Of a stretch of DNA of 64,000 nt, positions 1 to 64,000 are shown piece after piece. The DNA comes from Variovorax paradoxus (GTDB lineage: Bacteria; Pseudomonadota; Gammaproteobacteria; Burkholderiales; Burkholderiaceae_C). The stretch spans positions 40,301-104,300 of the forward strand of contig NZ_JAGGNV010000007.1 in assembly GCF_018614955.1 (NCBI RefSeq), given 5' to 3'. Position 1 is the first letter of the stretch; every line of letters begins with the position of its first letter. The notes under the pieces are model-generated. The model saw nothing but the letters and a program-made list of their open reading frames with translations, was not told the DNA's origin and did not search any database. The translations under genes and the position numbers were made by a program.

Positions 1-2323
1 CACGTTGCCCACGATGCTGCCGCTGATGCCGCCGTTGCCCAGTTGCAGCGTGCCGGCGGTGATGGCGGTGCCACCGCTGTAGGCGTTGGCGGCTGTCAGC
101 ACGGTCGTGCCCCCGCCGATCTGGGAGACGGAACCGGTGCCCGAGATCACGCCGGCGAAGCTGACGACGTCCGAACGATTGAAGACCAGGGTGCCGTTGT
201 TGGCCACCCACGATGCTGCCGCTGCTGCCACCGTTGCCCAGTTGCAGCGTGCCGGCCGCGATCGTCGTGCCGCCCGTGAAAGTGTTGGCGCCGGTGAGAG
301 TCAGATTTCCGGCGCCTGTCTTGGCGAGGGCGCCGACGCCTCCGATGGCGCCCGTATGCGTCAAGGTACCAATCTGGGTCTCGATAGTTCCGCCCAGGGC
401 GTTGAGCGTGGTCGAGCGCGCCGTGGAGAAACCGGCCGTGCTCCTGAGCGTGCCGCCGTTGAACCTGAGCACCCCGGCCGACGCGCCCATATTGCCGTCT
501 TGCGCCACCGAGAGCGTGCCGCCATTCAGGGAAGTGCCCCCGGAGTAACTGCTGATGCCGGTCAGGATCTGGGTGCCCGCGCCGGTCTTGGTGAGCGCGA
601 CGATGGGACTGCCCGTCGTCACGAATCCCGTGGGGGCGGTCTGACGGATGGTGCCGTCGAAGGTGCCTGAACCGCCATTGATGCCGACCACCAGTGTCTC
701 GACGCCGCTGACGAAACTGTTGGCGACCGTGCCGCCTCCAGTCAACGCGTCGACCGTGATGCCCTCGCCACGCAGGTCGAACGAGGCGCCGACTCCCACA
801 TCCAGGCTCGCAAGGTTGGCGCTCCAATTCGAGGTCAGCGCGTCGTTGCCGATATAGCCGCTGCCGGACACCTTGATCTGCGTTCCTGCGGCACCGGTCA
901 CCACGCCCCCGAAACGGGTGATGGCGCCTGCGTTGGCCTGGTTGAACTCCAGGATCCCGCCACTGACGATCAGCGGGCTGTTCTTGAATTCATTGATCGC
1001 GGTGGTCCTCAAGATGAGTTGACCGGCTCCCGACTTGGTGAATGACTGATTGCGCACGCCGCCGCTGATGTCGAGGGTCAGGGCCCCGGTGGCGGCTGTG
1101 ACTTCGATGGTGGCAGGCCCGGCGTTCCAGTACAGGTCGCGTAGCGTCGAGGTCTCGCTGCCGGTACCCGTGTAGCGCAGGGTGGCGCCGTTCTGGATCG
1201 CCAGGTAGTTGGCGCCGGTGCCGGTGCCCAGCTGATTGACGGCAGACACCGACAGCATGCCGCCGCCGATGAGCAGTTGCCCCGAGAAGGTATTGGCCCG
1301 GGTGAAGGTCTGGGTGCCGGAGCCGGCCTTGTGGTAGTTGCCTCGGAAAGCGGCGTTGTCGGAAAGCACCCCGTCGAAGGTGCCGCTGCCGTTGCCCACG
1401 CCGAAGGTGAATTGGCTGTAGCCAGCACCGTTCAGTCCGGACATGATCGTGCCGGCGCCCGACAGAACGTTGACGCGCACATTGGCTTCGACGCCGTTGA
1501 ATACCGCGCCCGACGCGACGCGGAGGTCCGAGAAATTGTTCGTCCAGTTCTCGTTGGCGTTGCTGCCGCCAGTCAGGCGCCCTTGCTGGATATCGATCAG
1601 AGCGCCCGAGCCGAGCGCAAAGGTGGCCGGCAGCACCCCCCAGCTGATTGTTCCCGCGCCGGTCTTGCGCAAGGTTCCCGTGCCGCTGAAGGAGGTGGCC
1701 ACCGATGTATCGCTGGTCGTTGCGACATTGAACTCCAGCACGGCGCCGGAAGAGATGGCGTAGGAGGTCGTGGCGTTGGTGCCGCTTCGGATCACCAGCG
1801 TGCCGGCCGCCGCCGAGACCGCTCCGCTCACCGCGCCGGAGAGCGTCAGGGTCCCCGTGCCGTTCTTGGTCAGCGTGCCGCCGCCCGCGCTGAGCGGCGA
1901 GGCGATGGTCGCGTTGGCGTTGGTGGTGATGGTCCGGGCGCCCGAGAGGGTGAGGGTGCTGCCGCTCAGGGTGTAGCTGCCGCTTGCCGGCGCGTTGAAG
2001 ATCAGGCCTCCGGCGGTGATCGGCGTGGCCAGGTTCAGCACGCCTCCGGCGCCATTGTTGTTGCCGATGATCGCAACGTCGCCCGCCGCGTTGTTCCACA
2101 CCAGGTCGGTGGCGTTGTTGTTCCAGCGGGGCGTGGTGGTGTTCCAGGTCCCGCCACCATCCGTTGCCGTCGAGGTGTTTGTCGCGAGGCCTCCGGCGTC
2201 CCAGGTCAAGGAGGCCGCGCGCGCGAAAGTCGTGGACAGCGCGGCGACGAGCAAGGCAGCGTCGAAGAACACTGCGCACGAAGCACGTCGCGGAGCGCGA
2301 AAAACCGAGCAGGACTTGATCAC
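1..2323 (-). pseudogene. Autotransporter-type adhesin, N-terminal passenger part (frameshifted, runs off window)
   Basis: Seen: from a GTG at 2323 (GAGGG lies 11 nt upstream) one minus-strand frame is open for about 706 residues. It begins with a basic region, a hydrophobic stretch and an FARA-type cleavage site, as in a secretion signal. The rest is low-complexity Gly/Ser/Thr/Asn/Ala sequence made of beta-strand repeats of the form K-T-G-A-G-T-L-T-L-(T/S)-G followed by GGTTIAAGTLQL. Family knowledge: these passenger-associated transport repeats mark type V autotransporters and large surface adhesins; the beta-barrel would lie beyond position 1. Near 205 the repeat pattern jumps to another frame (VANNGTLVF... 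lies one frame over), so a 5-bp loss relative to the repeat consensus has broken the frame. Both frames stay open to the window edge, so the gene may be a pseudogene, phase-variable, or a sequencing/assembly error in a repeat. Antisense ORFs here are shadows. Confidence 0.7.
10..277. repeat. Direct repeat inside the adhesin passenger
   Basis: Bases 10-78 and 209-277 are near-identical, encoding the module G-T-L-Q-L-G-N-G-G-x-S-G-S-I-V-G on the minus strand. The offset is 199 bp, not a multiple of three; restoring the 5 bp apparently missing near 205 would give 204 bp, or 68 codons. This supports an indel between the two copies. Confidence 0.75.
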
Positions 2324-2474
2324 GGCGGCTGTCCCTCTGTTTTGGTTGGCCGCGAGTTTGCTGGCAAACCATTCGCTTGGCTAGCGAGGGCGGTGGGCGC
2401 GGGGAGGCCTTGTGCTTGTCGCTGCTACCTTTCGTTTGAAGAGAGCAAATGTCCTCCTGAGTCGATGGCCAGCG

Positions 2475-3992
2475 TCACCGCCGCGTCTTGGCGCCGAAGA
2501 TTCCCCCGAGCACCCCGCGCAAGATCTCCTTGCCGACAGTGGTCCCCATCGTTCGCACGGCCGACTTGGCCATCGTCTGCGCCAAGCCATCCCGCTTGCC
2601 GCCGCGCGGCCCCGTGGAGCCGAACAGGATCTCGTTCAGCCCACCCATCAGTCCGCCAGATTCCTCTGCGGCCGCAGTGCCAAGCTTGCCCTTGACAGCC
2701 GTCGCATCCGGCGCTGTCTCGGCCCGCTCCTTGAGCTTCTCGTAAGCCGACTCCCGGTCCACCGCCTTTTCGTACACACCGGCCACCAGCGAGTTCGATA
2801 TCAACGCCTGCCGCTGCGCTGCCGTGATCGGCCCGATCTGGCTTCCCGGCGGCAGCACATAGACGCGCTCGGTGATGCTCGGCCGCCCCTTGGCATCCAG
2901 AAAACTCACCAACGCCTCGCCCACCGCCAACTCGGTGATCGCGGTCTCGATATCCAACCCCGGCTTCTGCCGCATCGTCGTCGCCGTGGCCTTCACCGCC
3001 TTCTGGTCGCGCGGCGTGAACGCCCGCAGCGCGTGCTGCACGCGGTTGCCCAACTGCGCCAGCACGGTGTCCGGAATGTCCAGCGGGTTCTGCGTCACGA
3101 AGAACACGCCCACGCCCTTGGAGCGCACCAGCCGCACCACGAGCTCGATGCGCTCCACCAGGGCCTTGGGCGCCTCGTTGAAGAGCAGGTGGGCCTCGTC
3201 GAAGAAGAACACCAGCTTGGGCTGTTCCGGGTCGCCGATCTCGGGCAGTTGCTCGAACAGCTCCGACAGCAGCCACAACAGGAAGGTCGCGTAGAGCCGC
3301 GGCGAGTTCATCAGCTTGTCGGCGGCGAGGATGTTGATCACGCCCTTGCCGTCCGCGGTCTGCATGAAGTCCGAGATGTTGAGCATCGGCTCGCCGAAGA
3401 ACTTGTCGCCGCCCTGGCTCTCGATCGAAAGCAGGCCGCGCTGGATCGCGCCGACGCTGGCCGCGCTGACGTTGCCGTACTCGGTGGTGAACTGGCTCGC
3501 GTTCTCGCCCACGTGCTGCAGCATCGCGCGCAGATCCTTCAGGTCGAGCAGCAAAAGGCCGTTGTCGTCGGCGATCTTGAACACCAGGTTCAGCACGCCG
3601 GCCTGGGTCTCGTTGAGGTTGAGCATGCGGCCCAGCAGCAGCGGGCCCATGTCGGAGACGGTGGCGCGCACCGGGTGGCCCTGTTCGCCGAACACGTCCC
3701 ACAGCGTGACGGGGCAGGCGAGGGGTGCGGGCAGCTCGATGCCGCGTTCCTTGAGCGTGGCGGCCATTTTCTCGCCGATGCTGCCTTTCTGGCTGGCGCC
3801 GGTCAGGTCGCCCTTGACGTCGGCCATGAAGACCGGCACGCCGATGTTCGAGAGCTGCTCGGCAATGGTCTGCAAGGTGACGGTCTTGCCGGTGCCTGTG
3901 GCGCCGGTGATCAGGCCGTGGCGGTTGGTCAGGCCCGGCAGCAGGGCGCATTCGATGGTGTCGTGGCGGGCAATCAGAAGGGGGTCGGCCAT
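2475..3992 (-). CDS. HerA-like ATPase, DUF853/YjgR family
   Basis: A 505-residue P-loop ATPase. Visible motifs are a Walker A GATGTGKT at residues 30-37 and a Walker B FFFDEAH at 262-268. The early [12 protein letters not shown] segment is typical of the YjgR/DUF853 branch of HerA-FtsK-type ATPases. Family members are cytoplasmic and DNA-translocase-like by fold, but their physiological role is not settled. Length and the C-terminal basic tail ([10 protein letters not shown]) match the family. It is transcribed away from the acyl carrier protein gene at 4104 and has no obvious functional partner in the window. Start ATG at 3992 is the first in frame and begins the conserved MADPLLIAR sequence. 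Family identification is confident; function is not. Confidence 0.88.
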
Positions 3993-4029
3993 GGGTGCTC
4001 CCGGTCAAGTGGTACGGTGTGCAGTCTAG

Positions 4030-4058
4030 CGAAGCGGCTCGGGGCGGCCTCCTATAAT
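4030..4058 (+). promoter_or_regulatory. Putative promoter of the aryl-polyene-like operon
   Basis: A perfect TATAAT lies at 4053-4058, about 46 bp before the TTG start of the acyl carrier protein gene. The expected -35 position, near 4030-4035, is a poor match. The divergent ATPase gene starts at 3992, so this is the only intergenic space that can drive the ten-gene plus-strand operon. Confidence 0.5.
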
Positions 4059-4103
4059 TCGCACCCCGTGCGATAGTTCATTCATAAGTTCTCGGAGTTT
4101 GAT

Positions 4104-4412
4104 TTGTCATCGACCCAGCCCCCTATTTCCGCCGTCGGCGATGCGCCCGAACAGTCAGCCCTCGAGAACGAGCTGGCCGTGCTTCTGGTAGAGTCGCTCA
4201 ATCTCGAGATCGCACCCTCCGAGATCGTGCCCACGGCGCCGCTGTACGGGGAGGGCCTGGGGCTCGATTCGATCGACATCCTCGAAGTCGCGCTCGAAGT
4301 CTCGCGCAAGTACGGCTTCCAGCTGCGCTCCGACGACGAGCGCAATCAGCAAATCTTCCAGTCGCTGCGCAGTCTTGCGGCCCACGTCGCGCAGAATCGC
4401 GGCGACTCCTGA
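4104..4412 (+). CDS. Acyl carrier protein of an aryl-polyene-like pathway
   Basis: A 102-residue acyl carrier protein. The phosphopantetheine attachment motif GLGLDSIDILE is clear, with Ser56 as the modified residue. It follows an acidic helix I (ENELAVLLVESLNLEI), as in pigment/aryl-polyene carrier proteins (ApeE/XanC type). It would hold the growing chain for the reductase and dehydratases downstream. The start is TTG at 4104, chosen because CGGAG lies 7 nt upstream; the next in-frame ATG (about 4140) would remove part of the N-terminus but leave the fold. The next gene begins 4 nt after the stop, so it leads a coupled operon. Only one carrier protein is present, whereas described aryl-polyene clusters often have two. 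Confidence 0.9.
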   Translation: MSSTQPPISAVGDAPEQSALENELAVLLVESLNLEIAPSEIVPTAPLYGEGLGLDSIDILEVALEVSRKYGFQLRSDDERNQQIFQSLRSLAAHVAQNRGDS

Positions 4413-4415
4413 TCC

Positions 4416-5054
4416 ATGTCTCGATGGCGCATGGCGCTCCTGCTGCTCGCGGGGGTGGCCTATGCCGGCATTTCCCATTGGATGATGCTGTTCCACGCCG
4501 CCGAGCCCTGGGCGGTGGGGGTGCTGCTCGCACCGCTGTGGCTGGCGGCGCTGGGCCTGGCCGGTAGCCGCTTCGGCGCCTGGGGCCTCACGGTGGCCGG
4601 CGCGGCCGGTGTGATCGGCTTCGCGCTGGTGCTGCGCGGCGAGGCGGGGGACCCCAATCGGCTCTATGTGTTCCAGCATGCGGGCATCAACGCCTTGCTG
4701 TGCGGATGGTTCGGCAGCACGCTGCGCGGCGACCGCCTGTCGCTGATCGGCCAGTTCGCCGCGCGCATCCACCCGCTGTCGCCGGCCATGCGCGCCTACA
4801 CCGCGCGCGTGACCTGTGTCTGGACCGGCTACTTCGCGCTCATGACCGTGGCCTCGATCGCGGTGTACGCGACCCTGTCCTTCGCCGCCTGGTCGGTGCT
4901 GGCCAATCTGCTCACCCCGGTGATGGTGGCGGGTCTGTTCGTGGGCGAGTACCTTCTGCGCTACCGGCTGCATCCCGAATTCGAGCGCACCCGCCTGATC
5001 GATACCGTGCGCGCCTTCTACAACGCGCCGGTCGACACCCACACCCGGCGATGA
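4416..5054 (+). CDS. Integral membrane protein of aryl-polyene clusters (COG4648-like)
   Basis: A 212-residue protein with several hydrophobic segments: N-terminal MALLLLAGVAYAG, GVLLAPLWLAALGLAG, LTVAGAAGVIGFALVL, a central YFALMTVASIAVYATL and a later VLANLLTPVMVAGLFVG. It resembles the uncharacterised membrane proteins that accompany ACP and AMP-ligase genes in aryl-polyene and xanthomonadin loci; no catalytic motif is visible. The 3' end overlaps the next start (ATGA at 5051-5054), so translation is likely coupled. A role at the inner membrane in organising or moving lipid-linked intermediates is inference from context only. Confidence 0.75.
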   Translation: MSRWRMALLLLAGVAYAGISHWMMLFHAAEPWAVGVLLAPLWLAALGLAGSRFGAWGLTVAGAAGVIGFALVLRGEAGDPNRLYVFQHAGINALLCGWFGSTLRGDRLSLIGQFAARIHPLSPAMRAYTARVTCVWTGYFALMTVASIAVYATLSFAAWSVLANLLTPVMVAGLFVGEYLLRYRLHPEFERTRLIDTVRAFYNAPVDTHTRR

Positions 5055-6739
5055 ATCCGATTCCGCTTCTTTGCGATCGCGACCTCGATGCGCCGCTGGC
5101 TTGGCGTCACGGCGTGCCGGTGAGCGCGCGCCAGTTCCTGGCCGACGTCGCGCGCTTTGCGCCCGAGCTCGAGGCCGGCGGACCGGTGATCAATCTCTGC
5201 GTCGACCGCTATGCCTTCGCGGTCAGCCTGGCGGCCGCGCTGGTGCGCGGCGAGACCAGCCTGCTGCCGCCCGATGCGCGGCCCGACACGTTGGCTCGCC
5301 TGGTCGAGGCCGGCGGCCATACCTTTGCCATCGTCGATGCGGAACAGGCCGAGACGCCGGGCCTTCCGCGCATCCTGATCGAGCACCGGGCTCCCGTTGC
5401 CGACGCGGGCGAGCAGCCGGTGCCCGAGATCGCGAGCGACCTGCATGCGGTCAGCCTGCTGACCTCCGGCTCGACCGGCACGCCGCAGCCGCATGCCAAG
5501 TCGTGGCAGACGCTGGTGGGCGACGTGGCGGCGGCGGTCGGCCGCTTGTCCGGCCTGCTCGGTCGCTCTTCACTGTCCGGCCTCACGCTGGTCGCGACGG
5601 TGCCGGTGCAGCACAGCTACGGCCTCGAATCGTCGGTGCTGCTGGCGATGCTGGGCGGCGCCGCCTTCTGCAGCGGCCGGCCCTTCTTTCCGGCCGATGT
5701 CGCGGCGGCGCTGGCGTCGGTGCCACAACCGCGCGCGCTGGTGACCACGCCTTTCCACCTCAAGACCTTGCTGCTCTCCGGCGTGGCGCTGCCGCCGGTG
5801 GACCTGATCCTCTCGGCCACCGCGCCGCTCTCGCCGCAGCTGGCGGCGCAGGCGGAGCAGGCCACGGGCGGCATGCTGATCGAGATCTACGGCAGCACCG
5901 AGTCGGGCCAAGTCGCGACGCGACGGCCCACGCAGAGCGAGATCTGGGAGACCTTCGGCCAGATCCGCGTGCATGCCGAGCACGACGCGGAGGGCGGCGA
6001 GCGCTTCATCTTCGAAGGCGATTTCATTCCCGAGCCGACGCCGCTAGCCGACGTGCTGGAGCTGGTCGACGAGCGCCGTTTCCGCCTGCTGGGCCGCGCC
6101 AACGACCTGATCCACGTGGCAGGCCGGCGCAGCTCGCTGGGCTACCTCAACCACCATCTCAACAGCATCCCGGGCGTCGTCGACGGCGCCTTCTGGCTGC
6201 CCGACGATGTGACCGATGGCGTGGTGCGGCCGATCGCCTTCGTGGTGGCGCCGGCGCTCGATGCGCACGCGATCATCGCGGCGCTGCGCGAGCGGCTGGA
6301 AGCGGTGTTCGTGCCGCGCCGCGTGGTGCACGTCACGGCCTTTCCGCGGGAAGGCACGGGCAAGCTCACGGCCCGGGCGCTGCGCGAGTTCGCGCTGGCG
6401 CAGCTCGCCTCGGACGGCACGCCGGTGCAGCTCACTCACGAGGTGCCGGCGGACCATCCGGCCTTCGCGGGTCACTTTCCGGGTCAGCCCTTGCTGCCGG
6501 GCGCGCTGCTGCTGTCGGAGGTGCTCGAAGCCGTGCAGGGCGTGCCCGCGCTGGCGGCGCGGCTCGGTGCGCAGCCGACGCTGGCGGCCGCCAAGTTCCT
6601 CGCGCCGGTGCGCCCGGGCAGCACACTGGTGATCGATCTGATTCCCGAAGCCGGCGCCTCGCGCGGGCTGCGCTTCGAGGTGCGCTCTTCCGGCGTGCTG
6701 GCCGCGAGCGGGCGCTGGACACCGGGCAGCGCCGCATGA
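5051..6739 (+). CDS. AMP-ligase fused to a hot-dog dehydratase (aryl starter activation)
   Basis: 562 residues with two domains. Residues about 1-455 form an adenylate-forming ligase: ATP-loop motif SGSTGTPQPHAK (139-150), EIYGSTESG near 278, and catalytic Lys438 in GTGKLTAR. From about 457 a FabA/FabZ-type hot-dog domain follows, with motif HPAFAGHFPGQPLLPG containing the usual His and the GHFP turn. Family knowledge: the ligase activates an aryl acid for loading onto carrier protein (XanA2/ApeH-like), and the dehydratase removes water from beta-hydroxyacyl-ACP (ApeI-like). In many clusters these are separate genes; here they are one polypeptide with no stop or frameshift. ATG at 5051 is chosen because it overlaps the preceding stop and begins the conserved region; upstream in-frame ATGs lie inside the previous gene. 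A 3-hydroxybenzoate substrate is inferred from the chorismatase at 15014. Confidence 0.88.
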   Translation: MNPIPLLCDRDLDAPLAWRHGVPVSARQFLADVARFAPELEAGGPVINLCVDRYAFAVSLAAALVRGETSLLPPDARPDTLARLVEAGGHTFAIVDAEQAETPGLPRILIEHRAPVADAGEQPVPEIASDLHAVSLLTSGSTGTPQPHAKSWQTLVGDVAAAVGRLSGLLGRSSLSGLTLVATVPVQHSYGLESSVLLAMLGGAAFCSGRPFFPADVAAALASVPQPRALVTTPFHLKTLLLSGVALPPVDLILSATAPLSPQLAAQAEQATGGMLIEIYGSTESGQVATRRPTQSEIWETFGQIRVHAEHDAEGGERFIFEGDFIPEPTPLADVLELVDERRFRLLGRANDLIHVAGRRSSLGYLNHHLNSIPGVVDGAFWLPDDVTDGVVRPIAFVVAPALDAHAIIAALRERLEAVFVPRRVVHVTAFPREGTGKLTARALREFALAQLASDGTPVQLTHEVPADHPAFAGHFPGQPLLPGALLLSEVLEAVQGVPALAARLGAQPTLAAAKFLAPVRPGSTLVIDLIPEAGASRGLRFEVRSSGVLAASGRWTPGSAA

Positions 6740-7710
6740 GCAGCATCCCCCCCGAGGCCGGCGACGCGAAGCCGCGCCAGGCCGACTGGTCGCGCATGCC
6801 CGAGCGCAGCAACATGCTGGCATTGCGCGTGATCTGCTGGATCGCCATCACCTGCGGGCGCCCGCTGACGCGCCTCATCCTGCACCCGATCTGCCTCTAC
6901 TTCCTGCTGTTTTCGCCGGCGCAGCGGCGCCACATCAAGCGCTACCTGTTCCGGGCCATCGGTCCGCGCGCCGGCTGGTCCGACGGCTACAAGCTGCTCC
7001 ATGCCTTCGCCTCGACGGTGCTCGATCGCATCTATTTCCTGCGCGGCCGCATGGACCTGTTCGACATCCGGGTCTACGGCAACCTGCCGGTCGAAGCCGA
7101 AGCGCACGCGGGGCGGGGCGCCTTCCTGCTCGGGGCGCACATTGGCAGCTTCGAGGCCGTGGGCGCCTGCAAGCACCAGAGCGAAAACCCCGAAGACCTG
7201 CGGCTCGCGATGTTGATGTACCAAGACAACGCACAGCAGATCACCGCGGTGCTCGACGCGATCAGCCAGCCCGGGCTGCGGCCGCACATCATCGCCCTGG
7301 GTCGGCCGCATTCGATGCTCGCGCTGCGCGACTGGCTCGACGGCGGCGGCCTCGCGGGCCTCTTGGCCGATCGCACGCTGCCGGGCCCGGAGGAGGGCGG
7401 CCAGCAACGCGGCAACAGCATCGAGCTGCCTTTTCTCGGGCAGCCGGCGCTTATCAATGACGGGCCGTTCCGGCTGGCGGCGCTGCTGCGCCGCAAGGTG
7501 TATTTCATGGCGGGGCTCTATGCCGGAGGGGCGCGCTACGATGTCCGCTTCGAGCCGCTGGCCGACTTCAGCGAGCGCATATCCGACCCCGCGGAGCGGG
7601 AACGCCGCATCCGCGCCGCGCTCGAAACCTATGTGGCACGGCTCGAGGCCTTGTGCCGTGCCTATCCCTACAACTGGTTCAATTTTCATGACTTCTGGCT
7701 CGAAGATTAG
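6736..7710 (+). CDS. LpxL-like acyltransferase (COG4261)
   Basis: A 324-residue protein of the lysophospholipid/lipid A acyltransferase superfamily. The catalytic H-x4-D/E motif appears as GAHIGSFEA with His135 and Glu140. N-terminal hydrophobic segments (ICWIAITCG, LHPICLYFLLF) suggest membrane association. Such acyltransferases are constant members of aryl-polyene and flexirubin-type clusters, where they are thought to move the polyene or a fatty acyl chain onto a lipid anchor. The start ATG at 6736 overlaps the ligase stop (ATGA). The C-terminal end (NWFNFHDFWLED) is typical of the family. Substrate assignment is inference. Confidence 0.85.
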   Translation: MSSIPPEAGDAKPRQADWSRMPERSNMLALRVICWIAITCGRPLTRLILHPICLYFLLFSPAQRRHIKRYLFRAIGPRAGWSDGYKLLHAFASTVLDRIYFLRGRMDLFDIRVYGNLPVEAEAHAGRGAFLLGAHIGSFEAVGACKHQSENPEDLRLAMLMYQDNAQQITAVLDAISQPGLRPHIIALGRPHSMLALRDWLDGGGLAGLLADRTLPGPEEGGQQRGNSIELPFLGQPALINDGPFRLAALLRRKVYFMAGLYAGGARYDVRFEPLADFSERISDPAERERRIRAALETYVARLEALCRAYPYNWFNFHDFWLED

Positions 7711-8284
7711 GCTTGAGCGCTGGTGCAGGGGGCTCGTGGCGGTGCTGGCTTTCTCCGCATCGTCCGCATGGGCCCTCGACCTTCCTGAACTGATGGGCCT
7801 GCTCGGCAAGCAGAAGAGCGGCGAGGCACGCTTCACCGAGCAGCGCTTCGTGCGCGGCCTCGAAGGCCCGCTGGACGCGAGCGGCACGCTGAGTTTCCAG
7901 GCGCCTGACAAGATGACGCGCCGCACGCTCACACCGCGCCCCGAGACAATGGTGGTCGACGGCAACACGCTGACCCTGTCGCGCGGCGGCCGCACGCGCA
8001 CCATGACGCTCGACAGCATGCCCGAGCTGCTCGGCATGGTCGAAGCCATGCGCGGCACCTTGAACGGCAACACCCAAAGCCTCGCGCGCTACTTCCGCAC
8101 CTCGGTCTCCGGCACGCCCGACAAGTGGACGCTGGACCTCGTGCCCATCGACGAGAAGCTCGCGGCCCAGGTGCGCACGCTGCGCCTGAGCGGGCGCGCG
8201 GGCGAAGTGCTCGGCATCGAGATGGAGTTCATCGGCGGCGATCGCTCGGTGATGAGCATCACCCCCACGCGCAGCGCGCCGTGA
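7688..8284 (+). CDS. LolA-like outer-membrane lipoprotein carrier protein
   Basis: 198 residues, starting at ATG 7688, which overlaps the preceding gene by 23 nt. This start gives a good signal peptide (basic RLERW, then LVAVLAFSASSAWA) before the mature LDLPELM. The mature part has the LolA-type pattern FTEQRFVRGLEGPLDASGTL and later periplasmic beta-strand sequence. In aryl-polyene clusters such a LolA-like protein is paired with an MMPL exporter, which follows immediately here with a GTGA overlap at 8281-8284. The expected role is ferrying a hydrophobic product across the periplasm. The longer upstream ATG reading is a shadow of the acyltransferase gene. Confidence 0.85.
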   Translation: MTSGSKIRLERWCRGLVAVLAFSASSAWALDLPELMGLLGKQKSGEARFTEQRFVRGLEGPLDASGTLSFQAPDKMTRRTLTPRPETMVVDGNTLTLSRGGRTRTMTLDSMPELLGMVEAMRGTLNGNTQSLARYFRTSVSGTPDKWTLDLVPIDEKLAAQVRTLRLSGRAGEVLGIEMEFIGGDRSVMSITPTRSAP

Positions 8285-10671
8285 CGCGCCACGCTGCCGT
8301 ACCCGGCCGGCGGCGCATCGCGCTGGTGCTCGGCATCTGGCTGCTGGCGCTCGTGGCCGGCATCGCGCTGATCGCGCGCACGCATTTCAGCGCCGACCTC
8401 TCGGCCTTCCTGCCCGAAAGCCCGGACGAGCGGCAGCGCGTCTTGATCGAGCAGGTGCAAAGCGGCATCGCATCGCGCACGCTCTTCATCGGCATCAAAG
8501 GCGGCAAGGACGCTGCGCAGCGCGCCGAGGTGTCGCGCGCCGTGGCCGCGGCCATGCGCGAGAGCAAACTCTTCGACCAGGTCCAGAACGGCGACACCAG
8601 CGACTGGAAGGAATCCGGCACCTGGCTCTTCGACAACCGCTACCGCCTCGCGCCCGACATCACGCCCGAGCGCTTCACCGCTGCCGGCTTGCGCGACGCG
8701 ATCGTCGACACCCTGTCGCTGCTCGGCACGCCGGCCGGCAATATCACCAAGCCGCTGCTGGAACGCGATCCGACGGGCGAGACGCAGCGCATCGCCGAAG
8801 GCTTGATTCCCGCGAGCTCGCCGCGCAGCGAACAGGGCGTGTGGGCCTCGCGCAGCGCGCCGCGCGCACTGATCCTGGCGACCACGCATGCGGCCGGCAG
8901 CGACCTGGACGCTCAGGCGACCGCGGTCGAGCGGGTGCGCAGCGCCTTCGCCACCGCCACGCGCGAGATGGGCAGCGCCGGCCCGCAACTGCAGATGAGC
9001 GGCGCACCGGTGTTCTCGGTGCAAAGCCGCGACCAGATCAAGGGCGAGGCGATCAAGCTCGCCACCGTCGGCGGCATCGTCATGGGCGTCTTGCTGCTGC
9101 TGGCCTTCGCCTCGCCGCGCGCGCTGGTCATCGCGGTGCTGCCGGTCGCGACCGGCGTGGTGGGCGGCACGGCGGCGGTCAGCCTGTGGTTCGGTGAAGT
9201 GCACGGACTCACGATGGGCTTCGGCAGCACGCTGATCGGCGAGACCGTCGACTACGCGATCTACTACCTGATCCAGGCGCGCGGCGCCGCGGTACCGGGC
9301 ACCGGCTGGCAGCGCTGGCGCGAGATCCACTGGCCCACGGTGCGGCTGGGCCTGCTCACCTCGGTCTGCGGCTTCGCGGCGCTGGTGTTCTCGGGCTTCC
9401 CCGGCCTCGCACAGCTCGGCGTGTTCTCGCTGGCCGGCCTGATCGCCGCGGCGCTGGTCGCGCGCCACGTGCTGCCGGTGCTCGCGCCCGACGGCGCAAC
9501 CGGCATGGGCATGCGGCGCCAGATGGCCCAGGTCGCCGGCGTCATCGTGCGCGCGCTGCCGCGCCTGCGCTATGTGTTCGTCGGCCTGGGCGCCGCTGCA
9601 CTGGCGCTGGTGCTGTGGCAGGGCGGCCATCTGTGGCGCGCCGAATTGAGTGCCATGAGCCCGGTGCCGAAGGCGGCGCAGCAGCTCGACGAGGAACTGC
9701 GTGCCGACATCGGCGCCAGCGACGGCGGCACGCTGGTCGTGGTCCGCGGCGCCGACGAACAGGCTACCTTGCGCAATGCCGAGGCCGCCGCCGCCAAGCT
9801 CGAAGCGCTGGTGGACCAGGGCGAACTGGCGGGCTTCGAAAGCGTCACGCGCCTGCTGCCCAGCGAGGCCGCGCAGGCCGCGCGCATCGCCAGCCTGCCC
9901 GATGCCGCGACGCTGAAGACGCGGCTGGCCGAAGCGATGCAGGGCCTGCCGCTGCCGGCCAGCCGGCTGGCGCCTTTCCTCGCCGACGTCGAGAAGGCGC
10001 GTACCCAGCCCATGATCCGGCGCGCCGATCTCGAAAGCGGGCCGCTGGGTGCCGTGGTCAACGCGCTGATGTTCCAGCGCCCGGGTGGCGGCTGGTCGGC
10101 GCTGATCTCACTGCATCCCGGTGAGCGCTTCGATGCAGGCCGCCTCGCGGCGGCGCTGGCGGATGTGCCCGAGGTGCAGGTGGTCAACGTCGGCGACGAG
10201 CTGCGCGGCCTCTACCGGCGCTACCTGCACGAGGCCTTCGTGCAGGTGATGCTCGGTGCACTGGCGGTGGTCGTGTTGTTGGGCGTCTACTTGCGCTCCG
10301 GGCGCCGGCTGCTGGCCGTGTGCGAGCCGCTGCTGGTCGCGGTGCTGCTCACGTTAGGCGGGCTGGCGGTGCTGCAGGTGCCGCTGGGCATCCTGCATCT
10401 CGTGGGCCTGCTGCTGGTGGTGGCCGTGGGCTCGAACTACGCGCTCTTCTTCGACCAGCTGCGCGAGACCGGCCGCGCCGACGAGGACACGCTGGCCTCG
10501 CTGATGCTGGCCAACCTCACGACGGTGGTGTCCTTCACGCTGATTGCGATCTCGGAGATTCCCGCGCTGTCGGCGATCGGCCGCGTGGTGGCGCCCGGCG
10601 CACTGCTCGCGCTGCTGCTGTCGGCCGCGTTCGCGCGCGGGCCGGCCGGCGCTTCCGCAGCCCGCCACTGA
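8281..10671 (+). CDS. MMPL/RND-superfamily exporter (COG4258)
   Basis: 796 residues from a GTG at 8281 that overlaps the preceding stop. The layout is typical of RND-family exporters: one N-terminal membrane helix (IALVLGIWLLALVAGIALIA), a periplasmic domain, a block of helices with GFGSTLIGETVDYAIYYLI, then a second half repeating the plan and ending with helices around GLLLVVAVGSNYALFFDQL. The conserved acidic residues in these helices (GETVDYAIYY, and NYALFFDQ in the repeat) fit proton-driven transport. Family knowledge: the equivalent exporter in xanthomonadin and aryl-polyene loci is needed for placing pigment in the outer membrane. The upstream ATG at 8125 lies inside the LolA-like gene and was not used. 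Confidence 0.88.
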   Translation: MTRHAAVPGRRRIALVLGIWLLALVAGIALIARTHFSADLSAFLPESPDERQRVLIEQVQSGIASRTLFIGIKGGKDAAQRAEVSRAVAAAMRESKLFDQVQNGDTSDWKESGTWLFDNRYRLAPDITPERFTAAGLRDAIVDTLSLLGTPAGNITKPLLERDPTGETQRIAEGLIPASSPRSEQGVWASRSAPRALILATTHAAGSDLDAQATAVERVRSAFATATREMGSAGPQLQMSGAPVFSVQSRDQIKGEAIKLATVGGIVMGVLLLLAFASPRALVIAVLPVATGVVGGTAAVSLWFGEVHGLTMGFGSTLIGETVDYAIYYLIQARGAAVPGTGWQRWREIHWPTVRLGLLTSVCGFAALVFSGFPGLAQLGVFSLAGLIAAALVARHVLPVLAPDGATGMGMRRQMAQVAGVIVRALPRLRYVFVGLGAAALALVLWQGGHLWRAELSAMSPVPKAAQQLDEELRADIGASDGGTLVVVRGADEQATLRNAEAAAAKLEALVDQGELAGFESVTRLLPSEAAQAARIASLPDAATLKTRLAEAMQGLPLPASRLAPFLADVEKARTQPMIRRADLESGPLGAVVNALMFQRPGGGWSALISLHPGERFDAGRLAAALADVPEVQVVNVGDELRGLYRRYLHEAFVQVMLGALAVVVLLGVYLRSGRRLLAVCEPLLVAVLLTLGGLAVLQVPLGILHLVGLLLVVAVGSNYALFFDQLRETGRADEDTLASLMLANLTTVVSFTLIAISEIPALSAIGRVVAPGALLALLLSAAFARGPAGASAARH

Positions 10672-11510
10672 TGGGAAAATCCACGCCGATGCCCCAAACC
10701 CTTGCTGTCTCCGAATCCTGGCCCTGGCCACCGATTATTCGCGCCAGCGTCGGCTGGCACCTGCTCGCCACCGCGGCCGGCGTGCTGGTGCCGGGTGCCG
10801 CGCCCTGGGCCATCGGCGCGATCGTGCTCAACCATGCGCTGATCACCGCCGCAGGGCTCACGCCACGCAGCACCCTGCTGGGCCCGAACGTCACGCGACT
10901 GCCGCAGGCGGCCGTTGCGCGCCGCGAAGTCGCGATCACCATCGACGATGGCCCGGACCCGGAAGTCACGCCGCAGGTTCTGGATCTGCTCGACGCCCAT
11001 GGCCAGCGCGCCACCTTCTTCTGCATCGCCGAGCGCGTGCTGGCGCATCCTGCCCTCGCGCGGGAGATCGTGGCGCGCGGCCACAGCATCCAGAACCATA
11101 CGGCGCGGCATCGGCACAACTTCTCCTTTCTCGGGCCGCGCGGTTTTGCGGCCGAGATCTCGCGCGCGCAGCAGGTGCTGCACGAAGTGAGCGGCGAGCG
11201 GCCGACCTGCTTTCGCGCGCCCGCGGGCCTTCGCAATCCTTTTCTTGCGCCGGTGCTGCATCGCATGGGCCTTTCGCTCGTGAGCTGGACGCGCCGCGGC
11301 TTCGACACGCGCGAGCGCAACGCGGCCACCGTGCTGGCGCGGCTCACGCGCGATCTGCAGGCAGGCGACATCCTGCTGCTTCACGACGGCCACGCGGCGC
11401 GCACGGCGGGCGGACGGCCGGTCGTGCTCGAGGTATTGCCCCCCTTGTTGGCGCGCATTCATGCGAACGGTTTGCGCGCAGTCACCTTGCCGGAAGCATT
11501 GGCCGCATGA
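10671..11510 (+). CDS. Polysaccharide deacetylase (NodB/CE4 family)
   Basis: 279 residues. The NodB fold motifs are all visible: ITIDDGPDPE near residues 88-97 (catalytic/metal Asp pair), the metal-binding HTARH near 143, the FRAPAGLRNP motif, and the late LLLHDGH motif. An N-terminal hydrophobic segment (VGWHLLATAAGVLVPGAAPW) could anchor it in the inner membrane, with the active site probably in the periplasm. It starts at ATG 10671, sharing one base with the exporter stop (TGATG). A deacetylase is not a standard part of the aryl-polyene core as I know it. It may trim an acetylated sugar in a glycolipid carrier, consistent with the glycosyltransferase at 13458, but that is inference. Confidence 0.85.
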   Translation: MGKSTPMPQTLAVSESWPWPPIIRASVGWHLLATAAGVLVPGAAPWAIGAIVLNHALITAAGLTPRSTLLGPNVTRLPQAAVARREVAITIDDGPDPEVTPQVLDLLDAHGQRATFFCIAERVLAHPALAREIVARGHSIQNHTARHRHNFSFLGPRGFAAEISRAQQVLHEVSGERPTCFRAPAGLRNPFLAPVLHRMGLSLVSWTRRGFDTRERNAATVLARLTRDLQAGDILLLHDGHAARTAGGRPVVLEVLPPLLARIHANGLRAVTLPEALAA

Positions 11511-12262
11511 GTTCACAACGATCGACCACGACCGACGCCGCATGGCGCCGATTGCATGAAGCGGCCACTGCGCCGTACAAGAAGGCAGGCAACTTCGCCT
11601 GGCATTTCGCGCGCGGCAAGCTGGGGCGCGATCCGGTGTTCCGCGGCCTCGTCGAACGCGGCCTGATCGGCGAGAGTCACCAGCGCGTGGTCGACATCGG
11701 CTGCGGCCAGGGTCTGTTCGCGAGCCTGCTCTCGGCCATGGCCGCGATGCAGTCGCGAGCGGGTCACTGGCCATCTGCATGGCCCATGACGCCGGCTGCC
11801 GCCGACTACACCGGCATCGAGCTGATGCCCAAGGACGTGGCGCGCGCCGAGAATTCCATCGGCCATCTGCAGCCGGCGCCGCGCTTCGTCTGCGCCGACA
11901 TGTGCACGGCTGCCATGCCGGCTTGCGACCTGGTCGTCATCCTCGACGTGCTGCACTACGTCGACCACGCCGCGCAGGAAGGCGTGCTGCGGCGCGTGCA
12001 CGGCGCGCTGCAGCCGGGCGGGCGGCTGCTGCTGCGCGTCGGCGACATGGCCAGCCGGCGCGGTTTCGCGATCAGCCAGTGGGTGGACCGCACCGTCACG
12101 CGCATCCGCGGCCATCGCGTCTCGCCCACCTGGGGCCGGCCATTGACGGACTGGATGGCGCTGCTGCAGGGGATCGGCTTTTCGGTGCGGAGCATGCCGA
12201 TGAGCGAAGGCACGCCCTTCGCCAACGTGCTGCTGGTGGCCGACCGCAGGGAGCCTGCGTGA
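11507..12262 (+). CDS. Class I SAM-dependent methyltransferase
   Basis: 251 residues. The SAM-binding motif I is VVDIGCGQG (near residues 63-71); acidic residues follow in YTGIELMPKDVARA, and a motif IV-like DLVVILDVLHYVDH precedes PGGRLLLRVGD. The start ATG at 11507 overlaps the deacetylase stop (ATGA), and the stop overlaps the next GTG start (GTGA at 12259-12262), so it sits inside the operon. Aryl-polyene and xanthomonadin loci often encode such an enzyme for methylating the aryl head group or ester end; which position is modified here cannot be read from sequence. Confidence 0.82.
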   Translation: MSSQRSTTTDAAWRRLHEAATAPYKKAGNFAWHFARGKLGRDPVFRGLVERGLIGESHQRVVDIGCGQGLFASLLSAMAAMQSRAGHWPSAWPMTPAAADYTGIELMPKDVARAENSIGHLQPAPRFVCADMCTAAMPACDLVVILDVLHYVDHAAQEGVLRRVHGALQPGGRLLLRVGDMASRRGFAISQWVDRTVTRIRGHRVSPTWGRPLTDWMALLQGIGFSVRSMPMSEGTPFANVLLVADRREPA

Positions 12263-12729
12263 CCAGCGCGCCGCAGCAGCTCGACCAGGCCGGCATCGCA
12301 AGGCGCATTCCGCACAGCGGCAGCATGTGCCTGCTGGAGCGCCTGGTGTCGTGGGACGCGCAGGCCATCCACTGCACCACCACGACGCATCGGCGCGAGG
12401 ACAACCCCTTGCGCACGGCCCGGGGGCTGTTGTCGCCGAATGCGATCGAATACGCGGCGCAGGCCATGGCCTTGCACGGCGGCCTGATCGCAAAGGAGGG
12501 CAGCGAGCCGTCGGCCGGCTTCCTGGCCAGCGCGCGCAACGTGCGGCTTGCCGTGCAGCGCCTCGACCAGGTCGAAGGCGAACTGCACGTGCATGCGCAG
12601 CGCGCCTCGGGCGACGCCAGCCAGATCCTCTACGAATTCGCGGTGAAGGACGCGCACGGCCGGCCGCTGGCCGAAGGCCGTGCGGTGGTCGTGCTCAATA
12701 CGCCGCTTGCAACCGGAGCCTTGTCATGA
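12259..12729 (+). CDS. ApeP-like 3-hydroxyacyl-ACP dehydratase
   Basis: A 156-residue hot-dog protein from a GTG at 12259. The early motif RRIPHSGSMCLLERLVSWD with His19, and the following PLRTARGLLSPNAIEYAAQAMA helix, match the ApeP/XanG-type dehydratases of aryl-polyene loci. It would act on beta-hydroxyacyl-ACP together with the hot-dog domain fused to the AMP-ligase at 5051. It overlaps the FabG-like gene (ATGA at 12726-12729). The upstream ATG reading at 11779 is a shadow of the methyltransferase. Confidence 0.82.
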   Translation: MTSAPQQLDQAGIARRIPHSGSMCLLERLVSWDAQAIHCTTTTHRREDNPLRTARGLLSPNAIEYAAQAMALHGGLIAKEGSEPSAGFLASARNVRLAVQRLDQVEGELHVHAQRASGDASQILYEFAVKDAHGRPLAEGRAVVVLNTPLATGALS

Positions 12730-13457
12730 GCCTTGCCGGAAAACGCGCACTGATCACCGGCGCCAGCGGTGCCCTCGGCGCGGCCATCGCCGAGCGGCTG
12801 GCACGCGACGGCGCCACCGTGCTGCTGCATGCCAATTCGCGGCCCGAGGCCGTCGAGCAACTGGCGGCGACCATCATCGCCGCGGGCGGCCAGGCCGAAT
12901 GCCATGTGTTCGACCTGCAGAGCGACGAAGCCTCGCGCGCCGCCTGCGAGCGCATGCTGGCCGGCGGCCCGGTGCAGGTGATCGTCAACAACGCCGGCGT
13001 GCACGACGACGCGGTGCTGCCGGGCATGAGCGCCGCGCAGTGGCACAAGGTGATCGACGTCTCGCTCAACGGCTTCTTCCGCGTCACGCAGCCCTTGCTG
13101 CTGCCGATGCTGCGCACGCGCTGGGGCCGCATCCTCAACATCTCCTCGGTGGCCTCGCTGACCGGCAACCGCGGCCAGGTCAACTACGCGGCCGCCAAGG
13201 GCGCGCTCAACAGCGCGACCAAGGCGCTGTCGCTCGAGGTGGCCGCGCGCGGCGTGACCGTCAACGCGATCGCGCCCGGCATCATCGCCTCGCCGATGGC
13301 CGACGGCGTGTTCGACAAGGCGATGATCGACCAGCTGGTGCCGGCGAAGCGGGCCGGCAGGCCGGAGGAAGTGGCTGCGCTGGCGGGGTTTCTGGCCAGC
13401 GACGAAGCGGCCTACATCACGGGGCAGATCATCTCGATCAACGGCGGGATAATCTGA
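12726..13457 (+). CDS. 3-oxoacyl-ACP reductase, FabG-like (ApeQ type)
   Basis: A 243-residue short-chain dehydrogenase/reductase. The NADP-binding motif TGASGALG is at residues 11-18, the structural NNAG motif follows, and the catalytic pair Tyr154 and Lys158 lies in NYAAAKGA after an ISSVASL serine. The C-terminus (YITGQIISINGGII) is typical of FabG. Context (carrier protein, two dehydratases) makes keto reduction during polyene extension the likely role. It is the last gene of the plus operon; its TGA ends at 13457 and the stop of the convergent glycosyltransferase begins at 13458, leaving no intergenic base and no room for a separate terminator. Confidence 0.9.
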   Translation: MSLAGKRALITGASGALGAAIAERLARDGATVLLHANSRPEAVEQLAATIIAAGGQAECHVFDLQSDEASRAACERMLAGGPVQVIVNNAGVHDDAVLPGMSAAQWHKVIDVSLNGFFRVTQPLLLPMLRTRWGRILNISSVASLTGNRGQVNYAAAKGALNSATKALSLEVAARGVTVNAIAPGIIASPMADGVFDKAMIDQLVPAKRAGRPEEVAALAGFLASDEAAYITGQIISINGGII

Positions 13458-14234
13458 TCAACGCTGAAACGGCGGCGCGCGCCGCAGCCTGCGCAGCAGG
13501 AGAACGGGCAAGCGCAGCACGAACTCCAGCATCAGCCGCGCGTGCATCCAGCTCAGAAGCAGGTTGTCGCGCACGTAGTTGAAGTGCGAGACGCCGCCTT
13601 CCTCGGCCGTGAGGTACTTGACCGGCGCGTCGATGTTGACCGGCTTGACGCCGCGCCACGCGAGGCGCACCACGGCCTCGGTGTCGAAGTCGAAACGGCG
13701 CATCCAGGGCTGGCGTGACATGACCGTGATGAGGTCGGGCACCGGATAGACGCGGAAGCCGTAGAGCGAATCGCAGATGCCGGCGAACAGGGTTTCGAGC
13801 TGGGTCCAGCCGTTCGAGATGCGCCGGCCGCGCACGCGCAGGAGCGGTGCCGAGGCATCGAACACCGGGCGGCCGAGCACCATGGTCTCGGGCCGGGCCT
13901 GGGAGGCTTTCATGAAGGCGGGGATCAGGTCGGCCGGATGCTGCCCGTCGGAATCCATGGTGAGCGCATGCGTGTAGCCGGCCTCTTGCGCCGCGCGCAG
14001 GCCGTGCAGCACGGCGGCGCCCTTGCCCTGGTTCTCAGGCAGCACCCACACGCGCAGGCCGGGGTCGGACGCGGCCATCTGCTGCAGGCGTTCGCCGGTG
14101 CCGTCGGTGCTGCCATCGACCACCACCCACACCGGGCTCCATTGCGCGCGGGCCGCGCTGACCGTCGAGAACAAGCGCTCGCCCGTGTTGTAGCTGGGAA
14201 TCAGGACAAGGTGGGTGCGCGAGACGTCTGGCAT
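13458..14234 (-). CDS. Family 2 glycosyltransferase
   Basis: 258 residues, starting at ATG 14234. It has the GT-A fold features of dolichol-phosphate-mannose-synthase-like enzymes: HLVLIPSYNTGERL at the N-terminus, VVVDGSTDGTG at 37-46, and the metal-binding DSDGQHPAD at 94-102. The C-terminal part is basic and moderately hydrophobic (VLRLPVLLLRRLRR). The gene overlaps the 3' end of the acyltransferase at 14201 by 34 nt and is last in the four-gene minus operon. In aryl-polyene loci a GT2 enzyme is thought to build the sugar-containing lipid anchor; the donor and acceptor here are unknown. Confidence 0.85.
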   Translation of the reverse strand: MPDVSRTHLVLIPSYNTGERLFSTVSAARAQWSPVWVVVDGSTDGTGERLQQMAASDPGLRVWVLPENQGKGAAVLHGLRAAQEAGYTHALTMDSDGQHPADLIPAFMKASQARPETMVLGRPVFDASAPLLRVRGRRISNGWTQLETLFAGICDSLYGFRVYPVPDLITVMSRQPWMRRFDFDTEAVVRLAWRGVKPVNIDAPVKYLTAEEGGVSHFNYVRDNLLLSWMHARLMLEFVLRLPVLLLRRLRRAPPFQR

Positions 14235-14998
14235 GCGGGCTGCGCGTCGGAGGCGCGCTGTTCCATGGGGTGGCGAAAGTACTGTTCGATCTCGTGCAGC
14301 AGCGCATCGCTGTCCTGCTGCGGCGCAAAGCGCTGGCCGAGCCGGAGCCTGAAGACGATCGGCAGCGGCGGCACGCGCCACAGCGGCCAGCCTTTGCCGA
14401 GGTAGGGCGAATCGGTATCGATGAAGACGGTCTGGATCGGCGCCTGCGCGAGCTTGGCGATCAGCGTGACGCCCGGGCGAAAGGCATTGAGCGGCGGCAT
14501 CACGGTGCGCGTGCCTTCGGGAAAGATCACGAGCTGGCCGCCGTTCTTCAAGTCTTCGACGGCAAGCCGCACCATGGTGCGCGCCGAGTCGTTGCGGATG
14601 TAGCGCGCCAGCCGCGCGCCGGCCCCGAGGAAGATGTTGCGCATCAGGTCGGCCTTCATGATGCAGGCGCTGCGCGGCAGGCGCGCCACCAGCAGCAGGG
14701 CGTCGAGCATGGTCGGATGGTTGGCGACGAAGATCACGCCGCGTTCGTCGCGCAGGGCGTCGAGGCAGCTGGCGTCGATGCGCATCATGCCGATGGCCGA
14801 GGCCGTGGCCCAGAACGAGCGGTAGGCGAAGGCGATGGCGCCGCGGCCGAGCGAGCGGCCCACGCGCGCCGGCAGCACCGGGTAGAGCAGCATCGCGACC
14901 AGGTTCCAGGCCAGCGAGATGCTGCCCAGCAGCAAGAGCAGGGCGTAGAGCAGCAAGGCGAGCGGAATGAAGAAAATCCAGCGCAGCAGCCGGTTCAT
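14201..14998 (-). CDS. PlsC-type 1-acyl-glycerol-3-phosphate acyltransferase
   Basis: 265 residues. A strongly hydrophobic N-terminus (FFIPLALLLYALLLLLG) precedes the acyltransferase motif NHPTMLD with His94 and Asp99, and the substrate motif FPEGTR at 159-164. This is a membrane-bound PlsC-family enzyme that transfers an acyl chain from ACP or CoA. With the LpxL-like enzyme at 6736 it gives the locus two acyltransferases of different families, suggesting a product carrying more than one acyl group or a dedicated lipid anchor (inference). It begins 15 nt after the chorismatase gene ends. Confidence 0.85.
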   Translation of the reverse strand: MNRLLRWIFFIPLALLLYALLLLLGSISLAWNLVAMLLYPVLPARVGRSLGRGAIAFAYRSFWATASAIGMMRIDASCLDALRDERGVIFVANHPTMLDALLLVARLPRSACIMKADLMRNIFLGAGARLARYIRNDSARTMVRLAVEDLKNGGQLVIFPEGTRTVMPPLNAFRPGVTLIAKLAQAPIQTVFIDTDSPYLGKGWPLWRVPPLPIVFRLRLGQRFAPQQDSDALLHEIEQYFRHPMEQRASDAQPACQTSRAPTLS

Positions 14999-15013
14999 AG
15001 CGTACCCGCGCTT

Positions 15014-16045
15014 TCAGGCGCGCAATGAGCCGTTGGCAACCGCATGGGCCTCGATCTCCACCAGCAAGTCCTGGCGGCAGATGTCCGCCTCCAGGTAGAC
15101 CGCGTGGCTCACGGTGTGAGCCTCTGCACCCAGCGTTTCCTCGAGCACCCGGCGCACGATCGGCGCATCGGCGACATGGCGCACGTACACCACGCAATCG
15201 AGCGCCGCGAGATCGAAGCGCGTGGTCGCGCGCTCGTTGGCCGCCGTGATCACCGCGCCGAGGTTGCGCAGCGTTTCCTGGGTCTGCGCCAGCACGTCGT
15301 CTGGGTGCATGGTTTCATGGCCGACGATGCTCGCCGTGCCCGAGATGAAGAGCGCCACGTCGCCGCCACCGATCTCGGCCAGCGCCGCGCGCGAGAAGGT
15401 CGGCGAGCGCGGGCCGTAGGTCGGCGGATAGCGGTAGGCCGAGACCTGCCGCGGGTTCTCGACCGGCAGCGGCGCGGTGCGTCCCGCCAGGAAGCGGATG
15501 CACAGCGCGCCCTGGTGGATGCCGAGCGCGCAAGCCGCCGGCGCGCCTTCGAAAGCGGCCTGGCCGGCGTCGAAGAAGGCCTGCTGGCGGCCGAGGTTGA
15601 ACTGCCGATAGCGCTCGAGGCCGCCGCCGTCGGCGTTGATCTGCGGCAGGTAGTTCCATACGCGCAACAGATGGGCGCAACCCGTCTGCTCGAGCGACGC
15701 GAACAGGTCGCGATAGGCCCGCTGGGCGAGGGCGGCCAGGCCCACCTTCTCGGTGGCCTCGTCGAGATCGATGGCGCCCAGCATCCAGTGGCCGTCGCAA
15801 CGCCATCGCACCACGCCGGTGGTGCCGGATTCGATGCGTTCGCTGGCATGCCACACGTCGGCCATCGCGCCTGCCTGCGAAAGAACGCGCGCATTGACCG
15901 TGGGCATCCAGGCCAGGTCATGGGGCGTGCCGTAGCCCAGCGCGCCGAAGGGCGGGTTGCCTGCTGACAGCAGGGCCAGGCTTTGCGACAAGGACAGCCG
16001 CTGGACGCGCAGGGGCGGCACCCCGTTGAAGTCGCGCGCGCTCAC
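15014..16045 (-). CDS. Chorismatase / hydroxybenzoate synthase (XanB2/Hyg5-like)
   Basis: 343 residues from a GTG at 16045, which overlaps the stop of the upstream oxidoreductase (GTGA). Sequence features fit the RidA-like chorismatase family: LRVWNYLPQIN, FNLGRQQAFFD, RYPPTYGPRSPTFSRA, the FISGTASIVGHETMH stretch, and a C-terminal LLVEIEAHA, where the family has its catalytic Glu. Family knowledge: XanB2 in Xanthomonas converts chorismate to 3- and 4-hydroxybenzoate, the former being the xanthomonadin starter. Here it would feed the AMP-ligase at 5051. Whether the product is 3-hydroxybenzoate (Hyg5/XanB2 type) or a dihydroxycyclohexadiene acid (FkbO type) cannot be settled by eye, but the pigment context favours hydroxybenzoate. 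The ATG at 16516 lies within the oxidoreductase gene and was rejected. Confidence 0.85.
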   Translation of the reverse strand: MSARDFNGVPPLRVQRLSLSQSLALLSAGNPPFGALGYGTPHDLAWMPTVNARVLSQAGAMADVWHASERIESGTTGVVRWRCDGHWMLGAIDLDEATEKVGLAALAQRAYRDLFASLEQTGCAHLLRVWNYLPQINADGGGLERYRQFNLGRQQAFFDAGQAAFEGAPAACALGIHQGALCIRFLAGRTAPLPVENPRQVSAYRYPPTYGPRSPTFSRAALAEIGGGDVALFISGTASIVGHETMHPDDVLAQTQETLRNLGAVITAANERATTRFDLAALDCVVYVRHVADAPIVRRVLEETLGAEAHTVSHAVYLEADICRQDLLVEIEAHAVANGSLRA

Positions 16046-17400
16046 TGGGCCTCGACGATGTTTTCGCCGGCGAGCGGCCCGAGGTCGCGGATATTGCTGC
16101 GCCGCCTGCGCCAAGCCTCCCAAGTGCGGCGCGGATGCCCGGCCGAGACGAGGTAGTACAGGGCCTTGAGCAGCCGCAGCGAGCGCCAGATCGGCGTCTT
16201 GCCGTAGATGTCGCCGGCCAGGAGCGACAGCAACGCTTCCTTCACGCGGAACGGGTTTTGCGGGTACATGAAGAACTCGCGGATGGTCGGGTTCGTGACC
16301 CGGAAGATGAACCAGGAAAACTCGCGCGGCCCCTTGCGCATGTAGCGCTCGAAGCGCTGCCGCGCCGTGGCGGCCTGCGTGGGTCGATCGAGTGCGGTGG
16401 CCACCACCTCCGCGCCTTCGAAGGCGCTGTGCATCGCGAGGTAGACGCCCGAGGAGAACACCGGGTCGACGAAGGTGAAGGCATCGCCTAGCATCAGGTA
16501 GCGCTCGCCGCTGCAATGGGTGCTGGTGTAGGAATAGTTACCGGTGGCGTAGACCGCATCGCCGACCAGCGTGGCCTGCGACAGGCGCGCGGCCAGTTGC
16601 GGGCACATCGCGATGGTGTCGGCGAAGAAATCCTTGAGCGGCTTGCTGCGCGACTTCAGGTAGTGGGGCCAGCACACGGCGCCGATGCTGGTCGTGCCGT
16701 CGGCCAGCGGGATGTACCAGAACCAGCCGTGCGCAAACCAGAAGATCGTGATGTTGCCCTCGAGCTTGCCCGGCAGGCGATCGGCATTCGTGAAGTGGCC
16801 GAAGAGGGCCGAGCTGTTGTGCTTCGGGTTCTTCTGCTTGGCCTTGAACTTGTTCGACAGGAAGGTGTCGCGGCCGGAGGCGTCGATCACGAAGCGAGCA
16901 CGCCAGTTGCAGGGGGCGCTGTCGTCCAGCGTGGCCTGCACGGTGGCGCCTTCATCGTCGAAGCGCACGTCGCGCACCCGGCAGCCTTCGATGGTCCGAG
17001 CGCCTTGCGTCGTGGCGTTGCGGAACAGGATCTCGTCCATTTCGGAGCGCCGCACCTGCCAGGCGTAGGGCATGGACTTGTCCCAGGCGTCGGCGAATTC
17101 GACCATCTGCACGTGATCGTGATCGGGCGAAACGAACTCGACGCCCCACTTGGGCATGCCGATGCGCTCGAGCTCGTCGCGCAGGCCCAGCTTGTCGAAC
17201 AGCGCCACGTTGGCCGGCAAGAGCGATTCGCCTATGTGGAAGCGTGGATGGTGCGCCTTTTCGAGCAACACGACCTTGCGGCCCTGTCGTGCCAGCAAGG
17301 CCGCGGCCGTGGAGCCGGCGGGGCCGCCGCCGATCACCAGCACGTCGCAGCTCTGGTGGGAAAGCGCGGCGGGTTCGGTTGTTGTTGTAGGGGTGTTCAT
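16042..17400 (-). CDS. Flavin-dependent halogenase-like oxidoreductase
   Basis: 452 residues. The FAD-binding GGGPAGS is at 24-30, followed by LLEKAHHPRFHIGESLLP, a hallmark of the halogenase/geranylgeranyl-reductase-like flavoproteins. Residues 226-231 read WFWYIP, matching the WxWxIP signature of flavin-dependent halogenases. The second FAD motif (YLMLGDAFTFVDPVFSSGV) is also present. It is first in the minus operon and directly coupled to the chorismatase. Xanthomonadins are brominated aryl polyenes, so halogenation of the aryl ring or polyene is the most likely role; a hydroxylase is the main alternative. The start ATG at 17400 has no strong ribosome-binding site. Confidence 0.78.
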   Translation of the reverse strand: MNTPTTTTEPAALSHQSCDVLVIGGGPAGSTAAALLARQGRKVVLLEKAHHPRFHIGESLLPANVALFDKLGLRDELERIGMPKWGVEFVSPDHDHVQMVEFADAWDKSMPYAWQVRRSEMDEILFRNATTQGARTIEGCRVRDVRFDDEGATVQATLDDSAPCNWRARFVIDASGRDTFLSNKFKAKQKNPKHNSSALFGHFTNADRLPGKLEGNITIFWFAHGWFWYIPLADGTTSIGAVCWPHYLKSRSKPLKDFFADTIAMCPQLAARLSQATLVGDAVYATGNYSYTSTHCSGERYLMLGDAFTFVDPVFSSGVYLAMHSAFEGAEVVATALDRPTQAATARQRFERYMRKGPREFSWFIFRVTNPTIREFFMYPQNPFRVKEALLSLLAGDIYGKTPIWRSLRLLKALYYLVSAGHPRRTWEAWRRRRSNIRDLGPLAGENIVEAQ

Positions 17401-17571
17401 GCGCTTTGACTGGGATGGATTCCAAGAAGATGCCCGTTCGGACGTGGCGCATCAGCGGCGGATTATCCCAAAAAGCATCTATGGTCTCGCTGTAGGACAC
17501 GGGGCGTTGCGCGCGCCGGACAGTAAACTCGCTACCTGCTTTGAAAACACGAGATAGCGAGATAGAAAGCC

Positions 17572-18297
17572 ATGGCCGGACACAGCAAATGGGCGAACAT
17601 TCAGCACAGGAAAGGCCGGCAGGACGAGAAGCGCGGCAAGCTCTGGACCCGTGCGATCCGTGAAATCATGGTCGCGGCACGCGCCGGCGGCGGCGACCTG
17701 AGCGGCAATCCGCGGCTCAGGCTGGCCGTCGAGAAGGCCAAGGCAGTCAACCTGCCGGCCGACACCGTCAAGCGCAACATCGACAAGGCCACCGGCAATC
17801 TCGAAGGCGTCAACTACGAGGAAATCCGCTACGAAGGCTACGGCATCGGCGGCGCCGCGATCATCGTCGACACCATGACAGACAACCGCGTGCGCACCGT
17901 CGCCGAGGTGCGCCATGCCTTCGCCAAGCACGGCGGCAATATGGGCACCGAAGGCTCGGTCGCCTTCCAGTTCAAGCACTGCGGCCAGTTCGTCTTTGCG
18001 CCCGGCACCAGCGAGGACAAGGTGATGGAAGTGGCGCTCGAAGCCGGCGCCGAGGACGTTGTCACCGGCGACGACGGCGCCATCGAGGTGCTGACCGCGG
18101 TCGGCGACTTCGAAACGGTCAAGAACGCACTCGAGGCGGCAGGCCTCAAGCCCGAGGTGGCCGAGGTCACGATGCGGGCCGAGAACACCATCGAGCTCAC
18201 GGGCGAGGACGCCGCGAAGATGCAGAAGCTGCTCGACGTGCTCGAGGACCTGGACGACGTGCAGGATGTCTATCACAACGCAGCGCTCTCCGAATGA
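17572..18297 (+). CDS. yebC: YebC/PmpR family regulatory/translation protein
   Basis: 241 residues, full length. The N-terminal [23 protein letters not shown] is the family signature, followed by the domain with [14 protein letters not shown] and the central [22 protein letters not shown]-like block. The family is described as DNA-binding regulators, and more recently some members are linked to ribosome stalling relief; the local sequence cannot decide. It is divergent from the halogenase-like gene (171 bp between starts) and 25 nt upstream of purD, so it probably opens that operon. Confidence 0.95.
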
Positions 18298-18322
18298 GGA
18301 AAGCGCCCATGAAAGCCTGCGA

Positions 18323-19618
18323 ATGAAGGTACTGGTGATTGGGGGAGGGGGCCGCGAGCACGCGCTGGCGTGGCGGCTGGCCCAGGCCGCTCGGGTCAGC
18401 CGGGTCTATGTGGCGCCGGGCAACGGCGGCACGCGCGCGGATTCGCGCTACGAGTGCATCGACATTTCCGAGCCCGCCGCGCTGCGCGCCTGGGCGCTGA
18501 AGAAAAAGATCGCGTTGACCGTGGTCGGCCCCGAGGCGCCGCTGGCGGCCGGCGTGGTCGATGAATTCCTCGCCCACGGCCTGCGCATCTTCGGGCCTAC
18601 CAAGGCGGCGGCGCAGCTGGAGAGCTCCAAGGCTTTTTCCAAGGCCTTCATGAAGCGCCACAAGATCCCAACGGCCGAGTACGAAGCCTTCACCGATGCC
18701 GCCGCGGCCCACGCCTACGTGGATGCCAAGGGCGCGCCGATCGTGGTCAAAGCCGACGGCCTGGCCGCCGGCAAGGGCGTGGTGGTGGCGATGACGCTCG
18801 AGGAGGCGCACGAGGCCATCGACTTCATGCTCGTGGACAACAAGCTCGGCATCTCGCACAACGAGGGCGGTGCGCGCGTGGTGATCGAAGAGTTCCTGCA
18901 GGGCGAGGAAGCCAGCTTCATCGTGCTGTGCGACGGCCGCAACGTCACCGCGCTGGCCACCAGCCAGGACCACAAGCGCCTGCAGGACGACGACCAGGGC
19001 CCCAACACGGGCGGCATGGGCGCGTACTCGCCGGCTCCGGTAGTCACGGCCGAGGTGCATGCGCGCGCCATGCGCGAGATCATCCTGCCGACCATCCGCG
19101 GCATGGAAAAAGACGGCATTCCCTTCACCGGCTTCCTCTACGCGGGCCTCATGATCGATGCCGCGGGCCATCCGAAGACGCTCGAATTCAACTGCCGCAT
19201 GGGCGACCCCGAGACCCAGCCGATCATGATGCGGCTCAAGTCCGACCTGTTCGAGGTGTTCTGGCATGCCACCGACGGCACGCTGGACCAGGTCGAACTC
19301 GATTGGGACCGCCGCGTCGCGCTCGGGGTGGTGATGGCGGCGCACGGCTATCCGCTGACGCCGCGCAAGGGCGACCGCATCACGGGTATTCCGCCCGAGG
19401 CGCCCGATGCCGTCGTGTTCCATGCGGGCACCGCGATCGAAGACGGCGAACTCAGGACCAGCGGCGGGCGCGTGCTCTGTGTGACCGTGCTTGCCGACAG
19501 CGTCAAGCAGGCGCAGCAGCGCGCCTATGCGGTCGCGGCGCGCATCCATTTCGACGGCGCGCAGTACCGCAAGGACATCGGGCACCGCGCTGTCCACGCG
19601 CGCGGTTCGCAAGGCTGA
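18323..19618 (+). CDS. purD: Phosphoribosylamine-glycine ligase
   Basis: 431 residues from ATG 18323; this start gives the conserved [20 protein letters not shown]-grasp features are evident: [52 protein letters not shown], and [12 protein letters not shown]. It catalyses the second step of purine synthesis, joining glycine to phosphoribosylamine in the cytoplasm. Its stop shares a base with the hemF start (TGATG at 19616-19620). Confidence 0.96.
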
Positions 19619-20532
19619 TGCAACAGGATCCGCAAGCGGTCGGCGACTACCTGCGAGGTCTGCAGCAACGCATCGTGGGCGCGCTCGAAGCAGCCGACGG
19701 CAGTGCCTGCGTTCGCGACGAGTGGCACAAGGAGCCGGGCGAGCCGCTGCAGGGCAGCGGCCTGACCTGCATCCTCGAAGAGGGCCCGCTGTTCGAGCGC
19801 GCCGGCTGCGGCTTCTCGACGGTGCGCGGGCCCAAGCTGCCGCCCTCGGCCACGCAGCACCGGCCGGAGCTCGCGGGCGCGCCTTTCGAGGCGATGGGCG
19901 TGTCGCTGGTGTTCCACCCGCGCAACCCCTACGTGCCGACCGTGCACATGAACGTGCGCATGCTGGCCGCGCTGCCGGCGGGCGGCGAGCCCGTGTGCTG
20001 GTTTGGCGGCGGCATGGACCTCACGCCGTACTACTGCTTCGAAGAGGACGCGGTGCATTTCCACCGCGCCTGCCGCGATGCGCTGGCGCCCTTCGGCGCC
20101 GACAAGTACCCGCGCTTCAAGACCTGGTGCGACGAGTATTTCTTCCTGAAGCACCGCAACGAGCAGCGCGGCATCGGCGGCATCTTCTTCGACGATTTCG
20201 CCGAGCTCGGTTTCGAGCAGAGTTTTGCGATGCTGCGCGCGGTCGGCGATGCCTTTCTTCCGGCCTACCTGCCGATCGTGGAGCGGCGCCGCGAGATGCC
20301 TTGGGGCGAGCGCGAACGCGCGTTCCAGCTCTATCGGCGCGGCCGCTACGTCGAGTTCAACCTAGTCTGGGACCGCGGCACGCACTTCGGCCTGCAGTCG
20401 GGCGGGCGCACCGAGTCGATTCTCTTGTCGATGCCGCCGCTCGCGAGCTGGGCGTACCGCCAGGCGCCTGAGCCCGGCACGCCCGAGGCCGCGCTCTACA
20501 GCGACTTCATCGTGCGGCGCGAATGGCTGTGA
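19618..20532 (+). CDS. hemF: Oxygen-dependent coproporphyrinogen III oxidase
   Basis: 304 residues. Conserved blocks include [49 protein letters not shown], and [32 protein letters not shown], all typical of the HemF active-site region. It oxidatively decarboxylates coproporphyrinogen III to protoporphyrinogen IX, using oxygen. The start at 19618 overlaps the purD stop; upstream ATGs in the same frame lie inside purD. The 3' end overlaps nadD by 10 nt. Confidence 0.96.
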
Positions 20533-21143
20533 GCGGGCCCCGCATCGGCGTCTTTGGCGGCGCCTTCGATCCGCCTCACAACGCGCATGTCGCGCTGGTC
20601 GAGGCCGCGCTGGCGCAGCTGAACCTGGCCGAGCTGCGCATCTTCCCGACCGGCGACGCCTGGCACAAGCGGCGGGCGTTGAGCGCGGCGGAGCACCGCC
20701 TGGCGATGGCGCGGCTGGCCTTCGGCGGCTTCGAGCGCACGGTGGTTGACGCGCGCGAAACGCTGCGCCCGGGCCCTACCTACACACTCGACACCTTGCG
20801 CGAACTCCAGCAGGAGCGGCCCGGCGCCCAACTGGTGCTGATCATGGGCGCCGACCAGGCCGCTTCGTTGCCGCAATGGCACGGCTGGCAGGAGATTTTG
20901 TCGATTGCTATCGTTTCCGTAGCGTATCGCGCAGGCACCGCGGGCTCTGCCGGTCCCGCAGGCCCTAGAATCCTGCCTCCTCTCCCGTCCGGTGCGCGCG
21001 TCGAAACCCTCGAACTCGCGCCGATGGACATCAGCGCGACCGACATCCGGACCCGCGCCGCAACGAGCGTCGACTTTTCTCGTCTGGTTCCGCCGGCGGT
21101 TGCACGCTATATTGACCAACACCACCTCTATCGATCCGCCTGA
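20523..21143 (+). CDS. nadD: Nicotinate-nucleotide adenylyltransferase
   Basis: 206 residues. The nucleotidyltransferase motif [14 protein letters not shown] contains the paired histidines, and the C-terminal [11 protein letters not shown] corresponds to the conserved ISSTxIR motif. It adenylates nicotinate mononucleotide in NAD synthesis. The start ATG at 20523 lies inside the end of hemF, and the stop shares a base with the rsfS start. The nadD-rsfS-rlmH order is conserved in many proteobacteria. Confidence 0.94.
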
Positions 21144-21796
21144 TGAACACTGAAGCCGCCGCCAAGAAAGACACCCAGAAACTCCAGAGAGCCATCATCG
21201 ACGGCCTCGAGGACGTCAAGGCGCAGGACATCCAGGTATTCGACACCGAGCATCTCTCGCCGCTTTTCGAGCGCGTGATCGTCGCTTCGGGCACCTCCAA
21301 CCGCCAGACCAAGGCGCTCGCCGCCAGCGTGCGCGATGCGGTGAAGGACGCCGGCTTCGGCAAGCCGCGGGTGGAAGGCGAGGACAACGGCGAATGGATC
21401 ATCGTGGACTGCGGCGCCGCGGTCGCGCACATCATGCAGCCGGCGATCCGGCAGTACTACCACCTCGAAGAGATCTGGGGCGACAAGCCGGTGCGCACCA
21501 AGCTGGGTGCTTCGAAACCCGCAGCCCCCGCCAAGGCGAGCGAGGACAAGGCGCCCGCAGCCAAGAACAGCACCTCGCTGCGCCGCTCCAGCGCGGCGAA
21601 GACGGCGATTCGGGCGGCCGAGCAGGACGCCAAGGCAGCCAAGGCAAGGCCTGCGGCCAAGAAGACCGCTGTCCGGAAGACGCCGGTCAAGACGGTGGTC
21701 GTGAACAAGGCGCCCGCGAAGAAAGCCGCAGCCTCGAAGAAGGCCGCGCCGGCGGCGAAGAAGGCGCCGCGCAAGACCGCTTCGTCGCGGTCATGA
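21143..21796 (+). CDS. rsfS: Ribosomal silencing factor RsfS with long basic tail
   Basis: 217 residues. The first ~115 form the DUF143/RsfS domain ([68 protein letters not shown]). RsfS binds ribosomal protein L14 and blocks subunit joining under starvation. The remaining ~100 residues are a Lys/Ala/Pro-rich tail with AAKK and APAK repeats like histone H1-type bacterial tails. Family members are usually about 105-130 residues, so the tail is an extension, likely disordered and able to bind RNA or DNA (inference). It overlaps rlmH (ATGA at 21793-21796). Confidence 0.93.
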
Positions 21797-22260
21797 AGCT
21801 GCTGGTGGTCGCGGTCGGGCAGCGCATGCCCGACTGGGCACAGACCGCCTGGGATGACTACGCCAAGCGTTTTCCGGCCGAACTCAAGCTCGAACTGCGT
21901 GCGGTCAAGACCGAGCCGCGCGGCTCCAAGACGCTCGAAACGCTCTACGCGGCCGAGCGCGAACGCATCGAAGCCGCGATCGCTAAAGGCATGCGCATCG
22001 TGGTGCTGGACGAGCGCGGCACCGCACTCACTACCAAGGCGCTCGCAGCCCGGTTGCAGGCCTGGCAGGGCGAGGGCGACGACGTCGCGCTGGTGATCGG
22101 CGGCCCCGACGGGTTGGACCCCGCCTTCAAGGCCAAGGCGCACGAACGCATCCGCCTGTCGGACCTGACCTTGCCGCACGCGATGGCGCGCGTGCTGTTG
22201 GTCGAGCAGCTCTACCGCGCCTGGTCGGTCAATGCCGGGCATCCCTATCACCGCGAATGA
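21793..22260 (+). CDS. rlmH: 23S rRNA pseudouridine-1915 N3-methyltransferase
   Basis: 155 residues, the usual RlmH length. SPOUT-family features are [22 protein letters not shown] and the C-terminal [31 protein letters not shown], which forms the knot and the catalytic tail. It methylates the pseudouridine of helix 69 in 23S rRNA. The start at 21793 overlaps the rsfS stop, and the stop overlaps the maf start (ATGA at 22257-22260). Confidence 0.95.
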
Positions 22261-22862
22261 ACTCGTCTTTCATCTATCTTGCGTCGCAAAGTCCGCGGCG
22301 CGCGCAACTGCTGGGACTCCTCGGCGTTCGCCACGAACTGCTGCTGGCGGGGCCGGACGAAGATACCGAGTCGCTGGAACACGAACTGCCGGGCGAATCG
22401 CCGACGGCTTATGTGCAGCGGGTCACCGCGCGGAAGCTCGATGCGGCCGTGGCGCGGCACAAGCGCCTGGGCCTGCCGCCGGCCCCCGTGCTTTGCGCCG
22501 ACACCACCGTCGCCCTGGGCCGCACCATCCTGGCCAAGCCCGAGGGCCAACGGGACGCCGAACGCATGCTCGCACTGCTGTCCGGGCGCACCCACCGCGT
22601 GCTGACGGCGATCGCGCTGCAGCACGGCAAGCGACGGCATGCGGCACTCAGTGTGTCGCGCGTGCGCTTCGCCGCCGTCGCCAAGTCGCGGATCGCCGAC
22701 TACGTCGCCACCGGCGAACCGATGGGCAAGGCCGGCGCCTATGCCATCCAGGGCAGGGCCGCGGCTTTCGTCGAGCACATCAGCGGCTCGCATTCGGGCA
22801 TCATGGGCCTTCCGATGTTCGAGACCGCTCAGCTGCTGCGCCAGGCCGGCTTCAGGCTTTAG
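22257..22862 (+). CDS. maf: Maf-family nucleotide pyrophosphatase
   Basis: 201 residues. Visible motifs are [13 protein letters not shown] at the N-terminus, [16 protein letters not shown] in the middle and [30 protein letters not shown] near the C-terminus, the conserved Maf/YhdE sites. Family members hydrolyse dTTP/UTP or modified nucleotides to monophosphates. It lies between rlmH and rng, an order common in proteobacteria. Confidence 0.94.
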
Positions 22863-22866
22863 AAAA

Positions 22867-24393
22867 ATGCAAGACATCCTGATCAACTGGTCCCCACAGG
22901 AGACCCGCGTCGCCCTGGTCGAGCATGGCGCCGTCCAGGAGCTGCACGTGGAGCGCACGCTCGAGCGCGGGCTGGTCGGCAACATCTACCTCGGCAAGGT
23001 TTCGCGCGTGCTGCCCGGCATGCAGTCGGCCTTCATCGACATCGGGCTCGACCGCACGGCCTTCCTGCACGTGGCCGACATCGTGGCGCCTTTCACGCCC
23101 GGCTCGCGCCCCAGCGCGGCGCAGCCCGAACGCGACAGCCGCAACGGCGGGCCGGTGGTGCCGATCGAGAAGCAGGTGTTCGAAGGGCAGTCGCTCTTGG
23201 TGCAGGTGATCAAGGACCCGATCGGCACCAAGGGCGCACGGCTGTCGACCCAGATCAGCATCGCCGGCAGGCTGCTCGTCTTCCTGCCGCAGGACAACCA
23301 CGTCGGCGTCTCGCAGAAGATCCCGCCCGACCTGCGCGATGCCCTGCGCACGCGCATGCAGGCGCTGATCGAGGCCGCCGCCGCGGCGGACAGCGGCGGC
23401 GTGGTGCCCGAAAACACCGGCGGCTTCATCCTGCGCACCAACGGCGAGGATTCGAGCGATGCCGAGCTGGCCGAGGACATCGCCTACCTGCGCAAGACCT
23501 GGTCGCGCATCCGCGAGCTGTCCTCGCGCATGCCACCCATGTCGCTGCTGCACCAGGATCTGAGCCTGCTGCAGCGCGTGCTGCGCGACATGACCAGCGA
23601 GGACACGCAGACCATCCGCATCGACTCGCGCGAGCAGTTCGACCTGCTGCTCAAGTTCGGCCTCGAATTCATGCCGCAGGCGGCCGGCAAGCTGCAGCTC
23701 TACAAGGGCGAGCGGCCGATCTTCGACCTCTATTCGATCGACGAGGAAATTGCCAAGGCCCTGGGCCGCCGCGTCGACCTGAAGTCCGGCGGCTACCTCG
23801 TGGTCGACCAGACCGAGGCGCTGACCACCGTCGACGTGAACACCGGCGGCTTCGTCGGCGCACGCAATTTCGACGACACCATTTTCAAGACCAACCTCGA
23901 GGCCGCCCAGGCCATTGCGCGGCAGTTGCGGCTGCGCAACCTGGGCGGGATCATCATCGTCGACTTCATCGACATGGCGCGCGACGACCACCGCGAGCAG
24001 GTCCTGGCCGAGTTCCGCAAGCAGCTCGCGCGCGACCGCGTCAAGACCACGGCCGGCGGCTTCTCGCAGTTGGGCCTGGTCGAGATGACGCGCAAGCGCA
24101 CGCGGGAGTCGCTGGCCCACATGCTGTGCGAGCCCTGCCTGGCCTGCAACGGGCAGGGCATTGTGAAGACCGCGCGCAGCGTCGCCTACGACGTGCTGCG
24201 CGAGATCCTGCGCGAGGCGCGCCAGTTCACGCCGCGCGAGTTCCGCATCGTGTCGTCGCCGCAGGTGATCGAGCTTTTTCTCGACGAGGAGAGCCAGCAC
24301 CTGGCGGGACTCAGCGATTTCATCGGCAAGCCGATCTCGCTGCAGGCGGAGCCGGCGATGGGGCAGGGGCAGTACGACATCGTGCTGTTATGA
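22867..24393 (+). CDS. rng: Ribonuclease G
   Basis: 508 residues from ATG 22867, 4 nt after the maf stop. Domains in order: S1 domain (GLVGNIYLGKVSRVLPGMQSAFIDIG), RNase E/G catalytic core with the metal-site motifs TVDVNTGGFVG and IIIVDFIDM, and the zinc-link CEPCLACNGQG. Length and the absence of a long C-terminal scaffold region identify RNase G rather than RNase E. It matures 16S rRNA and turns over some mRNAs. Confidence 0.95.
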   Translation: MQDILINWSPQETRVALVEHGAVQELHVERTLERGLVGNIYLGKVSRVLPGMQSAFIDIGLDRTAFLHVADIVAPFTPGSRPSAAQPERDSRNGGPVVPIEKQVFEGQSLLVQVIKDPIGTKGARLSTQISIAGRLLVFLPQDNHVGVSQKIPPDLRDALRTRMQALIEAAAAADSGGVVPENTGGFILRTNGEDSSDAELAEDIAYLRKTWSRIRELSSRMPPMSLLHQDLSLLQRVLRDMTSEDTQTIRIDSREQFDLLLKFGLEFMPQAAGKLQLYKGERPIFDLYSIDEEIAKALGRRVDLKSGGYLVVDQTEALTTVDVNTGGFVGARNFDDTIFKTNLEAAQAIARQLRLRNLGGIIIVDFIDMARDDHREQVLAEFRKQLARDRVKTTAGGFSQLGLVEMTRKRTRESLAHMLCEPCLACNGQGIVKTARSVAYDVLREILREARQFTPREFRIVSSPQVIELFLDEESQHLAGLSDFIGKPISLQAEPAMGQGQYDIVLL

Positions 24394-24471
24394 GGCCGCG
24401 GCAGGGCGCTTGGCCGCAGCTTGATGGGGCCGCCTGATGCTGGCGCCGCAGAGCATGACTTCTCGAGATTC

Positions 24472-25158
24472 CTAGATGTCGAGCAGCCGCTGCCGCGCCT
24501 GCATCTGGCGCGCCTTGATATCTGCGCCGGCCTCTCCGCGCAACGCTGCCTGCGCGTACCAGGTCATGGCGCGTTCGAAGTCCTGCGCCACGCCGCGGCC
24601 GTGCTCGTACATGCTGGCGATGATGTAGCAGGAGCCGGCATCGCCTTGCGCCGCGGCGCGTTCGTACCAGCGTGCTGCCTCGCGATCATCCCGCGGGGCG
24701 CCCCGACCCAGGAAGTACTGCGTGGCCAGGCTCACCTGCGCATCGCGCCAGCCCTGCTCGGCGGCCTTTCGATACCAGGCGGTCGCCTCGGACATCGACT
24801 TGGGAACATGCTCGCCGCGTTCGTGAAGCTGCGCCAGTGCGTCCTGGGCGCGCGCCAGGCCGTTGCTTGCAGCCTTGCGCAACCAGGCGATGCCTTCGTC
24901 GTGGCGTGCCGCGGTGCCTTGTCCTTCCACCAGCATGACCGCCAGATTGAATTGGGCCAGCGCGTCGTTGCGCATGGCGGCATTTCGGTAGTGGGCCAGG
25001 GCGGTGACGTAGTCCTTGCTCCGGTAGGCATTCCAGGCGCGCGCGGAATCCGGGTCATTGCCGGGTGCGACGGCTGCAGCGCCTGCGAGACCCTGGACCA
25101 GCAGCAGCGCCAGCCAGGCGGCGACGCGACGGACCGGCTGGCGAATCGAAAACTTCAT
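24472..25158 (-). CDS. Secreted Sel1-repeat protein
   Basis: 228 residues from ATG 25158, which has AGGAGG 6 nt upstream. The N-terminus (RRVAAWLALLLVQGLAGAAAVA) is a signal peptide. The mature part holds Sel1/TPR-like repeats: FNLAVMLVEGQGTAARHDEGIAWLRKAA, AQLHERGEHVPKSMSEATAWYRKAA, ATQYFLGRGAPRDDREAARWYERAA and ASMYEHGRGVAQDFERAMTWYAQAA. Such repeats form alpha-solenoids for protein-protein contacts. It is divergent from the winged-helix/TPR regulator at 25287, which may control it or share a periplasmic pathway (inference). The upstream in-frame extension to 25260 lacks a signal and is rejected. Confidence 0.85.
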   Translation of the reverse strand: MKFSIRQPVRRVAAWLALLLVQGLAGAAAVAPGNDPDSARAWNAYRSKDYVTALAHYRNAAMRNDALAQFNLAVMLVEGQGTAARHDEGIAWLRKAASNGLARAQDALAQLHERGEHVPKSMSEATAWYRKAAEQGWRDAQVSLATQYFLGRGAPRDDREAARWYERAAAQGDAGSCYIIASMYEHGRGVAQDFERAMTWYAQAALRGEAGADIKARQMQARQRLLDI

Positions 25159-25286
25159 GACAGCCTCCTGTGGCCTGTGCGATGGGCCGGTCAGCTTGAT
25201 GCCGACCGCGCGCCAAGTCTTGATGGACTGCCGAAATTCAGACGAAAGAGTTACGATCAAGACGCCCTGCGGCCGAGGAGGCGTCG

Positions 25287-27026
25287 ATGGATCTGACGTC
25301 CGGAATGAGCGAGGTCATCATCGGGAAGCGGCTCCCGCTGGGCGGCTTCGTGCTCGATCTCGAAGCGGGCGAATTGCGCACGCAGACCGGCCAGGTGACC
25401 GAATTGCGCAAACAGGCGCTGGACGTTCTGTGCGTGCTGGGCGCTCATGCCAATCAGGTGGTCGGCAAGGATGAGTTGATGCGCCGCGTGTGGCCCGATG
25501 TGGTCGTCGGCGAAGACTCGCTGGTGCAGGCCATCGCCGACATTCGCCGCTTGCTCAACGACCGCGGTCACCGCCTGGTTCGCACTCTGGCGCGGCGCGG
25601 CTACATGCTGGTGCCCGAATCCGCCGCGAGCGATGCGGGCATCGCGGACACGCCAGCGTCTTTGGCGCCGGTGCCGCTGGGGTTCGTCGCAGGGATGCAG
25701 CGCCACTGGCTCGCGCTGGCCGCTGGAGGGCTTCTGCTGGCTGCGCTGGCAGGCGGACTCGCGCTGGGCCTGGTCGGCGTCCCATCCTCGGCAAGGCTCG
25801 ACGCAAAGGCAAAGCCGCCTCCACCGGGCAAGGCCATCTCGATGGTGGTGCTCCCGCTCGACAATGCAGGCGGCTCCGACGACGACTGGTTCGTCAGTGC
25901 GCTGACCGCCGATCTCACCATGGCATTGGGCCAGAACGTCGAGAGCTTCGTCATCGGCCGCGAAACGGCGCGCAGCTATCAGGGAAAGAACGCCGATCCG
26001 CGCGTCGTGGCACGCGAACTCGGCGTGCGCCACGTGCTGCGCGGCGGCGCCCGCCGCGACGGCGAGCGGGTGCGCTTGAGCATGGAGCTGATCGATGGCG
26101 AATCGGGTGCGCTGCGCTGGACGCAGCAATTCGAGATCGAGCGCGCGCAGCTCGCGTCATCGATCGACGATATCGTGGGCCAGATCGGCAAGACGCTGTT
26201 CGTGGAGTTCGGCCGTTTGAGCGGCGAGCGCGTGGCGCGGATGAAGCCCGACGAGGTTGCGGCCGACGACCTCGCGATGCAGGGCTTCGGCATCTACCTG
26301 CGCCACGTGGGTCCGGAGAACATCATCGAGGCGCGGCGCGTGTTCGAGCAGGCCGTGGCCAAGGACCCGAATTCAGTCCGTGGACTCGCCGGCGTGAGCA
26401 TGACCAACAGTTTTGGAGCCGCGATGGGCTACCTGCCCGACAAGGCAGCGGCCACGCGCCGATCGGAAGAAGCCTTGAACCGGATGGAGCAGATCGACCC
26501 GAACCGGTCGCTGACCCTGCTGTCGAAGGCCGGCTTGGTGAACCTGCGGGGCGACTGGGCCGGGTTGTTGTCGGTTTCGGAAACCCTGGTCGAGCGCTTT
26601 CCGAACGAACCCACCTCGCATCACCAACGCTGCACCGCACTGATGAAACATGGCCGCTTCGAGGACAGCGTGCCGTTTTGCCAGCGGGCCCTGCGCATCA
26701 GCCCGCGCGATTCGCGCATCGCCATTTGGTGGGGGCTGCTGGGCCTTGACCAGTTCATGCTCGGCCAGTACGCAGCGGCCGCCGAGAGCGCGCAGCGTTC
26801 GGTGAGTGCGAACGCCAGGCTGCCGCTCCCCCAGATGCTGCTGGCGGCCTCGCTGGTGCGGGATGGGCGCAAGGCCGAGGGCGAACGCATCGTCCAGGAT
26901 TGGCTGGCGAGCCATCCGGATTTCAATGCCTCCGGGATTCTGGCGATCATGCGCGACGGCAGCCCGGCCTTCGTCGAGGGACGCGACCGCCTGGTCGCCA
27001 GCGCGCGCGAGGCTGGCTTGCCATGA
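25287..27026 (+). CDS. Winged-helix (Trans_reg_C/CadC-like) regulator with TPR region
   Basis: 579 residues. The first ~110 form an OmpR-type winged helix (LTELRKQALDVLCVLGAHANQVVGKDELMRRVWPDVVVGEDSLVQAIADIRRLL..RGYMLVP). There is no receiver domain. A membrane segment follows near 140-165 (HWLALAAGGLLLAALAGGLALGLVG), then a FlgO-like block (ISMVVLPLDNAGGSDDDWFVSALTADL) and C-terminal TPR-like helices. This is the layout of one-component membrane regulators such as CadC/HilA-like proteins with an outer sensing part. Targets are not known; the divergent Sel1-repeat gene is the obvious candidate. Confidence 0.85.
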   Translation: MDLTSGMSEVIIGKRLPLGGFVLDLEAGELRTQTGQVTELRKQALDVLCVLGAHANQVVGKDELMRRVWPDVVVGEDSLVQAIADIRRLLNDRGHRLVRTLARRGYMLVPESAASDAGIADTPASLAPVPLGFVAGMQRHWLALAAGGLLLAALAGGLALGLVGVPSSARLDAKAKPPPPGKAISMVVLPLDNAGGSDDDWFVSALTADLTMALGQNVESFVIGRETARSYQGKNADPRVVARELGVRHVLRGGARRDGERVRLSMELIDGESGALRWTQQFEIERAQLASSIDDIVGQIGKTLFVEFGRLSGERVARMKPDEVAADDLAMQGFGIYLRHVGPENIIEARRVFEQAVAKDPNSVRGLAGVSMTNSFGAAMGYLPDKAAATRRSEEALNRMEQIDPNRSLTLLSKAGLVNLRGDWAGLLSVSETLVERFPNEPTSHHQRCTALMKHGRFEDSVPFCQRALRISPRDSRIAIWWGLLGLDQFMLGQYAAAAESAQRSVSANARLPLPQMLLAASLVRDGRKAEGERIVQDWLASHPDFNASGILAIMRDGSPAFVEGRDRLVASAREAGLP

Positions 27027-27033
27027 GGGCCGC

Positions 27034-28821
27034 TCAGATGCTCGGCACGGCTCCGTTGTCGTGTGCAGCGCGCACCGCATGCGTCTGCAGCCGTGCATAG
27101 AGCCCGTCCAGCGCCATCAGCTGCGCATGGCTGCCTTGCTCGGCGACGCGGCCATGCTCCATCACGATGATGCGGTCGGCATGCTGGATGGTCGAGAGCC
27201 GGTGCGCGACGATCAAGGTGGTGCGGTTCTGCATCAGCCGCTGCAGCGCCTCCTGCACCAGCCGCTCGGATTCGGTGTCGAGCGCCGAGGTGGCCTCGTC
27301 GAGCAGCAGCAGGGGCGCATCCTTGTAGAGTGCGCGTGCGATCGCGAGGCGCTGCCGCTGTCCGCCCGAGAGCTGCGTCGCGTTGTGGCCGAGCACGGTG
27401 TCGATGCCCTGCGGCAGGCTCTCGACGTGCACGGCCAGGTTCGCGGCGGCCACGCAGGCGAGCACGCGTTCGCGGTCGACCGCGGCGCCCAGCGCCACGT
27501 TGGCGGCCAGCGTGTCGTTGAGCATGACCACGTCCTGGCTCACCATCGCGAACTGCGCGCGCAGGCTTTTCAGCTGCCACTCGGCGACGTCGTGGCCGTC
27601 CAGCAGCACCTGGCCAGCGCTCGGCAGCACGAAGCGGGGCAGCAGGTTGACCAGGGTGGTCTTGCCCGATCCGGAGGGGCCGACGAAGGCCACCACCTCG
27701 CCGGGCGCGATCGAGAGGCTCACGCCGTCGAGCGCCCGGGCCTCGTCCTCGCCGCGGTAGTTGACCCGGACCGCGCGCAACTCGATGCGGCCTTCGGCCC
27801 GCGGCGTCTCGAAGCGCCCCTGCGATTCGGATGCGACGCTATCGATCAAGGCCAGGCCGCGCTCGAGCGCCGCGAGCCCGCGCGTGATCGGGCCGGCGAT
27901 GTCGGCGAGGCGGCGGATCGGCGCGATCAGCATCAGCATCGCCGTGATGTAGGCGACGAAGCCGCCCACCGTCAGGCCCTGCTCGCCGCTTTGCCAGAGG
28001 GCGATCATCACCACCACCGACAGCGCGACGGCAGCCACGATCTGGGTCAGCGGTGTCATCGCGGCCGAGGCGATGGTGGATTTCACGGCCAGGCGATTCA
28101 GGCTGTGGCTGAGGCGGTCGAAGCGCTCGGTCTGGCTGGCCTCGGCGTTGTGCAGGCGCACCATGCGGTGGGCCAGCACGTTCTCCTCCACCACATAGGC
28201 CAGCTCGTCGGTGGCCTGCTGTCCGAGCTGCGTGAGGCGATAGAGGCGCTTCGAGAACACCTTCATGATCCAGGCCACGCCGGGCGCCAGCACGCCGACG
28301 ATCAAGGTCAGCTTCCAGTTCAGGTAGATCAGGTAGGCCAGCAGCGCAATGAGCGTGAAGCCGTCGCGCGACAGGCCCAGCAGCGCCTGCACCAGCAGCA
28401 TGGCGCCGGTCTGGACCTCGTAGACCACGGTGTTCGACAGCGCGCTCGCCGACTGGCGCGAGAAGAGGGCGAGCTCGGCCGCAAGCAGCCTTTCGAACAT
28501 CACGCGCCGCAGCCGCTGCATGCCTTCGTTGGCGATGCGTGCCAGCGCGTATTGTGAGACGAACTGCGCCAGGCCGCGCACCGCGAAGAGCAGGATGATG
28601 GCCGCCGGCACCATCCAGAGCGCAAGTTGTCCGCGCGTGAAGCCGCGGTCGAGCAGCGGCTTGAGCAGCGCGGGCATCAGCGGCTCGGTCAAGGCGGCGA
28701 CGAGGGCCGTGACGAGCCCGAGTGCCCACCAGCGACGCGAGCCTCCGAACCAAGTCATGAGTCGCGCGAGCCGGCGTGTGAGAGGAGGGCGCGCGGACTC
28801 GGCGTCTGGGGAAGGCTGCAT
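27034..28821 (-). CDS. msbA: MsbA-like lipid A/phospholipid ABC flippase
   Basis: 595 residues from ATG 28821; longer in-frame readings to 29052 run past the promoter region. An N-terminal six-helix exporter domain is fused to an ATPase with Walker A VGPSGSGKTTL, signature LSGGQRQRLAIARAL, Walker B LLLLDEATSALD and switch VAHRLS. Family knowledge: MsbA flips lipid A-core across the inner membrane. It is divergent from tolB with 155 bp between starts. Other type I exporters look similar, so the symbol is by best family resemblance. Confidence 0.85.
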   Translation of the reverse strand: MQPSPDAESARPPLTRRLARLMTWFGGSRRWWALGLVTALVAALTEPLMPALLKPLLDRGFTRGQLALWMVPAAIILLFAVRGLAQFVSQYALARIANEGMQRLRRVMFERLLAAELALFSRQSASALSNTVVYEVQTGAMLLVQALLGLSRDGFTLIALLAYLIYLNWKLTLIVGVLAPGVAWIMKVFSKRLYRLTQLGQQATDELAYVVEENVLAHRMVRLHNAEASQTERFDRLSHSLNRLAVKSTIASAAMTPLTQIVAAVALSVVVMIALWQSGEQGLTVGGFVAYITAMLMLIAPIRRLADIAGPITRGLAALERGLALIDSVASESQGRFETPRAEGRIELRAVRVNYRGEDEARALDGVSLSIAPGEVVAFVGPSGSGKTTLVNLLPRFVLPSAGQVLLDGHDVAEWQLKSLRAQFAMVSQDVVMLNDTLAANVALGAAVDRERVLACVAAANLAVHVESLPQGIDTVLGHNATQLSGGQRQRLAIARALYKDAPLLLLDEATSALDTESERLVQEALQRLMQNRTTLIVAHRLSTIQHADRIIVMEHGRVAEQGSHAQLMALDGLYARLQTHAVRAAHDNGAVPSI

Positions 28822-28976
28822 GGCGGCGCATTCTACGGTTGCGCACGGTCGGCCCCCGCTGTAGGACCACGCCGGCGCATACACGTTTTGTGACCTTGCA
28901 TGCATCGCCTTGTGTACCATGTGGCCTCGTTTCGTCCGGGCATGAAACTTAAATCCCCGAAACCTCTCCGAACTGC

Positions 28977-30293
28977 ATGAAAAAGCCGTTGCAAGAATTC
29001 TCCCCAACCCCTTCTTCATCGTTCTCCGTCCGCCGCACACTGATCGCGGCATTGGCTGCCTCCCCCGTACTTCCCGTGCTCGCCCAGTTCAGGGTCGAGG
29101 TGTCAGGCGTCGGTTTGACGCAGCTGCCGATCGCGCTTGCACCTTTCAAGGGTGAAGACGCGTCGCCGCAAAAGCCCGCGGCCATCGTCCAGGCCGACCT
29201 CGAACGCAGCGGCCAGTTCCGCGGCGTCGACGCGTCGGGCCAGTCGCTGGACGAGACCTCGCGTCCCGACCTGAGCCTGTGGCGGCAGCGCACGGCCGAT
29301 TCGCTGGTCGTGGGCAGCGTGACGCGGCTCGCGGACGGCCGCTACGACGTGCGCTTCCGCCTCTGGGACGTGGTGCGCGGCCAGGACCTCGGCGGCCAGA
29401 GCTACACCGTGCCGCAAGGCGATCTGCGCCTCGCCTCGCACCGCATCGCGGACTATGTCTACGAAAAGCTTACCGGCGAGAAAGGCATCTTCTCGACGCG
29501 CATTGCCTACGTGACCAAGGGCGGCACCCGCTACAACCTGTGGGTCGCCGATGCCGACGGCGAGAACGCGCAGGCCGCGCTCGCGAGCCCCGAGCCGATC
29601 ATCTCGCCGGTCTGGTCTTCCAACGGCCAGCAGCTCGCCTACGTGTCCTTCGAATCGCGCAAGCCGGTGGTGTACGTGCACAGCGTCGCCAACGGCCAGC
29701 GGCGGCTGGTGGCCAACTTCAAGGGCTCCAACAGTGCGCCGGCCTGGTCGCCCGACGGCAGCACGCTGGCCGTCACGCTGAGCCGCGACGGCGGTTCGCA
29801 GCTCTACACCATCTCGTCGAACGGCGGCGAACCGCGCCGGCTCACGCAGAGCAACAGCATCGACACCGAACCGGTGTACTCTGCCGACGGCAGCACCATC
29901 TACTTCGTGAGCGATCGCGGCGGTGCCCCGCAGATCTACAAGATGGGCGCCAGCGGCGGCAACCCGTCGCGCGTGACCTTCAGCGGCACCTACAACATTT
30001 CTCCGTCGGTCAGCGGCGATGGCCGGTGGTTGGCCTACATCTCGCGGGTGGGTGGTGCCTTCAAACTCCACGTGATGGAACTGGCGACCGGCAACGTGAC
30101 GGCGCTCACCGACACCACGGCCGACGAGAATCCCAGTTTCGCCCCGAACAGCAAGCTGATCGTCTATGCCACCCGGCTGCAAGGCCGCGAGGCGCTGATG
30201 ACCACAACACTCGATGGAAAAATAAAAGCTCGACTGGCGGGACAGGCGGGAGACATCCGGGAACCGGACTGGGGTCCGTTTCAAAAGCAATGA
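28977..30293 (+). CDS. tolB: Tol-Pal system protein TolB
   Basis: 438 residues. A signal peptide with basic start and LIAALAASPVLPVLA precedes QFRVEVSG. The N-terminal domain is followed by beta-propeller PD40 repeats (SPVWSSNGQQLAYVSFE, APAWSPDGSTLAVTL, EPVYSADGSTIYFVSDRGG, SPSVSGDGRWLAYIS). TolB is the periplasmic link between TolA and Pal in outer-membrane constriction during division. The pal start is 20 nt downstream. No tolQ, tolR or tolA gene lies upstream, where they usually are. Confidence 0.95.
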   Translation: MKKPLQEFSPTPSSSFSVRRTLIAALAASPVLPVLAQFRVEVSGVGLTQLPIALAPFKGEDASPQKPAAIVQADLERSGQFRGVDASGQSLDETSRPDLSLWRQRTADSLVVGSVTRLADGRYDVRFRLWDVVRGQDLGGQSYTVPQGDLRLASHRIADYVYEKLTGEKGIFSTRIAYVTKGGTRYNLWVADADGENAQAALASPEPIISPVWSSNGQQLAYVSFESRKPVVYVHSVANGQRRLVANFKGSNSAPAWSPDGSTLAVTLSRDGGSQLYTISSNGGEPRRLTQSNSIDTEPVYSADGSTIYFVSDRGGAPQIYKMGASGGNPSRVTFSGTYNISPSVSGDGRWLAYISRVGGAFKLHVMELATGNVTALTDTTADENPSFAPNSKLIVYATRLQGREALMTTTLDGKIKARLAGQAGDIREPDWGPFQKQ

Positions 30294-30312
30294 TTAACTT
30301 GAGGAGTTCGAA

Positions 30313-30828
30313 ATGTTGAAACGTACGATTTATTCACTGGCCATCGTGGCGCTGATCGCCGGTTGCTCGTCCGGGACCAAGGTGAGCGACACGCCGGTGG
30401 TGGACCGCTCAGGCACCGCCGGAGGGGCCGGCGGAACGGCCAGCGGCGTCGCGCCGGTCAGCATCGACCCGCGTGCGCAGACCGCACAAGGCCCGGTCGG
30501 CGTGGCACGGATCGTTTATTTCGACTTCGACAGCTACACGATCAAGCCCGAGTTCCAGTCGCTGATCGATGGCCATGCCCGCTTCCTGAAGGCCAATCCG
30601 CAGCGTCGCATCTCGATCGAAGGCCACACCGACGAGCGCGGCGGCCGCGAATACAACCTGGCGCTGGGCCAGAAGCGCTCCGAAGCAGTGCGCCGTTCGC
30701 TCGGCCTCCTGGGCGTGCCGGACAGCCAGATCGAGGCCGTGAGCTTCGGCAAGGAAAAGCCGGCGGCGCCCGGCAGCACTGAAGACGCCTGGGCGCAGAA
30801 CCGCCGCGCCGAGATCACCTACCGTTGA
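30313..30828 (+). CDS. pal: Peptidoglycan-associated lipoprotein
   Basis: 171 residues. The lipobox LIAGC places the lipidated Cys at residue 18. A Gly/Ala-rich linker leads to an OmpA-type domain with IYFDFDSYTIKPEF, ISIEGHTDERGGREYNLALGQKRSEAV and AWAQNRRAEI, which bind diaminopimelate in peptidoglycan. GAGGAG lies 7 nt before the start. It anchors the outer membrane to the wall with TolB. Confidence 0.96.
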   Translation: MLKRTIYSLAIVALIAGCSSGTKVSDTPVVDRSGTAGGAGGTASGVAPVSIDPRAQTAQGPVGVARIVYFDFDSYTIKPEFQSLIDGHARFLKANPQRRISIEGHTDERGGREYNLALGQKRSEAVRRSLGLLGVPDSQIEAVSFGKEKPAAPGSTEDAWAQNRRAEITYR

Positions 30829-31580
30829 TGATGCGACGAGTTTCCCTGCGTAGCGCGGCCCTCGCTGCCGCCTTGTTGTGTGCCTCGCTGGGCGCACAGG
30901 CTGCGCTGTTCGAGGACGACGAGGCACGCCGCGCGATCCTCGATTTGCGCCAGCGCGTCGAGGCCATGCGCCAGCAGGCCGAGCAGCGCCAGAACGACGA
31001 GAACGCGCAGTTGCGGCGCAGCCTGCTCGACCTGCAGACGCAGATCGAGCAGATGCGCGGCGATCTCCAGCGCATGACGGGCCAGAACGAGCAGCTCACG
31101 CGCACGATCACCGAGCTGCAGCAGCGCCAGGCCGAGATCGACGATCGGCTCAAGAAGAACGAGCCGGCGAAGGTCGCGGTCGACGGCCGCGAGTTCACGG
31201 CCGACCCGAAAGAGAAGGCCGACTTCGATGCGGCGCTGGGCATCTTCCGCGCCGGCCAGTTCGCGCAGGCGCAGACGGCCTTTGCCGAGTTCGTGAAGCG
31301 CTACCCGCAAAGCGGCTACAACCCATCGGCGCTTTTCTGGCTCGGCAACGCGCAGTACGCCACGCGCAACTACAACGAGGCGATCGCCAATTTCAGGTCG
31401 ATGCTTTCGCTGGCGCCCGATCACGCGAAGGCGCCCGAGGCGGTGCTGTCGATCGCGAACTGCCAGATCGAACTGAAGGACACGCGCGCGGCACGCCGCA
31501 CGCTCGAAGACCTGACCAAGGCCTATCCGCAGTCCGAAGCCGCGCAGGCCGGGCGTGAGCGCCTCTCGCGGCTCCGGTAG
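30828..31580 (+). CDS. cpoB: Cell division coordinator CpoB (YbgF)
   Basis: 250 residues from ATG 30828, overlapping the pal stop (a TTG at 30825 or an ATG at 30831 would shift it by one codon). A signal peptide (LAAALLCASLGAQA) precedes a coiled-coil (LRQRVEAMRQQAEQRQND...LQTQIEQMRGDLQRM), then TPR repeats (FDAALGIFRAGQFAQAQTAFAEFVKRYP, LGNAQYATRNYNEAIANF). CpoB modulates PBP1B and Tol function during septation. Confidence 0.93.
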   Translation: MMRRVSLRSAALAAALLCASLGAQAALFEDDEARRAILDLRQRVEAMRQQAEQRQNDENAQLRRSLLDLQTQIEQMRGDLQRMTGQNEQLTRTITELQQRQAEIDDRLKKNEPAKVAVDGREFTADPKEKADFDAALGIFRAGQFAQAQTAFAEFVKRYPQSGYNPSALFWLGNAQYATRNYNEAIANFRSMLSLAPDHAKAPEAVLSIANCQIELKDTRAARRTLEDLTKAYPQSEAAQAGRERLSRLR

Positions 31581-31594
31581 ACCGGGGTAGCGGC

Positions 31595-32407
31595 TTGAAC
31601 GCAGAGTTGCCCGTCGTCACCCTGGACGACGCCGATCTGGCCCGCCGCTTCGGCGGGCTCGAGCGGCTCTATGGCGTGCCGGGCGCGGGCCGCATCCGCG
31701 ACGCCCATGTGCTGGTCGCCGGCATCGGCGGCGTCGGCTCCTGGGCGGTCGAGGCACTGGCGCGCAGCGGCGTCGGGCGGCTCACGCTGATCGACCTCGA
31801 CCACATCGCCGAATCCAACATCAATCGGCAGATCCATGCGCTCGACACCACTGTGGGCCAGGCCAAGGTCGAAGCCATGCGCGAGCGCATCATGCACATC
31901 CATCCGGCCTGCGAGGTGCTGGCCATCGACGAATTCGTCGAGCCCGGCAACTGGCAAGACCTGCTGGCGAGCGCGCAGGCGGCGAACGGGCCCGTGGCGG
32001 CGGTCGTCGATGCCTGCGACCAGGTGCGTGCCAAGCTGGCCATGGCGGCCTGGGCCCGCGAGACCGGCACCGGCTTCATCACCGTGGGGGCGGCCGGCGG
32101 AAAACGCCTGGCCCACAAGGTCGACATCGACGACCTTGCGCTGGTCACCCACGATCCGCTGCTCGCGCAACTGCGCCAGCGCCTGCGCAAGGAACATGGC
32201 GCGCCGCGCGAGGGCCGCAAGATCGGCGTGAGTTGCGTCTTCAGCCGCGAAAGCGTGGCGCCGCCCGACGCCTCGTGCGCGATCGAGGAGGGCGACGGTT
32301 CGCTCAACTGCCACGGCTACGGCTCGGTGGTGAGCGTGACGGCCACCTTCGGACAATGTGCGGCGGGCTGGGTTCTGGACCGGATCGCGCGCAACGGCAG
32401 GCTATAA
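31595..32407 (+). CDS. tcdA: tRNA threonylcarbamoyladenosine dehydratase
   Basis: 270 residues from a TTG at 31595, 14 nt after cpoB. A ThiF/E1-like fold is shown by LVAGIGGVGSWAVEALARSGVG (nucleotide loop), LIDLDHIAESNINRQ and VVDACDQVRAKLAM. TcdA cyclises the tRNA modification t6A to ct6A using ATP. The early RFGGLERLYG motif is typical. The stop TAA overlaps a TATAAT that may serve the tRNA-Lys downstream. Confidence 0.92.
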   Translation: MNAELPVVTLDDADLARRFGGLERLYGVPGAGRIRDAHVLVAGIGGVGSWAVEALARSGVGRLTLIDLDHIAESNINRQIHALDTTVGQAKVEAMRERIMHIHPACEVLAIDEFVEPGNWQDLLASAQAANGPVAAVVDACDQVRAKLAMAAWARETGTGFITVGAAGGKRLAHKVDIDDLALVTHDPLLAQLRQRLRKEHGAPREGRKIGVSCVFSRESVAPPDASCAIEEGDGSLNCHGYGSVVSVTATFGQCAAGWVLDRIARNGRL

Positions 32408-32408
32408 T
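32403..32408 (+). promoter_or_regulatory. Putative -10 box for tRNA-Lys
   Basis: A perfect TATAAT sits at the end of tcdA, 45 nt before the tRNA. The matching -35 region is poor, so this is only a candidate. Confidence 0.4.
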
Positions 32409-32453
32409 TTCGGGCTTTGCCGGCTTCGACGCCGGGCAAGAAAAACAAAGAGT

Positions 32454-32529
32454 GGGACGTTAGCTCAGTTGGTAGAGCAGCGGACTTTTAATCCGTTGGT
32501 CACAAGTTCGAATCTTGTACGTCCTACCA
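32454..32529 (+). tRNA. tRNA-Lys (anticodon TTT)
   Basis: A 76-nt tRNA with encoded CCA. The acceptor GGGACGT pairs with ACGTCCT (one G-U), the D-arm is AGCTCAGTTGGTAGAGC, the anticodon loop is CTTTTAA, and the T-arm is ACAAG-TTCGAAT-CTTGT. The anticodon TTT reads AAA and AAG lysine codons. Confidence 0.97.
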
Positions 32530-32805
32530 CCAAACCGCTCTGTTTGCGCACTCAACAGCAGGGCCATCGCGCGAACGGCGTTTTCGCCCTGACTCTCCAT
32601 CTCCATTTGAAAGCCGACCTCCAGCAGGAGCTCGGCGGGAGATCGGACTCCGACGACGCGAGCTTTTCACCCGCAGCCTCCCAGCGGAGGGCGCTGCCTC
32701 CAAAGCCGCCTTGCCCTCAGCAAGGAGCTGGACAACACGTCAAAAAGTAAGACAATAGAACTACATATGGGATGTTTTCACATTCACCGAACGCAGGACG
32801 AGTGA

Positions 32806-33126
32806 ATGTCAGAGGGCTGCTGGAACGTGATGACAACGACCGCAAATGCTCCGATCGACCCTTACCGCAGAAGCGTTCGCAAGGCTTGGCTTGCGGCTGC
32901 GCAGGTTCGCAATGCGGTAGTGGGCCGAATCGTGGTCGCCTTCAGGAAGCAGATTGAAGATGGAGGACCAGGGCCTGCCGATGCCGATCTGCTGCTGTTC
33001 GCGAGGGTCGCAATTGCGGAGCGAAGACTGTTGCGCCTCGCGCATTCGAAGGACCGATTTGCTCGTCGCCCGGAGCCGAGAGGCAATCAGCGGTCTTCCG
33101 GCTCTCGAGCAAGTCAATGGAAATGA
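32806..33126 (+). CDS. Unrecognised small basic protein
   Basis: 106 residues; family not recognised. It begins at ATG 32806, with AGGACGAG just upstream. Composition is Arg/Ala-rich with a helical middle (SVRKAWLAAAQVRNAVVGRIVVAFRKQIED, then PADADLLLFARVAIAERRLLRLAHSKDRF) and a Ser/Arg-rich end. The stop overlaps the next start (ATGA at 33123-33126), which supports both as real genes. It lies in the short accessory stretch after tRNA-Lys, where base composition is less GC-rich than the surrounding core. The stretch 32530-32805 before it shows no convincing gene. Confidence 0.5.
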   Translation: MSEGCWNVMTTTANAPIDPYRRSVRKAWLAAAQVRNAVVGRIVVAFRKQIEDGGPGPADADLLLFARVAIAERRLLRLAHSKDRFARRPEPRGNQRSSGSRASQWK

Positions 33127-33332
33127 CGGCCTCCTCAACCCCTTCTTCGGAAGACCCAGGTACTTCAAGCCCCGGCCCTTCGGTGCCTTCGCGTGCGGCC
33201 TGCCAAATCCTGGCGGAGCGCACTGGCGTACTCGCGCCCGGGGCACCGCTATCTGATGAGCTGATGGCTTTTGCCGAGGCAGTCGCGAAGATGGCCTTGC
33301 GAGGCGGCGTCGGTGAAGCTGGCACCGGGTGA
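33123..33332 (+). CDS. Unrecognised small protein, coupled to the preceding gene
   Basis: 69 residues; family not recognised. A Ser/Pro-rich N-terminus (ASSTPSSEDPGTSSPGPSVPS) is followed by a compact helical part (CQILAERTGVLAPGAPLSDELMAFAEAVAKMAL). ATG 33123 overlaps the previous stop; ATG 33117 is an alternative two codons upstream. The helical C-terminus resembles small DNA- or partner-binding proteins in general character only. Confidence 0.45.
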   Translation: MTASSTPSSEDPGTSSPGPSVPSRAACQILAERTGVLAPGAPLSDELMAFAEAVAKMALRGGVGEAGTG

Positions 33333-33355
33333 GGGCTCAGAGATAGCGCAACCTT

Positions 33356-33727
33356 TCAACCCACGATGAGGAAGCGGACAAGACCGAGGAGCAAGCCCAG
33401 GGCGACGACCGTTGCGATCGTGGTCGTGACCAAGCCAGCCGATCCTTCGTCTCCGTTTTGCCGCCGCGGCGTGGCGTAGACCTTGGGCTTTGCCACCGCC
33501 GTGTCAAAAGCGGTACTGAACGGGCTGTAGATCGCCCCGCCGAGGCTTGCCGAGCTCGACTCGCGGCCCTCGACATGCCCACCGGCTGCTTGGTCCATCA
33601 CGCCGGCCCTGGCGGAGGACGCTTTGTCAGCCTCGGCCGCGACCAGCGATGCACCTGGGGGCACCGACAGCGCTGCCAGACAAATGCCAGCCAGCGCTCG
33701 GCGCACTCCAGGTTTTCTATTCGCCAC
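33356..33727 (-). CDS. Small exported or membrane protein of unknown function
   Basis: 123 residues; family not recognised. The N-terminus (RRALAGICLAALSVPPGASLVAA) is a signal peptide. The middle is Ser/Ala/Gly-rich and probably unstructured, and the C-terminus has a single membrane helix (VTTTIATVVALGLLLGLVRFLIVG). It begins 33 nt after the end of the secreted-protein gene at 33761 and is probably cotranscribed with it. It converges on the small plus-strand gene ending at 33332. Confidence 0.6.
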   Translation of the reverse strand: MANRKPGVRRALAGICLAALSVPPGASLVAAEADKASSARAGVMDQAAGGHVEGRESSSASLGGAIYSPFSTAFDTAVAKPKVYATPRRQNGDEGSAGLVTTTIATVVALGLLLGLVRFLIVG

Positions 33728-33760
33728 AACGGAGCCCTTCGGATTGCGCGACCTCCTTGA

Positions 33761-34297
33761 TTACTTGTTGCCGGTCAGTCTGTGCGCTTGATGATTGCCG
33801 AAGGTCAGCGGGCTGGCCGTGTCGCAATTGAGCACTGGAGTCGTCGCGCCCGCCAAAGTGATGATGACCAGGGCAGTGTCTTTGGTGCCAGGCTCTCCGC
33901 CGTCGGTGAATGTGAATGTGATCGACGCTGGCTGACCGTTGAAGGTGCCGGTTCCCGCTCCCTCGAAGGTGTCGAAGGGCGCAGTCGGAGGTTGTGGTTC
34001 GATGTTCGGGTCGTCGGTGCACAGGGCCTTCGTCAACGTGGTCAGATGGAAATTGTCGCCACCGGAGAAGTTGATTTCCAGATTGTTCGGCTCTGCGGGA
34101 CTGGACTGCGCGTCGGTCTTGCAATGCAACTCGAACCCGTGCGTCACTCTTTGATTCCCTGTCGCGAGTTCGCTGCAGAAAAAGCTTCCGCCACCCGTCA
34201 TTCGGCCTTGCTCGTGCGCCCATGCAGAGCCCAACATCATCATCGCCGCCGCTGCCGCGGAAGCGCAGAGCACAGTCTTACCATGAGGCTTGTCCAT
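33761..34297 (-). CDS. Secreted protein of unknown function
   Basis: 178 residues from ATG 34297, with GGGGAAG upstream. The N-terminus (VLCASAAAAAMMMLGSAWA) is a signal peptide cleaved before HEQGRMTGGGSFF. The mature part has four cysteines (FFCSEL, ELHCKT, KALCTD, LNCDT), which could form disulfides in the periplasm or outside, and is otherwise beta-rich (ASITFTFTDGGEPGTKDTALVIITLAG). The RMTGGGS start occurs in several unrelated secreted bacterial proteins, but no function follows from it. An in-frame extension to 34363 precedes the signal and was not used. Confidence 0.65.
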   Translation of the reverse strand: MDKPHGKTVLCASAAAAAMMMLGSAWAHEQGRMTGGGSFFCSELATGNQRVTHGFELHCKTDAQSSPAEPNNLEINFSGGDNFHLTTLTKALCTDDPNIEPQPPTAPFDTFEGAGTGTFNGQPASITFTFTDGGEPGTKDTALVIITLAGATTPVLNCDTASPLTFGNHQAHRLTGNK

Positions 34298-34483
34298 GAT
34301 CTTCCCCTTGCCCCGCCACGGGCAGTGATACCAGGGCCCCGAGCCACTCACTTCAGGACACATCGATCAGTCAGACACGCAGGCCCATCGGGCGCAGATG
34401 TTCTACGCCTCCGGTGGACCTTTCTCCATACAACGAATGGCCTATAGGAACCAGGCACGAACAAGTGGAGTAGAAACTTCAGT

Positions 34484-34786
34484 ATGAACATACCAACGCC
34501 ACCGAAACCCACCACGACGGAACCGGTCCTGCAGTCTCCTTCGACGGTGTATGTGGATCAGATCGCGCAAATTGCCGTCGGACCTTCTGTCTCCAAGCTC
34601 ATTTTTGGGACTGAGGCTCGATCTGGCGAGGTGCCGAAGCCGATTCAGACCATCGTGATGCCCACACCAGCGCTGTTGCAACTTCATCAGCAACTGGGCA
34701 GTCTTTTGGAGGACCGGGAAATCATGGGTGCCATATCGAAGAACGTCTTGAAGTTCGCGGAGGCGCTGCAAAAGCCGGTCAAATAA
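34484..34786 (+). CDS. Unrecognised small protein
   Basis: 100 residues; family not recognised. A Pro/Thr-rich start (MNIPTPPKPTTTEPV) is followed by YVDQIAQIAVGPSVSKLIFG and a helical C-terminus (ALLQLHQQLGSLLEDREIMGAISKNVLKFAEAL). The ATG is the only reasonable start although its Shine-Dalgarno (GTGGAG) is 13 nt away. A strong hairpin terminator follows at once, supporting a monocistronic gene. The middle stretch resembles the DUF3467-type layout of small proteins that contain a VGPS core, but this is a weak impression. Confidence 0.6.
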   Translation: MNIPTPPKPTTTEPVLQSPSTVYVDQIAQIAVGPSVSKLIFGTEARSGEVPKPIQTIVMPTPALLQLHQQLGSLLEDREIMGAISKNVLKFAEALQKPVK

Positions 34787-34789
34787 GAA

Positions 34790-34823
34790 AGGCCCGCATG
34801 CCTGTTGGCTGCGGGCCTCTTTG
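34790..34823 (+). terminator. Rho-independent terminator
   Basis: AGGCCCGCA (34790-34798) pairs with TGCGGGCCT (34810-34818) around an 11-nt loop and is followed by CTCTTT. It starts 4 nt after the small gene ending at 34786. The downstream T run is short. Confidence 0.75.
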
Positions 34824-34845
34824 GGGAGCAGTTCTTGCGCTAAGT

Positions 34846-35070
34846 TCAGGCCGCCTCGTTGCCATCGATCGCCGGGTGAGTGCTCGAGATTGCGGAGACG
34901 ATACCGACGGCGCTCGCGCGCAGCAGTTCCTGCCGCAGGGCCGTCTCCAGCTGACGGCGCGCCGTGTCCGGGCGGTCGTGGTCGTACTCTTCGTCCAGCT
35001 CGCAGTGCAGGTAGTAGTCGACCCGGGCCATGAGTCGCTCTATCGATGCTGCGAGGTCTGTCTCATTCAT
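34846..35070 (-). CDS. Unrecognised small acidic protein
   Basis: 74 residues; family not recognised. It starts at ATG 35070 (GGGAG lies upstream; a GTG at 35085 is possible). The sequence is helical, with LAASIERLMARVDYYLHCELDEEYDHDRPDTARRQLETALRQELLRA, strongly charged and rich in Asp/Glu/Arg. It is a stand-alone gene on the minus strand between the terminator at 34790 and the DUF697-like gene. The 162 bases upstream (35071-35232) show no other gene. Confidence 0.55.
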   Translation of the reverse strand: MNETDLAASIERLMARVDYYLHCELDEEYDHDRPDTARRQLETALRQELLRASAVGIVSAISSTHPAIDGNEAA

Positions 35071-35232
35071 CTTTCGATCTCCCACCTTGGTCCCTGTTTG
35101 GCCTTTGGGGCTTGCCCCTAAATCGGTCGGGGGCTCTCCGTTGCTTTGGACGCATTATCACCCGTCAGCACGATTGCGCCGGATTCTGCGGCGTGTTAGT
35201 CCAATTCCCTGTGGGGGCAAAGGCACGCCCTT

Positions 35233-35799
35233 TCAGTGCAGCCGGAGGCGATTCCATGTCTGGCGGATGCGGGACGAGGCCACCGGCTCTTCAGCTCGCG
35301 GCGCGCCGTCGGGCGGCGGGAGCAGGTGCCGGACCGATTGCGCCACCTGCACGCATTCCTTGATGTGCAGCTCGCCCAGCGTACGCAAGGCGACATAGCC
35401 CAGCGCGGCCGAGACGACCTGGCCCGCGATGGGTACGTACTTGATGGCCTGCTTCGCCGTCAGGCGGATGCCGGCATGACGGGCCAGCTTGATCAGCAAT
35501 TCGCGGGTCACGAGCTTGCCCACCAGCAGCGCGCCGACGGCGGCGGCCGCTTTCTGCACGCGCTCGCGCTGATGGGGCGCCAGGCGCTGGATCTGGGCCA
35601 CCGAGAGGCCGAATTCCGCACTGATCTGGGGCACTACCCGCGAGAGCAGTGCCGCGTCGGCGGCCCAATCGACGCCGGGAAGCGGAACCGCGCTCGCGGC
35701 GGCAGCGATCAGCGCCTTGCGGCCGAGCAGGCGCCGGCTGCGCCGGATCGCCGCGATCAACTGCGGATCACCCTGGGCGAGTTCGATGGCCGACGGCAT
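35233..35799 (-). CDS. DUF697/EcsC-like membrane-associated protein
   Basis: 188 residues. Two hydrophobic hairpins are evident: RKALIAAAASAVPLPGVDWAADAALLSRVVPQISAEFGL and KYVPIAGQVVSAALGYVALRTLGEL. The VPLPGVD...FG...PIAGQVVSA pattern resembles DUF697-type domains (found in YcjF and GTPase-associated proteins), which insert into or lie on membranes. No GTPase domain is attached. Function unknown; assignment is by resemblance only. It lies 25 nt downstream of the ABC-F gene's stop on the same strand. Confidence 0.65.
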   Translation of the reverse strand: MPSAIELAQGDPQLIAAIRRSRRLLGRKALIAAAASAVPLPGVDWAADAALLSRVVPQISAEFGLSVAQIQRLAPHQRERVQKAAAAVGALLVGKLVTRELLIKLARHAGIRLTAKQAIKYVPIAGQVVSAALGYVALRTLGELHIKECVQVAQSVRHLLPPPDGAPRAEEPVASSRIRQTWNRLRLH

Positions 35800-35824
35800 A
35801 TTCGGCGCAGCCTATCACGCCAGC

Positions 35825-37786
35825 TCAGGCCGCGAGCGCCTCGAGCCGGTCCGACAGCGCCAGCCAGCGCTCTTCGAGCTGCCCGATCTCGTCGTTCAGC
35901 GCTTTCAGGCGCTTGCCGGCCTCGGCGATCTCGCTCGCCGGCAGCGGATTCGCCAGCCGCGCTTCGAGCGAGGCCTTTTCGGTGCCGGCCGCGGCGAGGC
36001 GGTCGTCGATCTGCCCCAGCTCGCGCTTGAGCGGCTTCGCCTGTTCGCTGCGCTGCTGGCGGTCCTGGGCCGCTGCCTGGGGAGAAGGCGCCTCCTTCTC
36101 GACGACGGCAGCAGCCTCGCGCGTCGCCAGCTTGGCCTCTTCGCGCAGGCGCTTGGCCTCGTCCAGCAGGTAGCGCTGGTAGTCGTCGAGATCGCCGTCG
36201 AAATCGGTCACCACGCCGCGGCCGACCAGCCAGAACTCGTCACAGACCGAGCGCAGCAGCGCGCGGTCGTGGCTCACCAGCATCAGCGTGCCTTCGAACT
36301 CGTTGAGGGCCACGGCCAGGGCCTCGCGGGTGGCGAGGTCGAGGTGGTTGGTCGGTTCGTCGAGCAGCAGCAGGTTGGGCCGCTGCCAGACCATCATCGC
36401 CAGCACCAGGCGCGCCTTCTCGCCGCCGCTCATGGTGCCGACCGCCTGTTTCACCATGTCGCCGCTGAAGTTGAAGCTGCCCAGGTAGCCGCGCAGGTCC
36501 TGCTCGCCGGTGCGCTCCTTGACGCTTGAGCCGAGCTCGCGCGCCATGCGCACCATGTGTTCGAGAGGGGTGTCCTGCGGGCGCAGCACGTCGAGCTCCT
36601 GCTGCGCGAAGTAGCCGATGTTGAGGCCTTTGCCCTCGGTCACCGTGCCGGCAAGCGCGCCCATCTCGCGCGCGATGGTCTTGACCAGCGTCGACTTGCC
36701 CTGGCCGTTGGCGCCCAGGATGCCAATGCGTTGGCCGGCCAGCACCGAACGGTTCACGCCGCGCAGGATGGTCTTGGGCGGCTCGTCTTCAATCAGGTAG
36801 CCGAAGCTCGCGTCGCTGATCGAGAGCATCGGGTTCGGGATGTTCCCTGGCTCCTTGAACTCGAAGCTGAAGTCGGCCTCGGCGAGCAGCGGCGCGACTT
36901 TTTCCATGCGCTCCAGCGCCTTGACGCGGCTTTGCGCCTGCTTGGCCTTGCTGGCCTTGGCCTTGAAGCGGTCGATGAACTTCTGCAGGTGGGCGATCTT
37001 GTCCTGCTGTTTCGCGAAGGCGGATTGCTGCAGCTCCATCTGCTGGGCACGCAGGGTCTCGAAGGCGCTGTAGTTGCCGCCGTAGCGCGTGAGCTTGGCA
37101 TGCTCGATGTGCAGCGTGACGTCGGTCACGGCGTCGAGGAATTCGCGGTCGTGGCTGATCACGATCATCGTGCCGGCGTATTTCTGCAGCCAGGCTTCGA
37201 GCCAGACCAGGGCGTCCAGGTCCAGGTGGTTGGTCGGTTCATCGAGCAGCAGCAGGTCGCTCGGGCACATCAGCGCGCGCGCCAGCTGCAGGCGCATGCG
37301 CCAGCCGCCGGAGAAGCTGTTGACCGGCTGGTCGAGCTCATGCGCCTTGAAGCCGAGGCCGAGGATCAGTGCCTGTGCGCGCGGCACGGCGTCGTGCTCG
37401 CCGGCGTCGGCCAGGTCGGTGTAGGCATGCGCCAGGTCCATGCCGATGTCGTGATCGTCGGGGTCCGCTTCGTGGGCGGCTTCGGTGGCGGCGAGGGCCT
37501 CGCGCAACTCCACCAGCCGGGTGTCGCCGCCGACCACGAAGTCGGTGGCGGACTCGTCGGTCTCAGGCATGTTCTGTGCGACCTGCGCCAGCCGCCACTG
37601 CTTGGGGGAGGCGAAGTCGCCGCCGTCCTCGTGCAGCGTGCCGTTGAACAGCGCGAACAGGGTGGACTTGCCGGCGCCGTTGCGCCCCACCAGCCCGACC
37701 TTCTCGCCGGGGTTGATGGTGACGCTCGCGCCGTCGAGCAGCACTTTGGCGCTGCGGCGCAGGATGACGTTTTTGAGGGTGATCAT
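35825..37786 (-). CDS. ABC-F family ATPase (YheS/Uup-like)
   Basis: 653 residues with two ABC domains and no membrane part. The first has GRNGAGKSTL, FSGGWRMRLQLARAL and LLLLDEPTNHLD; the second has LGANGQGKSTLVK, MSGGEKARLVLAMM and LLLLDEPTNHLD. The linker (FAKQQDKIAHLQKFIDRFKAKASKAKQAQSRVKALERM) is the ABC-F interaction motif, and a C-terminal coiled coil follows. ABC-F proteins bind the ribosomal E-site to relieve stalled translation. The C-terminal arrangement is closest to YheS. ATG at 37786. Confidence 0.9.
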   Translation of the reverse strand: MITLKNVILRRSAKVLLDGASVTINPGEKVGLVGRNGAGKSTLFALFNGTLHEDGGDFASPKQWRLAQVAQNMPETDESATDFVVGGDTRLVELREALAATEAAHEADPDDHDIGMDLAHAYTDLADAGEHDAVPRAQALILGLGFKAHELDQPVNSFSGGWRMRLQLARALMCPSDLLLLDEPTNHLDLDALVWLEAWLQKYAGTMIVISHDREFLDAVTDVTLHIEHAKLTRYGGNYSAFETLRAQQMELQQSAFAKQQDKIAHLQKFIDRFKAKASKAKQAQSRVKALERMEKVAPLLAEADFSFEFKEPGNIPNPMLSISDASFGYLIEDEPPKTILRGVNRSVLAGQRIGILGANGQGKSTLVKTIAREMGALAGTVTEGKGLNIGYFAQQELDVLRPQDTPLEHMVRMARELGSSVKERTGEQDLRGYLGSFNFSGDMVKQAVGTMSGGEKARLVLAMMVWQRPNLLLLDEPTNHLDLATREALAVALNEFEGTLMLVSHDRALLRSVCDEFWLVGRGVVTDFDGDLDDYQRYLLDEAKRLREEAKLATREAAAVVEKEAPSPQAAAQDRQQRSEQAKPLKRELGQIDDRLAAAGTEKASLEARLANPLPASEIAEAGKRLKALNDEIGQLEERWLALSDRLEALAA

Positions 37787-37871
37787 GTCAGCGCCCGCCC
37801 GGCCGCCCGAAGGGCGCTGAGCGCCCCCTCGGGGGGCAGCGATACACGAAGTGATGAGCGTGGGGGCATTT
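37787..37871 (-). repeat. Intergenic palindromic repeat, copy 1
   Basis: Read on the minus strand, the element contains CCCCCACGCTC, then CACTTCGTGT, then TCGCTGCCCCCC facing GGGGGCGC. It fills the gap between prmB and the ABC-F gene. About 40 of 48 core positions match copy 2 at 38736, which lies in the opposite orientation. Repeats of this kind are familiar from Comamonadaceae intergenic regions. Confidence 0.7.
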
Positions 37872-38735
37872 TTAAGTTAGGGATTCGCGCGGGACCAGCA
37901 ATACCTGGTCTTCGCCCGCGCTGGTGGCGAGCCACACCACTTCGAGCTGCGGGAACGCTGCCTCGAAGTGCGAGCGCTCGTTGCCGATTTCAAGCACCAG
38001 CACGCCGGATTCGCTCATGCGCGCCGGTGCGTCGGCGAAAAGCCGGCGGATGAAGTCCATGCCGTCGGCGCCGCCGGCCAGCGCGAGCTCGGGCTCGGCG
38101 CGGTACTCGGCGGGGAGCCCGGCCATGCTCTTCGCATTGACGTAGGGCGGGTTGCAAAGGATCAGGTCGTAGGGCCCGCGCACACTGGCGAGGCCGTCGG
38201 ATTCGATGAGCGTGACGCGCGAGTCGAGCTGGTGGCGCGTGACGTTAATGGCCGCCACTTCGAGCGCCGCGGTCGACAGGTCGACCGCGTCGACGCTGAC
38301 TTCCGGATAGGTCATGGCCGCCAGCACCGCGAGGCTGCCGTTGCCGGTGCACAGGTCCAGCACGCGCCGGGTGTGTTCGCCGAGCCAGGGGTCGATGCTG
38401 CCGTCGGCCAGCAGCTCCGCGATGAAGCTGCGCGGCACGATGGCGCGTTCGTCGACGTAGAAGGGCACGCCTTGCAGCCAAGCTTCCTTGGTCAGGTAGG
38501 CCGCGGGCTTGCGCGATGCAATCCGTTGCGCGAGCAGCTCGGCCACTCGGGCCGCATCCGCTGGCGCGACCGGTCGATCCGCGACCGCATCGAGGTCGTC
38601 CAGCGGCAGGCCCAGCCGCCAAAGCACCAGCCAGGCCGCCTCGTCGAAAGCGTTCTGTGTGCCGTGGCCGAAGGCCACGCCCGCATCGGCCAGCTGCTTC
38701 GCGCCGGCCTCGATCAGCTCGATGACACTGCTCAT
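37872..38735 (-). CDS. prmB: 50S ribosomal protein L3 glutamine methyltransferase
   Basis: 287 residues from ATG 38735; an in-frame extension to 38756 falls in the repeat and is rejected. SAM-binding motifs are RVLDLCTGNGSLAVLAAM and VDAVDLSTAAL; the catalytic NPPY motif is in LILCNPPYVNAKSM. PrmB methylates Gln150 of ribosomal protein L3. PrmC is similar, but the N-terminal region and ERAIVPRSFIAELL segment favour PrmB. Confidence 0.9.
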   Translation of the reverse strand: MSSVIELIEAGAKQLADAGVAFGHGTQNAFDEAAWLVLWRLGLPLDDLDAVADRPVAPADAARVAELLAQRIASRKPAAYLTKEAWLQGVPFYVDERAIVPRSFIAELLADGSIDPWLGEHTRRVLDLCTGNGSLAVLAAMTYPEVSVDAVDLSTAALEVAAINVTRHQLDSRVTLIESDGLASVRGPYDLILCNPPYVNAKSMAGLPAEYRAEPELALAGGADGMDFIRRLFADAPARMSESGVLVLEIGNERSHFEAAFPQLEVVWLATSAGEDQVLLVPRESLT

Positions 38736-38817
38736 TACCGCCCCCACGCTCGGCACTGCGTGTCCTCGCTGCCCCCCACGGGGGCGCGAGCTTGCTTGAA
38801 GCGGTTCTGCGCGGCGC
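38736..38817 (+). repeat. Intergenic palindromic repeat, copy 2
   Basis: It contains CCCCCACGCTC, CACTGCGTGT, CTCGCTGCCCCCC and GGGGGCGC on the plus strand, lying between dapE and prmB. It is inverted relative to copy 1 at 37787, so prmB is bracketed by the pair. Confidence 0.7.
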
Positions 38818-39999
38818 TCATACCCCGAGCAGCGTTTCGAGCCGGTCCAGCGTGCGTTTGTAGATGTTCTTGAGCTGTTCGATCTCGGCGACGGCGATGT
38901 GCTCGTCGATCTTGTGGATGCTCGCGTTGACCGGGCCCAGTTCGACCACCTGCTTGCAGATCTTGGCGATGAAGCGCGCGTCGCTGGTGCCGCCGCTGGT
39001 CGACAGTTCGGTCTCGATGCCGGTCTCGTCGCGGATCGCCCCCTGCACCGCGCCGACCAGCTCGCCCGGCGTGGTCAGGAAGGGCAGGCCGCCGATGGTC
39101 CAGGCCAGCGTGTAGTCGAGGCCGTGCGCGTCGAGCACGGCCTGCACGCGCGCTTGCAGCGATTCGGGCGTCGATTCGGTCGAGAAGCGGAAATTGAAGT
39201 CGATCACCGCCGCGCCGGGAATCACGTTGCTGGCGCCGGTACCCGCATGGATGTTGCTGATCTGCCAGCTGGTCGGCTGGAAATAGGCATTGCTCGCAGC
39301 ATCCCAGCCGCCGGCCGCGTTGATCGCCACCAATTCAGCCAGCGCCGGCGCAAAGGCGTGAACCGGGTTCTTCGCCAGGTGCGGGTAGGCGATGTGCCCC
39401 TGTACGCCCTTGACGGTGAGCTTGCCGCTCATGGTGCCGCGCCGGCCGTTCTTGATCATGTCGCCGCAGCGCTCGACCGCGGTCGGCTCGCCGACGATGC
39501 AGTAGTCGATGCGTTCGCCGCGCGCGGCCAGCGTGTTGCAGACCACCACGGTGCCGTCGAGCGCTGGCCCTTCCTCGTCGCTGGTGAGGAGCAGGGCGAG
39601 CGTGAGGCGGGGATCGGGCGTGGCGGCCAGGAAGTCCTCGATCGCGACGACAAAGGCCGCCAGCGAGGTCTTCATGTCGCAGGCGCCTCGGCCGTAGAGC
39701 TTGCCGCCGCGGTGCGTGGGCGTGAACGGATGGCTGCTCCACTGCTCGAGCGGGCCGGTGGGCACCACGTCGGTGTGGCCGGCAAAGGCCACGGTGCGCG
39801 TGGCCTGCGGCTCGGCGGCGCCGGGACGCACGGCCCACAGGTTGGTCACGCGAAAGTCGGCCGGGCTGCTTTCAATGCTCTCGAGCCGGAAGCCGAGCCG
39901 CGCCAGCCGCTCGCCGAGGATCTGCTGGCAGCCCGCATCGTCGGGGGTGACCGAGGGGCGGGAGATCAGTTGTTCGGCGAGTTGCAGCGTTCGGGACAT
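38818..39999 (-). CDS. dapE: Succinyl-diaminopimelate desuccinylase
   Basis: 393 residues. M20 peptidase family: [18 protein letters not shown] contains the metal His and Asp, [16 protein letters not shown] the bridging Asp, [12 protein letters not shown] the catalytic Glu pair, and [14 protein letters not shown] a later metal-site block. It hydrolyses N-succinyl-LL-diaminopimelate in lysine and peptidoglycan precursor synthesis. It is grouped with dapD and dapC on the same strand, with a pilU-like gene between. Confidence 0.96.
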
Positions 40000-40015
40000 T
40001 GAAAAAAGAAAGGGG

Positions 40016-41170
40016 CTAGTGACGGACGTCGAGCGTGATGTCCGTGAAGGTGGGTTCGTCGACCTGGTCGAGCAGTGCGCGGTCTTCGCGGCGCGCGGCC
40101 GGTGCGGCGCGGTTCTGCAGGCGCCACATCAGATTGGTCGGGGAGTCGGCTTGCGCGAGGCCTTCCTCGCGGGTGATGAAGCCGTCGGTGATCAGCCGGG
40201 CGATGTCTTCCTCGAAGGTCTGCGAGCCTTCGGCCATGGACTGCTCCATCGCCTCCTTGACGCCCGAGAAGTCGCCCTTGCCGATGAGCTCGGCCACCAG
40301 CGCCGTGTTGAGCAGCACTTCGAGCGCCGGCATGCGAGCGCCGTCGGGCGTGCGCAGCAGGCGTTGCGCGACGATTGCGCGCAAGGCGCCGCCGAGATCG
40401 CCCAACAGCGTGGCGCGCACCTCGACCGGGTAGAAGCTCAGGATACGGTTGAGCGCGCGGTAGCTGTTGTTGGCATGCAGCGTGGCCACGCACAGGTGGC
40501 CCGATTGCGCATAGGCGATCGCCGCCGTCATTGTCTCGCGGTCGCGGATCTCGCCGATCTGGATCACATCCGGCGCCTGGCGCAGTGCGTTCTTGAGCGC
40601 GATCTGCAGCGACTGCGTGTCGCTGCCGACGTCGCGCTGGTTCACCATGGACTTCTTGTTGGTGAAGGTGAATTCGATCGGCTCCTCGACCGTGAGGATG
40701 TGGCCGGTGGCGTTCTCGTTGCGGAAGTCCAGCATCGAGGCCAGCGTGGTGCTCTTGCCGGCGCCGGTGGAGCCCACCATCAGGATCAGGCCGCGCTTCT
40801 CCATCACCAGCGTCTTCAGGATCTCGGGCAGGTTCAGCTCGGCGAAGGACGGGATGACGGAGGCGATGTGCCGCACCACCACCGCATAGCTGCCGCGCTG
40901 GCGCATGGCGCTGATGCGGAAGTTGCCCGCATCCTCGAGCGCGATCGCCGTGTTGAGCTCGCCGGTGCGTTCGAGTTCGGCGATGCGCTCCGCATTCACC
41001 ACCTCGGACAGCAGGGCCAGCGGCGCCTCGGGCGGCAGCACCTGCGCATTGATGGGCAGGCAGTTGCCGTTGATGCGGATCAGCGCCGGGGAGTGCGCCG
41101 AGAGGTAGATGTCGGACGCCTTGCGTTCGGCCATCAGGCGAAGAATTCGCTCCATCGTCTTCATCGACAT
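40016..41170 (-). CDS. PilT/PilU-family twitching motility ATPase
   Basis: 384 residues. Motifs are [18 protein letters not shown] at the N-terminus, Walker [17 protein letters not shown], Asp-box [12 protein letters not shown], Walker [13 protein letters not shown] and the His box [18 protein letters not shown]. The C-terminal extension beyond the PilT core ([32 protein letters not shown]) fits PilU, an accessory retraction ATPase of type IV pili. The gene sits between dapE and dapD, an order seen in related bacteria though the functions are unrelated. No other pilus gene is in the window. Confidence 0.88.
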
Positions 41171-41209
41171 TTCTCCTCGGCGTTGTGTTGTTGGTTAAGA
41201 ACGAAGTGC

Positions 41210-42034
<825 letters not shown>

Positions 42035-42055
42035 GTGGAATCGATGAAAGAGGGC

Positions 42056-43261
42056 TCAGCGGCCCCGTTGAACGAACTGGACGATGCGCTGCGCGGCCTC
42101 CACGCACTCCTTGGTGCTGGCCACGAGCGCCATGCGGATGCGGCCCCGGCCGGGGTTGGCGCCTTGCGCATCGCGCGCCAGGTAGCTGCCCGGCAACACC
42201 GTCACATTGTATTGAGCGTAGAGCTCGCGGGCGAAGGCAGTGTCGTCGCGCCCCCACGCCGCCGGCACGCCCGCCCAGAGGTAGAAGCTGGCATCGGGCA
42301 GGCGCACGTCGAGCACCGGCTCGAGCAGCGGCGTCACGGCCGCGAACTTGGCGCGGTACTGCGCACGGTTGTCGACCACGTGGCTTTCGTCGCCCCAGGC
42401 CGCGATGCTGGCCGCCGCAACGGCACCGCTCATCGCGCTGCCGTGGTAGGTGCGGTACAGGAGGAACTGCTTCAGGATGGATGCGTCGCCGGCCACGAAG
42501 CCGCTGCGCAACCCGGGCACGTTGCTGCGCTTGGACAGCGAGGTCAGCGCCACCAGGTTGCGGAAGTCGTCGCGGCCCAGCTTGGCGGCGGCTTCGAGTC
42601 CGCCCAGCGGCGGCTCGTCGCGGAAATAGATCTCGCTGTAGCACTCGTCGGAGGCGATGACGAAGCCGTGCTGGTCCGCGAGCGCGAACAGCTTCTTCCA
42701 TTCTTCAAGCGGCATCACTGCGCCGGTCGGGTTGCCCGGCGAGCAGACATACACCAGCTGCGCGCGCGCCCAGATCTCGGCCGGCACGCTGTCCCAGTCG
42801 ACCGCGAAGTTGCGCGCCGCCACGCTCGGCACGTAGTAGGGCTTGGCGCCCGCCAGCAAAGCCGCGCCCTCGTAAATTTGATAGAACGGATTGGGGGCGA
42901 GCACCACCGGCGCCGGCGTTCTCGTGGGGTCGACCACCGTCTGCGCCAGCGCGAACAGTGCTTCGCGCGAGCCATTGACCGGCAGCACCTGCGTCGCCGG
43001 GTCGAGCGCCAGGCCGTAGCGCTGCCGCACCCAGCCGGTGAAGGCCTCGCGCAGCGGGAGCTCGCCCGCGGTCGCGGGGTAGACCGACAGCGTATCGAGG
43101 CTGTTGCTCAATGCATCCTTGATGAAGGGCGGCGTCGCATGCTTGGGCTCGCCGATGCCGAGGCTGATCGGTTCGAAGGCGGGGTTCGGCGTGACGCCGG
43201 CGAACAGTTCGCGCAATCGCGCGAAGGGGTAGGGCTGCAGCTTGGCGAGCAGGGGGTTCAT
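42056..43261 (-). CDS. dapC: Succinyldiaminopimelate transaminase
   Basis: 401 residues. A class I/II PLP aminotransferase with SLGIGEPKHATPPFI, SVYPATAGELPLREAF, VCSPGNPTGAVM, VIASDECYSEIYF and the PLP Lys in LTSLSKRSNVPGLRSGF. The DapC assignment rests on sequence pattern and on linkage to dapD and dapE. It is divergent from the M81 peptidase gene at 43353, with 91 bp between starts. Confidence 0.92.
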   Translation of the reverse strand: MNPLLAKLQPYPFARLRELFAGVTPNPAFEPISLGIGEPKHATPPFIKDALSNSLDTLSVYPATAGELPLREAFTGWVRQRYGLALDPATQVLPVNGSREALFALAQTVVDPTRTPAPVVLAPNPFYQIYEGAALLAGAKPYYVPSVAARNFAVDWDSVPAEIWARAQLVYVCSPGNPTGAVMPLEEWKKLFALADQHGFVIASDECYSEIYFRDEPPLGGLEAAAKLGRDDFRNLVALTSLSKRSNVPGLRSGFVAGDASILKQFLLYRTYHGSAMSGAVAAASIAAWGDESHVVDNRAQYRAKFAAVTPLLEPVLDVRLPDASFYLWAGVPAAWGRDDTAFARELYAQYNVTVLPGSYLARDAQGANPGRGRIRMALVASTKECVEAAQRIVQFVQRGR

Positions 43262-43352
43262 GGCTGCGATTATCGCGGTCGCCGGCCTGGGCGCACCAGC
43301 CGATCGCGGGTCAGGCTGGGCGGCAAAGCCTCTCGCAGCTCACAATGAAACC

Positions 43353-44861
43353 ATGAACATCCTGATCGCCGGTTTCCAGCACGAGACCAACACCTTCGCT
43401 CCGACGCGCGCCGACTGGGCCGCCTTTCTGCGCGGTGACAGCTTCCCGGCCTACGAGGAAGGGCCGGCGATGCTGACGCGCTTCACCGGCTCCAGCCTGC
43501 CGGCCGGTGGCTTCATTGCCGAGGCGCAGGCGCGCGGCTGGCAACTGCTGCCGTCCTGCTGGGCCGGCGCCACGCCCTCGGCCCAGGTGACGCGCGAGGC
43601 CTTCGAGCGCATCGCGGGAACCATCGCCGAGGCGACGCGCAGCGCGCTGGCCGGGCCGGGACTGGACGCCATCTACCTCGACCTGCACGGCGCCGCGGTC
43701 GCCGAGCACGTCGACGATGCCGAGGGCGAACTGCTGGCGCGCCTGCGCGCGCTGGTCGGGCCCGAGCTGCCGATCGTCGCCAGCCTGGACCTGCATGCCA
43801 ACGTGACGCAGCGGATGCTCGAGCTGGCCGATGCGCTGGTGGCCTACCGGACCTATCCGCACGTGGATACCGAAGCGACCGGCCGGCTGGCCGCGCAGTT
43901 GCTGAAACGGCGCATCGCGCGCGGCGCGCGTGAGCCCGTCGCGGCACGCCGCATCCCCTTCCTGATCCCGATCAACGCCGGCTGCACCATGATCGAACCG
44001 GCCGGCGCGGTCTATCGCAGCCTGCCCGAGCTGGACGCGCGCTATGGCACGGTGGCCAGCGTCGCGATGGGTTTTCCGGCCGCGGATTTTCCCGAGTGCG
44101 GGCCGATGGTCTGGGCCTACGGCGATGCCGCGCAAGCGGTGGCAGATGCGCTTTACGCCGACATCTGCGAGCAGGCCGCGCGCTGGCGCGTCGCCACCTG
44201 GACGCCGGACGATGCCGTGGCGGAGGCCCTCGAACTGGCGGCAACGGCCGCGCGTCCGGTGGTCATCGCCGACACCCAGGACAACCCCGGCGCCGGCGCC
44301 GACAGCAACACCACCGGCATGCTGCACGCGCTCTTGCGCGCGGGTGCAGGACGGCGCTTTCCGCAGCAGGTGGCGCTCGGGCTGCTGTACGACCCCGAGG
44401 CGGCCGCAGCCGCGCATGCGGCCGGGCAGGGTGCGCGCCTGCGCCTCGCGCTGGGCCGCTCGGTGCCGACCTGGTCGGGACAATGGAGCGACTCGCCGGT
44501 GGAAGCCGAATGCACCGTGCGCGCGCTGCATGAGGGCGCCGTCGTGCTGCAGGGGCCGATGATGACGGGCGTGCGCGTCCGGCTCGGTCCTTGCGCCTGC
44601 CTCGATGTGGAGGGCGTGCTGGTCGTGGTCGCCAGCGGCAAGAAGCAGATGCTCGACCGCGCGCTGTACCGCTGCGTCGGCATCGAGCCCGAGCGGATGA
44701 AGATCCTCGTCAACAAGAGCTCGGTGCATTTCCGCGCCGACTTCGCGCCGATCGCGCAGCAGATCCTGGTGGCGCGCGCGCCGGGCCCGATGTCCGCAGA
44801 TCCGTCGGACCTGCCATGGACCCGCCTGGCGGCGTCGACATCGCCCCGGGTACCGGATTGA
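43353..44861 (+). CDS. M81 family metallopeptidase (MlrC-like), paralogue 1
   Basis: 502 residues from ATG 43353, which begins the conserved MNILIAGFQHETNTF. Further conserved blocks are LDAIYLDLHGAAVAEHVDDAEGELL, VASLDLHANVTQRML, AYRTYPHVDTEATG and the C-terminal-domain DTQDNPGAGADSNTTGML. The family includes MlrC of microcystin degradation and many unstudied enzymes, with a zinc site formed by early Asp/His residues. The substrate here is unknown. The paralogue at 44875 starts 13 nt after the stop. Confidence 0.88.
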   Translation: MNILIAGFQHETNTFAPTRADWAAFLRGDSFPAYEEGPAMLTRFTGSSLPAGGFIAEAQARGWQLLPSCWAGATPSAQVTREAFERIAGTIAEATRSALAGPGLDAIYLDLHGAAVAEHVDDAEGELLARLRALVGPELPIVASLDLHANVTQRMLELADALVAYRTYPHVDTEATGRLAAQLLKRRIARGAREPVAARRIPFLIPINAGCTMIEPAGAVYRSLPELDARYGTVASVAMGFPAADFPECGPMVWAYGDAAQAVADALYADICEQAARWRVATWTPDDAVAEALELAATAARPVVIADTQDNPGAGADSNTTGMLHALLRAGAGRRFPQQVALGLLYDPEAAAAAHAAGQGARLRLALGRSVPTWSGQWSDSPVEAECTVRALHEGAVVLQGPMMTGVRVRLGPCACLDVEGVLVVVASGKKQMLDRALYRCVGIEPERMKILVNKSSVHFRADFAPIAQQILVARAPGPMSADPSDLPWTRLAASTSPRVPD

Positions 44862-44874
44862 GGAGCGCGGCGGC

Positions 44875-46368
44875 ATGAAAGTCCTCATCGCGCGGATGAA
44901 CCACGAGACCAACACCTTCTCGCCGGTGCCTACGCCGCTTTCAGCCTTCGGCAACGAGGGGCCGCTGTACGGTGCCGACGCCCGGCGCGAAGCCGAGGGC
45001 GGGCGCACCGCCATGTCGGCCTTCATCGACCTCGCCAAGGCGAGGGGCGCGGAGATGGTGACGCCGGTCTCGGCCTCGGCCAATCCCAGCGGCCGGGTGG
45101 AGGCGGCCGCCTACGCCGCAATCTGCGACTGCATCGTCGACGCATTGCCCGGCTGCGATGCCGTGTTGCTCGACCTGCACGGCGCGATGGTGGCCGAAGG
45201 CAGCGACGACGGCGAGGGCGACTTGCTGGCGCGCATCCGGGCTGCCACGCCGGGCGTGCCCGTCGCCGTGGCGCTCGACCTGCACGGCAACGTGACGCAG
45301 AAGATGATCGACCACGCCGACGTGATCGTGAGCTTCAAGACCTATCCGCACGTCGACATGTACGAGACCGGCGAGCACGCGGGCCGGCTGCTGTTCGTCA
45401 AGTTGGACGGAAATTGCCGTCCCGTGCTGGCCTGGCGCCGGCTGCCGCTGATGACGCACACGCTGCGCAGCGCCACCGCCGAAGGCGCGATGCGCGATGC
45501 GGTGGCGGCGGCGCGCGCGGCGGAAGCCGATGGCATGGCCGCGGTCTCGGTGCTGGCTGGCTTCAGCCTGGCCGACATTCCGAACCCCTGCATCAGCGTG
45601 GTGGTGGTGGGCGACGGCGATGCCGCCGCGGCCGACCGGGTGGCGGCCGCGCTGGCGGAGCGCATCTGGGCGGCGCGTGCGGACTTCGTCTACCTCTCCG
45701 AGCCGCTGGCACAGTCGCTGGGGCGCGCCCGCATGCTGGCCGCGCAGGCCGATCGGCCGGTGCTGCTGCTCGACCACGGCGACAACTGCATGTCGGGCGG
45801 CAGCTGCGACACGATGGACGTGCTGATGGCGGCGCTTGCGGCCGGCCTGCATGGCATCCAGGCCGGCCTGCTGTGTGATCCGCAGGCGGTTGCGCAATGC
45901 GCCGAGGCCGGTATCGGCGCCGAGATCGAGCTGCTGCTCGGCCACAAGCGCCCGCTCGTGCAGATCGGCCGCAGCACGCCGCCGGTGCGGCTGCGCGGCA
46001 CCGTGCGTGCGCTGACCGACGGCGAATACGTGATCACCGGGCCCACCTACACCGGCCAGCGCGCCTGCATGGGCCGCTCGGCGGTGTTCGACATCGGCGC
46101 GGCGCAGATCGTCGTCACCGAGCGCACGCATGAGCCCTGGGACTTGGGCACCTTCGAAAGCGTCGGCCTCGATCCGCGCCGTGCGCGCTTCCTGCTGCTG
46201 AAGTCGCGCATGTACTGCCGGCCGGTGTTCGTGCCCATCTCGGCCGGCTTGGTCGAGTGCGACAGCCCCGGCGTCACCAGCTCGAACTACGCGCTGTTTC
46301 CGTTCGAGCGGCTTGCGCGACCGCTGTATCCGTTCGACGAGGTGTTGTACACGGCGAGGGCCTGCTGA
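44875..46368 (+). CDS. M81 family metallopeptidase (MlrC-like), paralogue 2
   Basis: 497 residues, with the same architecture as the preceding gene: VLIARMNHETNTFSP, VLLDLHGAMVAEGSDDGEGDLL, VALDLHGNVTQKMIDHADVIVSFKTYPHVDMYETG and LLDHGDNCMSGGSCDTMDVL. In the second domain the block reads DHGDNCMSGGSCDT where paralogue 1 has DTQDNPGAGADSNT, so the copies have diverged at a likely active-site loop. Its 3' end lies inside the outer arm of the palindrome at 46356. Confidence 0.88.
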   Translation: MKVLIARMNHETNTFSPVPTPLSAFGNEGPLYGADARREAEGGRTAMSAFIDLAKARGAEMVTPVSASANPSGRVEAAAYAAICDCIVDALPGCDAVLLDLHGAMVAEGSDDGEGDLLARIRAATPGVPVAVALDLHGNVTQKMIDHADVIVSFKTYPHVDMYETGEHAGRLLFVKLDGNCRPVLAWRRLPLMTHTLRSATAEGAMRDAVAAARAAEADGMAAVSVLAGFSLADIPNPCISVVVVGDGDAAAADRVAAALAERIWAARADFVYLSEPLAQSLGRARMLAAQADRPVLLLDHGDNCMSGGSCDTMDVLMAALAAGLHGIQAGLLCDPQAVAQCAEAGIGAEIELLLGHKRPLVQIGRSTPPVRLRGTVRALTDGEYVITGPTYTGQRACMGRSAVFDIGAAQIVVTERTHEPWDLGTFESVGLDPRRARFLLLKSRMYCRPVFVPISAGLVECDSPGVTSSNYALFPFERLARPLYPFDEVLYTARAC

Positions 46369-46627
46369 CACATAACTCACCCCCGCGCCGGGGCGGCAAG
46401 GGGTGCAGGGCTAGGCGTGGGCCGCAGCCCGGGGCGATCCCCCGGGCAAGGACCGCAACGACGCCAGGCGCCCCTTGCCGCCCCGGCCCTTCGGGTGAGG
46501 CCCCACAGAGGGCCCACTCGTCGTTGCCAATGCTCACTGGGTGTGCAACCCAGTTCCGCTTGGCGCCTCGATTGGGCCCTCTGTGGGGCCTCACGCGGGG
46601 GTGATTTATGTGCTAGCAGGCCCTACA
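46356..46627. repeat. Large nested palindrome between convergent genes
   Basis: Outer arms of about 30 bp (46356-46387 and 46594-46627) match with few mismatches and include both genes' stop codons. Within lie three further inverted repeats: 46385-46406 with 46466-46487 (about 20 bp, one mismatch), 46495-46516 with 46573-46594 (22 bp, perfect), and a small ACTGGGT/ACCCAGT hairpin at 46535-46555. A CCGGGG/CCCCGG hairpin lies near 46429-46445. It could end transcription from both sides; its size suggests a structured repeat element. No protein gene is seen in it. Confidence 0.85.
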
Positions 46628-47969
46628 GCTTCTTGACCAGCACCTGGCTCTTGCGGTCCCAGTTGTACTTGCGCTTGCGCGCCTCGGGCAGCCAGTCGGG
46701 GTTGACCTGCTGGAAGCCGCGCTTGAGGAACCAGTGCATGGTGCGCGTGGTCAGCACGAAGATGCTCTCCAGCCCGCTGGCCTTGGCGCGCTGCTCGACG
46801 CGCTTCAGGATGCGTTCGCCGTCGCCCTGCGACTGCGACTGCGGCGAGACGGTCAGCGCCGCCATCTCCGCGGTCTTCGCTTCCGGATAGGGGTAGAGCG
46901 CCGCGCAGCCGAAGATCACGCCGTCGTGCTCGATCACCGTGTACTGGCCGACGTCGCGCTCGATCTCGGTGCGGCTGCGCTTGACCAGCGTGCCGTCGCG
47001 CTCGAAGGGCTCGATCAGTTGCAGGATGCCGCCGATGTCGTCTGCCGTCGCCTCGCGCAGCGATTCGAGCTTCTCGTCGATCACCATCGTGCCGATGCCG
47101 TCGTGCACGTAGACCTCCAGCAGCAGCGAGCCGTCCACCGAGAAGGGGATGATGTGGTTGCGCTCCACGCCCGCTTCGCAGGCCTTGACGCAGTGCTGCA
47201 GGTAGAAGGCCGTGTCGGTCGGACTCTGGGGCGGGGCCAAGGAGGCCAGCAGCTTTGTGGCGCTGTCGAGCGGCAGCTCGGTGTCGATGGGGTTGTCTTC
47301 GCTGATGGGCTGGCTGGTGTCCTGCGCGATGCCAGGAATCTCGGTCAGGAAGATCAGCTTGTCGGCCTGGATCGAGATCGCCACGCTGGTCGCGACTTCT
47401 TCCATCGTGAGGTTGAAGGCCTCGCCGGTGGGCGAGAAGCCGAAGGGCGACATCAGCACCATCGCGCCGAAGTCGAGCCCGCGGCGGATGCCGGCGGCAT
47501 CGACCTTGCGCACCAGGCCCGAGTGCTGGAAGTCGACGCCGTCCACCACGCCGACCGGCCGCGCGGTGATGAAGTTGCCCGAGATCATGCGCACGGTGGA
47601 GCCGGCCATCGGCGTGTTCGGCAGGCCCTGGCTGAAGGCGGCCTCGATCTCGTAGCGCAGCTGGCCGGCGGCCTCCTGCGCGCAGTCGAGCGCCACTTCG
47701 TCGGTGATGCGCATGCCGTGCGAGTACTTGGCCGCGTGGCCCTTGGCGTGCAGCTGCTCGTTGACCTGCGGCCGGAAGCCGTGCACCAGCACCACCTTGA
47801 CGCCCATGCTCTGGATCAGCGCCAGGTCCTGCGCGATGTGGGGCAGCTTGCCGGCCGCGATGGCCTCGCCCGCCATCGCGACCACGAAGGTCTTGCCGCG
47901 GTGCATGTGGATGTAGGGCGCCACCGAGCGGAACCACGGGACGAAGGTGAAATTGAAGACGGTGGACAT
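46623..47969 (-). CDS. argA: N-acetylglutamate synthase (two-domain)
   Basis: 448 residues from ATG 47969. An amino-acid-kinase-like domain (FVVAMAGEAIAAGKLPHIAQDLALIQSMGVKVVLVHGFRPQVNE, GMRITDEVAL) is followed by a GNAT domain (YTVIEHDGVIFGCAALYPYPEAKTAEMAALTVSPQSQSQGDGERIL). It acetylates glutamate in the first step of arginine synthesis and is usually feedback-inhibited by arginine. The start opens with the typical FNFTFVPWFRSVAPYIHMHRGKTFV. It is divergent from hrpA with 43 bp between starts. Earlier in-frame ATGs overlap hrpA. Confidence 0.95.
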   Translation of the reverse strand: MSTVFNFTFVPWFRSVAPYIHMHRGKTFVVAMAGEAIAAGKLPHIAQDLALIQSMGVKVVLVHGFRPQVNEQLHAKGHAAKYSHGMRITDEVALDCAQEAAGQLRYEIEAAFSQGLPNTPMAGSTVRMISGNFITARPVGVVDGVDFQHSGLVRKVDAAGIRRGLDFGAMVLMSPFGFSPTGEAFNLTMEEVATSVAISIQADKLIFLTEIPGIAQDTSQPISEDNPIDTELPLDSATKLLASLAPPQSPTDTAFYLQHCVKACEAGVERNHIIPFSVDGSLLLEVYVHDGIGTMVIDEKLESLREATADDIGGILQLIEPFERDGTLVKRSRTEIERDVGQYTVIEHDGVIFGCAALYPYPEAKTAEMAALTVSPQSQSQGDGERILKRVEQRAKASGLESIFVLTTRTMHWFLKRGFQQVNPDWLPEARKRKYNWDRKSQVLVKKL

Positions 47970-48012
47970 TGGCGGGGTAGGGCAGGCGAAAAGGCCGGGC
48001 GCAAGATAATCG

Positions 48013-51000
48013 ATGATTTTCCCCGAACTGCCCGCCTTGTCTTCGTCCCCCCTTCGAATCGAGTTTCCAGAATCCCTGCCGGTGTCGGCCCGGCGCGACG
48101 AAATCATGGCCGCCATCGAGGCGAACCAGGTCGTGGTCGTCTGCGGCGAGACGGGATCGGGCAAGACCACGCAGCTGCCCAAGATCGCGCTGGCCCTGGG
48201 TCGGGGCAAGCTCAATGCGCCCCCTGGCAAGGGCCGGCTGATCGGCCACACGCAGCCGCGGCGCATCGCCGCATCGTCGGTGGCCAAGCGCATCGCGGAA
48301 GAACTCAAGACGCCTCTGGGCGAGGTGGTCGGCTTCAAGGTGCGCTTCCAGGACCGGCTGGCGCGCGACGCCTCGGTCAAGCTGATGACCGACGGCATCC
48401 TGCTTGCGGAGACGCAGACCGATCCGCTGCTCAAGGCCTACGACACGCTGATCATCGACGAGGCGCACGAGCGCTCGCTGAACATCGATTTCCTGCTGGG
48501 CTACCTGCGCGAAATCCTGCCGCGGCGGCCGGACCTCAAGGTGATCGTGACCTCGGCCACCATCGATGCGGATCGGTTCGCGCAGCACTTTGCTTCGGCG
48601 AAAGGGCCCGCACCCACGATCATGGTGTCGGGGCGGATGTTTCCGGTGGAGCAGCGCTATCGCCCCTTCGAGGAATCGCGCGACTACGACCTCACCAACG
48701 CCATCGCCGACGGCGTCGACGAGCTCTGGCGCGACCCACACAACGCCGGCGACATCCTGGTCTTCCTGCCCGGCGAGCGCGAGATCCGCGAGGCCGCCGA
48801 CCATCTGCGCAAGCACCTCAGCCACCAGCCGCTGATGCGCAGCGCCGAGGTGCTGCCGCTGTTCGCGCGCCTGTCGCAGGCCGAGCAGGACCGCATCTTC
48901 GACGGCCACACCGGTCGCCGCATCGTGCTGGCCACCAACGTCGCCGAGACCTCGCTGACCGTGCCGGGCATTCGCTACGTGATCGATGCCGGCACCGCGC
49001 GCGTCAAGCGCTACAGCTTCCGCAGCAAGGTGGAGCAACTGCTGGTCGAGCCGATCAGCCAGGCCGCGGCCAACCAGCGCGCGGGCCGCTGCGGCCGGGT
49101 CGCCGACGGCATCTGCATCCGGCTCTATGACGAGAAGGATTTCGAGGGCCGGCCGCGCTTCACCGATCCGGAAATCCTGCGCTCCTCGCTGGCCGGCGTG
49201 ATCCTGCGCATGAAGTCGCTGCGGCTGGGCGACGTCGAGCGCTTTCCCTTTCTCGAAGCGCCGCAGCGGCGCGCGATCGCCGACGGCTACCAGCTGCTCA
49301 ACGAGCTCGGCGCGGTCGACGATGCGAACGAGCTCACGCCGATGGGGGCCGAGCTGGCCAGGCTCCCGCTCGACCCGCGGGTCGGCCGCATGATCCTGGA
49401 GGCGCGCACGCGCGGCGCGTTGGAGGAAGTGCTGGTGATCGCCAGCGCCCTGTCGGTGCAGGACGTGCGCGACCGGCCGATGGAGGCGCAGCAGCAGGCC
49501 GACCAGGCGCATGCGAAGTTCGACGACGAGAAAAGCGAGTTCAGCGGCTACCTGCGGCTGTGGAAGTGGATCCACGATGCGCGCGGCGATTCACCCTCCA
49601 CCGCTTGGCGGGGGAGGGCGGGGGAGGGGGTGCCACATGACCCACCTGTGGGTGGGGCCGAAGGCCGCACCCACAAGCTGAGCAACCGCCAGTACGAGTC
49701 GCTGCTGCGCCAGAACTTCATCAACGTGCGCCGCGTGCGCGAATGGCGCGACATCCACTCGCAGCTGCTCACGGTGGTGACCGAGCACAAGTGGCGCATC
49801 AATGCCGAGCCGGCGGGCTATGAGCCGCTGCATCTGTCGATGCTCTCCGGCCTGCTCGGCAACATCGGCTGGAAGCTGGAGGATGACGAGGCCTACCTCG
49901 GCGCGCGCGGCATCAAGTTCTACCGCCATCCGGGCGCGCATCTGAAGAAGAAGCCTGGCCGCTGGATCGTCGTCGCCGAGCTGGTCGAGACCACGCGCCT
50001 GTTCGGCCGCGGCATCGCCAACATCGAGCCGCAGTGGCTCGAACAGGTCGCGGGCCACCTGCTCAAGAAGCAGCTGCTCGATCCGCACTGGGAGAAGAAG
50101 AGTGCGCAGGTCGCAGCGCTGGAGCGCGCCACCTTGTATGGACTGGTGGTCTACAGCGGACGGCGCGTGGACTTCAGCAAGGTCGACCCGGTGGCCGCGC
50201 GCGAGATCTTCATCCGCGAAGCGCTGGTCGGCGGGCAGTGGGAGAGCAAGCTGCCCTTTCTCGCGGCCAACCGCAAGCTGGTGCGCGAGGTCGAGGGCCT
50301 CGAACACAAGTCGCGCCGGCAGGACGTGCTGGTCGACGACGAACTGATCTATGCCTTCTACGACGCCCAGCTGCCGCCCGATGTCTCGAGTGGCCTCGCT
50401 TTCGAGAGCTGGTACCGGCAAGCGTCGAGGGAGCAGCCGCGGCTGCTGTTCCTGGCGCGCGAGGAGCTGATGCGGCACACGGCTGCTGGCATCACGACCC
50501 AGTCCTTTCCGCCGACGGTCCGGCTGGGCGGCGTCGATTGCGCCGCGACCTACCTGCACGAGCCCGGCGATGCCAAGGACGGCTTGACGGTCACCGTGCC
50601 GCTCTTCGTGCTGAACCAGGTCAGCGAGGAGCGCTGCGAATGGCTGGTGAGCGGCATGCTGAAGGACAAGGTGCAGGCGCTGCTGAAGAGCCTGCCGCAG
50701 AAGCCGCGCTCCCGCCTGGTGCCCTTGCCCGAATCGGCCGCGCGGCTCGCGGAGCAACTGGCCGCACCGGAAGTCTTCGGCCACGGTTCGCTGACCGATG
50801 CGCTGCTGAAGCGCGTGCGCGACCAGACCAGCCTCGACGTGAAGCGGACCGACTTCAAGCTGGACATGCTGCCGCCGCACCTGTTCATGAACCTGCGCGT
50901 GGTCGACGAGCACGGCCGCCAGCTCGGCATGGGGCGCAGCCTCGGCGCACTGAAGGCGGAGCTCGGCGCGCAGGCGCGCGGTGCGTTCCAGGCGCTGGCG

Positions 51001-51948
51001 GGACTCAACGTCAAGGCGTCCGTCGAGGAGCCCGATGCAGCTGCACCGGCCGAGAACAAGGCCGCGGCCAAGGCACCCGCAACGCCTGCGCTGCCGGCAG
51101 GCCAGCGCTACACGGCATGGACTTTCGGCGAGCTGCCGGAGCTGATGGAAGTGCGGCGCGGCGCGCAGTCGCTGATCGGCTTTCCGGCGCTGGTCGATGG
51201 CGGCGACGCGGTGACGATCGAGGTCTTCGACGAGCCCGCGGTGGCCGCCGCCCGGCATCGCGCCGGCCTGCGCCGGCTGTTCGCGCTGCAGCAGAAGGAT
51301 GCGCTCAAGTACCTCGAGAAGAACATCCCCGATCTGCAGAAGATGGCGGTCGCCTACATGCCGCTCGGCACGGCCGAGGAACTGCGAGCCCAGATCGTCG
51401 ACGTGGCGCTCGAGCGAGCCTTCTTACAGGAGCCGCTGCCGGCCGACGAGGCGGCTTTCAAGCGGCGCGCGGAGGAGGGCCGCGGACGGCTCACGCTGAT
51501 CGCCAACGAGGTCGCGCGGCTGGCCGGCACCATCCTCGCCGAGTACACGCTCGCCGTGCGCAAGATCAAGGAGACGAAGATCCAGCCCGCCGCCACGGCT
51601 GACGCGGCGCAGCAGCTGCAGCGCCTGGTCGGCAAGCGCTTCATGGCCGACACGCCCTGGCCGCGGCTGGCGCACTTTGCGCGCTACCTCAAGGCCATCG
51701 CCTTGCGCCTGGACAAGCTGCGGGCCGACCCGGCGCGCGACGCGCAGCGGCTCGCGGAGCTGCGGCAGCAGGAGCAGCGCTACTGGCGCCTGCTGGCCGA
51801 GCGCAAGGGCGCGCTCGACGAACGCATGAGCGAGTTCCGCTGGCTGCTCGAGGAGTTGCGCGTGAGCTTCTTCGCACAGGAGCTGCGCACGCCGCAGCCG
51901 GTCAGCGTCAAGCGGCTCGACAAGCTGTGGGTTCAGCTGGAAAGCTGA
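48013..51948 (+). CDS. hrpA: ATP-dependent RNA helicase HrpA
   Basis: 1311 residues. DEAH-box helicase core: GETGSGKTT (45-53), GHTQPRRIAASSVA, DEAH at 149-152, VTSATID, then a RecA-2 domain with LATNVAETSLTVPGI and QRAGRCGRV. HA2/OB and C-terminal DUF3418-type domains complete the usual length. HrpA acts on mRNA and on stalled, collided ribosomes. Residues about 527-555 (DSPSTAWRGRAGEGVPHDPPVGGAEGRT) form an in-frame insertion relative to the usual WKWIHEARG...HKLSNRQYE region; it is encoded by repeat DNA (49588-49674). Confidence 0.94.
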   Translation: MIFPELPALSSSPLRIEFPESLPVSARRDEIMAAIEANQVVVVCGETGSGKTTQLPKIALALGRGKLNAPPGKGRLIGHTQPRRIAASSVAKRIAEELKTPLGEVVGFKVRFQDRLARDASVKLMTDGILLAETQTDPLLKAYDTLIIDEAHERSLNIDFLLGYLREILPRRPDLKVIVTSATIDADRFAQHFASAKGPAPTIMVSGRMFPVEQRYRPFEESRDYDLTNAIADGVDELWRDPHNAGDILVFLPGEREIREAADHLRKHLSHQPLMRSAEVLPLFARLSQAEQDRIFDGHTGRRIVLATNVAETSLTVPGIRYVIDAGTARVKRYSFRSKVEQLLVEPISQAAANQRAGRCGRVADGICIRLYDEKDFEGRPRFTDPEILRSSLAGVILRMKSLRLGDVERFPFLEAPQRRAIADGYQLLNELGAVDDANELTPMGAELARLPLDPRVGRMILEARTRGALEEVLVIASALSVQDVRDRPMEAQQQADQAHAKFDDEKSEFSGYLRLWKWIHDARGDSPSTAWRGRAGEGVPHDPPVGGAEGRTHKLSNRQYESLLRQNFINVRRVREWRDIHSQLLTVVTEHKWRINAEPAGYEPLHLSMLSGLLGNIGWKLEDDEAYLGARGIKFYRHPGAHLKKKPGRWIVVAELVETTRLFGRGIANIEPQWLEQVAGHLLKKQLLDPHWEKKSAQVAALERATLYGLVVYSGRRVDFSKVDPVAAREIFIREALVGGQWESKLPFLAANRKLVREVEGLEHKSRRQDVLVDDELIYAFYDAQLPPDVSSGLAFESWYRQASREQPRLLFLAREELMRHTAAGITTQSFPPTVRLGGVDCAATYLHEPGDAKDGLTVTVPLFVLNQVSEERCEWLVSGMLKDKVQALLKSLPQKPRSRLVPLPESAARLAEQLAAPEVFGHGSLTDALLKRVRDQTSLDVKRTDFKLDMLPPHLFMNLRVVDEHGRQLGMGRSLGALKAELGAQARGAFQALAGLNVKASVEEPDAAAPAENKAAAKAPATPALPAGQRYTAWTFGELPELMEVRRGAQSLIGFPALVDGGDAVTIEVFDEPAVAAARHRAGLRRLFALQQKDALKYLEKNIPDLQKMAVAYMPLGTAEELRAQIVDVALERAFLQEPLPADEAAFKRRAEEGRGRLTLIANEVARLAGTILAEYTLAVRKIKETKIQPAATADAAQQLQRLVGKRFMADTPWPRLAHFARYLKAIALRLDKLRADPARDAQRLAELRQQEQRYWRLLAERKGALDERMSEFRWLLEELRVSFFAQELRTPQPVSVKRLDKLWVQLES
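49588..49674. repeat. Palindromic repeat inserted in frame inside hrpA
   Basis: Two hairpins lie in succession: TCACCCTCCACCGC against GCGGGGGAGGG (49591-49618) and GTGGGTG...GGCC against GGCC...CACCCAC (49648-49674, loop GAA). The G-run composition and low-complexity protein product differ from the rest of hrpA. Confidence 0.7.
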
Positions 51949-51962
51949 GCGCAGGCAAAAAA

Positions 51963-51990
51963 AAGCCCACCGAGGTGGGCTTCGCTTTCA
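51963..51990. terminator. Bidirectional terminator after hrpA
   Basis: AAGCCCAC (51963-51970) pairs with GTGGGCTT (51975-51982) around a CGAG loop. An A run lies immediately upstream (51957-51964), and TTCGCTTT downstream. It can end hrpA and the DUF3309 gene on the opposite strand. Confidence 0.8.
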
Positions 51991-52010
51991 GGCGTCGAGC
52001 GCGCATGCAG

Positions 52011-52169
52011 CTATATGCGCCCCATGAGGAGCAGCACGATCACCACCAGCAGCACCAGGCCCAGGCCGCCGCTCGGGCCATAGCCCCAGCTGCGGCTGTA
52101 GCCCCAGCTCGGCAATGCGCCGACCAGGAGCAGGATCAGAACGATCAGCAGGATCATTGAGAGCGACAT
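52011..52169 (-). CDS. DUF3309-like small membrane protein
   Basis: 52 residues, too short for standard gene calling. It starts at ATG 52169 with AGGAG 7 nt upstream. The sequence has two hydrophobic helices (MILLIVLILLLVGALP and GLGLVLLVVIVLLLMG) joined by an aromatic/Gly-rich turn (SWGYSRSWGYGPSG), the pattern of DUF3309. These small proteins are widespread in proteobacteria; function unknown. The product is predicted to lie in the inner membrane. Confidence 0.8.
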   Translation of the reverse strand: MSLSMILLIVLILLLVGALPSWGYSRSWGYGPSGGLGLVLLVVIVLLLMGRI

Positions 52170-52278
52170 GGATTTCTCCTAGGCCTTTTGTGTTGAGAAG
52201 CCCATGGTCGGCGCCGGCAGGCGAATCCGTCGCCGGAAGGCGCGCCCTCCGGCGGTCAGGACTCTCCTACCGTTCGTG

Positions 52279-53439
52279 TCAGAGCCGCGCCAGTCGGTCG
52301 ATGGCTGTCTGGAGCGTTTCGTCCTTCTTCGCGAAGCAGAAGCGCACCACGCGCTGGTCGAAGCCGTCGGCATAGAAGGCCGAGAGCGGAATGGCGGCGA
52401 CGCCGATCTCGCTCGTGAGCCACTGGCAGAAGTCGGACTCGCCCAGGTCGCTGACCTCGCTGATGTCCACGCACTGGAAGTAGGTGCCGGCGCTGGGCAG
52501 CAGCTTGAGCCGCGTCTTCGCCAGGCCGGCCGCGAACAGGTCGCGCTTGTGCTGGTAGAAGGCCGGCAGCTCGAGGTAGGGCGCAGGGTCGGCCATGTAG
52601 CTCGCGAGCGCATGCTGCATCGGCGTGTTCACGGTGAACACGTTGAACTGGTGCACCTTGCGGAACTCGGCGCTGAGCGCCGCCGGCGCGGCCACGTAGC
52701 CGACCTTCCAGCCGGTCACATGGTAGGTCTTGCCGAAGCTGCTCACGATGAAGGTGCGCGCGGCGAGGCCCGGGAAGCGGGCTGCGCTTTCATGGCGCGC
52801 GCCGGCGTAGACCATGTGCTCGTAGACCTCGTCGCTGATGACCAGCACGTCGGTGGGCGCGAGCAGTTCCTCGAGCCGGCGCATCTCCGCTTCGGTCCAC
52901 ACGGTGGCGCTGGGGTTGTGCGGCGTGTTGACGATGATGGCGCGCGTGCGCGGCGTGATCGCGGCCGCGATCTTGCCGAAGTCGGGGCGGAAGCTGCCGG
53001 GCGTGAGCGGCACGCGCACCACGGTGCCGCCGGCCAGGTCGATGTTGGGCGCGTAGCTGTCGTAGCAGGGTTCGAGCACGATCACCTCGTCGCCCGCGCG
53101 CACCACCGCGAGGACCGCCGTGATGATGGCCTGGGTGGCGCCGGCGGTGATGGTGATCTCGGTGTTCGGGTCGTAGCGGTGCCCGTAGAGCGCCGAGATC
53201 TTCGCGGCGATCGCTTCGCGCAGCGCGGGGATGCCCGGCATCGGCGGGTACTGGTTGTGGCCGGCCGCCATGGCGCGGGTGACGGCTTCGAGCAGCTTCG
53301 GATCGCAATCGAAGTCCGGAAAACCCTGGCCGAGGTTCACCGCCTTCTTCTCGGCGGCCAGCGCCGACATCACGGTGAAGATGGTGGTGCCGACGGTAGG
53401 CAGCTTGGTCTTGACGTCGGGGGTGCGTGCGATGCTCAC
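52279..53439 (-). CDS. PLP-dependent aminotransferase, methionine aminotransferase-like (YbdL)
   Basis: 386 residues from a GTG at 53439, which overlaps the cysB stop (GTGA). Class I/II features: AVNLGQGFPDFDCDPKLLEAVTRAM, NQYPPMPGIPALREAIA, VNTPHNPSATVW, VISDEVYEHMVYAG, and the PLP Lys in VSSFGKTYHVTGWKVGY. The pattern is that of the YbdL/kynurenine aminotransferase branch, which prefers methionine, phenylalanine or kynurenine. Coupling with cysB suggests a place in sulfur amino acid metabolism, by inference. Confidence 0.85.
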   Translation of the reverse strand: MSIARTPDVKTKLPTVGTTIFTVMSALAAEKKAVNLGQGFPDFDCDPKLLEAVTRAMAAGHNQYPPMPGIPALREAIAAKISALYGHRYDPNTEITITAGATQAIITAVLAVVRAGDEVIVLEPCYDSYAPNIDLAGGTVVRVPLTPGSFRPDFGKIAAAITPRTRAIIVNTPHNPSATVWTEAEMRRLEELLAPTDVLVISDEVYEHMVYAGARHESAARFPGLAARTFIVSSFGKTYHVTGWKVGYVAAPAALSAEFRKVHQFNVFTVNTPMQHALASYMADPAPYLELPAFYQHKRDLFAAGLAKTRLKLLPSAGTYFQCVDISEVSDLGESDFCQWLTSEIGVAAIPLSAFYADGFDQRVVRFCFAKKDETLQTAIDRLARL

Positions 53440-54377
53440 AGCTCGTAGTCCTGGTTGTGACCGCTCAGTGCCTTGGCGATCAGGTTGCGATCGAGCCGGT
53501 CGGACAGCAGCTCGGCGAATTTGAAGACGAAGTTGCGCAGGTAGGCGCTGCGCTTGAAGGCGACGCGCGCGATGTTGGTGCCGAACACATGGCCCATCGG
53601 GCGCACCACGAGGTCGGCATTGGAATCGTCGCGCACCGCCATCTCGGCCACGATGCCGACGCCGAGGCCGAGCCGCACGTAGGTCTTGATGACGTCGGAG
53701 TCGATGGCCTCGAGCGCGATGCGCGGCGTGAGCTTCTTGTGCGCGAACGCATGGTCGATGCGCGTGCGGCCGGTGAAGGACGGGTGGTAGGTGATGATCG
53801 GCTCCGCCGCGATGTCCTCGAGCGAGATGCGCTCCTTGTTCGCGAGCGGATGCTCCTTGGGCAACACGAGCACGTGCTGCCATTCGTAGCAGGGGATGGT
53901 CACGAGATCGGCGTAGTCGGACAGCGATTCGGTCGCGATGCCGATCTCCGCGATCTCGTCGATGACCATCCGCGCCACCTGGTCGGGCGAGCCCTGGTGC
54001 AGGCTCACGTTGACCTTGGGATAGGCCTCGCGCAGCTTCGCCACCGGCACCGGCAGCACGTAGCGCGCCTGCGTGTGCGTGGTGGCGATCGAAAGGGTGC
54101 CGCTGTCCTGGGCGCTGAACTGCTCGCCGATGCGCTTGAGGTTGCCGACCTCGCGCATGATCAGTTCGATGCTCGCGAGCACATGCTGGCCGGGTTCGGT
54201 GACGCGCTTGAGGCGCTTGCCGTGGCGCGCGAAGATTTCCACGCCCAGTTCTTCCTCGAGTTCGATGATGGCCTTGGACACGCCCGGCTGCGAGGTGTGA
54301 AGCGCCTTGGCTGCCTCGGTCAGATTGAGGTTGCGCCGAACCGCTTCTTGCACGAATTTGAACTGGTGAAGATTCAT
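53436..54377 (-). CDS. cysB: CysB-family LysR-type regulator
   Basis: 313 residues. N-terminal LysR HTH: MNLHQFKFVQEAVRRNLNLTEAAKALHTSQPGVSKAIIELEEELGVEIFARHGKRLK, the CysB/Cbl signature. The effector domain includes TTHTQARYVLPVPVAKLREAYP and HPSFTGRTRIDHAFAHKKLTPRIALEAIDSDVIKTYVRLGLGVGIVAEMA. It activates sulfate assimilation genes in response to acetylserine. It precedes and overlaps the aminotransferase; sirB is on its upstream side, also in a sulfur/sirohaem context. Confidence 0.92.
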   Translation of the reverse strand: MNLHQFKFVQEAVRRNLNLTEAAKALHTSQPGVSKAIIELEEELGVEIFARHGKRLKRVTEPGQHVLASIELIMREVGNLKRIGEQFSAQDSGTLSIATTHTQARYVLPVPVAKLREAYPKVNVSLHQGSPDQVARMVIDEIAEIGIATESLSDYADLVTIPCYEWQHVLVLPKEHPLANKERISLEDIAAEPIITYHPSFTGRTRIDHAFAHKKLTPRIALEAIDSDVIKTYVRLGLGVGIVAEMAVRDDSNADLVVRPMGHVFGTNIARVAFKRSAYLRNFVFKFAELLSDRLDRNLIAKALSGHNQDYEL

Positions 54378-54440
54378 AACAAATTCCGTCTTATTTCGGA
54401 GTTCATTATGCCTTCTCTGTCTATCGAAAGCACCGCAAGT

Positions 54441-54800
54441 TCAGGATTTGAGCGCCACGCGAGCCAGCAGATCGATCACGTCCGGCTCTTCGCCCACCGC
54501 CTGCGCGAGCGAGAAGACGACGCCCGGATGCACGGCGCGCAAGTCGTCGAGCAAGCGCGGCAGGTCTTCACGCAGATGCTTTCCCATGCCGAGAAAAAGC
54601 GGCACCACGCGGATGGCGCCGGCCCCACCGGCAATCAGCTCTGCCGCCGCGGTGGGCAGATCCGGGGCCACCAGTTCGAGGTAGGCGCAGGCGACGCGGG
54701 CCGAGGGATCGAGCGCTGCGACGCGGCGCGCCACGGCCTCCACCGGCGCGCGCCAGCGCTCGTCGCGCGAGCCGTGCGCAAAGATCACGATGCCTGTCAC
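54441..54800 (-). CDS. Sirohydrochlorin chelatase (SirB/CbiX-like)
   Basis: 119 residues from a GTG at 54800, 5 nt after lptG ends. The N-terminal TGIVIFAHGSRDERWRAPVEAVA has the metal-binding His, and the later AAELIAGGAGAIRVVPLFLGMGKHLREDLPRLL carries the second active-site His region. The short single-domain form is typical of SirB/CbiX small chelatases that insert iron or cobalt into sirohydrochlorin. Sirohaem is the cofactor of sulfite reductase, which fits the neighbouring cysB. Confidence 0.85.
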   Translation of the reverse strand: MTGIVIFAHGSRDERWRAPVEAVARRVAALDPSARVACAYLELVAPDLPTAAAELIAGGAGAIRVVPLFLGMGKHLREDLPRLLDDLRAVHPGVVFSLAQAVGEEPDVIDLLARVALKS

Positions 54801-54805
54801 GGCCG

Positions 54806-55915
54806 CTACCGCCGCAGCACCAGCCAGCTGAAAGCGGCCAGCGACATCACCGTGTAGATCAGGCCGGGCGCCGCCGCCGTGATCCAGGGCCACCAGTTGC
54901 TGAGGTTGCCCAGGTAGCCGAACACGTTGTTCAACAGGAAGAAGCTGATGCCGATCATCACGCCGCCGAACACGTAGGCCGTGATGCCCGCCTGGCGGAA
55001 ATGCAGGTAGGCGAAGGGCAGGGCGAGCACCACCATCACGAGGCAGGACAGCGGATAGAACACCTTGCGCCAGAACTCGATCTCGTAGCGCTGCGCGGTC
55101 TGGCCGTTGGCATTGAGGTGCTGGATGTATTCGAACAGGTCGAGCGTGCGCATGCGGTCCGGGCGCAGCAGGGCGACCGACACCATCTCGCGCGTGAGCG
55201 AGCTCGGCCAGTCCAGCGCCGGAAGCTTGGTGGTGACGATGCGGGCCCGGTCGGCCGCATTGCGCGTGTCGTACTGCTGCTGCTCGACACCGAAGAGGGC
55301 CCAGTGGCCGTCGACGATGCGCGCGAAGGATGCGGTGGTCTGCGAGGTCACGAAGCCCTTGCCGTCGAACTCGAAGATGCGCGGACTCTTCAGCGTGCCG
55401 TCGCGCGCCATCGAAACCACGTTGACCGCGTAGGACATGTCGCCCTGCTTTTCCTTCAGCCAGGCCCCCGTGTTGCCCGCGAGCGTGAAGACGCCCTGGT
55501 AGCGCGACTTGAGCAGCTGGGCGGTCCGGTCCGAAGCCGGCGAGATGTAGTCGCCGACGGCGAAGGTCAGGAACACGAAGCCGAGCCCGAGCACCAGCAG
55601 CGTGCGCAGCGCACGCCACGGCCCGAGACCGCTGGTGCGCAGGATCGTGTATTCGGAGCTCTGCGCGAGCCGCGCCATCACGAAGATGGTGCCGATCAGC
55701 ACGGTGATCGGCAGCAGCTCGTACAGGTGGCTCGGGATCAGCAGCGTCACGAAAACCAGGGCTTGGGCGGCTCCGTATGCGCCGCTCCCCGGCTTGCCGA
55801 TCGACTGCAACTCGTCGACGAAGTCGAAGAAGAAGAACAGGCTCAGGAAACCGAGGGTGACGAAGGCCACGGCCTTCAGCACCTCCACATAGATCAGTCG
55901 ACGGATGGTTTTCAC
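54806..55915 (-). CDS. lptG: LPS export permease LptG
   Basis: 369 residues from a GTG at 55915, overlapping the lptF stop (GTGA). Jelly-roll/permease family: an N-terminal helix (YVEVLKAVAFVTLGFLSLFFFFDFVDEL), two more helices (LVFVTLLIPSHLYELLPITVLIGTIFVMARL; LRTLLVLGLGFVFLTFAVGDYI), a periplasmic beta domain, and three C-terminal helices. With LptF and LptB it extracts LPS from the inner membrane. Confidence 0.93.
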   Translation of the reverse strand: MKTIRRLIYVEVLKAVAFVTLGFLSLFFFFDFVDELQSIGKPGSGAYGAAQALVFVTLLIPSHLYELLPITVLIGTIFVMARLAQSSEYTILRTSGLGPWRALRTLLVLGLGFVFLTFAVGDYISPASDRTAQLLKSRYQGVFTLAGNTGAWLKEKQGDMSYAVNVVSMARDGTLKSPRIFEFDGKGFVTSQTTASFARIVDGHWALFGVEQQQYDTRNAADRARIVTTKLPALDWPSSLTREMVSVALLRPDRMRTLDLFEYIQHLNANGQTAQRYEIEFWRKVFYPLSCLVMVVLALPFAYLHFRQAGITAYVFGGVMIGISFFLLNNVFGYLGNLSNWWPWITAAAPGLIYTVMSLAAFSWLVLRR

Positions 55916-57009
55916 ACGTGGGGGGGCGTTGCGGGCCGCATGCGCGGGCGGCCCCAGTTGAAGTGTCGCTTGGCAAGCCAGACCAGGCCGAGCAGCAGCG
56001 CGCCGCCATGCAGCACCAGCATGAAGCCGCCCATGCTGTAGCGGCCGGAGCCCACCCAGTTCTGGCCGAGATTGAGCAGGTTGTAATAGAGGACGAAGGC
56101 GAACAGCGCGAAGAGCAGGTTGCCGCTGCGGCCGACGCGCGGATTCACGCTCGACAGGGTCAGCGCCAGCAGCACGAAATTGATGGCCGCGAAGAGCATG
56201 CCGAGACGCCAGGCCAGCTCGCCGCGATTGGTCGCGTTCGGCTCCCGCATCAGCGTCAGCGTGGTGCGGGTGCGCACCGGGCTCGTGTCTGCCGAGACCC
56301 CCTCGTCGCCGCCGATCTTGGTGCCGTAGGTGTCGAACTCGCTGATCTTGAGTTCCGTCCCGTCCAGCGTCCGCGAAACGCGCTGGCCGTTTCTGAGCAT
56401 GAGGTAGCGCGACTCTCCGACGTCCTCGATCCGGCCGCTGCGGGCCGAGGTGATGTACTGCATGTTGCGCTCGATCGAGGAGATGAAGACGTTGTTGGCG
56501 GTGGCGCCGTCCGGCGTGTCCTTGTCGATGAAGAACACGCGGTTGCGTCCGGCCGACTCGCGGAACTCGCCGGGCGAAACGCGCTCGATGTCGCCGCGGC
56601 GCTGGTACTGTTCGCGCATGCCCTGGGTCTGCGAGTTGGCCCATGGCCAGCCCACCAGCGCGAACACGGCAATCAGCAGCAGCACCGGCCAGGCGAAGCG
56701 GAACAGGGGCTGCACGAAATCGGCCAGGCCGCGTCCGCTCGAGAACCAGATCACCATCTCGCTGTCGCGGTACATGCGCGACAGGGTGCCCACGATCGAG
56801 ATGAACAGGCTGAGGCTCAGGATCGTCGGCATGTAGCCGAGCACCGTGTAGGCCATCACGAGGAACACCTCGGACGGATTCACGCTGCCCCGCGATGCCA
56901 GTCCGAGCGTGCGGATCAGCATCATGGTCATCACGATGGTGGCGAGGACCACGAGGGTGGCCCCGAAGCTGCGGGACAGCTCCTTGCGTAAAGAGGAATG
57001 GAATAACAT
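55912..57009 (-). CDS. lptF: LPS export permease LptF
   Basis: 365 residues from ATG 57009. It has the LptF layout: helices around FGATLVVLATIVMTMMLIRTLGLA, VFLVMAYTVLGYMPTILSLSLFISIVGTL and PLFRFAWPVLLLIAVFALVGW, a periplasmic domain, then NFVLLALTLSSVNP and C-terminal helices. It heads the lptF-lptG pair. The divergent pepA gene starts 21 bp away, so the promoter for one or both must lie within coding sequence. Antisense ORFs spanning 55912-58368 are shadows. Confidence 0.93.
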   Translation of the reverse strand: MLFHSSLRKELSRSFGATLVVLATIVMTMMLIRTLGLASRGSVNPSEVFLVMAYTVLGYMPTILSLSLFISIVGTLSRMYRDSEMVIWFSSGRGLADFVQPLFRFAWPVLLLIAVFALVGWPWANSQTQGMREQYQRRGDIERVSPGEFRESAGRNRVFFIDKDTPDGATANNVFISSIERNMQYITSARSGRIEDVGESRYLMLRNGQRVSRTLDGTELKISEFDTYGTKIGGDEGVSADTSPVRTRTTLTLMREPNATNRGELAWRLGMLFAAINFVLLALTLSSVNPRVGRSGNLLFALFAFVLYYNLLNLGQNWVGSGRYSMGGFMLVLHGGALLLGLVWLAKRHFNWGRPRMRPATPPHV

Positions 57010-57030
57010 CGTCGAGGGAAAAAAAGGATT

Positions 57031-58536
57031 ATGGACTTTCAACTCAAGACCCTCTCCACCGCTCAGGCTGCCGCCGAAAAAGCCGATGCGCTGATCGTGC
57101 TCGTTGCCGCCGGCACCACCCCTTCCAAGGATGCCATCGCCACCTTGATCGCCGAGGCCCGCAAGGCCGGCGACCTGCCGGACAAGGCCGGCAAGCTGCT
57201 GGCGCTGTACCGGCCGGCGCGCGTCGCGGCACCGCGCGTGGTGCTGGCTTCGGTGGGCGATGGCAAGCCCGCGTCGGTACGCACCGGCGTGCTCGCCGCG
57301 GTCAATGCGGCCAAGGCCGGCGATCCCAAGCGCGTCCTCATCGTCTTCGCGCATGCCGCGGACGCTGCCGGCCTGCGCTCTGCCATTACCGCGGCCGCCG
57401 ACGCGAGCTACGTCTATACGACTACCAAGTCCAAGGCCGAGCCGCGTTCGATCCGCTACCTGGGCTTCGGCGTCACGGACGCGGGGCCGCTGCGAGAGGC
57501 TTTCGACGAGGCCGCGGCGATGGTCGCGGGCATCGAACTGGCCAAGGAGTGGGGCAATCGGCCCGGCAACCATTGCACGCCCTCGCTGCTGGCCGATGCG
57601 GCGCGCAAGCTGGCCGCGCTGCCGCAGGTGAAGTGCGAGGTGCTGGGTCCGAAGGAAGTCGAGAAGCTCGGCATGGGCGCGTTCGGCGCGGTGGCCCAGG
57701 GATCGGCCGAACCCTTGCGCTTCATCGTGCTGCGCTACCAGGGCGCGCCCAAGGACGAGGCGCCCGTGGTCCTGGTCGGCAAGGGCATCACCTTCGACAC
57801 CGGCGGCGTGTCTCTCAAGCCGGCGGCCGAGATGGACGAGATGAAGTTCGACATGTGCGGCGCTGCGAGCGTGCTGGGCGTGTTCCGCGCGCTCGGCGAC
57901 ATCCAGCCCGCCCTCAACGTGGTCGGGCTGATTCCGTCGTGCGAGAACATGAACGACGGCCGCGCGGTCAAGCCCGGCGACGTGGTGACGAGCATGAGCG
58001 GCCAGACCATCGAGGTGCTCAATACGGATGCCGAAGGCCGCCTGATCCTGTGCGACGCGCTGAACTATGCCAAGCGCTTCGAGCCGGCCGCCGTGATCGA
58101 CATTGCCACCCTGACCGGCGCTTGCGTGATCGCACTGGGCGGCGTGCGCAGCGGTCTCTTTGCCAGCGACGACACGCTGGCCGATGCGCTCGAGGCTGCC
58201 GGCGAAGAGGCGCAGGACCGCTGCTGGCGCATGCCGCTGGACGAGGATTACGCCGAAGGCCTCAAGAGCAATTTCGCCGACGTGGCCAACATCGCCGGCC
58301 GCGCGGGCGGGGCGATCACCGCCGCCAAATTCCTGCAGCGCTTCGCGGGCGACTTTCAATGGGCTCATCTGGACATCGCCGGCACCGCCTGGAAGAGCGG
58401 CTCGGCCAAGGGGGCGACCGGCCGGCCGGTCGGACTGCTTCTGACCTACCTGCTGGACCGCGCCCGCAAGGAAGCTGTGAAGACAGCGCCGCGCAAGACG
58501 CGCAAGAGCCCCAAGAAGATCCGAGCAACAGCGTGA
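57031..58536 (+). CDS. pepA: Leucyl aminopeptidase
   Basis: 501 residues. M17 peptidase motifs: LVGKGITFDTGGVSLKPAAEMDEMKFDM (metal-binding Lys, Asp) and the signature NTDAEGRLILCDAL near the second metal site. ATG 57031 has AAGGA just upstream. It trims N-terminal residues from peptides, and in some species PepA also acts as a DNA-binding regulator. It overlaps holC (GTGA at 58533-58536). Confidence 0.96.
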   Translation: MDFQLKTLSTAQAAAEKADALIVLVAAGTTPSKDAIATLIAEARKAGDLPDKAGKLLALYRPARVAAPRVVLASVGDGKPASVRTGVLAAVNAAKAGDPKRVLIVFAHAADAAGLRSAITAAADASYVYTTTKSKAEPRSIRYLGFGVTDAGPLREAFDEAAAMVAGIELAKEWGNRPGNHCTPSLLADAARKLAALPQVKCEVLGPKEVEKLGMGAFGAVAQGSAEPLRFIVLRYQGAPKDEAPVVLVGKGITFDTGGVSLKPAAEMDEMKFDMCGAASVLGVFRALGDIQPALNVVGLIPSCENMNDGRAVKPGDVVTSMSGQTIEVLNTDAEGRLILCDALNYAKRFEPAAVIDIATLTGACVIALGGVRSGLFASDDTLADALEAAGEEAQDRCWRMPLDEDYAEGLKSNFADVANIAGRAGGAITAAKFLQRFAGDFQWAHLDIAGTAWKSGSAKGATGRPVGLLLTYLLDRARKEAVKTAPRKTRKSPKKIRATA

Positions 58537-58970
58537 CCGAAATCGACTTCCACTTCAACACGCCGGACAAGGTGAACTACGCCTGCCGGCTGCTGCGCAA
58601 GGCCGTGGGCGCGCGCGGCGCGCGTGTGGTGGTGGTGGCCGATGCGCAGATGCTGGATGCGGTCGACCTGGCCCTGTGGACCTTTGCGCCGGCCGAGTTC
58701 ATCGCCCATTGCCGCAGCGACGGCGAGCCGCACACGCTTGCGCGCTCGCCGGTCGTGCTGGCCGAAAGCGGCGCTGCGCCGCTGCCGCATCAGCAGGTGC
58801 TGGTGAATCTCGGCGTCGAGCTGCCCTCTGGTTTCGAACGCTTTGAACGCCTGATCGACATCGTGAGCGCCGACGACGCCGACCGGCTCGCGGGCCGCAA
58901 GCGCTGGCGGCACTACGCGGAACGCGGCTATGCGATCCAGCGCCATGACTTTGCCGGGAGTACCGCCTGA
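58533..58970 (+). CDS. holC: DNA polymerase III subunit chi
   Basis: 145 residues from a GTG at 58533. The sequence TEIDFHFNTPDKVNYACRLLRKAVGARGARVVVVADAQMLDAVDLALWTFAPAEFIAHC is typical of HolC, as is the later VLVNLGVELPSGFERFERLIDIVS. The chi subunit links the clamp loader to SSB. pepA-holC order is common. The upstream in-frame ATG overlaps pepA and was rejected. Confidence 0.92.
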   Translation: MTEIDFHFNTPDKVNYACRLLRKAVGARGARVVVVADAQMLDAVDLALWTFAPAEFIAHCRSDGEPHTLARSPVVLAESGAAPLPHQQVLVNLGVELPSGFERFERLIDIVSADDADRLAGRKRWRHYAERGYAIQRHDFAGSTA

Positions 58971-59383
58971 TGCAGCGCACCCCTCCGCGTTTCGTGCCCA
59001 CGCTGACGACCGTGCTGGAGCTGCCGCCCGAGCCTGCGCCCGGTGCCGAGCCCGTGCCGGCGCCGGAGCCGGTCGCACCTCCAGCGCCCGAGCCCTCGCA
59101 AGCAGTCGCGCTGGACCCTCAGGCGCTGCTGTCGGAGGCCGACGCCTTCAGGCTCGAAGAGCAGTTGCTGCACCGCGTTTTGCAGCGCATCGACCTGTCG
59201 CTGGAAGAGCGCCTGAGCGACGCCGTGTCGGCTGCCGTGCAGCAGCAGCTCGACAGCATGATCCCGCGCTTGCGCGGCGAAATAGAGACCGTTTTGCGTG
59301 CTTTGGTGAGCGACGCGCTGGCCCAGGAGCTTTCTGACAACACAGGGTCTACGCCAGCATTTGACGCACAAAGCTTGGGCTAA
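58970..59383 (+). CDS. Unrecognised Pro/Ala-rich protein after holC
   Basis: 137 residues; family not recognised. A disordered Pro/Glu/Ala-rich start (ELPPEPAPGAEPVPAPEPVAPPAPEPS) is followed by a helical part (ADAFRLEEQLLHRVLQRIDLSLEERLSDAVSAAVQQQLDSMIPRLRGEIETVLRALVSDAL). The start shares a base with the holC stop (TGATG). The helix with long amphipathic repeats suggests a partner-binding role, and its position after holC hints at a replication-linked protein, but this is inference. Confidence 0.6.
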   Translation: MQRTPPRFVPTLTTVLELPPEPAPGAEPVPAPEPVAPPAPEPSQAVALDPQALLSEADAFRLEEQLLHRVLQRIDLSLEERLSDAVSAAVQQQLDSMIPRLRGEIETVLRALVSDALAQELSDNTGSTPAFDAQSLG

Positions 59384-59506
59384 ACTGCGCGCCAGGTCGA
59401 AAGCGCGGGGGCGCTACGGGTCCTGCGGCGCGGAACTTGCTGAGTCTTCGCACGCGGATCGATAGACCGCTATGTACTCTTATTTATCAATGTTCTGGAG
59501 GTTCCC

Positions 59507-60721
59507 ATGCAATTGAAATGGACTGCGGTCGCACTGGCTGCTCTCACGCTCGTGGCTTGCGGCAAGAAGGAAGAGGCAGCTGCGCCCGCCGCGCCCGCCC
59601 CGACCGCAGCGGCACCCGCGCCCGCCGCACCTCCGGCCGATGCACTGGTGGTCAAGATCGGCCATGTGGGCCCGACCAGCGGCGCCATCGCCCACCTTGG
59701 CAAGGACAACGAATTCGGCGCACGCATGGCCATCGAAGACCTCAATGCCAAGGGCCTCAAGATCGGCGACAAGGTTGCCAAGTTCGAATTGCTCGCCGAA
59801 GACGACGCCGCCGACCCGAAGCAGGGCACCGCGGTGGCCCAGAAGCTGGTCGACAGCAAGGTCAACGGCATCGTCGGTCACCTGAACTCGGGCACCACCA
59901 TCCCGGCTTCCAAGCTGTACAGCGATGCCGGCATTCCGCAGGTCTCGCCTTCGGCAACCAACCCCAAGTACACCCGCCAGGGCTTCAAGACCACCTTCCG
60001 CGTGGTGGCTGACGACACGCAGCTCGGCGGCACGCTGGGCAAGTACGCGGTCGAAACGCTCAAGGGCAAGAACATCGCCGTGATCGACGACCGTACCGCA
60101 TACGGCCAGGGCGTGGCGGAAGAGTTCGAGAAGGCCGCCAAGGCCGCCGGCGGCAACATCGTCGGCCACGAGTTCACGACCGACAAGTCGACTGACTTCA
60201 ACGCCATCCTGACCAAGCTCAAGGGCGCCAAGCCCGACGTGCTGTTCTTCGGCGGCATGGACGCCGTGGGCGGCCCGATGCTCAAGCAGGTCAAGCAGCT
60301 CGGCATGAACGTCAAGTTCATGGGCGGCGACGGCCTGTGCACCGGTGAACTGGCCAAGCTGGCCGGCGATGCGATCGGCGAGGAAATGGTCGTTTGCGCG
60401 GAAGCAGGCGGTGTCGAAGGCGACTTCAAGCAGCCGCTCGAAGACTTCAAGACCAAGTTCAAGGCCAAGAACGGCGTCGACGTGCAGATCTATGCGCCGT
60501 ATGTCTACGACGCGGTCAACGTGCTGGCCGAAGCGATGGTCAAGGCCGGTTCTTCCGACCCGGCCAAGTACCTGCCCGAACTCGGCAAGATCCAGTACAA
60601 GGGCGTGACCGGCCCGATCGCCTTCGACGAAAAGGGCGACATCAAGAACGGTGCGCTGACGCTCTACACCTACAAGGGTGGTGCGCGCACGCAGATCGCC
60701 GTGGTGCGTGGCGCGAGCTGA
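59507..60721 (+). CDS. Branched-chain amino acid ABC transporter binding protein, lipoprotein form
   Basis: 404 residues. The start has TGGAGG 6 nt upstream. A lipobox LTLVAC gives a lipidated Cys18 and is followed by a Pro/Ala-rich linker (about residues 21-48) before the periplasmic-binding-protein fold (LVVKIGHVGPTSGAIAHLGKDNEFGARMAIEDLNAKG). Family knowledge: LivJ/LivK-type proteins deliver leucine, isoleucine, valine or related ligands to an ABC permease. Classical LivK has a cleaved Sec signal without lipid, so this form is likely tethered to a membrane. No permease gene lies nearby. Confidence 0.88.
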   Translation: MQLKWTAVALAALTLVACGKKEEAAAPAAPAPTAAAPAPAAPPADALVVKIGHVGPTSGAIAHLGKDNEFGARMAIEDLNAKGLKIGDKVAKFELLAEDDAADPKQGTAVAQKLVDSKVNGIVGHLNSGTTIPASKLYSDAGIPQVSPSATNPKYTRQGFKTTFRVVADDTQLGGTLGKYAVETLKGKNIAVIDDRTAYGQGVAEEFEKAAKAAGGNIVGHEFTTDKSTDFNAILTKLKGAKPDVLFFGGMDAVGGPMLKQVKQLGMNVKFMGGDGLCTGELAKLAGDAIGEEMVVCAEAGGVEGDFKQPLEDFKTKFKAKNGVDVQIYAPYVYDAVNVLAEAMVKAGSSDPAKYLPELGKIQYKGVTGPIAFDEKGDIKNGALTLYTYKGGARTQIAVVRGAS

Positions 60722-60741
60722 GCAGTCCGCTTGCCAAAATG

Positions 60742-60766
60742 AAAAAGGGCCTTCGGGCCCTTTTTT
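60742..60766 (+). terminator. Rho-independent terminator after the binding-protein gene
   Basis: AAAAAGGGCC and GGCCCTTTTTT form a 10-bp stem with a TTCG loop, ending in a T run. It abuts the stop of the receiver gene on the opposite strand and may serve both. Confidence 0.92.
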
Positions 60767-61146
60767 CATGGCGTCGCGCGGCCGGCATCGTTGCAGTAGT
60801 CGAAGAAGGCTTCGAGCTCCTTCGACTTGTCGAACACGGCGTCCGCACCGAGCGCCATGCAGCGTGCGCGGATGTCCGCGTTGACGTAGTTGCTGAGGAC
60901 GACGGCGCGCTGTACCGGCGTACGTCCCCTGCAGTTCCGCAGCACGCCCAGGCCGGAGCCTTCCTTGAGGAACAGGTCCACGATCAGCAACTGCCATTCG
61001 CTCGCATGGGAGGCCAGCCAATCGATCGCGTCCTTCTCGGTCTCGGCCGCGCCGACGATCCGGGCGTGCACCAGATCTTCCAGGGCCGGAATCAGGTTGT
61101 CCCGGATGGTCCTGTTGTCCTCGACGAGGAAGGTGAAAAGGGCCAT
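60766..61146 (-). CDS. Stand-alone response-regulator receiver protein
   Basis: 126 residues with a receiver domain only. The acidic pocket is Glu9-Asp10, the phosphoacceptor Asp57 lies in LLIVDLFL, Ser85 in VVLSNY and the conserved Lys107 in VFDKS. No output domain is present, so it likely works by protein contact (CheY-like), by titration or in a phosphorelay. No histidine kinase is nearby. The gap to the next gene is 145 bp and shows nothing else. Confidence 0.88.
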   Translation of the reverse strand: MALFTFLVEDNRTIRDNLIPALEDLVHARIVGAAETEKDAIDWLASHASEWQLLIVDLFLKEGSGLGVLRNCRGRTPVQRAVVLSNYVNADIRARCMALGADAVFDKSKELEAFFDYCNDAGRATP

Positions 61147-61291
61147 GTGCTTTCCGGGCTATAGAGAGAAGGCTCAGCCTCGCGGCGCTCGTGCCGGATG
61201 CCTAGCGACAGCTGCCAACTCATTGCGTAGGAGAAAGCAGACGGACGCTCGGCCGCCGAAGCGGGCCGGGGCCGACTGCGCGGCGAATGCC

Positions 61292-61588
61292 TCAGCGGGC
61301 GTCGCGCGCTCTCTCGGTTCGCTTCTCGATCTCCTCCGCCAAGGTGGCGTTGACTTCAGCGAGCGTCTCGGCCGACTCGGCCAGTTTCTTTTCAAGCTGG
61401 CCGGTGTGTTCGATGGCCTGCGCGACGTCGCCCACCTGCGCTTCGTCCGGAAGCTCCTGTTCCAGCACCGCGTTGATGACGGCCAGGTCGTCCGATGCGC
61501 GCTGCACCTCGGCAGCCACCGCTTCGGTCTTCTCCAGGGCCTGATCGAGCGGCGCTGCGGCCCGATCCGCTTTGCTTTGTCCGGCCAT
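61292..61588 (-). CDS. Small coiled-coil protein of unknown function
   Basis: 98 residues from ATG 61588, with AAGGAG 5 nt upstream; an in-frame extension to 61651 crosses the terminator region and is rejected. The sequence is almost entirely helical with heptad-like leucines (LDQALEKTEAVAAEVQRASDDLAVINAVLEQEL; EHTGQLEKKLAESAETLAEVNATLAEEIEKR). Family not recognised. It could pair with the receiver protein gene downstream on the same strand, but nothing in the sequence shows it. Confidence 0.65.
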   Translation of the reverse strand: MAGQSKADRAAAPLDQALEKTEAVAAEVQRASDDLAVINAVLEQELPDEAQVGDVAQAIEHTGQLEKKLAESAETLAEVNATLAEEIEKRTERARDAR

Positions 61589-61657
61589 CCGAGCTCCTTC
61601 TGGGGATAGGAAAAAGTAAGGCGATGGTACTCTGTCGCCCGACGGCCCCAAAACGAA

Positions 61658-61680
61658 AAAGCCCCGGGGTACGGGGCTTT
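61658..61680. terminator. Bidirectional hairpin terminator
   Basis: AAAGCCCCG (61658-61666) pairs with CGGGGCTTT (61672-61680). An A run (61651-61660) on the upstream side gives a U tract when read on the minus strand, so it likely ends transcription downstream of tRNA-Ser. Confidence 0.8.
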
Positions 61681-61727
61681 CAAGACGACTCCCAGGTGCA
61701 CTGGGACGGGACTGGATCGGTTTTTCC

Positions 61728-61818
61728 TGGCGGAGCAGGCGGGATTCGAACCCGCGGAGGGCTATTAACCCTCACACGCTTTCCAGGCGTGCGACTTAAA
61801 CCGCTCATCCACCGCTCC
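61728..61818 (-). tRNA. tRNA-Ser (anticodon GGA)
   Basis: A 91-nt tRNA with a long variable arm and encoded CCA. On the minus strand the acceptor GGAGCGG pairs with CTGCTCC (one G-U), discriminator G, the anticodon loop is CTGGAAA, the variable arm is GAGGGTT-AATAG-CCCTC, and the T-loop is TTCGAAT. The anticodon GGA reads TCC/TCT serine codons. Confidence 0.96.
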
Positions 61819-61852
61819 GAAGCCCGCGATTGTAGCAGCGGTGCCTCTCCTT

Positions 61853-62782
61853 TCAGGCTGCGCTCGATGTCTTTCCGGCCTGCACCATGCGCATCGCCGA
61901 GGCGATGAGCGCGGCGGTCTCGGTCATGTTGCTCGGCACGATCAGGGTGGTCGTGGCGTCGGCCGCGACCTTGCCGTAGGCATCGACCGCGCGCTCGGCG
62001 ACCTTGAGCTGCACGGCCTGTTCGCCGCCCGGCTGCCGGATCGCGGCCGCCACGCGCTCGATGGCGCCGGCGGTCGCCTCGGCCACCGCGGTGATGGCTG
62101 CCGCCTCGCCCTGCGCGTTGTTGATCTGCGCCTGCTTCTCGCCCTCGGAGCGCGCGATGAAGGCTTCGCGCTCGCCGGTGGCGATGTTGATCTGCTCCTG
62201 GCGGCGGCCTTCGGAGGCCGCGATTAGCGCCCGCTTTTCGCGCTCGGCCGTGATCTGGCGCTGCATGGCCTGAAGGATTTCCTTCGGCGGCGTCAGGTCC
62301 TTGATCTCGTAGCGCAGCACCTTCACGCCCCAGTTCAGCGCGGCCTCGTCGATGGCGGCCACCACCTGGGCATTGATGATGTCGCGCTCCTCGAAGGTCT
62401 TGTCGAGCTCGAGCTTGCCGATCACGCTGCGCAGCGAGGTCTGCGCGAGCTGGGTGACGGCCACGATGTAGTTGGACGAGCCGTAGCTCGCGCGCATCGG
62501 GTCGGTCACCTGGAAGTACAGGATGCCGTCGACCTGCAGCTGCGTGTTGTCGCGCGTGATGCAGATCTGGCTCGGCACGTCGAGCGGGATTTCCTTCAGG
62601 CTGTGCTTGTAGGCCACCTTGTCGATGAACGGGATCAGGAAGTTGGGCCCGGGCGTCATCGTGTTGTGGTACTTGCCCAGGCGCTCGCGCACCCAGGCGT
62701 TCTGCTGCGGCACGAACTTGATCGACTGGCTGATGACGATGATCGCGATGACCAGGATGACGACGGGGACTGCGAGTTCCAT
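61853..62782 (-). CDS. SPFH/Band 7 protein (QmcA/paraslipin-like)
   Basis: 309 residues. An N-terminal membrane helix (VPVVILVIAIIVISQSI) leads into an SPFH domain (VPQQNAWVRERLGKYHNTMTPGPNFLIPFIDKVAYKHSLKEIPLDVPSQICITRDNTQLQVDGILYFQV). A helical region follows (QAMQRQITAEREKRALIAASEGRRQEQINIATGEREAFIARSEG). Family members organise membrane microdomains. NfeD is 31 nt upstream in the same operon, the usual partner arrangement. Confidence 0.92.
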   Translation of the reverse strand: MELAVPVVILVIAIIVISQSIKFVPQQNAWVRERLGKYHNTMTPGPNFLIPFIDKVAYKHSLKEIPLDVPSQICITRDNTQLQVDGILYFQVTDPMRASYGSSNYIVAVTQLAQTSLRSVIGKLELDKTFEERDIINAQVVAAIDEAALNWGVKVLRYEIKDLTPPKEILQAMQRQITAEREKRALIAASEGRRQEQINIATGEREAFIARSEGEKQAQINNAQGEAAAITAVAEATAGAIERVAAAIRQPGGEQAVQLKVAERAVDAYGKVAADATTTLIVPSNMTETAALIASAMRMVQAGKTSSAA

Positions 62783-62813
62783 GAATGCTTCCTTTGGGGG
62801 TTCTTGTTGCTTG

Positions 62814-63239
62814 TCAGATCTTGTCGACGACCAGGCGGCTGCCGACCACCTCGGCCACGCGGTGCTCGCCGGTCGAGGGCGTGCTTCCGGCGCGGGGCAC
62901 CACGGTCCATTGCGCGCCGCGGTAGCGCACGATGGCGGTACCGTCGGGATTCCAGGCGTCGACGTACACGCTCTCGCCGATATCCAGGTTGACGTCGCGG
63001 TTGGCGCCGGTCGGCGGCGCGGCCGGCCGCCGACGGCGGATGATGTGCCAGATGAGCACGGCGCCCACCCCGACCACTGCCGCGACCACCAGCTGGGTGG
63101 TCAGGCTGGCGCCCGCATGGGCCGCAATCGCCGCCGCGGCGAAGCCCGCGCTCAGCAGCAGAAGGTAGACCGTGCCGGAGAGCAGCTCCAGCACGATGGC
63201 CCCTCCCGCAATCAACCACCAGACGGTGGAACTCGCCAT
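62814..63239 (-). CDS. NfeD-family membrane protein
   Basis: 141 residues from ATG 63239, with GAGGAG upstream. Two to three membrane helices (VWWLIAGGAIVLELLSG; VYLLLLSAGFAAAAIAAHAG; LVVAAVVGVGAVLIWHII) precede a C-terminal OB-like beta domain (VNLDIGESVYVDAWNPDGTAIVRYRGAQWTVVP). It pairs with SPFH proteins in microdomain assembly. The start at 63281 adds a tail that is not part of the family. Confidence 0.9.
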   Translation of the reverse strand: MASSTVWWLIAGGAIVLELLSGTVYLLLLSAGFAAAAIAAHAGASLTTQLVVAAVVGVGAVLIWHIIRRRRPAAPPTGANRDVNLDIGESVYVDAWNPDGTAIVRYRGAQWTVVPRAGSTPSTGEHRVAEVVGSRLVVDKI

Positions 63240-63349
63240 GACGACTCCTCTCTTTATTGAAGGCACGACATTCTGAGTCAAAAGCCGACCAGTTCCTTCA
63301 TCTGAATTCCGTACACTTCGCGCCTATTTGCCAGTCCGGAGCCGCGCTC

Positions 63350-64000
63350 ATGAAATTCCGCTTTCCCATCGTCATCATCGACGAGGACTTCCGCTCCGAG
63401 AACAGCTCGGGGCTCAGCATCCGCGCCCTGGCGCAGGCTTTCGAGAAAGAAGGCTTCGAAGTGCTGGGCGTCACCAGCTACGGCGACCTGAGCCAGTTCG
63501 CCCAGCAGCAAAGCCGCGCCAGCGCCTTCATCCTGTCGATCGACGACGAGGAGTTCACCGTCGGCCCCGACCTCGACCCGGCGGTGCTGAACCTGCGCAA
63601 CTTCATCGGCGAAGTGCGGCGCAAGAACGCCGACGTGCCGATCTACATCTACGGCGAGACCAAGACCTCGCGCCACATCCCGAACGACATCCTGCGCGAG
63701 CTGCACGGCTTCATCCACATGTTCGAGGACACGCCGGAGTTCGTGGCGCGCCACATCATCCGCGAAGCCAAGAGCTACCTCGAAGGCGTGCAGCCGCCGT
63801 TCTTCAAGGCGCTGATCGACTACGCGGAAGACGGCTCGTACTCCTGGCATTGCCCGGGCCACTCGGGCGGGGTGGCCTTCCTGAAGAGCCCGGTGGGCCA
63901 GATGTTCCACCAGTTCTTCGGCGAGAACATGCTGCGCGCCGACGTCTGCAATGCGGTCGAGGAGCTCGGCCAGCTGCTGGATCACACCGGCCCGGTGGCG
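63350..64000 (+). CDS. Orn/Lys/Arg decarboxylase, N-terminal part (runs off window)
   Basis: The first 217 residues of a class III PLP decarboxylase, beginning at ATG 63350 with GGAG 8 nt upstream. The N-terminal wing domain reads RFPIVIIDEDFRSENSSGLSIRALAQAFEKEGFEV, and the start of the PLP domain is FKALIDYAEDGSYSWHCPGHSGGVAFLKSPVGQMFHQFFGENMLRADVCNAVEELGQLLDHTGP, the Orn/Lys/Arg decarboxylase signature region. The catalytic Lys lies beyond the window, so arginine, lysine or ornithine specificity cannot be told. It is divergent from the nfeD gene. Confidence 0.92.
   Translation, partial: MKFRFPIVIIDEDFRSENSSGLSIRALAQAFEKEGFEVLGVTSYGDLSQFAQQQSRASAFILSIDDEEFTVGPDLDPAVLNLRNFIGEVRRKNADVPIYIYGETKTSRHIPNDILRELHGFIHMFEDTPEFVARHIIREAKSYLEGVQPPFFKALIDYAEDGSYSWHCPGHSGGVAFLKSPVGQMFHQFFGENMLRADVCNAVEELGQLLDHTGPVA

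Follow-up and report, generated by a model that had tools for sequence, protein, structure and literature searches.

How does a locus whose gene content points to an aryl polyene (APE) obtain its chain when no ketosynthase (KS) lies within it, and is the product halogenated? These questions are raised by positions 4104-17400 of the window, that is, of the whole 64,000-nucleotide stretch of Variovorax paradoxus DNA analysed here.

Gene content of the locus

The interval 4104-17400 holds 14 closely packed genes, ten on the plus strand and four on the minus strand, for which frame-specific GC, ORF structure and family matches were concordant. All 14 frames, chosen by position-specific GC, are open. 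Six or more of the plus-strand junctions are ATGA, GTGA or TGATG overlaps; overlapping junctions join ArcU to ligase, ligase to acyltransferase, LolA to MMPL exporter, exporter to deacetylase, deacetylase to methyltransferase, methyltransferase to second dehydratase, and second dehydratase to FabG. The FabG and GT2 genes end back to back at 13457/13458. Searches of the window with Rfam and ARAGORN yielded two tRNAs as its only RNA genes.

The plus-strand genes begin with an acyl carrier protein (ACP) in the ArcV position (4104-4412; PF00550, 3.6e-7; NF006617, 3.4e-38, above cut-off), which has an LDSID phosphopantetheine site and an uncertain TTG start codon. It is followed by a 212-aa protein in the ArcU position (4416-5054), for which Pfam and NCBIfam searches returned no family and which has eight homologues in relatives' clusters (40-73% identity), and by an AMP-ligase fused to a C-terminal FabA/FabZ-like hot-dog domain (5051-6739; PF00501, 3.8e-17; PF13193, 8.9e-6; PF07977, 2.7e-5). 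Next come an LpxL-like acyltransferase in the ArcR position (6736-7710; Pfam Lip_A_acyltrans, 0.0041; NCBIfam acyltransferases, 4e-6 to 2e-4; all below cut-offs), a LolA-like carrier protein (LolA_3; 7688-8284; PF19574, 2.4e-19; NCBIfam LolA2_flexi, 8e-10, below cut-off) and an MMPL/HpnN-like RND exporter (8281-10671; TIGR03480 (HpnN), 1.8e-17; Pfam MMPL, 0.031; both below cut-off). An ArcN-like polysaccharide deacetylase (10671-11510; PF01522, 6.1e-30; TIGR02764, 4.4e-31, below cut-off), an ArcM-like SAM methyltransferase (11507-12262; PF13489, 4.9e-11), a second dehydratase, DH2 (12259-12729), and a FabG-type SDR ketoreductase (12726-13457; PF13561, 3.2e-49; NF004200, 1.8e-99, above cut-off; FlxB, 4.2e-76, below cut-off) complete this strand. 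On the minus strand lie a GT2 glycosyltransferase in the ArcE position (13458-14234; PF00535, 2e-19), a PlsC-type acyltransferase in the ArcD position (14201-14998; PF01553, 1.5e-15), an FkbO/Hyg5-type, XanB2/ArcB-like chorismatase (15014-16045; PF21168, 1.2e-41; TIGR04444, 5.6e-69, below cut-off; PDB 5ag3, 1.3e-44) and HAL1, a flavin-dependent halogenase-type protein (16042-17400; PF04820, 1.2e-32), which is placed as the ArcA/XanB1 counterpart by position and annotation only.

This gene content, together with the family matches, bears out the proposal of an earlier note on this DNA that the locus is xanthomonadin-like and of the APE type, a known class of yellow membrane pigments; more precisely, it is of the xanthomonadin/arcuflavin type. 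Profiles confirmed the ACP, the ligase/dehydratase fusion, LolA, methyltransferase, FabG, GT2, PlsC-type acyltransferase, chorismatase and flavoprotein named there. The exporter and the LpxL-like acyltransferase did match their named families, but weakly, and the second dehydratase is upheld by cluster position and homologues in relatives' APE clusters, with no match in Pfam or NCBIfam. That inventory had left out the deacetylase, the 212-aa protein and the absence of any ketosynthase. The locus holds a dedicated ACP, an aryl-acid AMP-ligase, a ketoreductase and two dehydratases, DH2 being assigned by homology only, along with a set for envelope attachment and export.

From these genes a pathway can be proposed. 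The chorismatase, supported as FkbO/Hyg5-type by profile and PDB structures, is predicted to supply 3-hydroxybenzoate, which the AMP-ligase would load onto the ACP. FabG and the two hot-dog dehydratases would process each extension, and the methyltransferase would O-methylate the aryl head. Coupling of the polyene to a lipid of the envelope and its outward transport may fall to the two acyltransferases, GT2, LolA and the MMPL exporter; that it is lipid-anchored is predicted solely from the genes for acyltransferase, LolA and exporter.

The unlinked KS2-CLF2 pair

No KS ORF was found at 4104-17400, and the contig of the window carries none of the genome's 15 ketoacyl-synt matches, nor its single Ketoacyl-synt_2 match. 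A KS with a CLF-like partner is present elsewhere in this draft assembly of 124 contigs: contig C91 bears a cassette, KS2-CLF2-HAL2, in which HAL2 is a second halogenase-like flavoprotein. KS2-CLF2 is the sole APE-type pair seen in the genome. KS2 has a CSSS active site, and its best PDB matches are 7f28_B (1.2e-70) and 6qsp_A (1.3e-69); that of CLF2 is 6qsp_B (1.4e-9), from an entry that we take to be the APE ApeO:ApeC pair. Since the locus has no KS/CLF pair and one is found elsewhere in the genome, the pathway is a known one in split form, not a new one. We judge it probable, at roughly 85%, that the larger part of a split xanthomonadin/arcuflavin-type pathway lies in the window and that the chain is extended by the unlinked KS2-CLF2, which replaced a lost canonical pair.

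The arrangement recurs throughout the genus. KS2 was present in all 61 sampled genus genomes as the only APE-type KS seen, and no second KS at canonical identity was found in them (E<=1e-40). The ligase was detected in 60 of the 61, in each case together with KS2. Where the two shared a contig (n=17) they were always at least 1.97 Mb apart; in 43 of the 60 genomes they were merely on different contigs.

This co-occurrence also bears on two other accounts of the missing KS. A housekeeping fatty-acid KS might extend the polyene, the KS2 cassette serving another product: a strong KS match, presumably FabF, lies on C105 near a FabH-like match, and a FabF-like KS accompanies an ACP on C70. The joint retention of ligase and KS2, and the matches of KS2 and CLF2 to 6qsp and 7f28, argue against this account, as does the loss of pigment in Lysobacter upon deletion of the KS and of ORF16 (CLF-like), as described in the available part of PMC3691225; we regard it as very improbable. 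Hardly credible is the other account, in which the locus is decaying after loss of its KS and yields no product. The KS and CLF genes are indeed missing between the methyltransferase and DH2, but the 14 open frames, the coupling of the genes and the retention of the ligase with KS2 across the genus speak against decay.

The empty site itself is recognizable in relatives. The start of DH2 overlaps the methyltransferase stop at the point where several relatives have a KS-CLF pair: it lies between methyltransferase and DH2 in three genomes (G100, locus L098; G069; G064), and between the deacetylase and DH2 in G060. The canonical KS forms a clade with 100/100 support in the KS tree. Among 30 ligase-bearing genomes of a family sample, in which KS types were assigned by identity and KS trees, four carried the KS2 type only (G000, G071, G122, G090), three both types (G005, G053, G100) and 23 another KS only; of 80 named loci, three (L179, L186, L188) contain both types complete. 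Judged from sequence, KS2 represents a subfamily of its own, and some relatives have it alongside the canonical pair; displacement of the canonical pair by KS2-CLF2 is therefore likely. We infer its direction as follows: the canonical KS-CLF between methyltransferase and DH2 would have been lost in the ancestry of the genus and some neighbours, and KS2-CLF2 would have taken over. Neither the genus-wide lack of canonical KS-CLF nor KS2 as a separate subfamily is stated in the Fig. 2 legend of PMC3949708 or in the Fig. 5 legend and section 8 of PMC3691225.

A DarB-like match raises the possibility of a polyene-dialkylresorcinol ester, an arcuflavin-like hybrid. Azoarcus offers a precedent, and dialkylresorcinol clusters are reported in three V. 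paradoxus strains in the accessible part of PMC3949708; contig C39 encodes a StlD/DarB-like domain. However, the C39 protein falls below both DarB-type cut-offs, its domain is fused to a haem-oxygenase-like domain and lies beside a fatty-acid desaturase, and no ACP or further KS was seen there (ten ORFs scanned of fifteen called). On account of these neighbours we rate the hybrid as improbable.

Two halogenase-type flavoproteins

The earlier claim of a halogenase-type flavoprotein stands: HAL1 is CmlS/PltA-type and contains WFWYIP. Its PDB matches include 5buk (2.1e-56), 3e1t (3e-56) and PltA (1.5e-46), and most of its ten best bear halogenase names, 3nix being one that does not. Lys84, WxWxIP and FxDPxFSSG are conserved in 21 of 21 HAL1-family members, and HAL2, which is 96% identical to the HAL2 of Variovorax sp. 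CF079, belongs to a family that keeps WxWxIP, the Lys and FxDPxxSxG in 10 of 10. Both proteins thus carry the motifs WxWxIP, conserved Lys and FxDPxxSxG, which we take to mark flavin-dependent halogenases of the carrier-bound-substrate type.

Halogenation of the polyene is plausible from these motifs, HAL1 and possibly HAL2 adding a halogen to the head or chain. An ordinary non-halogenated, O-methylated APE with an arcuflavin-like head and chain, on which HAL1 and HAL2 are inactive or perform another oxidation, comes only a little short of even odds. The HAL1 score for CmlS was 188 bits, where the cut-off is 900, and the protein matched the monooxygenase QhpG as well (1.4e-52). In Azoarcus, the halogenase-annotated arcA adjoins the chorismatase gene, yet the pigment, C41H52O4, is neither brominated nor otherwise halogenated (PMC3949708, in part); the available text of PMC3838355 gives the label 'reductase/halogenase' to XanB1, which adjoins XanB2 in Xanthomonas axonopodis pv. 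manihotis. Against a non-halogenated product stand the motif conservation in both families and the halogenase names among the PDB matches of HAL1. Bromination can, moreover, depend on bromide in the medium.

Counting against the main reading, only 15 of the 60 ligase-bearing genus genomes have their best HAL1 match no more than 30 kb from the ligase. HAL2 is absent from 13 of 61 genus genomes and is not strictly associated with KS2, being clustered with a canonical KS in G064, G069 and G074 and alone in G146. A HAL1 paralogue (67%) on C6, apart from the locus, was rejected as a pathway member on its six scanned neighbours: a UbiE-type methyltransferase, which it adjoins, two LysR regulators, a TctC receptor, a gamma-glutamyltranspeptidase and an ornithine-cyclodeaminase-like protein. 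It is conceivable, though unlikely, that KS2-CLF2-HAL2 is a self-contained extending and halogenating unit that was duplicated inside a two-KS APE cluster, moved out and displaced the resident KS in Variovorax and its neighbours, yielding with HAL1 a polyene of altered length with one ring and one chain halogen.

Taken as a pigment locus, this one is ordinary for its genus. For this pathway the genus as a whole seems to depend on a separate KS-CLF subfamily that is unlinked to the locus and in most cases accompanied by a second halogenase-like gene. Searches keyed to the KS, by which aryl polyenes are usually called, would probably miss this window. The split arrangement offers a way to test in a soil bacterium whether polyene length is set by the CLF, and whether one of the flavoproteins halogenates the polyene, which one and where; Azoarcus leaves the latter point open.

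Comparison with known pathways

Xanthomonadin-like clusters have been reported in V. paradoxus (Fig. 2 legend of PMC3949708; Fig. 5 legend and section 8 of PMC3691225). According to the latter legend, the KS/ORF16 pair has a halogenase gene next to it that only L. enzymogenes and Xylella lack, and V. paradoxus is without a DPM-synthase (GT2) homologue. The earlier note had considered the gene set unusual enough for a new product; that view was not sustained, as Table 1 of PMC3949708 lists every gene type of the locus, deacetylase and methyltransferase among them, for Azoarcus sp. BH72. With that list and the reported V. paradoxus clusters, the product class is not new.

Lysobacter enzymogenes OH11, as far as PMC3691225 was available, resembles the Variovorax strain in its type II PKS with ACP, KR, two DH, a LolA-like protein and exporters, its chorismatase-like ORF5 and its KS/CLF-like pair; its LolA-like mutant is still yellow. 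Unlike the window, it has no halogenase and no methyltransferase (section 8), and its KS-CLF pair lies inside the cluster. In the non-yellow X. axonopodis pv. manihotis, as in the window, the XanB2 chorismatase is beside XanB1, a 'putative reductase/halogenase', and a separate halogenase, ACP, AMP-ligase, acyltransferases, exporter and dehydratase are shared with this genome (PMC3838355, in part), a likeness that concerns gene descriptions, not sequence comparison. Brominated pigments are known from other Xanthomonas.

The arc system of Azoarcus sp. BH72 consists of two unlinked loci, both required for the arcuflavin pigment (PMC3949708, in the part available). It shares with the window ACP, ArcU, AMP-ligase, dehydratase, acyltransferase, LolA, exporter and PS-deacetylase, and also methyltransferase, reductase, second dehydratase, GT2, acyltransferase, chorismatase and the halogenase-annotated gene. 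Its list further includes arcC, arcF, arcG, arcL and arcO as well as a two-component pair next to the ACP; its ligase and dehydratase are separate genes (ArcT, ArcS), whereas they are fused in the window. Both pathways are split over two loci, at different places: Azoarcus groups the KS/CLF-like genes with dehydratase, reductase, GT2, chorismatase and halogenase, whereas the present genome keeps those five with the ligase operon and places the KS-CLF pair apart, with a second halogenase-like gene.

Gene content of the aryl-polyene locus

Position-specific GC content and ORF structure place ten genes on the plus strand (4104-13457) and four on the minus strand (13458-17400), the two operons meeting end to end at 13457/13458. 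The locus is flanked by a herA-like gene (2475-3992) on one side and by yebC and purD-like genes (from 17572) on the other. Family scans identified on the plus strand an ACP, an AMP-ligase with a fused FabA/FabZ-like domain (LIG), an LpxL-like acyltransferase (AT), a LolA_3 protein, an MMPL/HpnN-like exporter, a polysaccharide deacetylase (PSDA), a methyltransferase (MT) and FabG, and on the minus strand a GT2, a PlsC-type acyltransferase, an FkbO/Hyg5-type chorismatase and HAL1, a halogenase-type flavoprotein. The families named in the earlier note were borne out by these scans, except that the small protein at the second dehydratase position (DH2) had no family match and the exporter and LpxL-like acyltransferase scored below curated cut-offs. 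The 212-aa protein at the ArcU position likewise had no family match in the scans. Coding regions overlap at ArcU/LIG, LIG/AT, LolA/MMPL, MMPL/PSDA, PSDA/MT, MT/DH2 and DH2/FabG. The intact-looking NodB-type deacetylase within the pigment operon (10671-11510) carries TIDDGP and HxxxxH, which we take to be NodB-type motifs, and several relatives retain it. The list of Azoarcus sp. BH72 arcuflavin (arc) genes also includes a deacetylase, arcN (PMC3949708).

A ketosynthase cassette on another contig

No ketosynthase (KS) is encoded at 4104-17400. The draft assembly, 6.99 Mb in 124 contigs, was searched in full and gave 15 matches to PF00109 and one to PF13723, none of them on the window's contig. 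The sole Ketoacyl-synt_2 (CLF-like) match lies with a neighbouring KS on contig C91, in a single run (KS2-CLF2-HAL2) encoding a 409-aa KS with a CSSS site, a 269-aa CLF-like protein and a 542-aa halogenase-type flavoprotein, with ampG on one side and a response regulator/histidine kinase pair on the other. The gap between ampG and this cassette also holds a minus-strand PIN-domain/FitA-like ribbon-helix-helix pair (10605-11320 of L009, the fetched C91 locus). The best PDB matches were 7f28_B and 6qsp_A for KS2 and 6qsp_B for CLF2; we take 6qsp to be an aryl-polyene KS/CLF structure, although in the PDB listing its chains go by no fuller names than 'beta-ketoacyl synthase' and 'uncharacterized protein'.

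Elsewhere in the genome, L189 on contig C39 encodes on the minus strand (6330-8243) a 637-aa protein in which a StlD/DarB-like ketosynthase is fused to a haem-oxygenase-like (iron-containing redox) domain. Its neighbours are a fatty-acid desaturase, a hybrid histidine kinase and the accompanying LuxR-type response regulator, and L189 looks like a small-molecule locus. Genes for a PAP2 phosphatase, for an ACP and for a FabF-like KS lie in a row in L010 on contig C70 (6863-9044), another lipid or polyketide gene set.

Distribution and history of the two ketosynthase types

In a genus sample of 61 genomes, KS2 was found in all 61, the ligase in 60, a HAL1-family protein in 60 and HAL2 in 48. The KS2 search scored the first 30 candidates where a genome had many, and every match at E<=1e-40 was at least 77% identical, bar one additional 37% match in G192. 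Canonical KS, found with their CLF inside relatives' clusters, are about 53-57% identical to KS2; therefore, no canonical KS was seen among the scored matches at this threshold in the 61 genomes. Where KS2 and ligase share a contig (17 genomes), the distance between them is 1.97 to 4.01 Mb; in the remaining 43 they are on separate contigs, a split that alone does not prove distance. In 15 of the 60 genomes with a ligase, the best HAL1 match lay no more than 30 kb from it, with distances computed for 50 HAL1 positions and the others judged by eye.

Among 150 family genomes, the ligase (E<=1e-40) was present in 30, a KS2-like KS (E<=1e-40) in 43, HAL1 (at least 55% identity, counted by hand) in 22 and HAL2 (at least 51%) in 10. 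Some of the KS2-like matches, with identities of just 37-50%, may belong to other kinds of KS. Identity and trees assigned KS2-type KS alone to four of the 30 ligase genomes (the source genome G000, G071, G122 and G090), both types to three (G005, G053 and G100) and only other KS to 23. When the window and C91 proteins were mapped onto 24 fetched loci, the order was PSDA-KS-CLF-DH2 in G060 and PSDA-MT-KS-CLF-DH2 in G100 (L098), G069 and G064; in G071 and G122, like the window, MT and DH2 have no KS-CLF between them. The cassette lies beside ampG and a two-component system in G071, as in G000, and G122 has KS-CLF without HAL2 at that site. Since HAL2 is clustered with canonical KS in G064, G069 and G074 and stands by itself in G146, a strict tie between KS2 and HAL2 is contradicted.

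The best 80 of 312 HAL2 relatives were fetched with at most 10 kb of flanking sequence, less in some loci where the contig ended. Variovorax is named in the record title of 42; other titles name Xenophilus, Pseudacidovorax, Hydrogenophaga, Rhizobacter, Rubrivivax and unclassified Burkholderiales. These 80 loci contained a KS match labelled KS2-type (73), a CLF match (73), ampG (52), canonical KS (7) and the ligase (3). Both KS types were complete in three (L179, L186 and L188), and L175 had a canonical KS with a partial KS2-like match. In L175, L177, L180 and L187 (Hydrogenophaga and a betaproteobacterial MAG), HAL2 adjoins HAL1 within an aryl-polyene cluster; in the last three, canonical KS is present and no KS2 match was found in the locus, the opposite of Variovorax.

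In a KS tree of 42 rows plus outgroup, 14 canonical KS formed a clade (100/100, stem 0.96) that includes the HAL2-adjacent KS of G069; the 28 other rows comprised 27 HAL2-adjacent KS and that of G122, which lacks HAL2. A very long outgroup branch (6.98) makes the root uncertain; the cassette-type G053 row is also long. A 34-row tree joined the HAL2-adjacent G053 KS with the six cassette KS in one group (98/100). CLF identities among 13 sequences, several with untrimmed out-of-gene N-terminal residues, were 31-42% between CLF2 and canonical, 44-71% within CLF2 and 45-59% within canonical proteins. Read most simply, these data point to an old duplication whose products shared one cluster until the canonical pair was lost and the cassette became separate, an order of events that we infer.

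Proposed pathway and comparison with known clusters

In Azoarcus, the chorismatase ArcB forms 3-HBA and 4-HBA, the ligase ArcT activates 3-HBA, and both arc loci are essential (PMC3949708). In Lysobacter, deletions of KS, ACP, KR and the CLF-like ORF16 abolished the pigment, and a LolA-like mutant kept it (PMC3691225); in E. coli/Xenorhabdus, elongation is by ApeO with ApeC (PMC8253772). By homology with these systems, labour is most likely divided: window enzymes would synthesise the starter and load it, carry out reduction and dehydration after every extension, methylate the head group, and see to attachment and export of the pigment, and KS2-CLF2 from C91 would extend the chain.

We put halogenation of the product at slightly better than even. 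The closest solved structures to HAL1 were 5buk, 3e1t, ChlB4, 8zop and PltA, and most of its top ten PDB matches are halogenase-named, but 3nix is not; HAL2 gave CmlS, PltA and ChlB4 with weaker E-values (1.6e-16 to 1e-14). The invariant Lys, WxWxIP and FxDPxxSxG were found in 21 HAL1-family and 10 HAL2-family proteins. Two observations count against halogenation: Azoarcus, in which the halogenase-annotated arcA adjoins arcB, makes non-brominated arcuflavin (PMC3949708), and a HAL1 paralogue on contig C6 lies outside any aryl-polyene cluster. This paralogue (67% identical; L054, 8876-10978) is convergent with a UbiE/COQ5-type methyltransferase gene, with LysR regulators near. Many genus genomes carry another HAL1-family protein, at 55-57% or 64-68%. 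The cluster of X. axonopodis pv. manihotis, which is not yellow, has two halogenase-annotated genes (PMC3838355); a dibrominated pigment is known in other Xanthomonas. A separate gene for each bromine would be consistent with this, as an analogy rather than a test.

The earlier note's suggestion that the gene set departs enough from standard ones for the product to be new was not supported, as the printed Azoarcus list covers each gene type, and V. paradoxus clusters are already drawn in Fig. 2D of the same paper (PMC3949708). The Fig. 5 legend of PMC3691225 has the KS/ORF16 pair flanked by halogenase genes save in two species, V. paradoxus not being one. Among the xanthomonadin and aryl-polyene papers listed, a set with few from subscription journals, no title or abstract opening pointed to a genus-wide canonical KS-CLF loss, which is weak evidence. 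The pathway is of a known kind, and the split is its unusual feature.
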